The translations under genes were made by a program, and so were the position numbers. 64,000 bases of DNA, from NCBI RefSeq assembly GCF_040712315.1, contig NC_134015.1, positions 42,553,464 through 42,617,463 on the forward strand, in the 5' to 3' direction. Positions 1 through 64,000 of this stretch are shown here, piece by piece; the first letter of the stretch is position 1, and each line of letters opens with the position of its first letter. The notes under the pieces are model-generated. The model was not told where the DNA came from and did no database searches. It worked only from the letters and a program-made list of their open reading frames with translations. The DNA comes from Castanea sativa. Taxonomy: Eukaryota > Streptophyta > Magnoliopsida > Fagales > Fagaceae.

Positions 1-573
1 GTTTTATGTTTTGTCTTAGGTATAAAAGGGAAAACCCTAGCCACGTTTTATGGATGCTCTTTATGCTGTGTGTGTGAATCTTTTGTGAGATCTAGAGGTG
101 TTTGCCTTCACATACACTTAGGGTTATCAATATCTAGATTGATGTCAAGAGCTTGGTAATTAATTCAGTTGCAGATTCAAGAGCTTAAAGATATATAAGT
201 GGGAGTGTTTGTGATTGTTGAGAATTCAAGAAAGAAGTAGTCTGTGGACTCGGAGCTGTCACGTGGTCATGGTAGTAAGTTTCCTACTCGAGGTAGCAAT
301 AGGATGTTAGTGGTCTAAGTCGCTATCGTGTAAATTTCAATTCTTTCATAGTGGATTCAGTTTTACCTTGAGGATAGCTAGGTTAAATCCTCCCCGGGTT
401 TTTTACCGGTTTGGTTTTCTTGGGTCATCATGTTGTTGTGTTCTTTATTTTCCGCACTTTACAATGATATGATTTATATGTGTTAACCTAGATCTGCGTA
501 ATTTACCTAAGTTAATCACTTGACTAAATAACTAGGTTAATCTAGTTGTGTTTAAGGGGTCTAAAAATGTATA
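1..573 (+). repeat. E1 5' LTR (partial)
   Basis: Aligns with high identity to 7892-8363 plus 16995-17093. It ends at TGTATA (573), three bases before the primer-binding site; the 3' copy ends CGTACA. The left part is missing at the window edge. Confidence 0.88.
21..28 (+). promoter_or_regulatory. TATA box of E1 LTR promoter
   Basis: TATAAAAG occurs here and at the matching place in the 3' LTR (7912-7919). On the minus strand it is also in both E2 LTRs (for example 16715-16722). It is followed by the conserved GGGAAAACCCTAG block. The U3/R placement is inferred; no transcript evidence exists. Confidence 0.6.
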
Positions 574-575
574 AG

Positions 576-588
576 TGGTATTAGAGCA
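576..588 (+). other. E1 primer-binding site (initiator tRNA-Met)
   Basis: TGGTATTAGAGCA starts two bases after the LTR end. It differs by one base from the usual plant initiator-Met primer match TGGTATCAGAGC. Confidence 0.85.
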
Positions 589-646
589 GGTTAGCTCTTG
601 CGTTTAGATCTTTTCATCTAAGAGTTGATCCTTGACCCCTGTTGTC

Positions 647-3600
647 ATGGATTCTTGGAAGATCTTTTTGCTAATATGTCAACTTGTCTATTTGTCTTTT
701 CAAAAAAAAAAAAAAACTTGTCTATTTGTTGTTTTTGTCTCTTGTTGCTTTTGTTAAATCTTTCCTTGATCATCTTGGCATAATTACATGTGATGATAAT
801 TATTTGTGTTGTACTGCTTTGACCGCCTTAAAGGCACGAGATTCTTGTCTTTAGTATTTGGATAGTGGTTGTTCCAAGCACATGACAGGAAATAAAGTTT
901 TATTCAAGACACTCGTTGAAGGAAAGATAGGGACAGTCATGTTTGGAGATGGAAGCAAATCTGTGATCAGAGGCATTGGTACTGTGGACATTCTTGGGTT
1001 GCCAGTTTTTGAAGATGTCTGGTATGTTGATGGGTTGAAAGCTAACTTACTCAGCATCAGTCAGATTTGTGACAATGGACTGAATGTTCCCTCCACTAAG
1101 TATGAATGTGAGATACTTGATGGAGGAGGTGACTGTATGTGTATTGGTGTGAGAACAGCTGGCAACTGTTATGGTATAACACCAAGTATAAGCAACAAGT
1201 GTTTTAGTGCAAGAAAAATCAAGTTAACTTATGGCATCAAACGTTGGGACATGCAAGTTACAAGCAATTAGAGAAGATTTCCAAGTGTGATACAGTTATT
1301 GGTTTGCCTAAGTTTGAGAAGATAGAAAAGTGCATCTATGGACCATGTCAGATGGGTAAACAAGTGAAGTCCAAACATCCGTTTGTAACTGATGTTTAAA
1401 CTTCAAGACCTCTAGAGCTGTTGTACATTGATCTCATGGGTCTTGCCAGAGTTCAAGTTTAGGTGGAAAGAGGTATACTCTAGTTGTTGTGGATGATTTC
1501 AGTAGATATACTTGAGTTGTGCATTTGAAAGACAAAGCTGAGGCTCTTGAAAAGATGATACATTTGTGCAAGAAATTGCAAGTTGGGAAAGGTACTGTGA
1601 TAGCCAGAATCAGAAGTGATCATGGAAGAGAATTTGAGAACACAAAGCTGGCTACCTTCTGCAATAATCAAGGCACTTATCAAGAGTTCTCTTCTGCCAA
1701 GACACTGCAACAGAATGGAATAGTGGAACGGAAGAATAGGGTTGTACAAGAGATGGCACGTGTAATGCTACACAACAAGAAGATGCCCAAATTCTTCAGG
1801 GGAGAAGCAGTTAACACTGCTTGCCATACACTTAACCGAGTGTATTTCAGACCTGAGTCCAAGCAAACTCCCTATGAACTTTGGAGAGGAAAGAAGCCTG
1901 TTGTCAAATATTTCCAAATATTTGACAGTGACTGTTACATTCTACGTGATAGAGAGAACCTAGAGAAGTTTGATGCAAAGAGTGATAAGGGATACTTTCT
2001 AGGATATTCTTCCCCTAGTAGGGCATATAGAGTGTACAATCTGAGAACCAAAACAATCATGGAATCTTCCAATGTTGTGATCAATGAAAAATTAAGCTCA
2101 GAGAGTCATTCAGAAAATTCTTCTCCTGTTCAAGAAAAGATTATGGAAGTTGATGATTCACTACTTGATGATTGTGTTGGCAAGCATAGTGAGGAAGAGC
2201 TGTTGTTGTTGAATGATACAGTTTCAGTACCTTCAAGTTCAGAACCATCCACACCGGTCCATGACACTCAACAAGAACAAAGTGAGCTTAGTCCTCCATC
2301 AGAACTGAAAAGTGCCTCCACATCTCTGGTTAAAGGTCCATCTTCTAGAGTAAAGTTGAATCATCCTGCCACAAATATATTGGGTAGTTTGAATGATAAC
2401 ATGAGATTGAGATCCAAGGCATTGAATGTGATTACTCATTCATGCTATCTGTCCCAATTTGAATCGAAAAAAGTGGATGAAGCACTTCAAGATGCTAATT
2501 GGGTTAATTTAATGCAAGAAGAACTTCATCAATTTGTTCAGAATGATGTGTGGGAATTAGTCCCTAGACTAAAGGGAGTCAATGTGATTGGAACTAAGTG
2601 GATATTTAAGAACAAGTCAAATGAACATGGTACTGTTATAAGAAATAAATCAAGACTTGTTGCTCAAGGTTACACACAAGTGGAAGGGATTGATTTTGAT
2701 GAGACTTTTGCACCTGTAGCAAGACTAGAATCCATTAGAATACTTTTGGCCATAAGCAAGTCATCTGGATTTCAAACTGTATCAAATGGATGTTAAGAGT
2801 GCTTTCTTGAATGGCATGTTGCAAGAAGAGGTATATGTTGAACAACCAAAGGGTTTTGTTGATCTTCACAGACCGGATGATGTCTACAAGTTAAAGAGAG
2901 CCATTTATGGTTTGAAACAAGCTCCAAGGGCTTGGTATGATAGGTTAACTACATATCTCACTTAGCATGGCTTCAAAAGAGGATTTGCAGATACTACTCT
3001 CTTCATACGAAAGGATAAGGATTTCTTTGTAGTAGCTCAAATTTATGTTGATGATATTGTTTTTAGTGCCACTAATGACTTTCTTGCTCAATCTTTTGTA
3101 GATGAAATGAAAGAAATGTTCGAAATGAGTATGGTTGGTGAACTAACTTATTTCTTTGGATTGCAGGTGAAGTAAACGGATTCTGGAATTTACATCAACT
3201 AAGAAAAATATGCAAGAAATCTAGTCAAGAGATTTGGACTTGACAAGGTTGCATATGCTAGAACACCAATGGCTGCAAATGCAAAATTAACCAATGATCT
3301 ATCAAGTGAGTCTGTTGATGTTACATTATATAGAAGTATGATTGGTTGTCTTTTGTATTTGACTGCTAGTTGGCCTGATATTGCTTTTAATGTTGGTGTT
3401 TGTTCTAGATTTCAATATAATCCTAAGGTTTCACATTTGAATGCTGTTAAAAGAATCATTAAATATGTTGGTGGAACTTGTGATTATGGATTGCTTTATA
3501 GTAAAGAGTAAAATCTATCTCTTGCTGGTTTTTCTGATTTTGATTGGGCTGGTAATGCCGATGATAGAAAAAGCACCACTGGTGGGTGTTTTTATGTAGG

Positions 3601-3988
3601 AGCCAATCTTGTTGCTTGGATGAGTAAGAAGCAAAATTCTGTATCTTTGTCTACTACAGAGGCAGAATATATTGCTGCTGGAAGTTGTTGTTCACAACTT
3701 CTTTGGATGAAAAAGTTTTTGAGTGATTATGGGATATCTCAAGACACCATGGTTGTTTACTGTGATAATTCTAGTGCTATCGATATCTCTAGGATTTCTG
3801 TTCAACACTCTAAGACTAAGCATATAGAGATTAGATATCATTTTATTAGGGATTTGGTTGAAAGAAAGATTTTTGCTCTTGAGTATATCCCTACTAAACG
3901 TCAGAATGCTGACAATTTCACCAAACCACTTGATAGAAGCAAGTTTGAGACACTTTGTCAAGTAATTGGTGTGATTTTGTGTCCCTAG
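647..3988 (+). pseudogene. E1 pol polyprotein (protease, integrase, RT, RNase H), no gag, broken
   Basis: An ATG at 647 opens a short leader that runs straight into the protease motif LDSGCSKHMTGN (858-893). A gag pre-integrase segment follows (to ~1270). The integrase core has [11 protein letters not shown] (~1609-1640) and [10 protein letters not shown] (~1708-1737). RVT_2 begins near 2450 ([18 protein letters not shown] at ~2700) and has the YVDD box near 3045. RNase H runs from ~3520 ([25 protein letters not shown]) to the TAG at 3986-3988. No UBN2 gag or CCHC knuckle is present. Breaks: frameshifts near 1235 and 2765, and in-frame stops including 2963, 3173, 3200 and 3509. The family makes the enzymes that copy and integrate the element; this copy cannot. 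E2 carries the same gag loss. Confidence 0.88.
681..729 (+). repeat. Micro-insertion with poly(A) and 15-bp target duplication
   Basis: A perfect 15-bp repeat, AACTTGTCTATTTGT, lies at 681-695 and 715-729. Between them is CTTTTC followed by an A run. The sister element E2 has a single copy of the target and no insert, so the event postdates their split. It looks like an extremely 5'-truncated LINE-type retroposition product. Confidence 0.75.
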
Positions 3989-4536
3989 TCATCCTTGGCT
4001 TTCATGATCCTTGTGCTTCATCGCTCTTCTCTTTGTGACCATTTTATTTTATTTTATGTCTTTCTAGAATTTGCATTGCATAACATTCATGCATTTCATT
4101 CTAGGTTGTTTTGTTATTTCTTTTCAAAAATAAAAATAAAAAAAAAACAAAAAAAGGAAGAAAAAGGGGAAGCAAAATGTGTTTTGCATTTTTTCTTGGA
4201 TTTGAAATCAAGGTTGGCCAAATTATCTTTACATAACTTGTATATGTATCTTGTTTAGCTTGGATGAGCTTATTTTATTGCACTTTACTAGTTTGAGCTT
4301 TGTAGTGTATGTTGTGTGGGAAGATGTTTATAGTTTTTGATCACTTTGTCTTGATCTTGAAGTCACGTGCCTTTGATTGTCGGACTTGATCTTAATGAGA
4401 AATGCATAAATAACCATCTCACCACTGTTTACTAGTCAATCATGAACACCTTAGTACATATTGTAAGATTTTGAGCTCGAGAAAGTGTAGCACATGCACA
4501 AAAAGAACATAAGGTGTAGCCTCGGTATAAATGCTA

Positions 4537-4652
4537 AAATTGGTGTGTACATTATTGGACTATAATTAAATCAATCAAATAAAATTGGTGTGTACATTAT
4601 CCCCGCTACTTTTAATAAGTTTTTGATCAAATAAAATTGGTATGTGCATTAT
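4537..4652 (+). repeat. Three copies of the motif AAATTGGTGTGTACATTAT in E1
   Basis: Copies at 4537-4555, 4582-4600 and 4634-4652; the last has two substitutions. E2 carries three matching copies in reverse complement at 12166-12282. Confidence 0.8.
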
Positions 4653-5119
4653 GAGGTAAATCAAGAAACTTACATGATTGCAAGCTTTTATTCTAGGAGA
4701 TGTGGGAGTTATATGATGTAACTCTTTAAGGGATAGTCTCTTTGAAATGTATGTTATGAATTTTGTAGAAATTATGCTTAATTACTATTTACGTATCACC
4801 TCACATGTATCTCAAGTTTTTTCTAGTTGCACACACTACACAAGTTACTCCTTGCTAAACTATGTACATGTTATTATGTGTGTTTTGGTTTTGGCCATCC
4901 AAGTTTGAGAATTCTTTGAGTTTTATGCAAAATGTATTTGAAGTTTGAAAATTTAAGGTGAGTTGATTGAAAATCTTAATTTTTGGAAAACTGGGTTCAA
5001 ACAAGTGTTTTTGAAAAGCATTTGATCTCATACTTATGCATTTTATTCATACATCAACATGCTTTGAGGAGTTTCTGCATAAATGTGCTTTGTTTTTCAA
5101 AAAATTGGTTTTTCTAGAA

Positions 5120-5365
5120 TTTTGATCGATCGAACCTATTTCTCGACCGATCGAAATTGCGATTAAAATTTTGGTATGGTTATGTGTGTTTTTATCGGTG
5201 CTCGATTGATGTTCGATCAATCGAAGGCATTTTTGATCGATCGAATCTAATTTTCAATCAATTGAAAGTCGTATAGAGAGTTTTTTAAAATCTGAGTTTT
5301 CTCACGTGTTCATTCACTATTTCAAAATTTCAAAACTCTTTCTCTCTCTATTCGATCGGTCTAAG
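5120..5365 (+). repeat. ATCGATCGA palindrome cluster, E1 internal
   Basis: Variants of GATCGATCGAA occur at ~5124, ~5145, 5201-5225, ~5234 and ~5352. Related words occur in the E1 LTR (7794-7832), in both E2 LTRs and at the equivalent internal place of E2 (11572-11720). Confidence 0.75.
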
Positions 5366-6039
5366 GGTCCAAGCAAGATTTTGTCGTTTTATCTCAAATT
5401 TCTTCATGGGTTTTTGTCATTTAAGGCCGGTAAGACCTTTTTGCCCCTTCTTTTTCATTTATTTTCATCTTTCATGCATTTTTTCATGCATTTTGGGGAG
5501 AATTTCGAACCTAAAGGAATTTGGGATTTGTGTTGATTCAAACTTTTTCTTGTAAAATTGATCAATGGGTTTTTGTTATGGGATGATATACAACCGTTCT
5601 TGATGAATTAATTTGATAAATTTGATGGATTTTGAAATATTGAAATTTCTAGGGCTTGAAATTACCCGATTTGGGGATTTTGTTCAAATTGGTTTAATTG
5701 GATGTAATTGGCTTGTTGGATTGATTAATTTGATCATTATAATGTGTTATCTATCTTGTTTAATGATCAAATTGGTAAATTTCTTGAAAATTGTACAAGT
5801 GGTTTTTCAATAATTTGGGGTTTTTGATATAAACTCTATGCTCAAGCCAATTTTGTATTTTTAAAGTTAAATTGAACTTATTCTCACTGCATTAGATCAT
5901 GCATCATCTAATTATATTGCTCATGCATCATATAGATTGTTATTTTTCTATTTTGTTTTATGCTAACTTGCAGTCTGCCTTGGTTTTTGTTTTCTTTTCT
6001 TTTGGTTTTGTCTGTGTGTCTTGTCCTATCCTTAGCACC

Positions 6040-7119
6040 ATGCCTAGGAAAACTAGAGCCAATAGGAAAACCTCCTCTTCTTCTGCACCTTCCTTTGAGA
6101 GTGATATGTTTCTTAATGAGAAGAACCAAGAAATTTATGAGACTTTGAACCTTTTGAGAACTCTTTGGGCTGAGAGAAAGGTTGTTTTAGATGAGCTTGA
6201 TCCTGAGATTTGGAGAAACTTTGAGCGTAGGGGTTGGTTACCTTTGTTGGATATTTCACATCCCCCTTCGGCTACCTTGATCAGAGAGTTCTACTTGAAC
6301 CTCTCGGTCTACTCCTATGATTCCAATACTCTTGTGAGAAGTTGGATATGGGGTGATGAGTACACCATTACTCCTTTAGTAGTGGCTGCTGTTCTTGGGA
6401 TGCCATTGGTCCAGCATCCTGTTTATCCTTATGACAAGTCTCCACCCCTTGATGACATCATGTCATATCTTACGGGATCTTCTATCCAGTAGGGTTCTGA
6501 TCCTCGGATCACTACTCACGAGTTGACTGAGATTCAATATCTTTTCTTTCGGATTTCTTATCATTCCTTATGGCCTATCTCTCATTTGCACACCATTCCT
6601 ATTAAGAGATGTGCATTTTTGTATGCCCTTGTTATCGATGCTCCTATGAGTTTTCCTCATCTTTTCATTCGTTCTTTGATTGAGGTTCATCGAAGTAGTT
6701 CTGTTTCTCATGCTCTTTTCTTTCCTGTTTTTATACATCGGATTCTTTTGCATTTGGGTTTAGAAAACTTTCCCACGTCTGAGCCTGTCCATATAATCGC
6801 TCCTATAGGTGCCACCTTTCTTAGGTAGAGGGTTGCTCAGATGAGAGCTAGCTCTAAACGTCCTAGGGTTGAGTCTTCTGGTGTCACTCCTCCTCCTCCT
6901 TCCTCTACAGGTGATACTTCTACTGAGGTGTCTGTCGATCCTGCTGCTGCTCCTCCATCTTCTATTTCGGATGGTTCAGACATTCGTCGTATGTTGGAGA
7001 CTGTCATGACCGTTCAGGCGGCTCATGGTCAGCTTTTGGTGGACATTCTTGATGAACTTCGTGCTTTGCGAGCGGATTTGGTGAGTATTAGGCCGCCACC
7101 TCCTTTTGATGATGAGTGA
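6040..7119 (+). pseudogene. E1 ORF3: 'putative plant transposon protein' type, two in-frame stops
   Basis: One frame of 360 codons from ATG 6040 to TGA 7117-7119, interrupted by TAG at 6490-6492 and 6826-6828. The N-terminus is basic and Ser-rich (MPRKTRANRK). A globular part follows with REFYLNL, VRSWIWGDEYTITP and VLGMPLVQHPVYPYD, then a segment on LWPISHLHTIP. The tail is Pro/Ser/Thr-rich with SKRPRVESSG, which resembles a basic nuclear-localisation stretch. The globular part resembles the family labelled putative plant transposon protein domain in plant genomes. Its function is unknown to me; an envelope-like or accessory role is only analogy with other Sireviruses. E2 has arginine-tryptophan and glutamine at the two stop sites, so these are decay mutations. 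Confidence 0.65.
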
Positions 7120-7121
7120 GT

Positions 7122-7627
7122 GCCCTTTGGCAATTCATCACAAAAAGGGGGAGTACATATGTTGTAGAGAGGAGTTTTTGATGTTAGGGGGAGATTTTGA
7201 TGTTCTGGAGCTATGGAGATGTAGATTGTATCTAGGTGTCTCACCATGTATTTACATTTTTTTTGGGTTGACTATGATAGGGGGAGATACTTTGTTTTAA
7301 TATGTTTCTTGTTTCACATTGTTTATTGATTTATATTTATTAGGTTATTCATGATATATGTCTTCATTGTGTGTTATGTGAAATCAAGATGTTATATTTG
7401 TGTTACTTGTATTTTCCACACATGTGTTTATGTGTTTGTTAAGTGTTACGAGAATATATAGGTTGATTTAGCCATGCTGCTGTCTATACTTGCAACTGAT
7501 GGATAGTAGTTAGGTTGAATTTGTTGTGTTGAGCTATGTTTTTGTATTGGGCTGTTTTTTTTTTTGTAACTTTGAGCATTTTGTTTAAGTTTGTGTTTTG
7601 TCACAAATTGCCAAAGGGGGGGGGGTT
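7122..7627 (+). other. E1 multiple polypurine tracts bracketed by an inverted repeat
   Basis: Purine tracts AAAAAGGGGGAG (7142-7153), AGGGGGAGA (7187-7195), AGGGGGAGA (7279-7287) and the final AAAG(10) just before the LTR (7612-7625). The outer tracts sit in an inverted repeat: CCTTTGGCAATTCATCACAAA near 7124 and TTTGTCACAAATTGCCAAAGG near 7597. E2 and E3 show the same arrangement. Multiple polypurine tracts are a described Sirevirus trait. No gene is seen between the tracts. Confidence 0.75.
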
Positions 7628-8363
7628 TGTTGGGTTCTAAGACTTTAGGTTTAAATGTATTAGAACTTCAATTTGTAATATTGGCAAACCATGATCAAAA
7701 TGTTTAGTCTTGTTTTAGTCTTGCTCAGAGTATGTTTAAGTTGTAAAATTGGAATTGAGTGTTATGCAGGATTTACTATGTAAATTTGTCTGGCTCGATC
7801 AATCGAAAATTAGACTCGATCGATCGAAGCTCGTGCAGATTGTTTTTCTGCAGAATTTTCCAACTCAGGCCAAACGTGTTTTACGTGTAGGGTTTTGTGT
7901 TTTGCCCTAGGTATAAAAGGGAAAACCCTAGCCACGTTTTAGGGATGCTCTTTATGCTGTGTGTGTGAAACTTTTGTGAAATCTAGAGGTGTTTGCCTTC
8001 ACATACATAGGGTTATCAAGATCTAGATTGATGTCAAGAGCTTGGTGATCAATTTAGTTGCAGATTTAAGAGCTTAAAGATATACAAGCAGGAGTGCTTG
8101 TGCTTGCTGAGAATTTAAGAAAGAAGTAGTCTGTGGACTCGGAACTGTCACGTGGTCGTGGTAGTAAGTTTCCTACTCGAGGTAGTAATAGGATGTTAGT
8201 GGTCTAAGTCGCTATTGTGTAAACTTTAATTCTTTCAATGTGGATTCAGTTTTACCTTGAGGATAGCTAGATTAAATCCTCCCTAGATTTTTTACCGGTT
8301 TGGTTTTCCTAGGTCATCATATTGTTGTGTTCTTTATTTTCTGCACTTTACAATGATATGATT
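7628..8363 (+). repeat. E1 3' LTR, first part
   Basis: Begins TGTTGGGTTCTAAG right after the polypurine tract. It is broken at 8363 by E2 and resumes after the duplicated TGATT at 16995. The combined length is about 835 bp, like the E2 LTRs (844 and 823 bp). Confidence 0.9.
8359..8363. repeat. Target duplication TGATT (left of E2)
   Basis: Identical to 16990-16994. Removing 8364-16994 restores a continuous E1 LTR matching the 5' LTR around position 475. Confidence 0.92.
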
Positions 8364-9207
8364 TGTTGAGTTATTTAGACCCCATAAAGCACAATTGGAT
8401 TAATCTAATTAACAAGCCAAGTTATTACTTAGTCCAAATTCCAGATCTAGGTTAACACAATCATATAATCATATCAATGTAAAGTGCGGAATATAAAAAC
8501 GCAAAGATATGATGACCCAGGAAAACCAAATCAATAAAAAACATAGGGAGGAGTTAACCTAGCTCTCCTCAAGGTAAACCTGAATCCACTATGAAAGAAT
8601 CGAAGTTTGTACAATTGTGACTTAGACCACTAACATCCTATTGCTACCCATTAGTAGAAACTTACTGACACGACCACATGCAAGCTCCGAGACCACGGAC
8701 TCCTTCTTTCTTGGATTCTCCAGCAAGTACAAGCACTCCCGCTTGTGTATCGTTAAGCTCTTATGGCAGCAACTGAGTGATCATCAAGTTCTTGAAGAAA
8801 TCTCCTTCTTGATAGTCCTAAGCTTGTGTGAAGGCAAGCACCTCTCAGATCTTACAAGAGATTCACACAAATAACAATATGAGCAACCTAAGAAACGTGA
8901 CTAGGGTTTGCCTTTTATACCTAGGGCAAAACATAAAACCCTACACGTCATATGGGCTTAGGGCTGAGTTGAAAATTCTGCAGAAAAAACAATCTGCATG
9001 ACTTTCGATTGGTCGAGTCTAATTCTCGATCGATCGAGTCAGGCAGAAATGCACAGTAACTTCTGCAGTTAACTCGATTCCAACTTTACATAAATAACAT
9101 ACTTTAAGCAAGTCTAAACATAATTAGACACCTGTTTTGATCATGGTTTGCCAACAATACACATTAGAGTTCTAATACATTAGTTCCTAAGTACTTAGAA
9201 CCTAACA
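8364..9207 (-). repeat. E2 3' LTR
   Basis: 844 bp, TG...CA on its own strand. Very similar to 16167-16989; the main difference is about 20 bp missing from the other copy at the ATCGATCGA motif (9004-9040 here). Confidence 0.92.
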
Positions 9208-9709
9208 AACTCCCCCTTTGGCAATCCGTGACAAAACACAACTAAAAGCTCAAAGTTTACAAAGAAAAGCCCTTTGCAAAAATATGCCCATTATAACAAA
9301 TCCAATCCTAACTACTATCCATCAGTTGCAAGTGTAGACAGTAGCTCAATTGAATCAACCTGTATATTTCCTGAAACACTAAACAAAACGCATAAACGTA
9401 TGTGTGAAAAATACAAGTAAACAAAAATAAAATTCTTGATTTCACAAAACACAAAATACAGACAAATATTAATGAATAACTTATAATCATAAGTCTATAA
9501 GCAGTGAAACAAGAAACATAAAAAGAATCTCCCCCTAACAAGAATACATCAAGAGCCAAAAACAATAAGGACAAAGTGAAGTACCTAGATACAATCTAAT
9601 CACCACAGGCTCACAAAAATAAAGTCTCAAACTCTCCAAAACTCCAAAAGTCCCTCTAACTAGATACAAAATCTACTCCCCCTTTTTGTGATGGAATGCC
9701 AAAGGACAA
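9208..9709 (-). other. E2 polypurine tracts and inverted repeat
   Basis: On the minus strand a final tract CCAAAGGGGGAG lies at ~9211-9222 against the LTR. Further tracts are at ~9531 and ~9676. The inverted repeat with TTGCCAAAGG/CCAAAGGACAAA words (9209-9236 and 9676-9709) matches the E1 layout. No ORF is seen. Confidence 0.7.
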
Positions 9710-9713
9710 ATCA

Positions 9714-10813
9714 GAATCCATCATCAAAAGGAGGTGGCGAAGACGAGCGTCTAAGAAGCGCCAAATCTGCTCACAAGGCACAAATCTCATCAAGAATGTC
9801 CACCAAAATCTGACCATTAGCCGCCTGAACGGTCACAACAGACTCCAAAGTACGACGAATGTCAAAGTCATCCAAAGTCGATGGTGGAGGAACATCAGTA
9901 GCAGCATCACCTACAGGATCAGCAGACTCCTCACCAGAAGGAACACCTGTAGAAGAAGAAGGGGGTACGGTACCAGAAGACTCAACTCTAGGACGTTTAG
10001 AGCGCTTTCTTATCTGAGCAGCCCTCTGCCTAAGAAAAGTGGCACCTATGGGAGCAATAACATGGACGAGCTCAGAAGCAGGGAAGGCAGACAGACCTAA
10101 AAACAAAAAAATCCTATGAATGAAAATAGGATGAAAAAGAGCATGAGCCGTAGAGGAACTCCTACAAACTTCGTTCAAAGAACGAAGAAACAGATGAGGA
10201 AAACTAATAGGAGCATTCGTAACAAAAGCATACAAAAATGCACATCGCTCTAAAGGAATGGTGTGCAGATGCGAAATAGGCCACAATGAATGACACGCTA
10301 TCCTAAAGATAAGATAGGTAGACTCAGTGAGCTCAGCAGAAGTGATCCAAGGATCAGAACCCCATCGAATAGAAGTACCAGTGATGTATGACATGATGTT
10401 GTCTAGGGGAGGAGACACATCATAGGGGTAAACAGGATGCTGAACAAGAGGCACCCCAAGAGCATTAGCCACTACCGAAGGGGTAATGGTGTACTCATCA
10501 CCATGAATCCAACTCCTCACAAGAGTGCCGGAATCATAGGGGTGAACAGAGAGGTTCAAATAGAACTCTCTAATCAAGATGGCTGGAGGAGGAGAATCAA
10601 AATCCAAAAGAGACAACTAGCCTCGACGCTTAAAGTTTGCCCAATGGCAGGATCAATCTCATCTAACAGAACCCTACGTTTAGCCCAAATCTTTCTCTTA
10701 ATGTTAAGGGTCTCAAAGGTCTCTTGGTGCTTTGCACTCAAGAATCTATCACTCTCAAAGGAAGGGTCAGAGGTAGAGGTGGATGACCTATTGACTCTAG
10801 TCTTCCTAGGCAT
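9714..10813 (-). pseudogene. E2 ORF3: 'putative plant transposon protein' type, frameshifted
   Basis: Starts at ATG 10813 with MPRKTRVNRSS, as in E1. The first ~75 codons are followed by a frameshift near 10620. The second frame then runs through IREFYLNLSV, VRSWIHGDEYTITP, ALGVPLVQHPVYPYD and a long helical part to the tail KRSKRPRVESSG. A TGA at 9771-9773 replaces the arginine codon of E1; the original end is near 9714. Between these breaks 281 codons are open, the longest intact stretch of this protein in the window. It is clearly collinear with E1 ORF3 and more distantly with E3 ORF3. Function unknown; possibly an accessory or envelope-like product by position. Confidence 0.65.
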
Positions 10814-11571
10814 GGTGCTAGAGTAAGAAACAGAGACACAAGAGAAAGAACAAAAACAAAACACAAGGACAGACTGCAAGTTAGCACAAAAAAAAAATCT
10901 ATATGATGCATGAACATATAAATGTCATGATGCATGCTCTAATGCAGTGACAACAAGTTCAAATTTTTAAGTTTAGAATCACAAAATTGGCTTGAGCATA
11001 GAGTTTAAACCATAAACTCCAAAATTTTGAAAAACCACTTGTAGAAAGTATACTCAATTGACCAATTGATCATCACACACGTTAGATAACAGTTTATAAT
11101 GATCAATTACATCAAACTAACAAGTCAATTTCATCAATCAAACTTAAATTGAACGAAATCCCCAAATCGGATCAAAACAAGCCCTAGAATTTTCAATTCT
11201 TCACAAAACACCAATTTGATCAAATTAAACACTATAGATCATGATTATAGCATTGTATGACAAAAACCCATTGATCAATTTCAGAAAATATGGCTTGAAT
11301 CATCAAAAACCCCAAAATATGATTCGGTCCGAAAATCTCCCTTAAATGCATGAATTTATGCATGAAACATGAAATAAAATGCAAAAGAAAGGGTATAAAG
11401 GTCTTACTGGCCTTGGGAGAGAAAAACCTTGCAAAAAGAATGGAGGAAAACGACAAAAATTTGGATTGGCGCCTTGACCGGATCGTATAGAGAGAGAAAA
11501 AGGTGAAAAACTTTTGAAAAGTGAGATGAGCACGTGAAAAAGAATCCTTTTGAAAAAGTCTCTACATGATT

Positions 11572-11720
11572 TTTGATTGATTGAAAAACAGATTCGATCG
11601 GTCGAAAATTCTTCGATTGATTCGAAAACTAATCGAGCACCAATCGAAACAGACAGAGGCTGACAAAAAATTTAATCGCAATTTCGATCGATCGAAAAAC
11701 CGGTTCGACCTGTCGAAATT
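11572..11720 (-). repeat. ATCGATCGA palindrome cluster, E2 internal
   Basis: Several variants such as TTCGATCGATCGAA (~11691) and TTCGATCGGTCGAA (~11593) in 150 bp, at the place equivalent to 5120-5365 of E1. Confidence 0.75.
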
Positions 11721-12165
11721 TTGGAAAACACAGTATGAATAAAACTCCTCAAAGCATTGAATAGTATGAATAAAATGCATGAGTATCAGATGAAATGCTT
11801 TTAAAAAACAAATGTTTTGAACCCAGTTTTCCCAAAATTAAGATTTTCAAACATTTTCCTTGAATTCTCAAGCATCTAATCTATTTTGCATAAAACTCAA
11901 GGCATTTTCAAACTTGGTTGGTCAGACCAAAATCACACACAATAACATGTACAAAGTTTAACAAAGAATAACTTGTATAGTGTGTGCAACTAGCAAAAAC
12001 TTGAGATACATGTGAGGTGATATGTAAGTGGAAATCAACCACAAAATCTACAAAATTCATCACAAAGAATTTGAAAGACACTATCACCTAAAGAGTTACA
12101 TCATATAACTCTAACATCTCTTAGATCATAAGCTTGCAATTATGTAAGTTTCTTGATTTTGCCTC

Positions 12166-12282
12166 ATAATGTACACACAAATTTTAATTGTTCAGAAACT
12201 TATTAAAAATAGCCGGGATAATGTACACACCAATTTTATTTATTTGATTTAGCATTAAGTACAATAATGTACACACCAATTT
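12166..12282 (-). repeat. Triple GTGTACATTAT repeat in E2
   Basis: Three reverse-complement copies of the E1 motif (ATAATGTACACACCAATTT and variants) at ~12166, ~12219 and ~12264. Confidence 0.8.
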
Positions 12283-12788
12283 AAGCATTTAAACCGAGGC
12301 TACACCTTATGTTCTTTATGTGCATGTGCTACACTTTCTCGAGCACAAAATCTTACGATATGCACTAAGGTGTTCATGATTGGCTAGTGAACAGTGGTGA
12401 GATTGTTATTTATGTCTTTCTCAAAAGGTTCAAGTCTGACAGTCAAAGCCTTGTGACTTTAAGATCACGACAAAGCAGTCAAAAACTACAAATATCTTCC
12501 CACACAACATGCACTACAAAGCTTTAACTAGTAAAGTGCAAGAAATAAGCTCATCCAAGCTAAACACAGTACATAGACATGTTATGTGAAAATAAATTGA
12601 CCAACCTTGTTTTCAAAACCAAGAAAAAAATGCAAAACACATTTTGCTTCCCCCTTTTTTTTTTTTTTAACAAAAACAAACAAAAACTAGAATGAAATGC
12701 ATGAATGTTATGCAATGCAAATCCTAAAAAAAATATGCTCACAAAGAGTAGAGTAATGAAGTACAAGGACCAGGAAGGCTAAGAAAGA

Positions 12789-15700
12789 CTAGGGGCATAG
12801 AATCACCCCAATTACTTGACGAAGTGTTTCAAACTTGCTTCCATCAAGTTGTTTAGTGAAGATGTCAGCATTTTGACGTTCAGTAGGAATATATTCAAGA
12901 ATAACAATCTTCCTTTCAACCAAATCCCTAATGAAGTGATACCTAGTCTCTATGTGCTTAGTCTAAGAATGTTGAACAGGGTTCTTAAAGATATCAATAG
13001 CACTAGAATTATCACAATAAACAACCATGGTGTCTTGTGATATTCCATAATCATTCAAGAGCTTTTTCATCCAAAGAAGCTGTGAACAACAACTTCTAGC
13101 AGCAATATATTTTGCCTCTATGGTAGACAGAGACAGAATTTTGCTTTTTACTCATCCAAGCAATAAGATTGGCTCCTACATAAAAACACCCACCAGTGGT
13201 GCTTTTTCTGTCATCAATATTACCGGCCCAATCAGAATTAGAAAAACCAGCAAGAGATAGATTAGACTCTTTGCTATAAAACAATTCATAATCACAGGTT
13301 CCACCAACATATTTAATGACCCGTTTAACAACATTTAAATGTGAAACCTTAGGATTAGATTGAAATCTAGAACAAACACTAACACTAAAGGCAATATCAG
13401 GTCGACTAGCAATTAAATACAAAAGACAACCAATCATGCTTCTGTATAATGTAACATCAACAGACTCACCAGATGGATCATTGGTTAGTTTTGCATTTGC
13501 AGCCATTGGTGTTCTAGCATGTGTAGCCTTGTCAAGTCCAAATCTATTGACTAGATTTCTTGCATACTTTGCTTGGTTGATGTAAATTCCCGAATCCGTT
13601 TGCTTCTCCTGTAATCCCAAGAAATAAGTCAGTTTACCAACCATACTCATCTCAAACATCGCATTCATTTCATCTGCAAAAGATGTAGCAAGAGAGTCAT
13701 TAGTAGCACCAAAAACAATATCATCAACATATATTTGAGCTACAACAAAAAAGTTCTTATCCTTTCGAATGAAGAGAGTAGTATTTGCAAATCCTCGTTT
13801 GAATCCATGCTCAGTGAGATATGTAGTTAACCTATCATACCAAGCCCTTGGAGCTTGTTTCAAACCATAAAGAGCTCTCTTCAACTTGTAGACATCATCC
13901 GGTCTGTAAGGATCAACAAAACCCTTTGGTTGTTCAACATATACCTCTTCTCGCAACATACCATTCAAGAAAGCACTCTTAACATCCATTTGATACAACT
14001 TGAAGTTCAGATGACTCGCTATGGCCAAAAGTATCCGAATGGATTCCAATCTTGCTACCGGTGCAAAGGTCTTATCAAAATCAATCCCTTCCACTTGTGT
14101 GTATCCTTGAGCAACAAGTTTTGAATTATTTCTGATAATAGTACCATGTTCATCAGACTTCTTCTTAAAAATCCAATTAGTTCCAATGACATTGACTCCC
14201 TTTGGTCTATGAACTAATTCTTACACATCATTTCAAACAAATTGATGAAGTTCTTCAACTATAGAATTAACCCAATCAGCATCTTAAAGAGCTTCATCCA
14301 CCCTTTTCGGTTCAAATTGGGATAGATAGCATGAGTGAGTAATGACATTCAAGGCTTTGGATCTCAGTCTCATGTTATCATTCAGACTACCCAATATATT
14401 TATGGCAGGATGATTTAACTTAACTCTAGAAGATGGACCTTTGACCAGAGATGTGGAGGTACCTTTCTGTTCAGATAGAGGACTAAGCTCACTTTGTGTT
14501 TATTGAGTATCATGAATCGGTGTGGATGGTTCTGAGCTTGATGGTACAGAGACCGCATCATTCAACAACAACAACTCTTCCTCAGTATGCTTCCCCACAT
14601 AATCATCAGGTAGTGAATCATTAGCTTCCATGATCTTTTCTTGAACCGGAGTAGTGTTTTCTGAAAGACTTTTTGGACTCAATTCATCATTGATCACAAC
14701 ATTGGAAGACTCCATGACTGTTTTAGTTCTCAAATTGTACACTCTGTATGCTCTACTAGTGGAAGAGTATCCTAGAAAGTAACCCTTGTCACTCTTTGTA
14801 TCAAACTTTTCTAGGTTCACTCTATCACGCAAAATGTAACAATCACTACCAAAAATTCTGAAATATTTGACAACAGGTTTCTTTCCTCTCCAGAGTTCAT
14901 AGGGAGTTTGCTTGGAATTAGGTCTGAAATACACCTGATTGATTGTATGGCAAGCAGTGTTAACCGCTTCTCCCCGGAAGGACTTAGGCATCTTCTTATT
15001 GTGTAGTATGACACGTGCCATTTCTTGGACAACCTTATTCTTCCGTTCCACTTTCCCATTCTGCTGTGGTGCCTTGGGAGAAGATAACTCTTGATGTGTG
15101 CCTTGATCATTGCAAAAGGTAGCCAGTTTTGAGTTTTCAAATTTTCTTCCATGATCACTTCTGATTCCGGCTATCACGGTACCTTTCTCAACTTGCAATT
15201 TTTTGCACAAATGAATCATTTTTTCAGGAGCCTCATCTTTATCTTTCAAAAGCACAACCCATGTATATCTAGTAAAATCATTCACAACCACTTGGATATA
15301 CCTCTTTCCTCCCAAACTCAGAACTCTGGAAGGACCCATGAGATCAATATGTAATAACTCTAGAGGTCTAGTAGTTTGACATCAGTTACAGATGGATGTT
15401 TGGACTTCACTTGTTTACCCATCTGACATGGTCCACAGATGCATTTTTCAATCTTCTCAAACTTGGGCAAACCAATAACTGCATCACATTTGGAAATCTT
15501 CTTTAATTGCTTGTGACTTGCATGTCCCAACCGTTGATGCCATAAGTCAACTTGATTGATCTTTGCACTAAAACATTTGTTGCTTATACTTGGTGTTATA
15601 CCATAACAATTGTCAGCTGTTCTCACACCAATACACATACAATCACCTCCCCCATCAAGTATCTCACAATCATACTTGGTGAAGAGAACATTCAGCCCAT

Positions 15701-16094
15701 TATCATAAATTTGACTAATTCTGAGTAAGTTAGCCTTCAACCCATCAACATACTAGACATCTTAAAAAATCGGCAGCCTTGGGATGTCCACGATTCAAAT
15801 GTCTCTGATCACAGATTTGCTTCCATCGCCAAATATGACTGTACCAATCTTTCCTTCAAAGAGAGTCTTGAATAAAGCTTTATTTCCTGTCATATATCTG
15901 GGACAACCACTATCCAAATACCAGAGACAAGAATCACATGCCTTTAAGGCGGTTAAAGCAGTATAACACAAATAATTATTATTAGATACAATTATATCAA
16001 GATGCTCAAGGAAAGATTTAACAAAAGCAACGAGGGACAAAAACAACAAGTAAACAAGTTGACATATATGCAAAAAGATATTCCAAGAATCCAT
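12789..16094 (-). pseudogene. E2 pol polyprotein without gag, broken
   Basis: ATG 16094 opens a hydrophobic leader (FLHICQLVYLLFLSLVAFVK) that continues in frame into the protease motif LDSGCPRYMTGN (from 15918). Next come the pre-integrase histidine motif (LWHQRLGHASHKQ, ~15540), integrase core (IRSDHGRKFEN ~15150, QQNGKVERKN ~15070), and RVT_2 with YVDDIVFGA (~13735). RNase H ([16 protein letters not shown], ~13230) ends at TAG 12789. Breaks: three stops around 15795-15745, and frameshifts near 15360 and 13125. The protease motif has Pro and Tyr at places where E1 has Ser and His. Start codon to LDSG is 176 bp, against 177 bp in E1 once the micro-insertion is removed, so the gag loss is ancestral to both. 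Confidence 0.88.
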
Positions 16095-16150
16095 GACAAC
16101 AGGGGTCAAGGATCAGCTCAGAGATCAAAAGATCTACACACAAGTGCTAC

Positions 16151-16164
16151 CCGCTCTGATACCA
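16151..16164 (-). other. E2 primer-binding site (initiator tRNA-Met)
   Basis: Minus strand TGGTATCAGAGCGG, two bases inside the LTR. Exact match to the usual plant initiator tRNA-Met primer site. Confidence 0.9.
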
Positions 16165-16166
16165 CT

Positions 16167-16989
16167 TGTTGAGTTATTTAGACCCCTTAAAGCACAATTG
16201 GATTAACCTAGTTAACAAGCCAAGTTATTACTTAGTCCAAATTCCAGATCTAGGTTAATACAATCATATAATCATATCAATGTAAAGTGCGTAATATAAA
16301 AAAACAAAGATATGATGACCCAAGAAAACCAAATCGGCAAAAAACCTGGGGAGGATTTAACCTAGCTATCCTCAAGGTAAACCTGAATCCACTATGAAAG
16401 AATCAAAATTTGTACAATAGCGACTTAGACCACTAACATCCTATTGCTACCCACTAGTAGAAACTTACTGACACGACCACGTGCAAGCTCTGAGATCACG
16501 AACTCCTTCTTTCTTGGATTCTCCAGCAAGTACAAGCACTCCCGCTTGTGTATCATTAAGCTCTTATGGTAGCAATTGAATGATCATCAAGTTCTTAAAG
16601 AAATCTCCTTCTTGATAATCCTAAGCTTGTGTGAAGGCAAGCACCTCTCAGATCTCACAAGAGATTCACACAAACAGCAATATGAGCAACCTAAGAAATG
16701 TGACTAGGGTTTGCCTTTTATACCTAGGGCAAAACATAAAAATCTATGCGTCATATGGGCTTAGGGCTGAGTTGGAAATTCTGCAGAAAAAACAATCTGC
16801 ACGACTTTCGATCGATCGAGCTAGGCAGAAATGCACAGTAACTTCTGCAATTAACTCGATTCCAACTTTACATAAATAACATACTTTGAGCAAGTCTAAA
16901 CATAACTAGACACCTGTTTTGATCATGGTTTGCCAACAATACACATTAGAGTTCTAATACATTAGTTCCTAAGTACTTAGAACCTAACA
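16167..16989 (-). repeat. E2 5' LTR
   Basis: 823 bp, pair of 8364-9207. Contains a minus-strand TATA box (16715-16722) and one ATCGATCGA motif (~16808). Confidence 0.92.
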
Positions 16990-17093
16990 TGATTTATATG
17001 TGTTAACCTAGATCTGCATAATTTACTTAAGTTAATCACTTGGCTAAATAACTAGGTTAATCTGGTTGTGTTTAAAGGGTCTAAAAACGTACA
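16990..17093 (+). repeat. Target duplication TGATT (16990-16994) and end of E1 3' LTR
   Basis: After TGATT the sequence resumes as the last 99 bp of the E1 LTR, matching 475-573, and ends CGTACA. Bases 17094-17098 (AAATA) would be E1's right target duplication if the missing left flank agrees. Confidence 0.9.
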
Positions 17094-17914
17094 AAATATA
17101 TTTAGTGTTACCCAATCCGTGACACATTTGTCCACATGGTGCTATGCAGTACTCCAATGTTTATTTCTCATTCACTCACAATCACCAAAAGTTACTTAAC
17201 TACACACTTAAATGATCTAAAAAAATAGTAATATTTTTATATAGATAATGGATATAGTGATAGCTTCCAATTGGCATGCAAATTCTAAATTTTGCATTAA
17301 GATCATTAGAATTGCATTCAAGATTATACCACCGTATTTGCAACCACAGCATACTTGAATCTCAGCGTAGGACTTGTAGAGAAAAATAAGAGGGAATGCA
17401 TCTTCAAGGATGGTGAAAATTTAGAAAAAAAACTAGTAGATGTCCACTACAAACGTTGAAGGACACAAAAATCGACGAGAGACTGGCTTGAAAATGTGCC
17501 AAATATATAAACGAGCAAAGAAGAGTTAAAAAAGAAAAGAAAAAAGTGGGTAGATGACAAGTCTTTCCATGGTAATGCGAACACACAATCTGTACCTCTG
17601 TTCACCATACATTTTTTTAAAGATTTGTTTCCCATCATTGAGGCTCGATTTGCATTGGCTTAGCCAGATTGCTCTGTCTTCGACTTCGACAAAGTTCAAG
17701 CATACACAAAGACCAAATTTAGTGAAGTTCAATGGTTTTAACCTCAAAATTGACCTTGTGTTAAGCTTTATAACCCTTTGGTTCACCTTAGACCTAAATC
17801 AAGTCCCCAAAGACCAAAAGCACCTTGAAGACAAATTTTGTACAAAATAGAAAATATTTACGTAGTATAAACTGGTTCTCTCTACAAAATCACGGTTTTA
17901 CCCTTTGTGGTGCC
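17094..17914. other. Intergenic, nothing recognised
   Basis: AT-rich. Short ORFs on both strands have no recognisable motif and no family resemblance. Confidence 0.6.
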
Positions 17915-18695
17915 TGATGGGGAGATAAATACCTTGGAGAGTTTTCTTGAGTAATTAATATAATATATAGAAACACACTTTAACCCAAAAGACCTAAGTC
18001 TAATGGGCAGGTGATCAATTTTGTTATATTAATTACTCATTCTTCTTATCATTATTCAATGTGAGATTTTATTCACATGTGTACATTCAACAATCTCCCC
18101 CTCACGTGTAAGTCTCTGCCTCTCTGTGGGCTTCAAGACCTTTTAGTGGGCCATGAACAAGTCCTACTCGCTTCCCTTTGCCTAATGGGCTTTTTCCTTC
18201 ACAAGTGTATCATCCATGGGCCTCCATGTGTCAACCCCACACGTTTTTATCCTCCATGGGAAACCTCGCACCTCATCATTGTCTAGCACCATTGGCAACA
18301 ATACTCCTTTGTAGGGCCTTTTCCAAGATTGTTTGTGGAGCCTTTATGGGCTTGCTTGGTACAATATACTGTCCTTGCTTCAATTGCAAAAGTAACCCAT
18401 CCTGCTCCATTTGCGATAGGGCTTTAAGTGCATACACCCCGTTCCCACTCCAACTGCGAAACGAATCTTGATAATCTTGCCATCTTTGCCCCACATCACT
18501 ATGAGCTCTGATAGCACTTGTTGGGGAGATAAATATTTTGAGGAGCTTCCTTAAGTAATTAATGTAACATATATAGAGACGCACTTTAACCCAAAAGGCT
18601 TAAGCTCAATGGGTATGTGCTCAATTATGTTATATTAACTACTCATTCTTCTTATTATTATTTAATGTGGGACTTCACTTTCACGTGTACAATCA
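17915..18695 (-). mobile_element. TRIM (miniature LTR retrotransposon)
   Basis: Two direct repeats of 178 bp (17915-18092) and 177 bp (18519-18695), TG...CA in minus orientation, enclose 426 bp without coding capacity. Minus-strand primer site TGCTATCAGAGCTC (18503-18516) adjoins the right repeat; purine tract TGAGGGGGAGAT (18093-18104) adjoins the left. This is the TRIM layout, mobilised by enzymes of other elements. No direct 5-bp target duplication: GTGCC on the left, AAAAT on the right. Confidence 0.8.
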
Positions 18696-18704
18696 AAAAT
18701 ATAT

Positions 18705-19696
18705 TGTTCGGAAATTGCCTCAAATTCCAATTGTAACTTGGAAATTCAATTAGGTTTCCTAATTGAAGAAGAAAAAATTAATTTGGGTTTCCTTTGTGGT
18801 GAAGAAAGGACTATTTCTTGGTGTAGAAGGAAAGTTTATTCCCTTGTGTGAAAGGAAAGACTAATCCTTGGTGTGGAAGAAAAGTCTATTCCTTGTTAAA
18901 GAAGTAATGTGTTCCTAGTTCAAGAGGGAATAAAAAAAAAGTCTTATAAATAGACAATGCTACAAAGAATTTGATAGCTTTGGACCAAGGGTCCTCCCTG
19001 TGGGTAAAGGGATAATAGAGCGTGAAACCAAGAGAGAAAAAGTGGATTTTCACTTGGGAAAAACCAAGGAGGAGAGAGAAAAGGGTTGCCACCTTCAAAA
19101 AGATAGCTAAGAAAGAGAGAGCAAAGGGTTGCCGTCTTCGAGGAGATAGCCAAAAAGGAGAGAGTAAAGGGTTGCCGCATTCAAGAAGATAACCAAGGAG
19201 GATAGAGCAATGTGTTGCTGCATTTGAGAAGATACTTAAGGAGGAGAGAGCAATGTGTTGCTGCCTTTCAAAAGATAGCTAAGGAGGAGAGAACATGGTA
19301 TTGCTGCTTTTGAGGAGATAGTCTAGGAGGAGAGAGCAAAGGGTTGCTGCCTTCAATGAGATAGCCAAGGAGGAAAGAGCAAAGTGTTACCACCTTCGAC
19401 ACAAAAAGAGAGTGTGTGTGAGAGCAAATAAAAACAAGAAGGTTTTTCTTTAGCAGTGAGACACAAAGAGAGTGTATGTGACAACAAGGAAAGATAAGAG
19501 AGATTTTTCTTTAGTCTTGAGATATACACAAGAGATATTGTAATTGATTTGAAAATAGTGAAATTGATTCGAAATTTGTCCCATGGTTTTTTCCCTTCAA
19601 GGAGAAAGGGTTTTTCACGTAAATATTTGTGTTCTTGTGTGCAATTACTATTTGAGATTGATAATATTGGTAGATAATATTATTCGGGACCCAACA
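18705..19696 (+). repeat. E4 5' LTR
   Basis: 992 bp, about 90% like 20112-21096 by eye. Contains a degenerate tandem array at 19066-19395. Confidence 0.82.
19066..19395 (+). repeat. Minisatellite inside E4 5' LTR
   Basis: About seven to eight imperfect units of ~43-46 bp of the form AAGGAGGAGAGAGCAAAGG-GTTGCYGCCTTCGAGAAGATAG. The same array is in the other LTR (20460-20800). Confidence 0.8.
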
Positions 19697-19727
19697 GTGA
19701 TATCAAAGCTAAGGTAGAGTAGCAGCG

Positions 19728-20111
19728 ATGGTTGGAGAAGAAGGCAAGGCTTTAGGAATCAAAAAGTTTGATGGAATAGACTTTGGATATTGGAGGATGT
19801 AGATTGAAGATTATCTCTATAGGAAGAACTTGCATCTGCCTCATTTGGGGAAAAAACCTGATACTATGTAAGATGAAGAATGAAACCTTCTCAATAGACA
19901 AGTATTGAGAGTTATTCAATTAACTCCCAACAGTGGTATTAGAGCTTGGTTGATTTAGTGGATGACTCTTTATGTGAATTAAGATGGAAGAGAAGGGATT
20001 GCTTTGATTATGGTAGAGCTATTCCAAGAGGAAAAGAATACTACTTGATTAAGGGGGAGCTATCCCAACAGGAAATAAGACAATTGATGGAATTTGAGTT
20101 AAGGTGGAGAT
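19728..20111 (+). pseudogene. E4 gag N-terminal stub
   Basis: ATG 19728 begins MVGEEGKALGIKKFDG and continues with IDFGYWRM, then a stop at 19800, then IEDYLYRKNLHLPHLG. This resembles the start of copia gag (UBN2-type), where a Trp follows the F(D/N)G motif. After ~19925 a second LTR-end/primer-like sequence appears (CCCAACAGTGGTATTAGAGC, ~19927-19946) and no gag can be followed. No function is possible. Confidence 0.6.
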
Positions 20112-21096
20112 TGTTGGGAAATTGCTTCAAATTCCAATTGTGACTTGGAAAATCAATTAGGTTTCCTATTGAAGAATGAAAAATTAATTCTGGTTTCCTT
20201 TGTGTGGAAGGAAGGACTATTCCTTGGTGAAGAAGGAAAGTCTATTCCCACGTGTGAATGGAAATACTATTCCTTGGTGTGGAAGAAAAGTTTTTTTCTT
20301 GTTAAAGAAGTAACGTATTCCTAGTTCAAGAGAGAATAGGAAAATAGTCATATAAATAGATAATGTTACAAAGAATTTGATGGATGGTTCTCCTTATGGG
20401 GAGAGGGAAAATAGAGCATGAAATCAAGAGAGAAAAAAAAAAGATTTTCGTTTGGGAGTTACCAAGGAGGAGATAGCAAAGGGTTGCCGCCTTCAAGAAG
20501 ATATCTAAGAAAGAGAGAGCAAATAGTTGCCGCCTTCGAGAAGATAGCTAAGGAGGATAGAGTAAAGGGTTGCCGTTTTCGAGAAGATAACCAAGGAGTA
20601 GAGAGCAAAGTATTGCTGCTTTTAAGAAGATAGTCAAGGAGGAGAGAGCAAAGTGTTGCTGTTTTCAAGAAGATAGCTAAGGAAGAGATCTCTAGAGAGC
20701 AAGGTATTGCTGCCTTTGAGGAGATATAATAAGGAGGAGAGAACAAAGGGTTGCCATCTTCGATGATATAGTCAAGGAGGAGAGAGCAAAGTGTTACTGC
20801 CTTCGACACACAAAGAGAATGTGCGTGAGAGTAAAGAAAAACAAGAAAGTTTTTATTTAGCCATGAGACACAAAGAGAGTGTATGTGAGAGAAAATAAAA
20901 ACAAAAGAGATTTTTCTTTAGTCATGAGACATACAAAAGAGATATTGTAATTGATTTGAGAATAATGAAATTGATTTGGAATTTGTCCTGTGGTTTTTTA
21001 GTTCAAAGAGAGTTTTTCACGTAAATATTTGTATTCTTGTGTGCGATTGCTATTTGAGATTGATAATATTAGTGGATAATTATTTGGGACACAACA
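20112..21096 (+). repeat. E4 3' LTR
   Basis: 985 bp partner of 18705-19696. Its minisatellite lies at 20460-20800, with about seven units. Confidence 0.82.
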
Positions 21097-22293
21097 GTGC
21101 CTAGGTTGCTAGAAAATAAGTTGACTAACCATTCACACCGACCGGTTGTCAAATCATTAAATTTCATGAAAATATTTTGAGAATGTTAATTTCTACCATA
21201 TTGGACTGAAAATTAGGCCATGTTTTATATATATATTGCAGTAAATTCATCGTGAAGAGGGTGAATTCTCTTTGATTAGATAATTCTCATGTCAAAATCA
21301 GCTTTGAATATGGTAAGATATTAGAAAATCAATTTATTGTTTAGATACATAGTCTTTCCCTTTTTTTCCATTAAACGTGGAAAATGTGCAACATTAGTTT
21401 GAGGTGGTCAAGTAGGATTAAACAACATCGAGTTAAAGCAAAAGATGTATCGTTGGAAAGTGTATGAAAATTTGAAGGGCCATGAACATGAAAATTCCAA
21501 GAGATTTTTTTCAAACTAATGAAAGCAAGAAAAGTGGAATTTTTGCTCAAACACTGTCAACAATTGTTTTTACTAAATCTCGAATTAGCACTATTCCATA
21601 TAATTTGCCGTTGAATAACATCATATAAGGGATAATTAAGTGGAAAATAAATAAATTAAAGTGGGTTATAATTAGATTATGGGCCTGTATTGCATTAGCA
21701 CAATTATAAAAGAGCTTTAAGTACTTTAAAGCTCTACAAAATACTGTTCATATTTTATAAATCTACAATTTTAAAGCATTATTTCCTATATTTTTCGGAC
21801 TCTCAAAACTTTAAAAGTTTTCTTAGTTAACACTTTTTATCGTATTAATTTTACAACAAAAAGCTCTTCTTCCTAGGTCAACATAAGATCGACACTATAA
21901 GTGTTTTTTTCATGTTTCTAAACAAAGAGTTATTTTTCTTCAATCAACATATAACCTTGGCTCCTAAGAAAGATTTCTTGATTCTACCGGTAAACTATAC
22001 TTAATTATATAATTGATCAACAAGTTAATTTGATTTCATCTCAAATACGAATTCATATCTTATTACACCCTGCCTAGAAATCATAAAGAAAAGGAAGCAT
22101 TTGTACATTTGAACCACACTTTGGGGAAAAATAAAATCCAAACAAATCGTCACATCTGGTACGGACTATAGCCCCACTAGATATACAATTATGAAGATAG
22201 GTTATGTATTAAAAATATGTGAATGGTCATACCCTTTAATAGATTGGGGCGGAGTATTATCCTTCAAACAGTTTGGAGCCAAACTCTATTCTT
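21097..22293. other. AT-rich intergenic region 3' of the first BAHD gene
   Basis: No motif-bearing ORF and no clear repeat. Confidence 0.6.
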
Positions 22294-23571
22294 TTAGTAT
22301 CGAGTTGGTGTAGCGAAGGCAAGCAACTCCTCATCACATTCAAAGGTAGCCATGTCGGCCTCTTTTAAATTAACCCATGCTTCTATTCCATTACCCGATG
22401 CGGTATCCATGAAAACAACTAAATTTTTGAAGGTCAGGCTGCAAGAACCAACCCATAAAGGCTTTCCCCACCCAAAATTAGTTTCATATAGAGGAAACCT
22501 GCACAGACTAGTAAAGCTAAATGAAAGCACATCTCCTTTTGTAATTTTTTCAGCACGCTCTTTCATAAAATTCAAGTGCCCATTGCCTTCCTGTAGTTTT
22601 TTCACGTACTCCCCATCTATTGTCTTAATCGCATCTCTCATTTGGTTCACGAGGCCATGACACTCCCCTTTCGAGTCCATGCAAGGTGTGGCTATGGAAA
22701 ATCGGCTAATATTTCCGAAGTAACATTCTGACAATGGAGGGTCCATTCTTGTGCGTAGATTGACTGCATGAAGCACTGTGTACAACCTCTCTGGGTCCAA
22801 ATTCCCTTGAGTGGTAGCGGCCACAAATCGGCTCCATATGAAAGCCGATAAGGCCTCAATACGTGTGGGGCACCTTTTGCACTCCACGCTCGCATAGTCA
22901 GTGTATTTAGCTTTAAGAGCTGCAATCATGGAGGCGTTGAACACAAACCTCTTTGTCACAATCTTGTCCTTTATGATTCCAGTGCTTGGTTTAAACCCAG
23001 AAATGTTTCTAGGTGGAAAGAGGGTGGCCAAATCAAATCGTGGACAGATTGTATTGCTAACACCACGAGCTGTAGCAGCCCAACTATTAAGAAACATCGC
23101 TAGAGATAATGCATCAGCAACCTTGTGGGAAATGCAAACTCCAATAGCTATTCCACCACAGTCAAAAACATTGACTTGAATTGCCAAAACTAACTCTCCT
23201 ACATTATCTAGCTCATATGGGAGTAGTTTATTGAGTTGGGCTGGTTCAGGTTGCTGAATAACTTGGGAAATTTGGCACTTGGCTTGGGCTTCAAAATAGT
23301 GGACACCCTCATCGTTACAGTTTATAAAGGAGTTGTCTTTGACCCTACCGGCTAGTGGGTAAAAGTTTGTCAAGGTTTCAGACAGGGATTTCTTGAGCCT
23401 GTTCAATCTGTTGGCATTGATGGAATTGTTATCACTTGGGTAAAAAAGGATCATAGGCATGAAAACTGGTGTGGCAATTTGGTCAAGAAAGGAGAGTTGG
23501 AGATTACGAAGATGGTGTGGTGTTGGAGACAATGGTTTAATGGTATCACTCTCTATCACTGCAACTTTCAT
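22294..23571 (-). CDS. BAHD acyltransferase 1 (vinorine synthase/acetyltransferase-like)
   Basis: Intronless 425-residue protein, the usual BAHD length (about 430-460). BAHD enzymes are cytosolic and move an acyl group from acyl-CoA to an alcohol or amine of a specialised metabolite. Motifs: N-terminal SPTPHHLRNLQLSFLDQ (15-31), YPLAGRV (71-77), catalytic HKVAD (149-153; the His is the general base), YFGN (284-287) and the C-terminal DFGWG box, here NFGWG (365-369). The Asp-to-Asn change is unusual, but that Asp is structural, so activity may persist. The start MKVAVIESDTIKP aligns with the second copy's MKVHIEVIHNETI. The frame is open throughout. Substrate cannot be told from sequence. It heads a same-strand BAHD group with 29856-31160 and the pseudogene at 51831-60082. 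Confidence 0.92.
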   Translation of the reverse strand: MKVAVIESDTIKPLSPTPHHLRNLQLSFLDQIATPVFMPMILFYPSDNNSINANRLNRLKKSLSETLTNFYPLAGRVKDNSFINCNDEGVHYFEAQAKCQISQVIQQPEPAQLNKLLPYELDNVGELVLAIQVNVFDCGGIAIGVCISHKVADALSLAMFLNSWAATARGVSNTICPRFDLATLFPPRNISGFKPSTGIIKDKIVTKRFVFNASMIAALKAKYTDYASVECKRCPTRIEALSAFIWSRFVAATTQGNLDPERLYTVLHAVNLRTRMDPPLSECYFGNISRFSIATPCMDSKGECHGLVNQMRDAIKTIDGEYVKKLQEGNGHLNFMKERAEKITKGDVLSFSFTSLCRFPLYETNFGWGKPLWVGSCSLTFKNLVVFMDTASGNGIEAWVNLKEADMATFECDEELLAFATPTRY

Positions 23572-23675
23572 CTTTGCTTCCTATTATGAAAAGGGGCGAG
23601 TGTATTTTTGCTCTAGTAAGTAGAAGAAGGTTATTCAGTCACGGCTATTGCTGCCAATTCCAACTGCCAATGCCA

Positions 23676-23682
23676 TTTTATA
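23676..23682 (-). promoter_or_regulatory. Putative TATA box of BAHD 1
   Basis: Minus-strand TATAAAA about 105 bp upstream of the ATG at 23571. Distance and sequence are right for a plant core promoter; inferred only. Confidence 0.5.
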
Positions 23683-23689
23683 AGCAATG

Positions 23690-25310
23690 AGTTGCTTTAC
23701 TTTTCTCCAATCGTGCAAGTTGATCAGAATGCTATGTAGCAGTGGCTCCACGATTATTTTCTAGGGGTTCAATAAGAAACATAAATTATACAAAATTTTA
23801 ATTAAATAAAAGATAAATTAAATATATTGATATCACAAAAAAAAAGCAAAAAATTTTTAATTCATAGTTTTACAATTTTTTTTATGATATTTCATATTTT
23901 GAAATTGTTGCATGATATTTTTATTATAAATCCTATTAACTACATCTGTTTTAATATACATAGTCAAACAATCATTCATTCACTAATTTTCCATTTGATT
24001 GATTTATTTAAAATTTCTTAACATCTAAATGAGCTTTTTCTAAAGTTTTAGATTAGCAAATTTTAATTTTTTTCCCACATTTAGATCAAATTGATTTGTT
24101 ATTGAAATTTTTCTTTGTGTTTAAATAGCTCACGATATTGTTAAAATAATTATACTTACGTTTATTTTAGTTCGGTTTAAGGTTAGGGTATTAAAATTTT
24201 TATTTTAAAATGTGAAAACAGGAAGAATCTCAATATGAAAGTTGGTGAAGAATGTTGGTGAAGAATCTCAACAGGAAAAATCCAAGTGGAGCCGCCCATG
24301 ATGCTATGACCCAAAATATGAAAGTTGGTGAAGAATGTTGAACCTCTATCTAGAAAACGAAATCCAGTAATGTGAAGCCTACGGTCGGTGTACCACTGTG
24401 ATCATAATCATAACTCAAACATCACGCTAAGATTTCATTCGTTTTACCAATTCAAAAGTTGAGCAGCGGACGCGGTTTTAGACATGAAATATTGCGCTAA
24501 ATATATAATAAAATAAAACGAGATTTGACAAGAAAATGTGGGTTTCAATAATACATGCACTTGAGAGTATTATCATTTTTTCTAAACGTGAAGACAGAAA
24601 TGGGATAGGGTTGGTCCCTCTGGTCCACAAAACAAAGGAATAGGTTAGGTATATATTCAGGTGCAACTAGACCACTAGCTAGAGCACTTTGCACAGTGTC
24701 TTCGGGAATACTTGGAGCAAGGCATATTTTTCTCATGCGTTTAGGTATCAAATAGTTTTTCATAACTTATCTACTATATATATAATACAGAAAAATTATA
24801 TTTTGGTAGCTTTTATGGTGGCAAAAATCTAAAAGATAGCTTAGTTTTTAAGAAGTAAGTTTTGTTAATTTTATTTTTGTAAAAAAAAAAAAAATTAAGA
24901 CAAAAAAAAGAAGAAGCTAAAAGCTAAAATTTTTTCCTTGAATAAGCTTTTTGGGTATTTTTTTGAGAATTGAAAAAATACATTATATTTAAAAGAAAAA
25001 TTAAAAATTGTAAATATGTTATAATTAATCCAAGCTCATCTCTACGACAGGCTGAGGTTAGCAAATTAAGACAAGACTCCGATGACATACAACAAGCATT
25101 ATCATGTGCGTTTGAGAATGAGTAAAAAGTAAAAATAAAACAAAAGAATAAGACATGGTCATTGCTACCTACTATAATATCTTTTATAAAATATTGATCA
25201 CATGTTAAATTTTAAAATTATTTTGACATATGGTGGGTTTAATTTTTTTTCATTTGAGAAAACATAGGTTTCCACCACCAAATAAAGGGCAAAAAAAAGC
25301 AATTCAAATT
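23690..25310. other. AT-rich intergenic region
   Basis: No supported gene. A small duplication (ATATGAAAGTTGGTGAAGAA at ~24235 and ~24317) is seen. Confidence 0.55.
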
Positions 25311-25509
25311 TTCTGTTCCACTTTTTCTGCTCCACTCTATACTCTATCAATAAAACATTGTCATGGTTCACCTAATTAATTAAATACTACTATTAATTAA
25401 TAACGGTAGCATTAATAAGTTAATAATGATAGTATTTAATTAATTAGGTGAATACGTGACAAGTTTTTATTGGTAGAGTATAGTGTGGAGCAGGAAAAGT
25501 GGAACAGAA
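25311..25509. mobile_element. Foldback MITE
   Basis: The arms are near-perfect inverted repeats over ~85-90 bp each, from TTCTGTTCCACTTTTTCTGC on the left to its complement ending GGAACAGAA on the right. They pair almost to the centre at ~25410. No coding capacity. Superfamily not assigned; the flanks AAATT/GATTT give no clear target duplication. Confidence 0.75.
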
Positions 25510-27012
25510 GATTTGGACTAAAAAAATAAGAGCCGAAAAAAGGTTTTCTTTACTCCAAATGAATTTAATGCTTCCACCGCCAAAAATTATTAGAGTCACA
25601 GAATGCATTTTTGTTTTTGGGGAAGAATATATATTTTAAATTAGGATCAATTAATGAATATCATTAGAACAGTTGTTAATAAATTATTTTAGAAAAGTTT
25701 TGATACTATTTTTATGACAAATATTAAAAGTTTTTAAAATAATTAATTAGTTTTTTTCTTTTTTCATAAAAAGCTTTTAAAAATATTTCTTAAACTAATA
25801 TCCTTAAGGTATTCTTTAACTTTTCTTTATAAATTATTAACCAAATGTGTCACGGTCTCTATCCTACCAAATACCTAATAAGTTGACATAACATATATAT
25901 ATATACACACATATATAAAAATATATATAAAAGACCTATTAAGTTTAATTATCAAAGTCTGCTAATTATTAGGCTTATCTATTGCCTTCAGCTTGATGTT
26001 TGCATGATATATACTGTAGTTTTGATTATCTATTTTCTTTTCTTAATAATCTATCCAAGAAGGTTACATTACAACGTATCTTACGTATGAAAATACCAAA
26101 TTCCTTTGAAAAAAACAAGTGAGAAATAGTGAGAACTTAAACCAGTGGGTTGAGTGCCGACTGTGTGAAATTTTGGTTTTGAGATTTATGTGATATCTAG
26201 AAAGTCAGCACATTGATTGGCCTCCCCTAAGAGTGTGCCCCGCTTTCAGCTTCATAGCCTAATAAGCTAACACAAGTACTGTATATATATTTGTCGAATT
26301 TCTGGATTTGATTGATCAATAGTCACCGCAAGACTTACGAGCTAGTTACAACTTACAGGTACAGAGAGTCAACAACCCCTTAGATATCTTTATTGTTTTT
26401 TAGGATAAGTGCAAAGATACCTTCTTATCTGTATTAAGAAATTGATGCAGCGATTAACAAGGAAACGTCCGTATCAGATATGGACATTTAGTACGATTAG
26501 TGATGACTTTGATCACTTCAAACAATTCGAGAAGGACGCAGGTAGACTAATAATTAAAGAAGAGGAGCGTTAGTAGCACTAGCATTAATGCTTGTATAGT
26601 AGAAAAAATATCACATTTTAATCAATTAAGGCCAAAATTCACTCACATCAAGTCAGACAAAGTTATAAATGCTTATGGAGTGTGGGAGGTAAGGGTCGGG
26701 GTTTAAGTCTCTAGGAAGGAGTTTCACACACATATACACTTAGAATAGGTTAAAATAGAATTCTATCTTGTATATAAAAATAAAAATAAAAGGTCATGCA
26801 AAGTTATGTAAAAATATATATAAGTTAAGTAATCGTGTAAATTTACTCTTTCAGCATTTGTTTTGCATTTAATTTTTTATTCTTTCTTTTAGTATTTCCG
26901 AAATGAACGAAGAGACAAGTAGATAATAGTTGTTATGTGTAAAAGAAAAATAAAAAAATTGATAATTTAATAAAATATAGTGTAAAATAGATACTCTCAT
27001 GTAAAGTAGAGT
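25510..27012. other. AT-rich intergenic region
   Basis: TA-rich microsatellite stretches (~25890-25930). A line resembling a decayed SINE B box near 26700 is not strong enough to call. No gene. Confidence 0.5.
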
Positions 27013-27020
27013 GTTTTGAG

Positions 27021-27600
27021 TAGGGATGGCAATTCGTGTTTGCGTGTCGGGTTCGTGTCATGTCAAGTCATGAGTATTCGACTACATAGGTCAATACTAA
27101 CCCGACATGTTTATTAAACGGGTCAAGATTCCTCAACCCTAACACGACCCATTTATTAAACGGGTCAGTCGTGTCAACCTGTTTATCAGATTTTATCAAA
27201 ATGAAAAATAAAAATTAATGAAAAAACAAACAAATAAATATTTTTAATATAAAATTCAGAATTAACGAGTAACTGCATCACAAATAATCATTCAAAATTA
27301 AAGCATATCCCAATATCATAAATAATCAATCACAATATGTCAAAGAAAATAAATCACAACAACTACTAAGTTTATATACCTAGAGTTTGAAGGGTATATT
27401 GGTAAAATATCATTTAATTAAACAAGTCAGACGGGTTAAACGGGTTCTATGTGTTCAACACTAACCCAACCTATTTATTAAACGGGTTAGTCGTGTCAAC
27501 CCGAATATGACACGAACCCGTTAAGCCTCAACCCATAACTTGTTAATTTCATATCGTGTCGTGTCGGGTTCGCGGGTTGTGTCAAATTTTGCCACCCCTA
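27021..27600. mobile_element. hAT-type non-autonomous element, 580 bp
   Basis: Terminal inverted repeats TAGGGATGGCAA and, from the other end, TAGGGGTGGCAA. A perfect 8-bp target duplication GTTTTGAG lies at 27013-27020 and 27601-27608. The subterminal parts are rich in GTGTCGGGTTCGTGTC and ACGGGTCA/ACGGGTTA words, repeated in both orientations. No transposase. Confidence 0.9.
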
Positions 27601-27608
27601 GTTTTGAG

Positions 27609-29725
27609 AAGTGAGTGTGTAAAATAGAAAAAGTAAGATCATATATTAAGATAGATATAAATTTTTGATAAGCTAATAAGAATGCTCTAACTCTAAACAT
27701 TCCATGGGAATTAATGGATCCTGTATTGTGGCTGTGGCGAGACACTTATAGGCATAGCATTTAGATGTCCAAACACAGGATACATGCATGGAGGGGTGAA
27801 AAAAAAAACATTCTTTTTTTTTGTCTTTTGTGTTTTTTATGATTGAAACTAAATAACAAATTCAACTATTTTACATGTTATAAACTATTTTAGGTATCTA
27901 TATTTAAAGTACATGGCATAAAGTGTGAGGACTAAAACCTTTAATTGTTTTCCTTTTAGTATTTGAGATAATTATTAAAATAATTATGTTTTCATTATAA
28001 TTTTATATTTTCAATGAGATCGTGATTCTATTTAAAAAAAATATTTAAATACTTTTAGAATATAATTATATGTATAAATATATAATTTTTAATTGAGACT
28101 TAAAGTGTTAATTATAAGCTTAGCAAATTTTCCATTTCATATGCATACAATATTTTTAAAATTCAAAAATGTATACGCATGTTTAAGATCTTTATATATA
28201 TAATGTGGTTCCTCCAATGCAAATTTGTTACATAATCATATAAACCCATCAGAAAGAATAAGAAACTTCAAGAATAACATGTAGTGGTCGGTCATTAAGT
28301 TTAAAATGTTGATCTTCAATGCATAAAGCTTAGATACAATACTTGAATTTAGTATCCTCAAAAAAGTTAACATTTTTATTGGTTAAAGTAAGTACATGTT
28401 TGAATTTAATTGAAAAAGCTTTGAATTTGATCGAAAAACCTAATATATTACACCTAAGATAATATATCTAAATTAATTATACCCTTTTTCAGTTTTACAA
28501 AATGATTCTACACTCTTCCGCATGCTAATTGCTCCAAGTTGCATCACTTAAAATGTTGATTGTTCAAGCTTGCAATACTTAAATGTTGATTGTTTAAGCT
28601 TGCAGTACTTCAATTTTACATAATATATTTTTTTTTGGTTGATCTTTTGATATGTCAAGTACGAAATATATGAAAATTCTTTGTTCCATTCTTAGCATTC
28701 TATTTTATACTCTTCTAATCATAATAAATCGATACTTATTTTTTTTTTACGTTTGTTATAAAGTAGTCAAAATTTTAAAAATAAATATCAAATACATTAT
28801 ATATATGATAAATCTTGATTGATGAAGTATAAAATGGAACAAGTATCTTTATTGAAAAAGAGAAAAAAAGAAAAGAAAAGAGGTGGAACACTTTTAAGTG
28901 GGATCATTTATTTCTATCAATCATGCCATTGCTAGTCAATGACTGAAAGGAAAAGGATAGATATTTTCCATGAAATCCAAACTTCCCTGTTTGGAAGTCC
29001 CAGTTTTGGATTATTTTTAAGCTAGTCATTAAATTGGACTTATCCGAGCTAGTGCTCAAAGTTATAAAAAATGACAATAAATTGTGAGTATAAATCGCTT
29101 CGTGCAGTTTCTTTTAGAGCCCATAGGAAGTCGATTCTGCTCATTCTTACACAGTTCACATGAGAAAGAGTTAGGCTGCGCCCACAATATGGTGTGTATG
29201 TATGATAACGTGCACCTGTCGTCTCTATTGGCAAAAACGCATAACGAGTATATGACCCAGATTTTGAAGTTCAATAAGTCTAAATTCCGAAGGGCTTATA
29301 AATCAAAATTAGAATTCTCTTCATACTCAGTTTATTTTATAGACTACCCTTTTTCTTTTTCTTTTTTAACTGAATAAAAAAAAAAGGGTAATTTTGTGAT
29401 TTCATTGACATCATACCGAATAACGGCAATGAATAATAATCTAAAAGCTAATTTGCTTGTTAAACAATTGTTGTTTATATTTAAGAAAATAACAACAGAA
29501 AAATTAATCAAAATATTGTTGTTTATATTTAAGAAAATAACAACAGCTAAATTAATTACAAAGAAAAATCTTAGAAGTCACAATTGTTTGTCCTAAATTT
29601 AGATTATGAACAAACTTATTTAACACCCAAGCCAAAAGATTCAAAGTAATAAATAAATAACATTTAAGCTCTCTTACAAAGACTCCCAAATAAAACAACT
29701 AGTGAACTAAAAACCACCTTCGAAG

Positions 29726-29756
<31 letters not shown>

Positions 29757-29855
29757 GAACTAAAGACCATATAGGATTCACTCTGTATAGTTAGAGTCTA
29801 GAAGATTATAACACAATTTGATATTTCATGAGATCAACTCGTAAGATAATCACTA
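27609..29855. other. AT-rich intergenic region between BAHD genes
   Basis: No gene. Two small tandem duplications are present: ~31-bp units at 28545-28608 (AAATGTTGATTGTT) and 48-bp units at 29466-29561 (TTGTTGTTTATATTTAAG). Otherwise nothing recognised. Confidence 0.6.
29719..29755 (+). repeat. (GAA)n microsatellite
   Basis: About eleven GAA units 100 bp downstream of the second BAHD gene's stop codon. Confidence 0.9.
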
Positions 29856-31160
29856 TTATAGCACTGTAGTTGTCACATTTGGGGTCGATGAAACATGCGT
29901 GAGGAACTCCTCATCCCTTTCAAATTTAGCCATGTCATCCTCTTTCAAGTTAACCCATGCCTCTATTCCATTCCCGGAGTTAGCGTCAAAGAAAGTAACA
30001 AGATTCTTGAACGTCAACCTAGCCGAGCCAACCCAGACTGGCTTCCCCCACCCAAAATCAGCCTCATATATGGGGAACCTGCACAAGCTGGTGAAGCTGA
30101 AGGGTACTACCTCTCCCTTTGAGATGGTTGCAGCGCGCTCTTTCATGAAATTCAAATGATCCTCACTTTCTTGAAGTTTCTTCACGTAATCCACGTTCAC
30201 GTCCCTTATTGATTTCCTCACTTGGTTAACAATGTCAGAGTACCTATTACCTGCATCCATGGATGGCACTGAGATTGCTATTCGGCTTATGTTCCCAAAA
30301 TAGTTATTAGGAAGAGGAGGGTCAAGCCTAGTACGTAGGTTGATAGCATGAAGAACTGTGTAGATCTTATTTGGGTCTGATTTAGGTTGAGTAGACGCCA
30401 TGAAGCGGCTCCATATGAAAGCTGATAAGGCTTCAATGCGAGTAGGCCGTGTTGCATATTCGATGCTTGTGTTGTCAGTGTATTTGGCTCTAAGTGCTGC
30501 TATGGCAGAGGCATCGAAGACAAATCTCTTTGCCACAATGTTTTCCTTCACAATCCCGGTCCTTGGTTCAAAGCCAGTCAAAGCTTTCGGAGGAAAAAGC
30601 TTGGCTGAATCGAATAGAGGGCTAGCTATATCGCTATCGCCGCGAGCAATAGCAGCCCAAGTGTTGAGAAACACGAAGAATGACAAGCCGTCCGCAACTT
30701 TGTGAGATATGCCAAGACCAACGGCAATCCCACCACAGCTGAACAAAGTGACTTGTACGATTGCTACTAATTCATTCCCATCGTCTAGTGCACATGGTAG
30801 AAATTTATTAAGCTCAGCAGGGATTGGATCCTCAAGAAATTCATGAAGCTGGCAATGAACCTTGGCTTCCACATAGTACACACCCTCGTCGTTACAATCG
30901 ATATAAAGATTGTCCTTAACCCGTCCTGCAAGTGGGTAGAATCGGGTTAAGGCATCGGACAAGGATTTCTTAATCCGATTACTCTGCTCTGAGTTAGTCA
31001 GATTTGTGCAATCTTCTTTAGGGTAGAAGAGAACCAAGGGCATGAAAACTGGGGGTGATATTCGGTCAAGAAAGGAAAGCTTGTACTGGCGAAGATGGTG
31101 TGGAGTTGGGGAAGAAGGGTTGATGGTCTCGTTGTGAATAACTTCGATGTGAACCTTCAT
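29856..31160 (-). CDS. BAHD acyltransferase 2 (vinorine synthase/acetyltransferase-like)
   Basis: Intronless, 434 residues from the ATG at 31160. An in-frame ATG at 31184 would add eight residues, but MKVHIEVIHNETI aligns with the start of BAHD 1. Both canonical boxes are intact (numbered from 31160): catalytic HKVAD (153-157) and DFGWG (368-372). Also present are SPTPHHLRQYKLSFLDR, FYPLAGRVKDN and YFGNISR. The expected role is cytosolic acyl-CoA-dependent acylation of a specialised metabolite; substrate and acyl donor are unknown. It is close to BAHD 1, 6.3 kb away on the same strand, with many identical blocks (for example FMKERA, SFSFTSLCRFP, GNGIEAWVNLKE). This indicates tandem duplication. 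It looks fully functional. Confidence 0.94.
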   Translation of the reverse strand: MKVHIEVIHNETINPSSPTPHHLRQYKLSFLDRISPPVFMPLVLFYPKEDCTNLTNSEQSNRIKKSLSDALTRFYPLAGRVKDNLYIDCNDEGVYYVEAKVHCQLHEFLEDPIPAELNKFLPCALDDGNELVAIVQVTLFSCGGIAVGLGISHKVADGLSFFVFLNTWAAIARGDSDIASPLFDSAKLFPPKALTGFEPRTGIVKENIVAKRFVFDASAIAALRAKYTDNTSIEYATRPTRIEALSAFIWSRFMASTQPKSDPNKIYTVLHAINLRTRLDPPLPNNYFGNISRIAISVPSMDAGNRYSDIVNQVRKSIRDVNVDYVKKLQESEDHLNFMKERAATISKGEVVPFSFTSLCRFPIYEADFGWGKPVWVGSARLTFKNLVTFFDANSGNGIEAWVNLKEDDMAKFERDEEFLTHVSSTPNVTTTVL

Positions 31161-31234
31161 TTTCTGTGTAGAGATTTTTAACATGCAGAAAGGTGTTGAC
31201 AGATATGATGGGAATATAGCTAGGGCCTAGAGAG

Positions 31235-31241
31235 TTATATA
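31235..31241 (-). promoter_or_regulatory. Putative TATA box of BAHD 2
   Basis: Minus-strand TATATAA about 75 bp upstream of the ATG at 31160. Inferred from sequence and spacing. Confidence 0.5.
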
Positions 31242-31259
31242 GGTGTGATGACCGAACAG

Positions 31260-31784
31260 AAGTCAAAGAATACGGTTGTGCAGGATTTGCAAATTTGGAT
31301 CAACATTTGGGAGAAATTATTCTGTATTCTTATGGCATGTCTGTTGAGCATTTTACTAAAAAAATTTTATTTATTTAAAATTATTGAATCAGTAACTAGT
31401 ATTTAAAAAAAAATTTTAAAAACTTTAAATAAATAAAATGTTTTAGTAGAATAATAGACCACAATACTAATATACCATAAATAATTTATAATTTCTCGAC
31501 ATTTGTATAGTGTGAAAAAGTGTTGAATTTTGTGTGACAGCTGGCATACTTTTTTGACCAAGAAAAGCTATTGTTTCACACTCCCACTATACACATTGCC
31601 GTTGAGTAATTGGTCTCCACACCACGTACAGTGGGAATGTTTATTGGTAGTGCGAGACAGCGAAAGCCGTGTAACTAAATGCATTATACACACGAAAACT
31701 GGTGTTAAAAATAAGTAGCTTTATTTGCTTAATTTATATCACATTTTCCGTAATAGGTTAAAATGATAAGTTATGATAAGTGGA
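31260..31784. other. Upstream region of BAHD 2, nothing else recognised
   Basis: Contains a short inverted repeat around AAAAAAATTTTATTTATTTAAA (~31358-31440), consistent with a small decayed MITE. No gene. Confidence 0.45.
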
Positions 31785-31792
31785 TAAAAATA

Positions 31793-32528
31793 CAGTGGTG
31801 AATCCAGGAATTTTGTTCAGGGTGTTTCTATTTCACTTTGAAAAAATTTTGGGTCATTTCAGGTGTTTCGGGACATTTCAGAAAATACAGGCTGAAATTC
31901 AAAATTTGGCAAACATGAAATTTGTACTTAAAAAAAAAAATTTCTTAAAACCAAAAAAAATTTGCATTTTGTACACCGAAAAACCTCAAAAGGAAAAAAT
32001 TTAAAAAATAAAAAGAAAAGAAATTAATGAACAAAGATACTGGCATAATAAACTATAATTTCATTTGAAATATTAATAAAATTATTAATTATTATTGTTT
32101 AGTTGTTTCATAAATTTGTTTGTCTTTTATAAACCATAATTTGTTGTATTGTTCTTTCATTAATTATTAAATTATTAATTGTTGTTTAGCCTAACATAAT
32201 TTAATTTGTTTGTCTTTTATAATGTATTAGTTAATTAAATTATTAGTTATTGTTGTTTAGTTACTTCATTCATTTTTTTTACTAACTATTAGGAATCTAG
32301 CACACACCCCACTATGCGTTAGCACACACCTCTGCCTCTGCATGCCTTTTAGTTCAAAATTTGTTTGGCATAAAATTTTTGAGGGTGTTCTTGATATTGC
32401 TTGAGGGTGTTCCTATTTTTTTTTAAGGGTAAACAAATAAAAAAAATTAAATTATTATATATATAAAAAAAAAATTCAAGCCAGGGTGTTCCTAGGAACA
32501 CCCTGGCTTCTGAGTGGCATCGCCACTG
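31793..32528. mobile_element. hAT-type non-autonomous element, copy 1 (736 bp)
   Basis: Ends CAGTGGTGAATCCAGGA and ...GGCATCGCCACTG, with a perfect 8-bp target duplication TAAAAATA (31785-31792 and 32529-32536). Inner repeats CAGGGTGTTYCTA and AGGAACACCCTG lie near both ends. Shares its ends and first ~430 bp with 46047-47641. No transposase. Confidence 0.9.
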
Positions 32529-32594
32529 TAAAAATATAATAATAGTAGTAAGTTCATGCTCTATCAATGACATCACATTTCAATATAATATAGA

Positions 32595-33232
32595 CAAAAT
32601 TTATCTCCATACTAGTTCGAGAAAAATTATTTAAACTTCTCTTAAATTTATTTTTTATTGAATGTGAATTTTGAAGATCTAATCGTCTGATTGCATTTTT
32701 TTTATGTTCTTAACAGATATATCAAATTTTGTTCAAATCGAATGTTATTTACTATTCGATCAATAAACTTATTTTTCATGCATAAATTTAGACAAAAAAA
32801 ACTTGAAATTTAAACATTTAATTGATGATATAGCTATTAATATTTAATCTTCTTGAAATTTTGCTAGAATGAAGGATATAATAAGAACATACAATCCAAT
32901 AGTTAGATCTTCAAAATTCACATATAATAAAAAGATATAAGAAGTGTTTAAAGGGTGTTTATCCAAAACAGTTTGGAGAGAAATATTTTCTACATAATAT
33001 TAAGGAAAAATTTTATCTCCAAATTGGTTTGACGGAAAATTCCTCCAACCCATTTTGTGGCAATTGATAAAAATCATAAACCATATATTGTGTACCTTTA
33101 GTCACATAATATATTTAATAAGTTTTCTAATTTGTTTAAACTATACATATTAATGGTTTTATGAGTTACAATATAATGGGTTGAAGAAGATTCCTTTAAA
33201 CTAATTTGAAGAAAATTTTGTCCTAATATTAA
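32595..33232. mobile_element. Two adjacent inverted-repeat MITEs
   Basis: The first pair of arms lies at about 32595-32710 and 32880-32990 and shares TGTGAATTTTGAAGATCTAA. The second pair lies at about 33000-33060 and 33168-33232 and shares AAATTKGTTTRAMGG and CAACCCAT. Their outer ends (TTTATCTCC...) resemble each other. No coding capacity, and target duplications are unclear. Confidence 0.6.
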
Positions 33233-33639
33233 AGATTTTAAAAAATATAGGGTAAAATATAAAAACCGACCCTAAGATTTGGATTGATATACCAAATACC
33301 ACCACGACTTTTTAAGAATGCCCAATTTTTTCTCTAAATACAAACAACACTTGATAACATTTGAAAGTTCTTTAATTCTCCAAGTCTTCCGCTTTTTTTT
33401 TTTTCAAATTAAAAGATTATTTTGAAAGTTTAATATTCTGTATTTGGCATTTGCACAAGCTTCATGGAGGAATTTTTGTATATATTTGACCCTAAATATA
33501 TTACATTTTTATTCTCTTATTTCAAAAACATCAGTCCAAAAGGAAGCTAGTTAGTCCTAGTGATTTCATCGTCTGGCGGTGTTTCGTATGTGCTTTCATA
33601 AAAGTGGTGATAGTTTGCACACATATTGTTTCGTACAGT

Positions 33640-34310
33640 GGGAGATGCCCAGATGGGCAAACTCTTGGGAGTGACATTTAATCTCATTCCTCAAGGTTTT
33701 AAAAAGCCTCTTAAGTCGGTGAGATAAAGGAGAATCAAATCTTGACTAAATCCTATATTGCCTAGGTAGGGGAGGTTCTAAGCTTCATATGGAGTGCATT
33801 GGACTACCCAACTCTTCATTGGCAAGCTATGGTTCTCTTTAGGAGTAACACATAGCCTAAACCCCCATGATTTTAAAATGTCTCTTACCAATCAGAGTCA
33901 AAGGCATTCCCTATAAAGCTTAGCATTTCCCTTAACCTTGGCAATGTGGGATTTAGTCAAAATTTGATTCTCCCTCACCTCACCCTACTTAAGAGATCTT
34001 TTGGGTTTTTTAGTCCTTATAGTCTACTACCCACCATTCTGTCGCATAGGGGTTCACTCTAATACCATTCTGTCATGCTTTAACTCTTCATTGGCAAGAT
34101 ATTGTCTTTTTTAGAGGTGACACAACCTCATTCATTAAGATTTTAAAAGGCCTCTTGTGAGTTAAGGATTATGCATCGGAAGCAGGGTGGGGTCTAGTGT
34201 CATTGCATAGCCCTTAACTCACAAGAGGCCTTTTAAAACCTTAAGGGATAAGATTATATGTCACCCCCAAATAGGAAAATATCTTGCTAATAAAGAGTTG
34301 GGGCATGACA
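33640..34310. repeat. Foldback repeat with diverged neighbouring copies
   Basis: Arms at 34071-34175 and 34200-34310 are inverted copies (CAAGATATT, GATTTTAAAAGGCCTCTTGTGAGTTAAGG). Diverged direct copies of one arm lie at ~33640-33720 and ~33808-33890 (CAACTCTTCATTGGCAAG; GATTTTAAAATGTCTCTTA). Non-coding; probably a MITE family. Confidence 0.6.
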
Positions 34311-34649
34311 CCCACACCAACTTAATCATGTATATATCCTTCATGTTGGTTTTTCTCAAAATTATATACTATATAATAAAAGTTGGCTTTTAGAAGTTGT
34401 GGTTGCACCAAGTGGTTATTTCCTCATCTCTACGGCAAATAGTTACACACTCATTAATTATTAAATTGGTTTTTCTTATTAACTAATATATTTCCTCCAA
34501 TTAAACAATAAGATTCAAGTATAGTTTAATTTAGGTTAAACTCTACTATCTAAGTTTCAAGAAATTAAAAATTATATTCCAATAAAAGTTATTTAAAAAA
34601 AAAGAAAAGAGAATGCACACAACTTAAGTATGTATAACACGTATCCTTA

Positions 34650-35812
34650 GAGCATCCACAGCAGTGGAGCTAAATAGCTATATAGCTATTTTAGCTCCAC
34701 TCAAACTTAAAAAACCCTCCTGCAGCAGTGGAGGCAAAGCTAAATTTTTTTAGCTTTGTGCTACAGTGCTCATGTATCAATACATGAACACTGTAGCTGA
34801 GAGCTATAAAAAAAAAAGATTTTTTTTATTCAGGTTTGGGATTAAAAAATAATACTTTCTTTTATTCACGCTCCCCTCTCTCTTTCTCTCTCACAGTCAC
34901 TCTGATCAGAACTCTCAAGTCTCTCAAGTTCACTCTCTCAAGCTCACCGCCGCCGATGCAGTTTTCAACGTCAGCTGAGACCCACGTCGATCAGCTGAGA
35001 CCCACGCCGATCAACCCTCTCAAAGCTCTCAACTCTCAACTTTCTCAAGCTCACTGCCGATCAAGCCTCAGCCCACGCCGATCAACCCTCTCAAAGCTCT
35101 CAACTTTCAACTCTCTCAAGCTCACCGCCGATCAAGCCTCAGCCCATGCCGTCCAAGCTCTCAACTCTCTCAAGCTCACCGCCGCCGGCCCTCTCAGCTC
35201 AGACCCACCGTCGATCAGCTTAGACCCACCTCTCTGTTTCACTTCCGTTGATCAGACCAATCCGTCGATCAAACCCACGTCTCTGTCCAATCCACCATCT
35301 CAATGCTCACCCAACGCCGATTCACTGCTGATCCGCCGATCAGACCTCCGCCTCAGATCCACTTCTCTTCCGCCGATCAGACCCACGCCTACACTGTCCT
35401 CCTCACCAAAGCCCAGCTCTATGATTGGTGATTTTTATTTTGTTTATAATTGGTGATTTTGTTTGGTTTGGATTGAGAAAAAAGATTGGAGATTTCGGTT
35501 GGTTTTTTTTTTTTTGCTGCTGTGGACTGGTGGTGGTGGTGGTTGTGACTGTGGCTGATGGTAAATGTGGTTGTGGTTGGTGCTAGGAATGTTTTTTGAG
35601 TTGTGGGATATATTATTTTATTGTAGAAGATATATTATTTTATTGTAAGAGATATATTATTTTATTGTGATGTTTATATTATTTTATTGTGTTGAAAGCT
35701 AAAATAGATCCACTGCTGCAGCATATGTGTAGATATGTATAGGTAAAATAGATAAAGTAACTTTTTGTGAAGCTAAAAAGCTAATTTTTTAGCTTCACTG
35801 CTGTGGATGCTC
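34650..35812. mobile_element. PIF/Harbinger-type non-autonomous element (1163 bp)
   Basis: Terminal inverted repeats GAGCATCCACAGCAGTGGAGC and, on the right, the complement GCTTCACTGCTGTGGATGCTC. The 3-bp target duplication TTA lies at 34647-34649 and 35813-35815. The core (34860-35430) is unusually C-rich for this window, with repeats of CCGATCAAGCCTCAGCCCA and CAACTCTCTCAAGCTCACC. It gives a 206-codon Ser/Pro/Leu-rich frame (34836-35456) without a recognisable domain. The core may be a captured host fragment; the frame is probably not a real gene. Confidence 0.8.
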
Positions 35813-35815
35813 TTA

Positions 35816-37475
35816 TAAGGTAAATTATCTCTTCATTCTAATCAAATTTATCCCCCATCATAGGTAAAATTTGTCTTCAAACCTTTTTTGTCAGGATTGT
35901 TTCGTTATCACAGTTTGTGTCACATTCAATTACTCATCGTCCAGGTCGATTATGAATTATATATTATTATTATACACGACCAACTTTTTGTCATATATTC
36001 TCAAAAGTTAAAAGATCAATTATTGTATTTTCAAGCAGAGCTCCTGTAAAAAAGACATATATTACATACTAATATAATACAAGTTTGGTCCTAGAAACTA
36101 TGGTTATGCTAAGTGTATACCTAAACTCATAATTATAAATTGCCACATGTGCTGCACCTTTTAATTTGTATTTTAAATAAATATAAATTAAAATTTTCCT
36201 TTTACATATGATTCTATATTTAAAATAACATTTTCCTTTAATTTATAATATATTTAACATTTAAAAATATTTTTTAATTAACTTACACATGACTCTTGAT
36301 AAATTGTGTATCGCACATACATAATTTACCAGTACGAAGTAAAAGATATTAATAAGGTAATAACTAATATATATCTTCAACTAGATGGACCAAACATATA
36401 ATAAATAAAAAATAATTAAGGGAATCGCATTTCATAAACTTTGAAACACCATTTTCATATCAATTTTCAGATTTTTCAAATTTTTTTAGATTTTTAGTCT
36501 ATGAAGTCTGATTCAGATAATCATGTTATTTATCATTAAATCAAGACACTACCAATCAATTTTTGGTGTAAGAGGTAGATATTTGAACCACAAATCTCTT
36601 GTATCTTTTATCCAATTACAAGAGATTTTACTAGTTGAACTGACTATTGGAACTCACCATTTTTTGAAAAGTAAGTTATAGTTGAAAGGATGCAATAATA
36701 TCAAATATTCATTTTAATATGAAACCACACTATATAGATTATATAATATTTGATGTCCTCACTCCTCAGCGGCCTTTTATGATATTGCCATGCTCATCTT
36801 TCTAACATGTTCAAACCACGTGATGGGCCAGTGGTGAGCCCAAATATTTATCCCCATTATGGGTCAAATCAAAACAAAACTAATAGTTCAGTTCTAAAAA
36901 AATAATCAACCCATTACACGCCATATCCGAATCATATTTAACTAATTCAACAAAATAAAAAATAAAAAATAAAAACATTTTTAACTAGTTTAATGAAAAC
37001 AAAGTCATATAACTGTATCATTCAAATTAAAAAATTAAAAAAAAAATCTCATTCAAAACAATCAGAACATTAGGTTCTTTCCATTAGACGTTTCATATAT
37101 TTGATCCAAGGTTTTTGAAAAACATATCGGCTTGCTAAATGAGACTATAAGACTAAATTAAAACTCCATCATTTCAACAAAGAATGTGATTCTTATTTTT
37201 CTCTTTTAAAAAATTTAATTAAAATAATTAGACAATATATTCATAATAAAAAGAGATAAATATCTATTAATAAGACATAAAAATATATTCTAATTAAGAA
37301 AACTCACTAATCTAGGGTTAAGGGTCGCCTATCTTTTAGAAAAATTAAGTGTTGAATAGTTATCTCATACTCTCAGCTGTGGCATTAACAAAAATTTGAC
37401 TAAAACCCATTAAAATGGTGATGCATTATTACGCTCAACAAACTAACATGCAAACCAAACAAACAAATACTATCC
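35816..37475. other. AT-rich intergenic region
   Basis: No motif-bearing ORF, no clear element ends. Confidence 0.6.
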
Positions 37476-37520
37476 ATCAACGAAAGTAAATTTTTTTTTT
37501 GAGAAAGAATCAACAAAAGT
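37476..37520 (-). repeat. Micro-insertion with poly(A) (minus) and 12-bp target duplication
   Basis: ATCAACGAAAGT (37476-37487) and ATCAACAAAAGT (37509-37520) flank a 21-bp insert. On the minus strand the insert reads TCTTTCTCAAAAAAAAAA. Confidence 0.65.
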
Positions 37521-37564
37521 TAGTTAATTCTTCTTTATTGTAGATTTAGTTAAATGATAGTGCA

Positions 37565-38035
37565 AAAGTATACTAGAAGCCAATTTGATCTTTGTGTGTA
37601 TTTTCATAAACTTTATGACGGTCCTATATGTACTTAATTTTATTGTTGATGATATGCTAGTGGAACTTAAAAACAAGGTAGAAATTGGTCGTTTAAAAAC
37701 TCAGATGACTTTAGAATTTGAAATAGACCTTGGAGAGGCGAAGAAGATACCATGGCATGAACATTGCATGAAAATATACTGAAAAGTATTCATTTGACAC
37801 AAAAACAGTATTTGACTAACGTGCTAATAGATTTTGATATACATTCTATTACCAAGTCTCAGAGTAGTACCCCTTTGGCCCCTAACTTATATGCATGATT
37901 TGTGCTTTGTTTTCACTTCACATTGATGAGGAGTACGAGTACATGGCTCATGTCTAGTATGCAAGTTTGGTTGGAAATCTTTTGTATGCTATGTATTTGG
38001 CTAGACAATTCACATGTTTTAGTATGATTAGTTAT
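37565..38035 (+). pseudogene. Copia reverse transcriptase/RNase H relic
   Basis: Fragments in several frames: FDLCVYFHKLYDG (~37588), VDDMLVELKNKVEIGRLKTQ (~37645; the YVDD box has Ile for Tyr), EFEIDLGEAKKI (~37710), STPLAPN (~37866) and EYMAHV / YASLVGNLLYAMYLARQFTC (~37938-38020). The order matches the RVT_2-to-RNase H junction of Ty1/copia (Tork/Tnt1-like by style). There are at least five stops or frameshifts and no LTR was found, so this is a truncated relic abutting segment A. Confidence 0.65.
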
Positions 38036-39234
38036 TATACACACACACACACAAAAAAAAAATTGACAACTTCTTTCACACCTGTTGAGTTCATAAGTTT
38101 TTAACGATTCTCGTTTAGATTCACCATTAATGTCATTTTCTTACCTATTACTAACAATCTTTCACATAAGTGTCAAATTTTTTATCAAACTTTCGTGTCT
38201 CTAAACTTTCTTAATATGGAAAAAGTTAAAGCTAACACATATTTTACAAATTGATATGGCTATAAATACAAGAGAAATGCTACATCTACAATATTTTCAA
38301 CAACAAATTTAAATGGTAAGTTATTATTAGTTCTAATTTGAACTTATCACTTAAAGTACTTTTTTATTCGAAAGTAACACTCAATAACAACTTACAATTT
38401 AAAATCTGTTATGCAAATGTTATAAAGGTAACATTGTTCTAAATAGAATTGGTTGGCTTCGAGCCTTCAACCAACTAGTAAATAAATATTTTAATTTTTT
38501 TTAATCAATGACACCAATTTATAAGCTTTTATACAGCGTATCACTCAATTAACATAGTGCTGTTTGTTGACATTGTTATGTCTGTTTTTTCTTTAGCATC
38601 TGATAATTTTATCAAAGAGAGATAAAAGTGCATTGCTGGACATAAATAATTAATCTTAACAACAAATTATTATTTTATATTTGCATTTTTTTGTTTGCCT
38701 ATTTGTGGTCTGTCCTTATGTATATATTTTTATTGTTTATTTTGAGTTAGCCCTTAGGGGTTTTAGCGGAGACGATGGAGGCAAGCAGTTTCATTTGTGA
38801 GACCAATTCAAGCCAAGTAGTTGGCTATTTGTGATATGGCTTGAATGTAGAGCCTTCAAAGTTGGTAGCTTAAGCCTTGTATTCCTTTCGTGCACTGAAA
38901 ACGTTGTTTTCGACGTGGTTCAGGCATCTATATATTTTGATGCAACTTGTTCTTTGTTTTTAAAGAGAGATCAGTGCTGCAATTAGGCCAGAGAAGCTAT
39001 AAATATATATATTTACTAGTATTTGATTGTTGTAAGAGAGTGATTTAGGTGTATTGCAGCAAAATTTTCATTTCGTCACTGGCCCAATATCCGACATAGG
39101 CCTAAGATTAAATTAGGTAAATTCTTGGTATTCTCTTTTGTGTCATTATGTCTTTTTTTTTTCCCCCTTTTGTGTTTTCTTTGTTCTATTATTGATTTTG
39201 CAGATTTTTTCAAGTTGATTCATAATCAATTTTG

Positions 39235-39239
<5 letters not shown>

Positions 39240-39302
<63 letters not shown>
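39240..39302 (+). repeat. (TA)n(GA)n compound microsatellite
   Basis: TA run followed by GA run. The equivalent place in segment B (61600-61667) has TC followed by TA, the reverse-complement order. Confidence 0.9.
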
Positions 39303-39304
<2 letters not shown>

Positions 39305-39427
39305 CACATACAGACATGATCAAGTTGTCAGCATATCCCTTGCATCCCACGCCTTTGTTTTTTTAACATGATGAGTGTAGTGAAATAAAAATTGCCACTT
39401 GCATCCTAAAGCAAACTTCAAAGTTCC

Positions 39428-39484
39428 AAACCTAGTACTATTCTTTTTTCTTTTCTTTTTTGAGAAATAAACCTAGTACTATTC
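39428..39484 (-). repeat. Micro-insertion with A-rich tail (minus) and perfect 16-bp target duplication
   Basis: AAACCTAGTACTATTC at 39428-39443 and 39469-39484. The 25-bp insert reads ATTTCTCAAAAAAGAAAAG... on the minus strand. Segment B has one target copy and no insert (~61773), so the event followed the A/B duplication. Confidence 0.8.
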
Positions 39485-39835
39485 TGTATTTCTGTTCCAA
39501 ATAATATTGCCTCGTTGAATTGGTGGTGTGAGGGACCGCTTTGGCTTCTTTAGATTACCACCTTGCCATTTTTTATCTCTCTCTTTTTTAGTTTACTAAA
39601 TCATATATGAAAGAGAATCCCTAACAAGCAATGGTATATAGAAAACAAATCTATTCAATAAATTTCACACAACTTATACTATTCTGTTATCCATCATTAA
39701 ACTTATCATCTTAGACAATTATAAAATTTGTCGTGTGCGTGTGTACATAGTGATTCAAACTGCATCCTTTTTTCTTCTGTCGCACTCATTTTTTAGAAGT
39801 TATATGTAAACAATTTTAAGATAAGGTTAGAAAAA

Positions 39836-39960
39836 AGATATATATATATATATATATAATCATTAATCATTATAGCTTACTGCCCGATTCAACCAAAGTT
39901 GTTGATTTTTTTTTTCGTACCTGCTATAATGATTAATATATATATATATATATATATTAT
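39836..39960. repeat. Palindrome with TA-rich arms and invertible centre
   Basis: Arms ATAATCATTAATCATTATAGC and GCTATAATGATTAATATATA bracket about 50 bp. The centre (GCCCGATTCAACCAAAGTTG at 39882-39901) is in the opposite orientation in segment B (62336-62362). Confidence 0.75.
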
Positions 39961-40159
39961 TTAATACAACCAACAAGTTTGTAAATGGTATATGTTCACA
40001 TCAAATTTATGTTCAGACTTGTTAATCAGTTAAATATTAACAATTCATGTGTAACATCGTATCAATAGTTTACTAAAAAAACATTTAAAAAAAAAAAAAA
40101 ACCCCATTGTGTCAATTGTTTCACATTGACTTTATGAACTCCCTATATATCACTACAAA

Positions 40160-40580
40160 AGAACTGGGTCTTAGGCTGCGTTTTTAAAATCGCGGTTACA
40201 AACGGGATAAAGTTACGTTTTATAAAACGCGGCTTAAGTTATTCATATGAAGCCGTGTTTTATACGTGCACCTATAGCCCATGTCTAGGGCCGCATTTTT
40301 AGTGTGTATAGCCGCATTTTTGGGGGTGGAGCTATTGCCGCATTTAAAAAACACGGCTATAGAACCTCCCTTTTATTTAAAAATTTATTTTTAATCTTAA
40401 CCATGGTCACATTTAAAAAACCCCAGCCTAAAGCCACGTTTAATAGACGTGGCTTTAAATTTAGTCTAAAGCCATGTGTTTAAAACGCAGTTTTAGTTTG
40501 GGATGGGGCCGCGTTTCTTAAACATGGCTTCAAATTTTGCCTATAGCTGCAGGTTAAAAACGCGTCTTTGGGCTTTGTAT
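40160..40580. repeat. CACTA left subterminal repeats (GCCGCGTTTT type)
   Basis: At least ten variants of AGCCGCGTTTTT / AAAACGCGGCTATAG in both orientations. They resemble the subterminal arrays that CACTA proteins bind, but the word is unrelated to that at the right end. Confidence 0.75.
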
Positions 40581-40659
40581 AAATAGTATAGTAAAAAATT
40601 TCAAACCCTCTCCCATCGCCCATCATCAGCCTCCATCTCTCAAGCCCTCACCCTCCATC

Positions 40660-40880
40660 TCTTCGATCTCAAGCCCTTACCCATCGCACATCTGTCACTT
40701 TCACTTTCCACAGGTAAATTTAAACCCAGTTTTTATTGATCACTTGCTCACCCTCCATCTCCGATCTCAACCCTCACCCTCCATCTCTCCGATCTCAAGC
40801 CCTTACCCATCGCACATCTGTCACTTTCACTCCCCACAGGTAAATTTAAACCCAGTTTTTATTGATCACTTGCTAAATTT
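40660..40880 (+). repeat. 124-bp-period direct duplication inside the CACTA element
   Basis: GATCTCAAGCCCTTACCCAT through TTTTTATTGATCACTTGCT appears at ~40665-40750 and ~40789-40874. Each copy contains a possible splice donor CACAGGTAAAT. Confidence 0.8.
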
Positions 40881-41987
40881 CTCCTGTTTTTCGTTTCTCA
40901 GAGGCTTTCTCTTCTTTAACGCCGAGAACACTCCGCCCTCCAATCCCAACTTCCCTTTCCTCCAAATCCATCGGTGAAGGTACATGATTTTTGAGCTTAG
41001 CCTTAAATTTTCTGAGTTAGGGTTTTTGTTTGTAAATAAATTTTCTGATTTCTATTTTAATTTTAAAATTTATATTTATTTCTATTTTTGGATAGGTTGT
41101 GGTGAGAATTGCTCTCCTTTGATCGGACCACTCATGGTAGAGGTACTCTCTCTGTCTTTCTCTCTCTTTGGATTTTGCTCTCTTTTGCTCTCCTTTGCAT
41201 GTACTTTTATTAATTACAAGCTTTTTAGGGATTTTGAATATTGGGTTATGAAAAAGTAATGAAATTAATCATTGTTTGTGGTTAGTGATTGGGTATTACT
41301 AAATTTGACGAGTTGTTATTGGGGTTTTGGTGAAGGTGGCAATGGCAAGGTTTGCATTGGGTCCATGGTTCCATAAGACGGTCGTCGATCCTCCCAGACA
41401 TGGTTGTTTTCCATCATTGTACGTATACCAACAGCCATTACATATCAAAATCACTTAATAAAAAAATAAAAATGACAATTGAAGTCAAAGTTATCTCCAA
41501 GGAGATCATCAAACCTTCTTGATGAAGTGCATGACATACCTGATGTTGATCTTGATATGGATTATGATGTGTAGAGTTTATAATAATTGTCTTAAATGTT
41601 GTGTGTTTGTCTTAAAGTTTTATGCTTGTCTAAGTAGCAATTGTTTCAAAGTTTTTACTTATCAATTGCTTGATATGGATGTTGATGTGGACATTTTTTG
41701 TGTTGAGGTTTTAGCAATTGTGTTCAAATTTAGCACTTGTGAATTGCTTGATATGGATAATGGTGTGGACTATGATTTGTAAAGTTAGTAGTAATTGTTA
41801 TTAAAATGTTTTGTACTTATCTTGAACTTGATATGGATATTGATGTGGTCATTTGTTGTGTTGAGTTAGTAGCAATTGTGTTTTAATTTTGCACTTGTTA
41901 ATTGCTTGATATGGATATGGTGTAGACTATGATGTTAAGTTAGTAGCAATTGTACTTATCTTTTATGTCAATCCATAGTTTCAAAAA

Positions 41988-44089
41988 ATGCCTAAAAAGG
42001 CCAAATACGCTCATAATATACTAAGGTATGAGATGACAAGATTGGATAGAATGAGGCAAAACCAAGAGAGAATTGATGCTTTGGGATTGAAGCACATCTC
42101 AACTTCTCTAAAGGATTCTGCTCAATCCAATTGTGCAAAAGGGAAAAGAAGTAGAGTTGGTGTTGTGGTAGATGATGATTATGTACCACCTATTGGTGAC
42201 GATGACAATGATGATGAGTCATCTAATTCTATAATCCATAAGGTACAATAGATGTTCCATAGGGTACAATAGATGATAATAACTTTGTTGTTCCATTATT
42301 TATAATGACTTTGTTGTTCTATTATATGTATGTTTGTTAGTTACAGATGGCACCAGCATGGCTTACACGTTCGCGAGGTGAGGCATCTATTCCGGTGGTC
42401 CAATCTACGGTTCAATCTACGGAAACACCTCCTGAGGCGAATCCTCTTGCCCAAAGTTCTTCTAGTACAGAGGCGCAAGCTATCGACATATTAACTAGCA
42501 CGATTGGTAATTACATAGAGATTATACTTCACTTAATTTACTATTGAGATTATACTATTTAGATTATAATTCATTTAATTTAACATTAATAATGTTTAAA
42601 TAGGATCTGCTAGTAGAAATACCTGTGGAACAACACGAGGTATAGCAGTACGGGCACTTGTTGAAAAAAGTGGTAAACTGCCAGTACGTATAGCTGTAGA
42701 ATATGATACTCCTATTGGGAAGAATGCATGCAAGCTTGTTAATCAAATAGGCGTACAAGTGCAAAGTAATTTGTCTAATTACAATATGAAAAATTGGAAA
42801 AGTGTTGATGTTGCTACTAGAGATGTGGTGCTTCAAAATATAGCTGTAAATTTACATTGATAACGTCTAACTCGTCTTTGTTTTCACTAAGCATATTAAA
42901 TTCATATAATACATATACACTTCATTTTACAAGATCAGTTTGAGCTACAAGGAGATTCCAACTTAGTAACAAAAGCATTAAATATAAAATGTGGAAGATT
43001 ATTGAGTTGCAACTCCAACAAGTTGCATTAAACTTATAAAAAGCTCGTAGAATCCCATGGTGCTGACTATGCAAGAAGCCACCCGCCAAAGAATGTCACA
43101 CTTGAGCAATGGACTGGACTCATTGATGGGAAATGGACTAATAAGGATTGGCTGGTAAATTATTTATGCGTATATTTTTATTATCCAATGTTTACTATAT
43201 TATGTTGTCAAATGATTAACTTAATACTTAGATGAAGTAAATGTATATTGTTTTATTCATGATTTAATAAGTATCTTGAATGTTCTTTATTAGGAAAAAT
43301 CAAGAAAGAACTCTGAAAATAGGAAGAAAACTTTAGGCAAACATAAATGCGGGTTAAAGACACTTGCTGTTAGGGTTGATGAGGAGGTGCATGTTTTTTC
43401 ATTTTCTTAAACCTCAATATATTGCATGTTGTGATTAATTACCTATATCTATCTATCTCTCGAATGTTAATTAATCAGAAAAATAATAATGGCAGTCAAG
43501 TTCTTGAATTGGCAAAAATCTTCAAAGATGTTCATTTCAATTCAAAGACAAATATGTGGATACACCATGAGGATGAAGTGACATATGTATGTGTATCATT
43601 CCATCCCTATTATGTTTGTAAAGCTATAACATATGTAGTAATTAATGTTGTGATTGTTTGTTTCTTTCTCTCTTTCAAATGGTAGGAAACTATTCTCAAG
43701 TGCAAGAGGATCATTGTCGAGATCGTAATGTAATTCCCCTTACACAAGAGGAGATCTCAAACTTGGTTTTTAAGAAGAAGTCCGGTATTGTAAAAGGACT
43801 TGGCATGAGACCTTCTTCTTCTCTAGTAACCACCACTTCATCTAGTTCCTCGGTGGAGTATATCCAACGGCTAGAAAATGAGATAATTGAACTCAAAGAG
43901 GCAAGAGCTAGGGACCAAGAGGAGCGAGTTAGGAACCAAGAGGAGCAAGCTAGGGAGCAAGAGGCACGGGCTAAGGAGCAAAAGGCACGAGCTAAGAAAG
44001 AAAAGGTCCAACATAATATTCTTAACTTTTTGAGAAGCAAGGGTTATGATGACGCTCTTACCTATGGGGGTGGTTTATCTTCAAGTTAA
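41988..44089 (+). pseudogene. TNP1/En-Spm-like plant transposase gene (Ptta type), seven exons, broken
   Basis: Likely exons 41988-42242, 42347-42506, 42604-42845, 42939-43154, 43294-43386, 43479-43586 and 43686-44089, all with GT...AG borders and compatible phases. N-terminal KYAHNILRYEMTRLDRMRQ and an acidic stretch (DDDYVPPIGDDDNDDESS) come first. Exon 3 has the family core TRGIAVRALVEKSGKLPVRI...TPIGKNACKLVNQIG and WKSVDV. Exon 4 has NVTLEQWTGLIDGKW. The last exon has SGIVKGLGMRPSS, then a charged coiled coil (EYIQRLENEIIELKEARARD onward, QEE/AREQ repeats). Breaks: in-frame TAA near 43027 and a frameshift near 43720. Proteins of this family accompany CACTA elements, probably binding the subterminal repeats. 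Confidence 0.65.
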
Positions 44090-44594
44090 AACACTTATTG
44101 GTTAGTACTTTATATTACACTTGAAAATCTATATTTGCTTTTTACAACTTATACATTAGGAGTTGTGATTTTAATTCATTGGTGTAACTACTCTTAATGC
44201 ATTGTTAGAAATGTTTCTTATAATATAGTTAATGTTTTTACTTTACGATTTTAATGTAGTATTGTTTTTATATTTGTGCAGATTTCTTATTGGTGCCTTT
44301 TAAGAGATTTACTTTTGGCATTACTTGAAGACATATGAGGACATTTTTCATTAGTTCTAATTATATTATGCTACACTTTTTGTATTGTTATAAAACATCT
44401 TGAGTTATTGTATGTGTTGCAAACCATTATTGTATGGAAGGAGTTTAAATGGGATACTTCTTTTATTTTTTACTTGTGGAATGTATAGATCTTTTTTTAT
44501 AAATGTGTTGTTGAAATAAATGTGTTACTCAAATTTGAGGTTTTAATAATGTAATGACAGGTTAATATCAAAGTTATGAAAAAAATAAAAACAA

Positions 44595-45118
44595 AAAATA
44601 AGTTTTAGCGACGAATTTTTTCATCACAAATATAGCAACAAAGAATTGTTTTAGTGATGAAATATTTCGTCACTAAATGTAGCAAAATTTTGTAAGAAAT
44701 GGTTTTAGTGACGAAAATTTTCATTATTATGTGCCTGGATTTTCTTAAAAATAGTTTTAGTGATGAATTTTTTCGTTGCTATATGTACCCGAAAATAGTT
44801 TTAGTGACGAAATTGTTCGTCACTAAATATGATTTAATAAACTGAAGTGTTTTTAGTGACGAAACATTTTCGTCACTGAATAGTGTTTTTAGCGAGGAAA
44901 ACATTTAGTGAAGAAACGTTTTCGTCACTAAAAGTTTTTTCTTTTTAAAACAAATCGGACTTTTAGTGACAAAATTTTTCGTCGCTAGGACTTTTAGCGA
45001 CGGGGTTTTAGCAACGAAATGAGTTTTGTCACTAAAAGTCCGATTTCGTCGCTAAAGGTTCTTAGTGACGAAAAACTGGACTTTTAGTGACAAATTTTTT
45101 CCTCACTAAAAATACATT
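44595..45118. repeat. CACTA right subterminal repeats (TTTAGTGACGAAA type)
   Basis: More than a dozen copies of TTTTAGTGACGAAA and its complement TTTCGTCACTAAAA, often paired as short palindromes. Confidence 0.9.
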
Positions 45119-45129
45119 TTGTTGTAGTG

Positions 45130-46038
45130 TCTATCCAAATGACAAGAACAATAAACTCAACAATCTAGAGCAAAGTGAAAGAATTCAGAAATCCTTATCT
45201 GAATTCTAAGTCCTTAACACAGTCAACCAACTAGCTGACATACACTACGTAGAAGTTGTGACCAAATAACAAATGCAACCAAATTTCAGAGTTTCTTGAG
45301 AATTCGAACCCTGCTGACTTCTGAGCACAACAAATTCCACCCATATGAATTTGATGATGTCAATGATAAAAACAAATAAAACTTATTTGAGATTCAAGTA
45401 ATAACAAAGTGATAAAAAAAACTTTTGTGGTGCTTCATGTCTGTGGTTTTAATTTTCCCTCACCCTTCTCTACTATATCTTCCCCGCAAAAAGGAAACTT
45501 TACCAAAATTATGAATTATGAATGAAGATTATCTCAAACTTGGCTAATGAAAGTATTAAGATTGTTACAATGTGATATTATATATAACAAATTATTCTTT
45601 AGATTCATATCATATAGTATTACTTTAGCCCTCTTGGAAAAAAAGAAAGAAAGAAAGACATCTAGCTTTGTCACTGTTTAAACAATGCCCCCATTTTGTT
45701 GTGGGTACAAGAACATGACAAACAATAAAAATATTGAGTGTATGAAGGAGTTTATAAATATAGAATGAACTGTAAAATTCACCACCCCAATCAATTTGAA
45801 TAATGTTTATTTTACAATCAGATTAATAAGACATTCAACATGCTTTTGAAAGTTAATAAATTAAGATATTGCAATAGTATCACTTTGACAAGTCCTTGGA
45901 AAAAGCAATGTGTATTTGTAAGAGCATCTAGAAACGAAACATAATATGTAAAATCATTATTAGAACTAATTGGAGAAGGGCCCCCATATAGTTGTGTAAT
46001 TTAGATTAAGTAGGTTGTTTCCACAGGTGGGGCACAAG
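45130..46038. other. AT-rich intergenic region
   Basis: Only a short (GAAA)n run at ~45640-45658. No gene recognised. Confidence 0.6.
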
Positions 46039-47167
46039 GGGAAAAACAGTGGCGACTCTAGGAATTTTATCCAGGGTGTTCCTATTCTACTTTGAAAAAA
46101 TTTCGGATCATTTTGGTCTATTTCGAGTGTTTCGGAAAATACTGGCCAAAATTCAAGATTTGGTCAGCATGAAGTTTGAGCTTAAAAAAAAAAATTCTTA
46201 AAACCAAAACAAATTTGCATTCTGTACACCAAAAAATCTCAAAAGGAAAAAAAAAATGAAAAGAAAAGAAATGAACAAAGGTACCTATACAATAAACTAT
46301 AAGTTCATTTGAAATATTAATAAAATTATTAATTATTGTTGTTTAGTTGTTTCATTAATTTGTTTGTCTTTTATAAACTATAATTTGTTGTATTATTGTT
46401 TCATTAATTATTAAATTATTAATTGCTGTTTAGTCTAACATAATTTAATTTGTTTGTCTTTTATAATGTATTGGTTAATTAAATTATTAAGTATTATTTA
46501 TTAATCATTAAGAAAATTTCCCCAATCACAAAAGCCAGCTGCCAATCAAAAAATTTCACAATCACAATTTTACAAATCACAATAACACTAAAAGACAATA
46601 AATATCCAACCAACAAGTCACCAACACCAACACCAACACACACCAACCAATGGATAAGAATCATAAGATAAAGCCAAAATGCCAAATTCGAAAAGTGAAA
46701 AAAATTAATAAAGTTATACTTTTCACCGAGTGCTTCAGCCTTCAGCCAATCACAATTCACTAACTAGTTTAGATAAAGTTAATAAAGAGAGAGAGAGCCA
46801 TAAGTCATAAATAACCCATTCATTATTTCATTTCCTATTTCATTTCACTGATTTCAGATTTGAGATAAAAGAAAGTGAGAGACTGAGAGAGAGTCAGAGA
46901 GAAAAAGAGAGAGAAATACCTGTGTGACTGCGACGATGTGGACGGTGGACCGATCTCCGTCTCCGATGTGATGAGCGATGCGCGACTGGAGTGACTGGAC
47001 TGGACTGGAGCAACGATGTCCTACTGGAGCAACAGTGACGATGAGCGACGATGTCCAATTGGAGCAACGGCGACGATGAGCAACGATGTCCAGTCTAACT
47101 TCTAAGGGGAGGCGGGAGGTGCTGTTTCTCTGTTTTTACTTTTTAGGCTTGCTTTAGCTTACTGTTT

Positions 47168-47209
47168 TAGTGATTTTTTTTTTTTTTTTGAGAAAAGATC
47201 TAGTGATTT
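47168..47209 (-). repeat. Micro-insertion with poly(A) (minus) and 9-bp target duplication
   Basis: TAGTGATTT at 47168-47176 and 47201-47209. The 24-bp insert reads GATCTTTTCTCAAAAAAAAA on the minus strand. A similar T-run followed by GAGAAAC at 47265-47287 lacks a clear duplication. Confidence 0.65.
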
Positions 47210-47403
47210 CTGATGTACTTACTACTGATTTTACTAATTTGAGATTTCTGGTCTGTATTTGGGGTTTTTTTTTTTTTTTTGAGAAACTGTGGGTTTGCTT
47301 CCTCTGTCAACCGTGGGTTTGCTTCCTCTGTCATTTGTTGGGCTTGCTGTGGGCTTGATGTTGGGCTTGCCGTGATGCCGTCCGTTGTTTTTTGCTCTTA
47401 CAA

Positions 47404-47407
<4 letters not shown>

Positions 47408-47435
<28 letters not shown>
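47408..47435 (+). repeat. (TA)n microsatellite
   Basis: TA run inside hAT copy 2. Confidence 0.85.
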
Positions 47436-47437
<2 letters not shown>

Positions 47438-47649
47438 GGCTCTATTACAAATTTTTTGTTTTTGCTTGAAAGTAGAACAAATAATTTTTTTTAAGGGTGT
47501 TCCTAATTTTTACTGAGGGTGCTCCTATTTTTTTTTTAAGGGTAAAAAAAATTATTATTATTATTATATATATATTAAAAAAAAAATTTCAAGTCAGGAT
47601 GTTCTTGGGAACACCATGACCATAACGTGGCGTCGACACTGGGGAAAAG

Positions 47650-47916
47650 TAGCTATTTACATTTGGAGACTATACAGGAGCAAGGAAAAGATGTGTCCTT
47701 TATATAGTATTAACTATTACATGAAGACCGAACTTAGAGATAACTCTAGACACACAACCCTAAATGTTGGATGCCCCTAACCCTTAGTGCCATTGTGCGA
47801 TGTATGTGTGTTCACCCATAAGTATAGAGAAAGAATATAAAGCATGGATGCTCAGTAGGTCAGCTCAATCATTAGGCTACTTAGGTAATGGCCTAAGGCC
47901 ACCAAAAGGAAGAAAA

Positions 47917-47966
<50 letters not shown>

Positions 47967-48490
47967 GTATATATATGCAGAAGGAAGTGCAGGATGCAGA
48001 AGCACAATATTATATAAATTCAAAGTAAGTATGGCGGTAGAACTAGCCAAGTAGTATATTAACAATGTATTAATTCAAAGTAATTAAAAAACAGAAAGTA
48101 GTTCATAGTATTGAAAATAGAACACTTACAATTTAACAGTTACAGGATTATAATATTTAGCAATAAGGCTTGAAATTGGTTACAAGCTTTGGAAGCAATA
48201 AGAGAATATCAGTGTGAGAAGAGAGGGGTGGAAGAAAGATGTGTTTTGCATAAGGGACATCCCCCCTTAAATAGGTAGAAAAAGCAGTGAATAGTAACAG
48301 TGAATAATGACTTTTTTCACTATTCATAACAGGTCTATGATCGACAATAAGAGCAAAATCGGGAGCTTTAGCAGAGAGCCGAACTTTATCAATTTGGCAT
48401 TTTGTGCTAAAAGTGGTAGGGTAGTAGAAGTCTCTTATGGGGAGCAAGCAGTGCAATAGAAGGAGCTTTGGCAGGAATAAAACACTTTAG
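47650..48490. other. Non-coding stretch with (CT)n microsatellite
   Basis: (CT)n at 47921-47963. A minus-strand TATTTAAGG box at ~48266-48274 lies about 30 bp from a GGGGGGATGTCCC block and could be a remnant promoter of the neighbouring viral or retroelement sequence. No gene. Confidence 0.45.
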
Positions 48491-48494
48491 TAAG

Positions 48495-49838
48495 GGTGAA
48501 ACACTTGATGGCCAGTTTAGCTAGAGGATTCAAATTTCCCCTAAGTCAAGAGTGGAGTACTTATCATGTCCAAATAGATCCGGATCATAAGGGTGATGGA
48601 TTATTTGCAACAGAAGCTTTAGAAGATGCTTGTGAGCCTTCTTCTCCTGAAGTAACACAATTAGCAGCAACTACTTCTTGTCTCCGCTGGAGTTTTAGAA
48701 GGGCATTTAAAGCATCAGAGTCCTTGCGAATGTCATGAAGAGGGGATTTGCCCTTCTTGGACTTAGCAAGGGATTTGCCCTTCTTGGACTTAGCAAAGGA
48801 TTTAGCAGCAGTTTTGGATAGTAAGTGCCTTAGCTTCTAGTTCTGGTATAGCTATATGCATTAGGGAATGAGCTTTAGTTATGGGAATAACATTGTTCAA
48901 TGGGAATTCCCTGGTAACATTGTTAATAACATCTTGAGTATGTGGAAAGTTGTCCACCATTTAACATACCAGTGATGAGTGAGAACATCGCCTTCTTGAA
49001 CCTATTGCCACTTTAAGATCCAGGGGACCTTGTAGAGCTTAACAAAGTGGAGTAAAGCAGGGAACTTAGCATTATAAGCATTAGTTTTAAAAACACTTGT
49101 GAAATATTTGAAAGAACCCACCAGTGGTCCAAGGAATATTTCAACAATAGGGCCTAATTGGGTCCACCAACGGGTAAACCAAAGAGGTAGATTAGCATTG
49201 AAATGTTTATCAAAGTTAACAAACCAGGAATGATACATATGATCATTCTAGTGAAGCATGAATCCGAACCAAGCAGTGATGTAATCATGATAGGAATAGG
49301 CAATATGAGGTTTAGGTAATATTCTGGTAGTAGGGTTGGGTCCCCATTTTTCTTCAGTATTAACATTGACTAGGAAAACACTATGGTAAATGATTTTTGA
49401 GGAATTGACTTGATCAGTGGTAGATCGAATAGTGATGGATTTCTCATGTTGCAGTATAGGAGAGTAGTATTGTAAGTTTTTCTCAGCATGTTCAAGGATC
49501 CAGTGGAACCGCTGAGGGAAATAACTAGTAGCAAGGCTGAGGGGATCACTAATTGATGCCCTGTTGGGCTCAATAGAAAACAAATTTTGGCAATATTGTT
49601 TTGCAATGTATTGGGAAGCATTGGGGTTTTTGGAATAAGACGGTTTAATAGGTTGATGAACAAGGGATAAAGCATATGGATCATAGGCTGTTGCAAAAAT
49701 AGAGGAGTAGTTGGGTTTAGGAATGGTTTCTAAGTGAGTAAATCTGTTAACCACTTCTATAGCAGAAACAGGCTCTTTTTTAATAATTTGCTTAGTGGTT
49801 TCAGCAGGATGTTTGTCTTTCGATCTTCTACTTGCCAT
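48495..49838 (-). pseudogene. Caulimovirid-like second ORF remnant
   Basis: ATG 49838 opens a frame (MASRRSKDKH...) running about 196 codons to a TAG at 49248-49250. It continues in the same frame through HSWFVNFDKHF and LLHFVKLYKVPWILKWQ to a TAG at 49002-49004. Weaker similarity may continue towards 48500, where a 26-bp tandem repeat occurs (~48740-48795). It lies directly downstream of a pararetrovirus-type RNase H frame on the same strand. From memory, frames of this kind accompany caulimovirid-like or related retroelement polyproteins in woody plants. I cannot assign a function. It is an old, inactive genomic copy with several stops. Confidence 0.45.
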
Positions 49839-49915
49839 TGTGGCACTGTAGGAATTCACGAGCAAGGAAATCAAGGATAGCATTTTGGGATCCTTTAATA
49901 TATTCAATATTAAAA

Positions 49916-50480
49916 TTAAAAAACACTTAAAATAGCTTGCCATCTAGCAAAAATATGTTTTGAAGCAATATTTTCAACATCCTTTTCTATAACATACTTA
50001 GCACTTTTGCAATCTATACGTAATAAAAAATTTAAGTTTAACAAATCACTTTGAAATTTTGAAATAAATAGTACTACAGATAAAATTACTTTTATGATGG
50101 TACAATAATTTAATTGTGCAGTATTCCAGACTCCGGAGTAGAAATGAACAATTTGTTCAAACGAGTCTAGGGAAACAAGTTGTTTCAGAATTCCTCCATA
50201 ACCAATGTCAGAGGCATCAGTTTCAACAATTTTAAAAACATTGACACTAGGAATACCAAGACAAGGTAGAGTTTTAGCATGAGATTTGATTTGTTTAACA
50301 AGAGAAGCATGGGCATCAGACCAAGGTGGAGGATTACTTTGTAGCCGATCAAAAAGTGGTTTATATTGTTTCCTCAAATCCTTGTAGAAATCTGCAACAT
50401 AATTTAGTGACCCAAGAAATATTTGGAGCTGAGTTTTATCAGTTTTCACGTCAGGAAATTTGTCAGCAAATTGGAAAAAT
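49916..50480 (-). pseudogene. Caulimovirid-like RT connection/RNase H remnant
   Basis: A mostly open minus-strand frame of about 185 codons. It carries LQIFLGSLNYVADF (end of RT), NPPPWSDAH, then the RNase H motif ETDASDIGYGGILKQ and DCKSAKYVIEKDVENIAS, ending with FARWQAILSVF. The RNase H motif style fits plant pararetroviruses (Caulimoviridae) better than Ty3 elements. The upstream RT catalytic part is not on this strand but lies inverted at 50478-50595. No complete polyprotein and no virus-sized insertion are present; an inactive relic. Confidence 0.6.
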
Positions 50481-50595
50481 GCCCCTAGTGAATTCCAAAA
50501 TATTATGAATGATATCTTCAATTCCTTTAGTCCTTTTACCATTATTTACATTGATGATGTTCTTGTTTATTCTAATTCCATTGATGAACACTAGA
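50478..50595 (+). pseudogene. Inverted RT catalytic fragment of the caulimovirid-like remnant
   Basis: On the plus strand 39 codons contain APSEFQNIM, IIYIDDVLVYS (the YIDD catalytic box) and SIDEH, ending at TAG 50593-50595. This piece should precede the minus-strand connection/RNase H part but points away from it, so the two are joined head to head at ~50480. The outer end runs into a (TA)n tract. Confidence 0.65.

Positions 50596-50597
<2 letters not shown>

Positions 50598-50634
<37 letters not shown>
50598..50634 (+). repeat. (TA)n microsatellite bordering the viral remnant
   Basis: About 17 TA units immediately after the RT fragment. Confidence 0.9.
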
Positions 50635-50639
<5 letters not shown>

Positions 50640-50640
<1 letters not shown>

Positions 50641-51234
50641 TTATTGAGGCTTCCTAGATTGCATTGTCCTAAAAATTATAATTAATAAAAATTTGTTAGG
50701 TTTTAAATCTGTATAGTTTTATTAGCAACCGTGTGAAACATAAACTTGTCTAGTTATAATTCATAGAGTATACAGGAGTGGTTAGACAATGTTTAAGTTA
50801 CTGCTATTTAGAATACAGGAACAGGAAATCAGCTGAGTCAAGGAACATGTTTTACAACCATTTCAACCGATCAAAACTTAAGTTAACCGATCCAAACCGT
50901 TTCAACCGATCAGAACAGCTGAGTCAATAAGATGTGTTGACTGCTCTCTTGTATCTTCATTTCAAGTTGGCCTTTACTTACTCTCCTTTTAATTTTGTTG
51001 ATCTTCTTGTTGCTTTCACAAAGCTTTTATTGTAATTTCATTCCAAAGTTTTCTCCCTTTTATTTATTGTTGCTCTCTTCTTGTTGGATAATTGAAAGAG
51101 TTTAAGTTTATGTACTATCTAGTCCTTTTTTTTCTTTTAATTTTTTTGAATAGTTCCTTTTCTTTATTGGCATCTACTTAATACTTATCCTTTTATTTAG
51201 TCTAATACTTAGTGAGGTTTTTTATTTTTAAATT

Positions 51235-51270
<36 letters not shown>

Positions 51271-51830
51271 CTAAGGTATAGTTTTTCTCCCTCCTACACG
51301 TTATGTATTGCATAGAATAGAAATCAGAAAGAAGAAGGAAAAAAAAAAGTTATATAGCTTTTTTCCCATCTACATGTTATCTTTTGTACAAAAAGCAAGA
51401 TTAAGTTTTTATTTAGTCCGTTGAGCTTTTGACTTTGAGTGTATTACACTTTATGTACATATCTCTACAGCAAAATTAGATTTCTGTTGTATGCCGGAAT
51501 AGATCTCATTCTCATTAATAAATATAAGAAAATATTTCACTTAAAGATATTGTCTTAAATCTCAAAATATATTGAGTCAACCATATTACCCACCACTCGG
51601 GATTTCTTTCCAAATGGCTTAATATTTCACAAAAATATAATTAACATTGATGGTTCATGATAGGTGTCACACTCGACAAATTTGAAAATGTATCAAACAT
51701 TTTTACAATCAAACCAAGCAATTATAGTTTTAGATTGAAATTTGTTCATTAAGGAAAAAAAAAAAAACAAACAAACAAGCAATTCAGAACAAGTACTACA
51801 AGCTGTTTTTGCCTAGTTGAGTAGGAAATT
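50640..51830. other. AT-rich intergenic region
   Basis: Second (TA)n run at 51239-51267; no gene recognised. Confidence 0.6.
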
Positions 51831-52279
51831 CTATGGTGAAACAAAGGCAAGGAACTCCTTATCGGTTTCAAACTTAGTCATATCTTCTTCTTTCAAGTGA
51901 AACCATGCCTCAATTCCATCCCCCGATTTAGTGTCAATGAAACAACTAAATTCTTGAACGTAAATTTAGCTGAGCTAACCCATGCAGGTTTCCCCCACCC
52001 AAAATCAACCTCATATAGAGGAAACTTGCTCAAGCTGGTGAAGGAAAGCGTAAGCAGATCCCCTTTTAGGAAGCTAGAGGTGTTCTCTTTGGCATATTTT
52101 AAGTACAAATCACCTTGTTGGAGCATTTTAACAAAATTCCCATCAATTTTCTTAATCGCTTCTCTTATTGGTTTCATAATGCCATGGAAGCCCTCCTCGA
52201 TGTCTCTGGCTGGTGTAGACATAGCATACCGGCTAATATTACCAAATTGATCATATGGAAGAGGCGGGTTTGTCTTGGA
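51831..52279 (-). pseudogene. BAHD acyltransferase 3, C-terminal fragment
   Basis: Matches the last third of the BAHD genes: PPLPYDQFGNISRY, FTSLSKFPLYEVDFGWGKP (DFGWG box intact), KFTFKNLVV. After a 1-bp loss near 51947 the frame shifts; the shifted frame GIEAWFHLKEEDMTKFE runs to a TAG at 51831-51833. YFGN is QFGN here. The upstream part continues at 59756 after element E3. Inactive. Confidence 0.88.
52275..52279. repeat. Left target duplication of E3 (diverged)
   Basis: TTGGA here and TTAGT at 59751-59755. Both align to the same five bases (CTAGT) of intact BAHD 2, supporting a 5-bp duplication with later mutations. Confidence 0.5.
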
Positions 52280-53278
52280 TGTTAGGACATATGTCATCAT
52301 GTATTGGTCATCATGTATTGGTCAATTCTTTGACAAAACACACTTTACTTACAACTAGGTAGATTTAGGATGTGTTTAATACTTCAAGAAACAAGGTTTT
52401 AAGATCAAGTGTTAAAGTCATGCAAATCTGTCCAAGAAACAGTAAAGAAGTGCTGTTTTTTAAATCTCGATAGCTAGTATCTATCGAGGTTTAAAAAGCT
52501 GTTTTAGCCCGATACTCAACAGCTACTCGATAGATAGGATATCTATCGAAATTTATGAAAAAATAGATTTTTAGTTATGATTTTCATTCAATCCGTGTGT
52601 ACATGTTTAGACTTTCTTTTCTCACAACTCCAAATATATATAAGGATTATTTTAAAAGCCATCACAGGTTGCACAGTTGCCCGAGTGTGGAGGAAAGTGT
52701 TGGTCATAAAAATTGTGACTGGAAACATAATTTGCCCTAGTTCTTCTTTCTCTTGAAGAAGCTAATGCGTTTGTACACTGTTGGGTTTTGTGATTAAGTA
52801 GTTTCATGATCTTCATCATGTTAATGAACTGAAGAACTTTGCAGTCAACATTTTTCTCAAGTTAGTGATTAAGTCGCGTACTGGGATTTATGCATCTATT
52901 AGCTAGTCACGTACTGGAAGTCGTGCATTAAAAGGAGAGATTGCCATTACAGAACAAGTCCAATTGTGTATTGGGGTAAGGGTTCAACTGTAGGTTGGTA
53001 TAAGGTACTGGGATTCCTTTACTTGTAACCGCTTGTTGTGATAATAGTAGATTCTCAGGAGTGATGACCCTAAAATCACCCGGTGGTATTTTTTCCTTAG
53101 AGATTTTCCTAATTCGTAAACAAATCACCGTGTTAACTTTATTTTTCGCTACATTTTATTTTAGTTGGTGATTTGTTTGTGCTGCTACGTATATTGTATG
53201 TTAATCTGATTAATTAATCAACTTGGCTAATTAATTGGTTAATTCATCACAAGGGGTTAATACATTCTTGGCTTATCA
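52280..53278 (+). repeat. E3 5' LTR
   Basis: 999 bp. Compared with the 3' LTR it has a 22-bp loss and a 14-bp duplication (CATCATGTATTGGT) near its start. Contains palindrome words such as ATCTATCGAG and CTCGATAGATAG (~52470-52550). Confidence 0.9.
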
Positions 53279-53280
53279 AG

Positions 53281-53292
53281 TGGTATCAGAGC
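53281..53292 (+). other. E3 primer-binding site (initiator tRNA-Met)
   Basis: TGGTATCAGAGC, two bases after the LTR; exact. Confidence 0.9.
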
Positions 53293-53350
53293 AAGCATAC
53301 TCTGATTAGGTTTTAATCTTTACTATGTGATCCATTGACCCCTGTTTGTC

Positions 53351-55249
53351 ATGGATAAAGAACAGTCTCTTATCATACCTCATTTATTTTTTGGCACTTA
53401 CTATGCATAGTGGAAAGTACGCTTGAGAGCTTTCTTGTAGTCTTTAGATGAGAAAGTGTGGCAAGCTGTGGAGATAGGCTAGACCAAGGCGAAGAAAGCG
53501 CTGGCCGATTGGAATGATGCTAAGATCAAGGCGGAAAACTTCAACAGCAAGGCATTGAATGCTTTATTTAATGCAGTAAAAAATGAGGAGTTCAAGAAGA
53601 TATCCTTTACTGAAACTGCGAAGGAAGTATGGATCATCCTCTAGACAACCTATGAAGGAACCAAAGCTGTCAAGGACACGAAGTTTCAAAGGCTCACTAC
53701 AAGCTTCAAAGAGATGAAGATGGTCGAGGATAAGTCATTTGATGAGTTCTATGCCAAGCTCAATGACATAGTGAACTCAGCCTTTAATCTTGGGTAAACC
53801 ATTCCCGATCCCAAGATTGTGAGAATGGTACTCAAATCTCAACCCGAGAGATTTCATGCCAAGATCACCACTATTAAGGAATCAAAGGACATTGACAAAA
53901 TTCCTTTGATAGAGCTGGTTGGCAATCTACAGACTTATAAGTTGGGTTTGACAATGATTGGGAAATCATGTAAAGGTAAGAGCATGGCATTGAAGGCCAA
54001 GAGTAGTGACACAGATGAGTCTTCAGACGATGAAGATTCTAAAATGAAGTACTACATTACAAGGCAATTCAAAAAGTTTATGAAGAATGCCAATGCAAAG
54101 GGCTTCGACAAGGACCTTAAGCAATCTAGCTCTTCTCAGTTTAAAAGCCAAGAATAATGGAAGAATGATGCTAGGAATGGTAGTTAGTACACTATTTCCT
54201 TAGGACCCAAGTGTTTCGGGTGTCAAGGCTTCAGTCACATGAAACAAGAATGCCCTATTTATCTCAAGACCATCGGGAAGAGCAAGGCACTTGCTGCTAC
54301 TTTGAGCGACACCGAGCTTGAGAATGATTCCAAAATGAGAATGATGGAATCCTAAATGCCTTCACCGCCATTATCAATCCTATTGAGGGGATTGTAGAAG
54401 ATGTGGATGAAGAAGAGGACTTGGTGGAGTCAAAGTTTGAGAAGACGGATGAACAAGATGACATCCACACAGCCTATGCAAAATTATACAAGGTCTCCAA
54501 AAAGCATTAGAAGTTGTACAGGTTGGCCACCAAGGAGCTCAGTGATGTGGAGCTTGAACGAGAAGAAATCTCCACAAGTTTGATGAAGCAAATCAAACTA
54601 TTAAAGTATTGAGATTTGAGAACAATTTCTTGGCTGAGAAGACTAAGAAGCTTGAAGCAGAGATATTTCAAGTTAGAGCTGAACTGGAGAGGACATCAAG
54701 TGCAAAGCTTGATGAGATGCTCAGCCTTCAGAAATCTAATTCTGATCGAACTGGTTTAGGGTATGATTTCTTTTCTCCTAATACTACTTCCTCTAGTACT
54801 ACTGTTTTTGTTTCTCCTGCTAATAATGTTGAATCTAAGAACAATGATGTCAAAACTTTGTTAGCTAGTGAGAACATAGACATGGGTAAATCTATCTTAG
54901 GAGCACCCCTAAGCTTGTTAAAAAAGAAACTAAAAACCCTAGGGCTAAGAAAGGTAATACTCAAAAGCCTATATATAAGAATCAGTATCTCTACCATCAC
55001 TGTGGAGCAACCGGATACACTTGACCAAATTGCTATAAGTAGCTAGCCACTCAACAGAGCAACAATATGATCTCATCAGGAAACCAGAATTTGTTTTCAT
55101 CCTCTTATGCGCCTCTTGAAGATCTCCTCAAAGCCTTCATGTTCCTTTTGAACTTGAACGGTTGCAATCCTTCCCCCTCTCCGCCAGTTCAAGGGTTCGC
55201 TAAAAGGAAAGGTTCTTCCAAGGTGTGGAAGGACAAATGCTCTAAGTGA
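53351..55249 (+). pseudogene. E3 gag (UBN2-type, CCHC zinc knuckle), point-mutated
   Basis: ATG 53351. The frame is unshifted for at least 900 bp. It carries UBN2-like parts (FNSKALNALFNAV, TTYEGTKAVKDTKFQRL, FDEFYAKLNDIVNSAFNLG), an acidic/Ser stretch and the knuckle CFGCQGFSHMKQECP (CX2CX4HX4C, ~54209-54253). In-frame stops: TAG 53408, 53438, 53480, 53642 and 54185; TAA 53795 and 54155. A frameshift near 54330 leads into a Glu-rich linker with coiled-coil character (NFLAEKTKKLEAEIFQVRAE). A second knuckle (HHCGATGYT-PNC, ~54985-55025) has lost its first Cys and its His. The frame ends KVWKDKCSK at TGA 55247. Gag would form the particle that packages RNA; this copy cannot. Confidence 0.85.
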
Positions 55250-57040
55250 TTTAATCACTTTTCTCTCTCTCCCTCTATTTTTGTGTTTACATTACTTGCG
55301 TGTTTTGCTTTATTGTTTTTGAGTTAGTCTAGTTTTTATGCATTGCTTTACTTAACATGTTTTTGTTTGTTTGTTTTTAGTTTTGCTTTATTTAGTTTTT
55401 TTTTTTCATAAAAATAAAAAAAATAAAAAAATTAGAAAAACATAAAAACAGTATGTGTTTGAGTACATTGATACTTGTGTACCTTGGATGGCCATTAAAA
55501 CAAAGTTTTCTAAATTTTGTATCTCTTTTAACTTAGATGAGCATCTCTATGCACAACTAAGCAAGTGAGCTTTATGACTCGTGTTTGTAATGAGTAAGAT
55601 TAAGTAATCTCTTGTACTTAACACTCATATCACTCTTTTTGATGGGAAGGACTAGAAAATCTTAAGAGAAAAGCATAAATAATCATCTCATCACTGCTGC
55701 CTGTCAATCATGAAATGACATCTGTATGCTTCGGCACAGCAAAAGTGCAATGTCAAAAGCTTAACATAATTGGGTATTTCTTTTCTCTCTCTTGTATGCC
55801 CATGCATGATATGCTTAAAAGAAAATATGCAAAGAAAATTAAAAGAAAAAAGAAACAAAATACTTTATATATGATTGCAAGTGTGTCTTTTAGGAGATGT
55901 GGAAGTTATAGGATGTACCTTGAAGATGATAGTTCCTATCAAGCAGTTATGATTGTGTGTGAGTTAAATTGATTTACTCACATCTCAAGTCATTATAACA
56001 TGTAGAGACTTATGCAATCTTGCGATATTTTTCACACACAACACGCAATATTCTTTGCTACTTTTGATACATGTGCAAGTACAATGTGATCTGGCCATCA
56101 CAAGGAATACATGTGTTAATTTATACCCATTAAACTGTCTTGACTTGTTTTTGAAATATAAAATTGGTTAGACTTGTTTATTGTGTGTGTGTGTGTGTTT
56201 TGGATCTAAATTCTTGACATTTTTCTTGATTGAGAGATGATTTTGAGAGCTTAAAATTTTGTTTGGATCTTTGGTTGTGTAGCATGCTTAATTGCATTCA
56301 TGTCTGTGCTTTTCTCTTATTTGAAAAACTATTTTTAAGCAATCTCGATCTCGACAGTTGTTGGACACCTTTCGACAGCTAGGCTATCTATTAAGCTCTT
56401 CAACTTCTTTTTATCGCAATCTTAATAACTTTTCAATCCATCGAGAAAGTTTCTGTTTCCTTGATAAATGCTCGATGGCTTCTCAATCCATCGAGCTCTT
56501 TTTGCTGTGGACACCTCTGGATAGCTTCTCGATAGCTAGATCTATTGAACTTTAAATCTCAACACCTCTTGATCTGTCGAGAATTATGGATTTCTATATA
56601 AAGGGTTAGCACGATTTCTGTTTCACTTTTCTCGATCTTTTTCGATCCTTTTTGACCTCTCACCTTCTTAAACACCTCTTTTTCATTCCAAACTTCATTC
56701 CTAGTCGATTTTTAGCCTAGATCAAGCTTTTCTTCTCTGATAAGGGTCTTTAATCCTTCATTTTTCATGCATTTTACGCATTAGACCTAGGTTTTTGGGT
56801 TTTTGAAAAATTTTGGGGTTTTTCAAAATTGATGAGGTTTTTGCGAAATTTTGGGATGGGTTTTGTATAATTGATCCTAAACGATCATGCATTGCATCAC
56901 ATTTGCATTTTAACAATGTTTCATGCATTTTAGACGTGTGTTTACTTTGTTACTAGGATTCCATTTTCTATCATATTGATATTAAATTGTTTGGTACTTT
57001 TTTGCTTGTCTCCCTCTCTCTCCTTCTTTCAGTCTACATC
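55250..57040 (+). other. E3 non-coding region between gag and ORF3
   Basis: Matches the post-pol region of E1 in order: an A-rich block (~55400-55460), AAGCATAAATAATCATCTCA (~55673, compare E1 ~4403), GGAGATGTGGAAGTTATA (~55893, compare E1 ~4697) and a palindrome cluster (56340-56585). No pol motif. No ORF supported. Confidence 0.7.
56340..56585 (+). repeat. CTCGATAG / ATCGAG motif cluster, E3 internal
   Basis: Words such as TTCTCGATAGCTAG, AATCCATCGAG and GATCTGTCGAGA recur in 245 bp. Similar words occur in both E3 LTRs (52470-52550; 58930-59020), paralleling the ATCGATCGA words of E1 and E2. Confidence 0.65.
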
Positions 57041-58193
57041 ATGGCACCTAAGCATAAATCCACTCCATCCCAGAATCCTCTTCATTCTGGAGCATCTTCT
57101 TTTGATCCTACTCCTTCTTATCTTCGGTTTCGTGATGAGAAAGCCTGTAAGGACTTCTCGGAGAAATTCTCTTGATAAGACATTTATTCGAAACGCCAAG
57201 TCATTTTATCGGATTTCTCTGATACTAACCTTCCCACTGTCATCTACAGTAAGGGTTGGAAGTTAGTGTGTGGCATCCAGGTCACTTGTCCTTCCGTGAT
57301 CATATAGGAGTTCTATTCCAATATGCACAGATTTGATTATTCAGCATCTCACTTTATCACTCGTGTTTGGGGTACGCGCATTATGGATATTGTATCCGAG
57401 GTGCTCCATGTCCCAAGGGTAGCGCATCCTGACAACCCCGACTGTGATCGTCTTAAGACTGTGTCTAAAGACGAGCTTATGTCTTTGTTCTATGAGACTC
57501 TTTCCTCTTGGGGTGATTGTCAGAATACCCGTTGCTCGACCTTTACTAAAGGTCCGAGGTTTCTTAACATGGTGATGACTTTTGTTCTTTATCCTTTGTC
57601 TCACTATAACTTTATCACAGAGCCTCGTGCTCGATTTTTGTTATCCATTCTAGAGAACCTCTCTATTGACTTTCTTTCTCATTTGATCCTCTCCTTTATA
57701 GATGTCTATAAGGATACAGCGATCCATGATAAGCTTATCTTTCCTTTAGTTATCATGAGGAACCTTCGCCATTTTTCTATCTTCTTTCCCATTTTCGATC
57801 ATTTCCCTATCATGTGTGCCATTGATAACTATTAGACGGAGTAAGGCCTAACTTCTACTGAAGTGGCCACGGGTTGAGACGGTGACACCTCTAGCTTCTT
57901 CAGCTCCATCCACATCCGCTCTTTCTTCTTCCATGGATGGTGTGACTCTCGAGGAAATTATGACATAGCTTCAATGCATGGATGCTCGTCTTGACACTCT
58001 TAGTGATGAGTTGTGTCAAGGGAACACTTGTGTCGGTCGTATTTCATGACGATAGGCTCGCCTTGGTGGCTTCGTTGAGTCTCCCACTCCTCTAGAGACT
58101 TCTAAGGATGAGGACGACAATGGTGGCTTTGATGGCGGTGGTAATGAGGATGATGGTGCTAGCTCTTCCAGTGTTGATGAGACGACTGCTTGA
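57041..58193 (+). pseudogene. E3 ORF3: 'putative plant transposon protein' type, frameshifted
   Basis: ATG 57041 (MAPKHKSTPSQN). A break near 57173 shifts the frame. The second frame reads SDTNLPTVIYS, GWKLVCGIQVTCPSVII then TAG 57305, then EFYSNMHRFDYSASHFITRV and VSEVLHVPRVAHPDNPDC. The helical core FLNMVMTFVLYPLSHYN and ITEPRARFLLSILE follows (to ~57835). A third, degenerate part ends with an acidic tail (DETTA, TGA 58191). The core is the same type as the ORF3 of E1 and E2 (EFY...N, VRG-like, LG/LHVP...P patterns) but diverged. Function unknown. Its retention in an element that lost pol suggests it matters to the element's cycle. Confidence 0.6.
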
Positions 58194-58197
58194 GTTA

Positions 58198-58770
58198 CTT
58201 GCCCTTTGTCATTCGTGACAAAAAGGGGAGTAGTTTTAGATATGATAGTAGTCAAATATTTATGGAGAGAGTTAGTACATGAGATTTTTGTTAGGGGGAG
58301 TGTCTATACTTATTGAGGGATGTAGTGAGGACTTATGTATCTTTTCTTTTCTTTATATTTTATATACTTAGTTTTTGTACCATTAGTCTTGTGACCACTT
58401 TGTGATAGCAAACCTTGTACTCTTTATTGATATATATATATATTTGAGGTTATTATTACATTTTCACCTATTTCTTCAAATGTTGTTTCTTTTCTCTCTT
58501 TATGCACATACTTCTTGTCACTGCATGCAATCTTTTATTTTTGTTTCACACTAAGATGCCGTGATGAGTTTTGTTTAAAGTGTTTCAGAAATATAGGTTG
58601 TCAAAGTCTTCCTTGCCATGAACTCTTTTCTTGCAAAGTTTTTCAAGATTTTGTGTTAGGATAGATTTTATTGTATTCAACAAGTGAGTATGAGTTGAGT
58701 GATTTATGACTTCTCTCATATGTTCATTTGTTTGTCGTGATTTTGTCACGGATTGCCAAAATGGGAGATT
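58198..58770 (+). other. E3 polypurine tracts and inverted repeat
   Basis: CCCTTTGTCATTCGTGACAAA with AAAAAGGGGAG (58201-58231), TTAGGGGGAG (~58291) and TTTTGTCACGGATTGCCAAAA with ATGGGAGA (58743-58769), just before the LTR. Same bracket as in E1 and E2. Confidence 0.7.
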
Positions 58771-59750
58771 GTTAGGACATATGTGTTTCATGCTAGGCAC
58801 ATATGTCATCATGTATTGGCTAATCTTTTGACAAAATACATTTTACTTGTAATTGGGTAGATCTAGGATGTGTTTAATACTTTAAGGAACAAGGTTTTGA
58901 GATTAAGTGTTAAAGACATGCAAATCTGTCCAAGCTTGACAGCTAGTATCTATCGAGATTTAAAATGCTGTTTTAGCCCAATGCTCGACAACTGCTCGAT
59001 AGATAGGGTATCTATTAAGATTTATGAAAAATAGATTTTCAGTTCTGATTTTCATCCAATTTGTGTGTACATGTTTAAGCTTTCTTTTCTCACAACCCTA
59101 AATATATATAAAGATTATTTTAAGGGCTCTCACAGGTCGCATAGTTACATGAGTGTGGAGCAAAGTGTTGTTCATGCAAATTGTGACCAGAAACCTAATT
59201 TGCCCTAGTTCTTCTTTCTCTTGAAGAAGCTACTGCGTTTGTACGTCATTAGGATTTAGGACCAAGCAGCTTCGTGATCTTTATCGTGTTGATGAACTGA
59301 AGAACTTTGTAGCCAACATTCTTCTAAAGTTGGTGATTAAGTCGCGTACTAGGATCCGCGCATCTATTGGTTAGTCATGTACTGGGAGCCGTGCATTAAA
59401 ATGAAAGATTGTTACTATAGAACAAGTCCAATTGTGTATTGGGGTAATGGTTCAACTGTATATTAGTATAAGGTACTATGATTCCTTTACTTATAGCCGC
59501 TTGTTGTAATAATAGTGGATTCTTAGGAGTGATGATCTTAAAATCACCTGATGGGGTTTTTTCCTTAGAGGTTTTCCCCATTAATTCGTAAATAAATCAC
59601 CATGTCAACTTTATTTTTCGTTGCATTTTATTTTAGTTGGTGATTTGTTTATGCTGTCACGTATATTGTATGTTAATCTGATTAATTAATCAACTTGGCT
59701 AATTAATTAGTTAATTCATCACAAGAGGTCAATACATTCTTGGCCTATCA
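58771..59750 (+). repeat. E3 3' LTR
   Basis: 980 bp partner of 52280-53278. Confidence 0.9.
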
Positions 59751-59755
59751 TTAGT

Positions 59756-60082
59756 TCACAAGTTTACAACATGAAGAATACTGTAGATCTTATTTGGGTC
59801 TGGTTTTGGTTGAGTAGCAGCCATGAAGCGGCTTCATATGAAAGCAAATAAGGCCTCAATGAGAGTTGGACGCAGGCATTTGATGCTCTTGTCGTCAGAG
59901 CTGTATTTGTTTCTAATTTTTGCTATAGCAGATGCATCAAAGATAAACCTTTTTGTCACAATTTTATCCTTTGTAATCCCAATATTCGGATTGAGGCTGG
60001 ATAAATCTTGAAGTGGGAATAGCTTGGCAGAATCCATTGGAGAACTCATTATGTTGCCATCACCACGAGCGATAGCAGACTA
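59756..60082 (-). pseudogene. BAHD acyltransferase 3, middle fragment
   Basis: Continues the gene of 51831-52279 on the other side of E3. It has AIARGDGNIMSSPMDSAKLFP, NIGITKDKIVTKRFIFDASAIA, RPTLIEALFAFI and NKIYSILHVV-like remains towards 59760. Coding similarity stops abruptly at ~60082, so the N-terminal ~175 residues, with the catalytic HXXXD motif, are missing and replaced by segment B. Confidence 0.88.
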
Positions 60083-60155
60083 GTAAATATTTTTACTGGT
60101 TCTCGTTTAGGCTCACCATTAACATAATTTTTTTACCTATCTCTAATAATCCTTC

Positions 60156-60202
60156 ACATTAGTAGTTGTCTACTTTCTCACCAAAAAAAAAAACATTAGT
60201 AG
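60156..60202 (+). repeat. Micro-insertion with poly(A) and 10-bp target duplication
   Basis: ACATTAGTAG at 60156-60165 and 60193-60202. The 27-bp insert is TTGTCTACTTTCTCACC plus an A run. Segment A (~38163) lacks it. Confidence 0.75.
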
Positions 60203-60817
60203 GTGTCAAATTTTTTGTCAAAAATTTTTGTGTCTCTAAATTTTATCAATTAATATGGAAAAACTTAAAGCTAACACATTTTACAAATTGATATGGCCAT
60301 AAATATAAAAGAAGTTCTAGGTCCACAACATTTTCAAAATAAATTTTAGATAGTAAGTTATTACTAGTTCTAATTTGAACATGTTTATTTGAACTCATCA
60401 CTGAAAGTACTTTTTTGTCCAAAAGTAACACCCAATAACAACTTGATATATAAAATTTGTTGTGAAATTTTTTGCAAATATTGTGAATATAGCATTGTTC
60501 TAAATACAATTGGTTGGCTTCAAGCCTTCAATAAACTAGTAAATGAATATTTTAATATATATATATATATATATATAATTTTTTTTTTTGTAATCAGTGA
60601 CACCAATTTATAAGCTTTTATATTGTCAAATCTATAGCATCTCGTGTCACTCAATTAATATAGTGTTGTTTGTTGATATTGTTGTGTTTGTTTTGTCTTT
60701 AGCATCTTATAATTTATCAAAGAGACAATAGTGTATTGCTAGACATGAATAATTAATCTTTACCAACAAACTAGTATTTTATATTTGCAATTTTTGTTTG
60801 CCTATTTGTGGTCTGTC

Positions 60818-60821
<4 letters not shown>

Positions 60822-60882
<61 letters not shown>
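60822..60882 (+). repeat. (TA)n microsatellite
   Basis: About 30 TA units. Segment A has only TATATA at the same place (~38721). Confidence 0.9.
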
Positions 60883-60885
<3 letters not shown>

Positions 60886-61597
60886 TAGTTTATTTTGAGT
60901 TAGCCCTTAGGGGTTTTGAAGGAAACGATGGAGGAGTTTCATTTGTGAGACCAATTCAAGTCAAGTAGTTTGCTATTTGTGATATAGCTTGAATATAGAG
61001 CCTTTAAAGTTGGTAGCTTCAGCCTAGTATTCCTTTCGTGCACTGAAAATGTTGTTTTCGACGTGGTTGAGTGGCATTAAGACACCACTTGACCGGTTTT
61101 AAAGAGAGATCAGTACTGCAATTAGGCCAGAGAAACTATAAATATATATTTTCTAGTATTTGATTATTGTGAGAGAGTGATTTGGGTGTATTGTAATGAA
61201 ATTTTCTTTTTGTCACTGACCGTATGTCCGGCATGGGTTTGGTTTCCCTCAAGTAGTTTTTTTAATTAGAATCTCTTTTTATTTTAATGAAAATCTGTCA
61301 TATCATCCGCTATCTAAATAAAATGTAAAAATTAAAACTCACTATCACTTGTTACTGTGTATTTAAAATAAAAGAAGATACCTAATTAAAAAAGTGCTAG
61401 AGGTAAGTTAAACCCGTCCGACATAGGCCTAAGATTAAATTATGTCAATTCTTGGTATTATCTTTTGTGTGATTATGTCTTTTTCTTTTTCTTTTTTTTC
61501 CCTTTTGAGTTTTCTTTGTTCTATTATTGATTTTACAGATTTTTTCAAGTTGATAATAATTTTCATAATTAATTTTGTATGAGTGTATTTGGACGTC

Positions 61598-61599
<2 letters not shown>

Positions 61600-61667
<68 letters not shown>
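61600..61667 (+). repeat. (TC)n(TA)n compound microsatellite
   Basis: Reverse-complement order of the (TA)n(GA)n tract of segment A. Confidence 0.9.
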
Positions 61668-61827
61668 GTCAGCATATCCCTTGCATCCCACGCCTTTGTT
61701 TTTTAACATGACTGAGTGAAGTACAATAAAATTTGCCACTTGCATCCTAAGTAAACTTCAAAGTCCAAAGTTCCAAACCTAGTATAATTATGTTCCAAAT
61801 AGTACTATTAGTTCTATAGTATTAGTT

Positions 61828-61872
61828 CTTTGAGACCTGCTTCTCAAAAAAAAAAAAAAAAAACTTTAAGAC
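61828..61872 (+). repeat. Micro-insertion with poly(A) and 9-bp target duplication
   Basis: CTTTGAGAC (61828-61836) and CTTTAAGAC (61864-61872) flank CTGCTTCTC followed by 18 A. Absent from segment A. Confidence 0.6.
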
Positions 61873-62462
61873 TTTTTCCACTCTTCCCGTATGTATATTA
61901 AAATAGGAGTACTTGGTATTCTTAAAAAAAAAAAATTCCAAATAAATGTCTCAAATAATTGCCTCGTTGATTGGTGGTGTGAGGGACTGCTTTGGCTTCT
62001 TTATTTTACCACCTTGCCATTCTCTATTTTTCTCTCTTTTCTTAATTTATTAACTCATATATGAAAGAGAATCCCTAATAAGCAATGGTATATACCCAAC
62101 AAATCTATACAACAAATTTCACACATTTAATACTATTTTATTATTAATTATCAAACTTGTCATCTTAGACAATTATAAAATTTGTTGTGTGCGTGTGCGC
62201 ATAGCGTGATTAAAACTGCGTGACATTAGCTTTTATTCTTTGTTTCTTCTGTCGCAATCATTTTTCAGAAGTTATATCTAATCAATTTTAAGATAGGGTT
62301 AGAAAGTATATATATATATAATCATTTTTCAAAGAAATCAACAACGTTGGTTGAATTGGGCAATGCCTGCATTTTTATTTTTATTTTTATTTTTATTTAT
62401 ATATGATTTAATACAACCAACGAGTTGTAAGTGGTATATGGTCACATCAATTTATGTGCGAC

Positions 62463-63284
62463 TTTTTTTTTTTTTTTTTGAGAGCGAAATAAACCAATAT
62501 GCATTTAATAAAATGGAGTCCTGGTACATAGCTTCCAATGCAACTGGAGGTGCATCTTCCATCCAATACATATCCTCATTTAAGGAACTAGCATACCTAG
62601 CTAAAACATGAGTTGCCCTGTTACAATTTCTTTTAACCCAATTAAAAGACACCCTTCTAAGGCCACGGGTAAGCCATTGAATATCTGCAACCACATTCCC
62701 ACAAACTGACAGATCCGGACTAGAAGGCAGAGCTCTCATGACATTTACACTATCACCTTCAATTATTAGCTCAGAGAATCCCACATCAATTGCAAATTCT
62801 ACAGCTTTTCTGCATGCTAATAATTCTGCTTCTTCATTGTTCGAAACTGGCAGCCCAATTGTAGATAACACAGCCATAACCTCTCCTTGTTCGTTCTTGA
62901 TCATAGCCCCAAGTCCAGACCGGCCTCTCTCCCTAAATATGGCAGCATCAAAATTCAATTTGAAGAAAGGGGAAGGTGGTGGACGCCACACATTTCCTTC
63001 CATCTCCCTCTATATGGCAGCAATTTGGACAGCAAGTTGCTCGTGCACCTGTACATTCTCCTCCAGCCATTCCGCAGCCCTTGTATTCAACCATCTCGGA
63101 TCCTTAAGCTTCCCACCATGCATCACACAATTTTGCTGGTTCCACAACATCCAGGCTTGCACCAAGAACAGCTCCATCTCCTTTGGTTCCAACCTGTTCA
63201 TTAAAACCTCAAAAAGCTGCAATATATCCTGCTGGCTAAGAGAACATTTCTGCAGTTTGGTCCGACTTCCAACCCACACATCGT
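62463..63284 (-). mobile_element. 5'-truncated LINE (L1-type) with RNase H end and poly(A)
   Basis: On the minus strand the fragment enters coding sequence at 63284 and ends in 17 A at 62479-62463, after TTTCGCTCTC. It lacks endonuclease and RT and lies inside segment B. No clean target duplication is found. Compared with segment A about 36 bp of target are missing, suggesting insertion with a deletion. Confidence 0.8.
62488..63284 (-). pseudogene. LINE ORF2 C-terminus: RNase H (RVT_3-like)
   Basis: One frame from 63284 with a single in-frame TAG at 63010-63012. The first part (LFEVLMNRLEPKEMELFLVQ; AWMLWNQQNCVMHGG) is the linker seen in plant LINE reverse transcriptase-like proteins. The second has the RNase H fold motifs KLNFDAAIF, NEEAELLACRKAVEFA (Glu), IIEGDSVNVMRAL (Asp) and the typical NRATHVLARYA end. 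RNase H would remove RNA during target-primed reverse transcription. The 5' truncation and internal stop make it inactive. Confidence 0.82.
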
Positions 63285-63368
63285 AACAATAGTTTACTAA
63301 AAAATCATTTTTTTTAAAAAAAAAGCCCTCGTATCAATTGTATCAAATTGACTTTATGAACTCCCTCG

Positions 63369-64000
63369 TATGATGAAGTTTATTTGTTAGTCGAGTGTAC
63401 CCGTCCAAATGGTGCCGAGACCTCGTCACTGCCCCTGCAAAATGGACCAAAGCTTTCCTGAGAGGGACACCGGTGTAGCGCTTGTCACAACGTCTCTGAT
63501 GCCTAAGTTAGTATCTAGAAATCTTTTGAGAGTAAGTGAGAAGTGTAAAAGTATTTCTTTTTGGGTTGAAAATTATGTACCTTATGTATTCCTAATGAGT
63601 GTGTATATATAGCTCTTTTGTTTCTAGTTGTTGGGGTCTTGATTGGGGTTTTAATGCTCTTTCTTGTAACGCCTCAAAGCTTATTAGTGTTTATATTAAT
63701 GAGGCTCCAACGGCCTGACAGCTGGCTTGTAACTGTCCGAGGTATTGAATCCTCTTATTAATGACTTGTCTGTCCTCGTCTGTGCCTAGAAAGGTTGGAC
63801 GAAGGTATTTTCTGGGGTCGTCCAAGACAAGATATCTCACTAGTCCCATCAACTGCCCCCCTTAGGTTCTATGGTCGTCATGGCGTGTCAGGAGGACCAT
63901 CGGAACATGAAAGGTCTTCTGACTAAGTGTGGCTCTCGGGGTTTTGTTCCGCTTTTAATGCTTAGTGGTGGCGCCTCATACATCATGGCCACGTGGCGCG
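63369..64000 (+). other. Possible LTR or promoter-like fragment at the window end
   Basis: GC content rises. TGTATATATAGCTC (63601-63614) looks like a TATA box, followed by a C-rich leader with several GGTCGTC / CGTCC words and ACGTGGCGCG at the edge. No ORF of note. It resembles the U3/R part of a Ty3-type LTR but no partner is in the window. Confidence 0.3.

What the first reader, a model, noticed from the sequence alone, without database searches (positions are those of the whole stretch)
52280..59750. E3 has gag and ORF3 but no pol: the mirror image of E1/E2
Gag (UBN2-like parts, CCHC knuckle, second degenerate knuckle, conserved tail) ends at 55249. The following sequence matches, in order, what lies after pol in E1. 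No PR/IN/RT/RH motif exists in the 1.8 kb before ORF3. One window thus holds a pol-only and a gag-only class of the same lineage, both with the initiator-Met primer site, the same polypurine bracket and ORF3. A two-component, trans-complementing retrotransposon system is a plausible reading.
Basis: partly seen in the sequence, partly recalled or inferred. Interest (0 to 1): 0.78.

Follow-up and report, generated by a model that had tools for sequence, protein, structure and literature searches.

The report
Retrotransposon split into two halves
In this plant genome a family of jumping genes appears to exist as two kinds of copy, one carrying only the shell-protein gene and one only the enzyme genes, inside the same flanking DNA, so that each half would need the other to move.

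Summary
In detail: E3 (52280-59750) is a gag + ORF3 Ty1/copia element without pol; E1 and E2 are pol + ORF3 without gag. The window's own genome takes it further. E3's LTR family contains gag-only and pol-only copies: of 40 ORF3-anchored loci 25 show gag joined to post-gag DNA, 5 show pol there, none both in order, 10 unresolved. E1/E2's family is also mostly gag copies: of 39 leader loci read, 35 gag, 2 deleted gag, 1 pol, 1 pol-leader/gag chimera. No gag-pol element was seen among 44 copies resolved at the informative end; samples are best hits, not random. Outside ORF1 the two kinds form one pool; pol and gag look selected. Best reading: two bipartite Sirevirus-like families whose gag and pol RNAs complement each other and recombine. 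E3's partners are its own pol-only sisters rather than E1/E2. Not shown: RNA, protein, co-packaging, or absence of a helper elsewhere. Precedents exist for each half (TR-GAG, Tos17, BARE-2) and, in pararetroviruses, for complementary defective pairs.

The parts
52280..53278 (+). E3 5' LTR
   Evidence: the same LTR family flanks gag-only and pol-only copies elsewhere
53281..53292 (+). E3 primer binding site TGGTATCAGAGC (initiator Met tRNA type)
   Evidence: the tRNA identity agrees with the description in PMC2829016
53293..53350 (+). E3 leader; its last block (CCATTGACCCCTGTTTGTC) is shared with E1, E2 and with the pol-only sister L023; the similarity ends at the start codon
53351..55249 (+). 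E3 gag, decayed by stops and frameshifts, ends K*
   Evidence: gag dN/dS median 0.34 among 13 copies, E3 included
55250..57019 (+). post-gag non-coding DNA, homologous to E1/E2 post-pol DNA and, from base 79, to the post-pol DNA of E3-family pol-only copies
57041..58193 (+). E3 ORF3 (PF20167 Transposase_32), decayed
58757..58769 (+). E3 terminal polypurine tract CAAAATGGGAGAT
   Evidence: by eye; two changes from the Sirevirus octamer
58770..59750 (+). E3 3' LTR
1..573 (+). E1 5' LTR, cut by the window start; PBS follows near 576
647..3988 (+). E1 pol (hydrophobic leader, PR, IN, RT, RH), decayed, no gag before it
6034..7116 (+). E1 ORF3
7629..8373 (+). E1 3' LTR, interrupted by E2; continues after about 16990
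16177..16989 (-). E2 5' LTR
12789..16094 (-). E2 pol with hydrophobic N-terminal leader, decayed, no gag before it
9774..10819 (-). E2 ORF3
8374..9208 (-). E2 3' LTR

Best explanation
E3 is the gag half of a bipartite LTR retrotransposon. Its family, and separately the E1/E2 family, each consist of gag-only and pol-only elements that share LTR, primer site, leader, post-ORF1 DNA, ORF3 and polypurine tract. Only the first ORF is exchanged, between the start codon and just past the stop codon. Shown: the two exclusive kinds of copy in the samples, their shared DNA outside ORF1 (seen end to end in E3's family, in E1/E2's family only for leader and post-ORF1 DNA), dN/dS well below 1 for pol in the gag-less E1/E2 pair and for gag in gag-only copies, and one pol-leader/gag recombinant. 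Inferred: both RNAs are made, Gag from one kind of RNA builds particles that package both RNAs, Pol from the other copies them, and RT template switching between co-packaged RNAs keeps the shared regions alike. Gag copies outnumber pol copies in every sample, which fits the need for Gag in excess. Pol, freed from the Gag-Pol fusion, has other N-termini: a predicted membrane-type helix in E1/E2 and a basic stretch in E3's pol sisters, which may serve entry into particles (guess).
For: Exclusive halves in one LTR family: 40 ORF3-anchored loci (E3 + 39) give 25 gag joints, 5 pol joints, 0 with gag and pol in order, 10 unresolved; 40 leader-anchored places give 38 gag and 2 pol (36 read, E3, L011, L014, L017). 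Of E3-family pol copies 9 resolve at the 5' end (L017, L023, L079, L123, L125, L129, L130, L132, L134) and in all 9 the leader adjoins pol, in L017 across a deletion of the start. E1/E2 family: of 39 leader loci 35 gag, 2 internally deleted gag (by eye), 1 pol, 1 chimera; 7 of 7 followed run from the gag tail into E1/E2 post-pol DNA, 6 of them through a gag stop. One pool outside ORF1: K2P between kinds 0.149-0.186 against 0.155-0.174 within the non-pol copies, permutation p 0.57-0.97, 3 pol-only copies per segment; the 3 pol-only rows are scattered in the ORF3 tree, 3 changes forced by starred branches. E2's LTR end plus leader is 82.5% like E1's but 94-97% like the best 39 other places, nearly all gag copies. 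Recombinant L097 with a 9-nt overlap. Selection: pol E1-E2 dN/dS 0.21 (0.17-0.26, 1,024 codons) against 0.92 in two non-coding controls, and dN 0.068 is about the post-insertion decay expected from LTR K2P 0.080 and 0.058; gag median 0.34 over 78 pairs. Position cross-match of two lists of 40: 0 gag tails with pol within 8 kb downstream, 12 with ORF3.
Against: Nothing shows protein, RNA or particles. Samples are the best 40 hits of 385 to 3,988 first-look candidates, so an autonomous minority or a different helper family is not excluded. Ten of 40 ORF3-anchored loci and 5 of 12 pol-upstream windows were unresolved. The copies read are old and many are decayed; only 8 of 39 E1/E2-type leader loci have a stop-free first 150 codons. 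L021 has a diverged pol upstream of its gag, read here as a neighbouring element. E3-family pol pairs have weaker dN/dS (0.36-0.59) and E3-family ORF3 0.46. Only 3 of 13 inner branches of the tree are well supported. Gene conversion between DNA copies could also mix the shared regions.
Confidence: 0.7

Rival explanations
1. Both kinds are ordinary non-autonomous derivatives, each moved by an autonomous Sirevirus elsewhere in the genome; gag-only and pol-only copies help each other little.
For: Published pairs work this way: Tos17 with Lullaby as proposed partner, TR-GAG with an ATCOPIA63 relative, Cereba with Quinta, BARE-2 with BARE-1. A search for helpers by family did not complete.
Against: dN/dS indicates that pol stayed functional in a gag-less lineage and gag in a pol-less one, which a purely parasitic pair would not need. 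No autonomous copy of either LTR family was met among 44 resolved copies.
Confidence: 0.2
2. An autonomous gag-pol parent of the same LTR families exists and keeps shedding the two deletion forms, which explains the shared LTRs and the scattered tree without complementation.
For: Shared LTR, leader and ORF3; scattered pol-only rows.
Against: Joints are uniform: 24 gag ends, E3 included, run directly into the same post-gag DNA and 4 of 4 pol ends rejoin it at base 79; the pol N-extension does not match gag and is the same in independent copies. No parent was seen in the sample.
Confidence: 0.08
3. E3's pol loss is a private deletion in one dead copy.
For: E3 is old and broken.
Against: The same joint in 23 further loci by strict rule, 24 with L028, and gag tails in metagenomic proteins that end at the same codon or read into like DNA.
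Confidence: 0.01
4. Gag-only elements began as reverse-transcribed spliced gag RNA, pol being the intron; an account of origin that is compatible with the best explanation.
For: Gag copies rejoin just past the pol stop; copia and BARE make spliced gag RNAs. E1/E2 pol ends in a pyrimidine-rich CCCTAG.
Against: No splice-site test was run and no parent is known; BARE appears not to replicate its spliced RNA.
Confidence: 0.15

Closest known systems
TR-GAG elements (Chaparro et al. 2015, not read, cited in PMC8704663; ATCOPIA63 case)
   Same: LTR element with a gag ORF without pol; at least one transposes
   Different: The likely helper there is an autonomous relative; E3 also carries ORF3 and has pol-only sisters in its own LTR family
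Tos17 of rice and BARE-2 of barley
   Same: Copia elements that have pol but lack gag (Tos17) or cannot make it (BARE-2) and that are thought (Tos17) or shown (BARE-2 RNA in BARE-1 particles) to use another element's particles
   Different: Their proposed gag source is an element with gag and pol; E1/E2 have gag-only copies with the same LTR end and leader, and a hydrophobic Pol N-terminus
Cereba/Quinta and Sabrina of wheat
   Same: Gag-only or Gag-Pro partner thought to donate Gag
   Different: Cereba is autonomous
Athila gag-only and gag+env families
   Same: pol-less families with selected gag, some with a further ORF; recombination among families
   Different: Gypsy, not copia; the potentially autonomous, pol-bearing Athilas also have gag
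ePVCVL/ePVCVL2 endogenous pararetroviruses of rice
   Same: Two functionally complementary defective partners with regulatory DNA kept alike by recombination
   Different: Pararetroviruses regarded as different species, not halves of one LTR family
Sireviruses (SIRE1/Opie/Maximus lineage of copia)
   Same: PBS junction, PPT octamer, long gag, a third ORF after pol
   Different: The published set is described with gag and pol in one element; here they are apart

Membership tests
Sirevirus | 5' junction CA / ATTGG or AGTGG / TATCAGAGC | tested here: met
   E2 and E3 exact with AGTGG; E1 has one change in the 9-mer and TA for CA
Sirevirus | PPT octamer AGGGGGAG with further copies upstream and AT/TG attachment site | tested here: inconclusive
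   E2 terminal octamer exact with TT/TG and two exact copies upstream; E1 three exact upstream copies, terminal one change; E3 one exact upstream copy, terminal two changes but AT/TG
Sirevirus | inverted repeat around the PPT/3' LTR joint | tested here: inconclusive
   found in E2 (19 nt, 79%), not in E1 or E3; E3 arms look present by eye with a gap
Sirevirus | palindromic boxes in LTR and upstream of the third ORF | tested here: inconclusive
   TCGA clusters in those two places in E1, E2, E3, but totals are at chance level and the core is TCGA, not CGG-CCG
Sirevirus | gag near 660 aa | tested here: met
   E3 gag spans 632 codons
Sirevirus | RT/RH phylogeny | not tested
   no reference sequences in hand
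TR-GAG (E3) | two LTRs, PBS, PPT, gag ORF, no pol | tested here: met
TR-GAG (E3) | gag as the single ORF | tested here: not met
   ORF3 is present; E3 works like a TR-GAG rather than being one strictly
Gag-less copia of Tos17 type (E1/E2) | pol ORF with LTR, PBS and PPT, no gag motif | tested here: met
Gag-less copia of Tos17 type (E1/E2) | moved with Gag from another element | not testable with these tools
   inferred from shared gag loss and later insertion of E2
Complementary non-autonomous pair with concerted non-coding DNA | partners lack different genes and share regulatory DNA kept alike by recombination | tested here: met
   the recombination is inferred from the mixing and from L097

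The most novel reading that the evidence does not exclude
These are obligately bipartite LTR retrotransposons, with no autonomous form at all: two RNA segments, gag and pol, under the same LTRs, that must enter the same particle, with Pol carrying its own targeting domain in place of the Gag fusion; the arrangement arose or persisted in two separate LTR families of one genome.
Probability: 0.45. Interest if true: 0.92.

Novelty: new variant of a known kind. Interest (0 to 1): 0.83.

Why it matters
Selfish elements are usually sorted into autonomous masters and parasites. A family in which every resolved copy lacks one half, both halves show selection, and their shared DNA mixes would be cooperation between selfish elements, as in multipartite viruses. 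It makes testable how a Pol without Gag fusion reaches particles, how the gag:pol ratio is set by copy number, and whether tools that call such elements defective miss whole families.

Tried and rejected
Viral and bacterial contig collections gave no relatives. A gag model was too weak for a fold search (mean pLDDT 49.8), so none was run; the Pol leader model has a mean pLDDT of 48.5 and only about its first 30 residues are above 70. The metagenomic protein searches first suggested that both classes are families, but their length limits hide intact gag-pol frames, so they are not used for the count of autonomous copies. The idea that E3 and E1/E2 are each other's direct partner was dropped. 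The idea that the hydrophobic Pol leader marks every pol-only copy was dropped: E3's pol sisters have a basic extension instead. A helper search by PF14223 and PF22936 did not complete. An E2 pol-start census was asked for and not answered. One search stopped with an error and was rerun.
Full report
What was claimed and checked. E3 is a gag-bearing, pol-less Ty1/copia element with LTRs at 52280-53278 and 58770-59750, a PBS at 53281, a gag frame from ATG 53351 to the stop at 55249 that is broken by stops and frameshifts, an ORF3 and a polypurine tract. Gag relatives from the protein database match E3 (131 of 131) and not E1/E2 (0 of 131); the eight E1/E2 pol pieces match E3 only once, at E = 0.32. 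After E3's gag stop comes DNA related to what follows E1's pol stop. E1 and E2 are colinear at 81.6% over 8.5 kb and together show PR-region (Pol_BBD), gag_pre-integrase, IN, SH3 and RT domains, with RH by resemblance (no Pfam match to that piece), but no gag. E2 is nested in E1's 3' LTR with a 5-bp duplication, so it moved after the gag loss that it shares with E1.

Relatives in a protein database. The E2 Pol start has 467 relatives among 479 candidates; the 120 listed carry the same hydrophobic leader or a remnant of it joined to PR (110 by a script pattern, 10 by eye). P0140, P0223 and P0229 read upstream through leader and PBS. The Kyte-Doolittle mean over 19 residues reaches 1.6 (a threshold recalled as usual for membrane helices) in 118 of 120, and the model has a helix at residues 3-31 with block means of 73-86, the rest being poor. 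E3's gag tail has 11 relatives of 13 candidates: 6 end at the same codon, P0250 reads on into E3-like post-gag DNA, P0246 and P0251 reach similar sequence by frameshift (read by eye), P0241 and P0245 end otherwise, none runs into PR. Length limits hide intact gag-pol frames here. The mid-gag piece of E3 had 7,980 relatives among 8,000 scored candidates, 120 listed; what follows their gag is not known.

The window's own genome. From then on the genome could be searched in part. Around the 40 best E3 ORF3 places (1,402 first-look candidates) I read 20 windows of 9.9 kb and 19 of 1 kb, plus E3. Gag joined directly to post-gag DNA in 24 loci by strict rule, E3 included, plus L028; pol joined to post-gag DNA in L017, L023, L024, L025 and L038; L031 has a gag end with a deletion, L045 only a gag start, and L016, L027, L030, L034, L036, L040, L041, L044 show neither. 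L017 and L023 have E3's LTR at both ends, leader, post-gag DNA, ORF3 and the DNA up to the 3' LTR; L024 and L025 have most of this. Anchoring on LTR end plus leader instead (40 of 3,988 candidates scored) gave 38 gag, a few internally deleted, and 2 pol (36 read, four known and the window). Anchoring on E3-family pol (40 of 385 candidates) and reading 12 upstream windows gave 6 with leader joined to pol, 1 with the extension alone, 5 unresolved and none with gag.

The E1/E2 family has gag halves too. Forty leader places were scored of 2,028 candidates. Besides E2, 39 were read over 450 bases. By DNA 18 matched E3 gag (62-65%), 2 the Pol leader and 19 neither; by protein 36 match gag. Taken together: 35 gag, L106 and L116 an internally deleted gag (by eye), L113 the Pol leader, and L097 a chimera that counts in both lists. 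Seven of the best-ranked gag copies were followed: 7 of 7 run from the gag tail (recognised by frame likeness, in L135 also by tblastn) into E1/E2 post-pol DNA at 79-88%, starting in L137, L139 and L141 at the first base after the E2 pol stop; 6 of 7 pass a stop at the same codon, L140 has lost it.

Counting. Gag copies resolved at the 3' end: 25 + 7 = 32, none followed by pol as far as read. Pol copies resolved at the 5' end: L017, L023, L079, L123, L125, L129, L130, L132, L134, E1, E2, L113 = 12, none preceded by gag. So 0 of 44. The samples are best hits, not random. L024 and L025 also lack gag in their windows but are rearranged; L038 was not read upstream. L021 has a diverged pol upstream of its gag, in the wrong order and unlike E3-family pol. 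A position-only cross-match of 40 gag tails (of 1,588 candidates) with 40 pol places found 0 pairs within 8 kb in gag-pol order, 12 gag tail-ORF3 pairs, 12 leader-gag tail pairs, 3 pol-ORF3 pairs and 1 leader-pol pair. No known autonomous family was run through it as a positive control.

One pool, two cassettes. In four shared segments K2P between kinds is no larger than the mean of the two within-kind values (permutation p 0.57, 0.73, 0.89, 0.97; 3 pol-only copies each; in one segment L016, with neither gene, stood among the gag-only). In 11 of 12 cases the nearest neighbour of a pol-only copy is a gag-only copy, once it is L016. In the ORF3 tree of 16 rows the three pol-only rows sit in three places; 3 of 13 inner branches are well supported, and shuffled labels do as well. 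E2's LTR end plus leader is 82.5% identical to E1 (165 of 200) but 94-97% to the 39 other places, nearly all gag copies. L097 joins 139 nt of E2-type Pol leader (91%) to gag DNA (97.8% to L108) over a 9-nt overlap, as RT template switching would leave it. This fits co-packaging, though gene conversion between DNA copies is not excluded.

Selection and age. Pol of E1 and E2: dN 0.068, dS 0.320, ratio 0.21 (bootstrap 0.17-0.26, 1,024 codons); two non-coding controls 0.92 and 0.92; ORF3 0.37; the leader alone 0.32 with a wide interval (0.11-0.95, 45 codons). LTR divergences of 0.080 and 0.058 predict about 0.07 of neutral decay since insertion, which accounts for the whole dN. Gag over 78 pairs of 13 copies: median 0.34 (0.17-0.50); E3-family pol pairs 0.36-0.59 (4 copies, 6 pairs); ORF3 0.46 over 231 pairs of 22 loci; E1/E2-type gag starts 0.44 over 594 pairs of 35 copies. 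All include neutral decay. LTR K2P is 0.094-0.140 in 8 gag-only copies, 0.155 in E3, 0.085 in L017 and 0.266 in L023, so the kinds overlap in age.

How it most likely works. Gag RNAs and pol RNAs start from the same LTR type, share primer site and leader, and would be packaged together in particles of Gag made from the first; Pol from the second copies both, and template switching keeps the rest of the element common. The Pol N-termini differ between families: hydrophobic in E1/E2, basic in E3's pol sisters (24 K+R against 9 D+E of 115 in L130, 25 against 9 of 109 in L132). That they help Pol find particles or RNA is a guess.

Against the literature. Seen in part: PMC2829016 (abstract, Results section in three parts), PMC3977881 (abstract, Results and discussion), PMC3599292 (first of two parts), and passages of PMC11302176 (also abstract), PMC9744471, PMC8704663, PMC2410132, PMC3735527, PMC11963269, PMC11728184, PMC2923131, PMC11117352, PMC5491270. 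Gag-less and gag-only plant elements are known; in the cases seen an autonomous helper is found or presumed. Athila pol-less families and rice pararetrovirus pairs are close analogues. In ten paper searches I saw no title or abstract start about an LTR family made only of the two complementary halves; most hits were not opened and subscription journals are mostly not held. ORF3 belongs to PF20167, which one paper relates to Athila ORF1.

Noticed in passing
L097 (G000 C8:6161230-6161679): Chimeric insertion: E2-type Pol leader fused in frame to gag, 9-nt overlap at the joint.
   Followed up: yes
window 8360-8375 and 16985-17000: E2 inserted in opposite orientation into E1's 3' LTR with target duplication TGATT.
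   Followed up: yes
L023, L079, L123, L125, L129, L130, L132, L134: E3-family pol-only copies start with a conserved basic stretch of about 110 residues, unlike the hydrophobic start of E1/E2.
   Followed up: partly
window 49248-50545 (-): RT_RNaseH frame (PF17917) of another retroelement; looks like a pararetrovirus or gypsy fragment (recalled, not tested).
   Followed up: no
window 22294-23580, 29856-31226, 51834-60078 (-): Two acyltransferase frames (PF02458) and a pseudogene that E3 interrupts.
   Followed up: partly
window 18762-20999: Arrays of a 43-bp repeat with a larger duplication of about 1.4 kb.
   Followed up: no
window 55244-55260: The gag stop of E3 lies in a short palindrome (AAGTGATTTAATCACTT); most gag copies have the same with slightly shorter arms.
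   Followed up: no
ORF3 of E1, E2, E3: PF20167 ORF after pol or gag of copia elements; one paper relates the family to Athila (gypsy) ORF1.
   Followed up: partly
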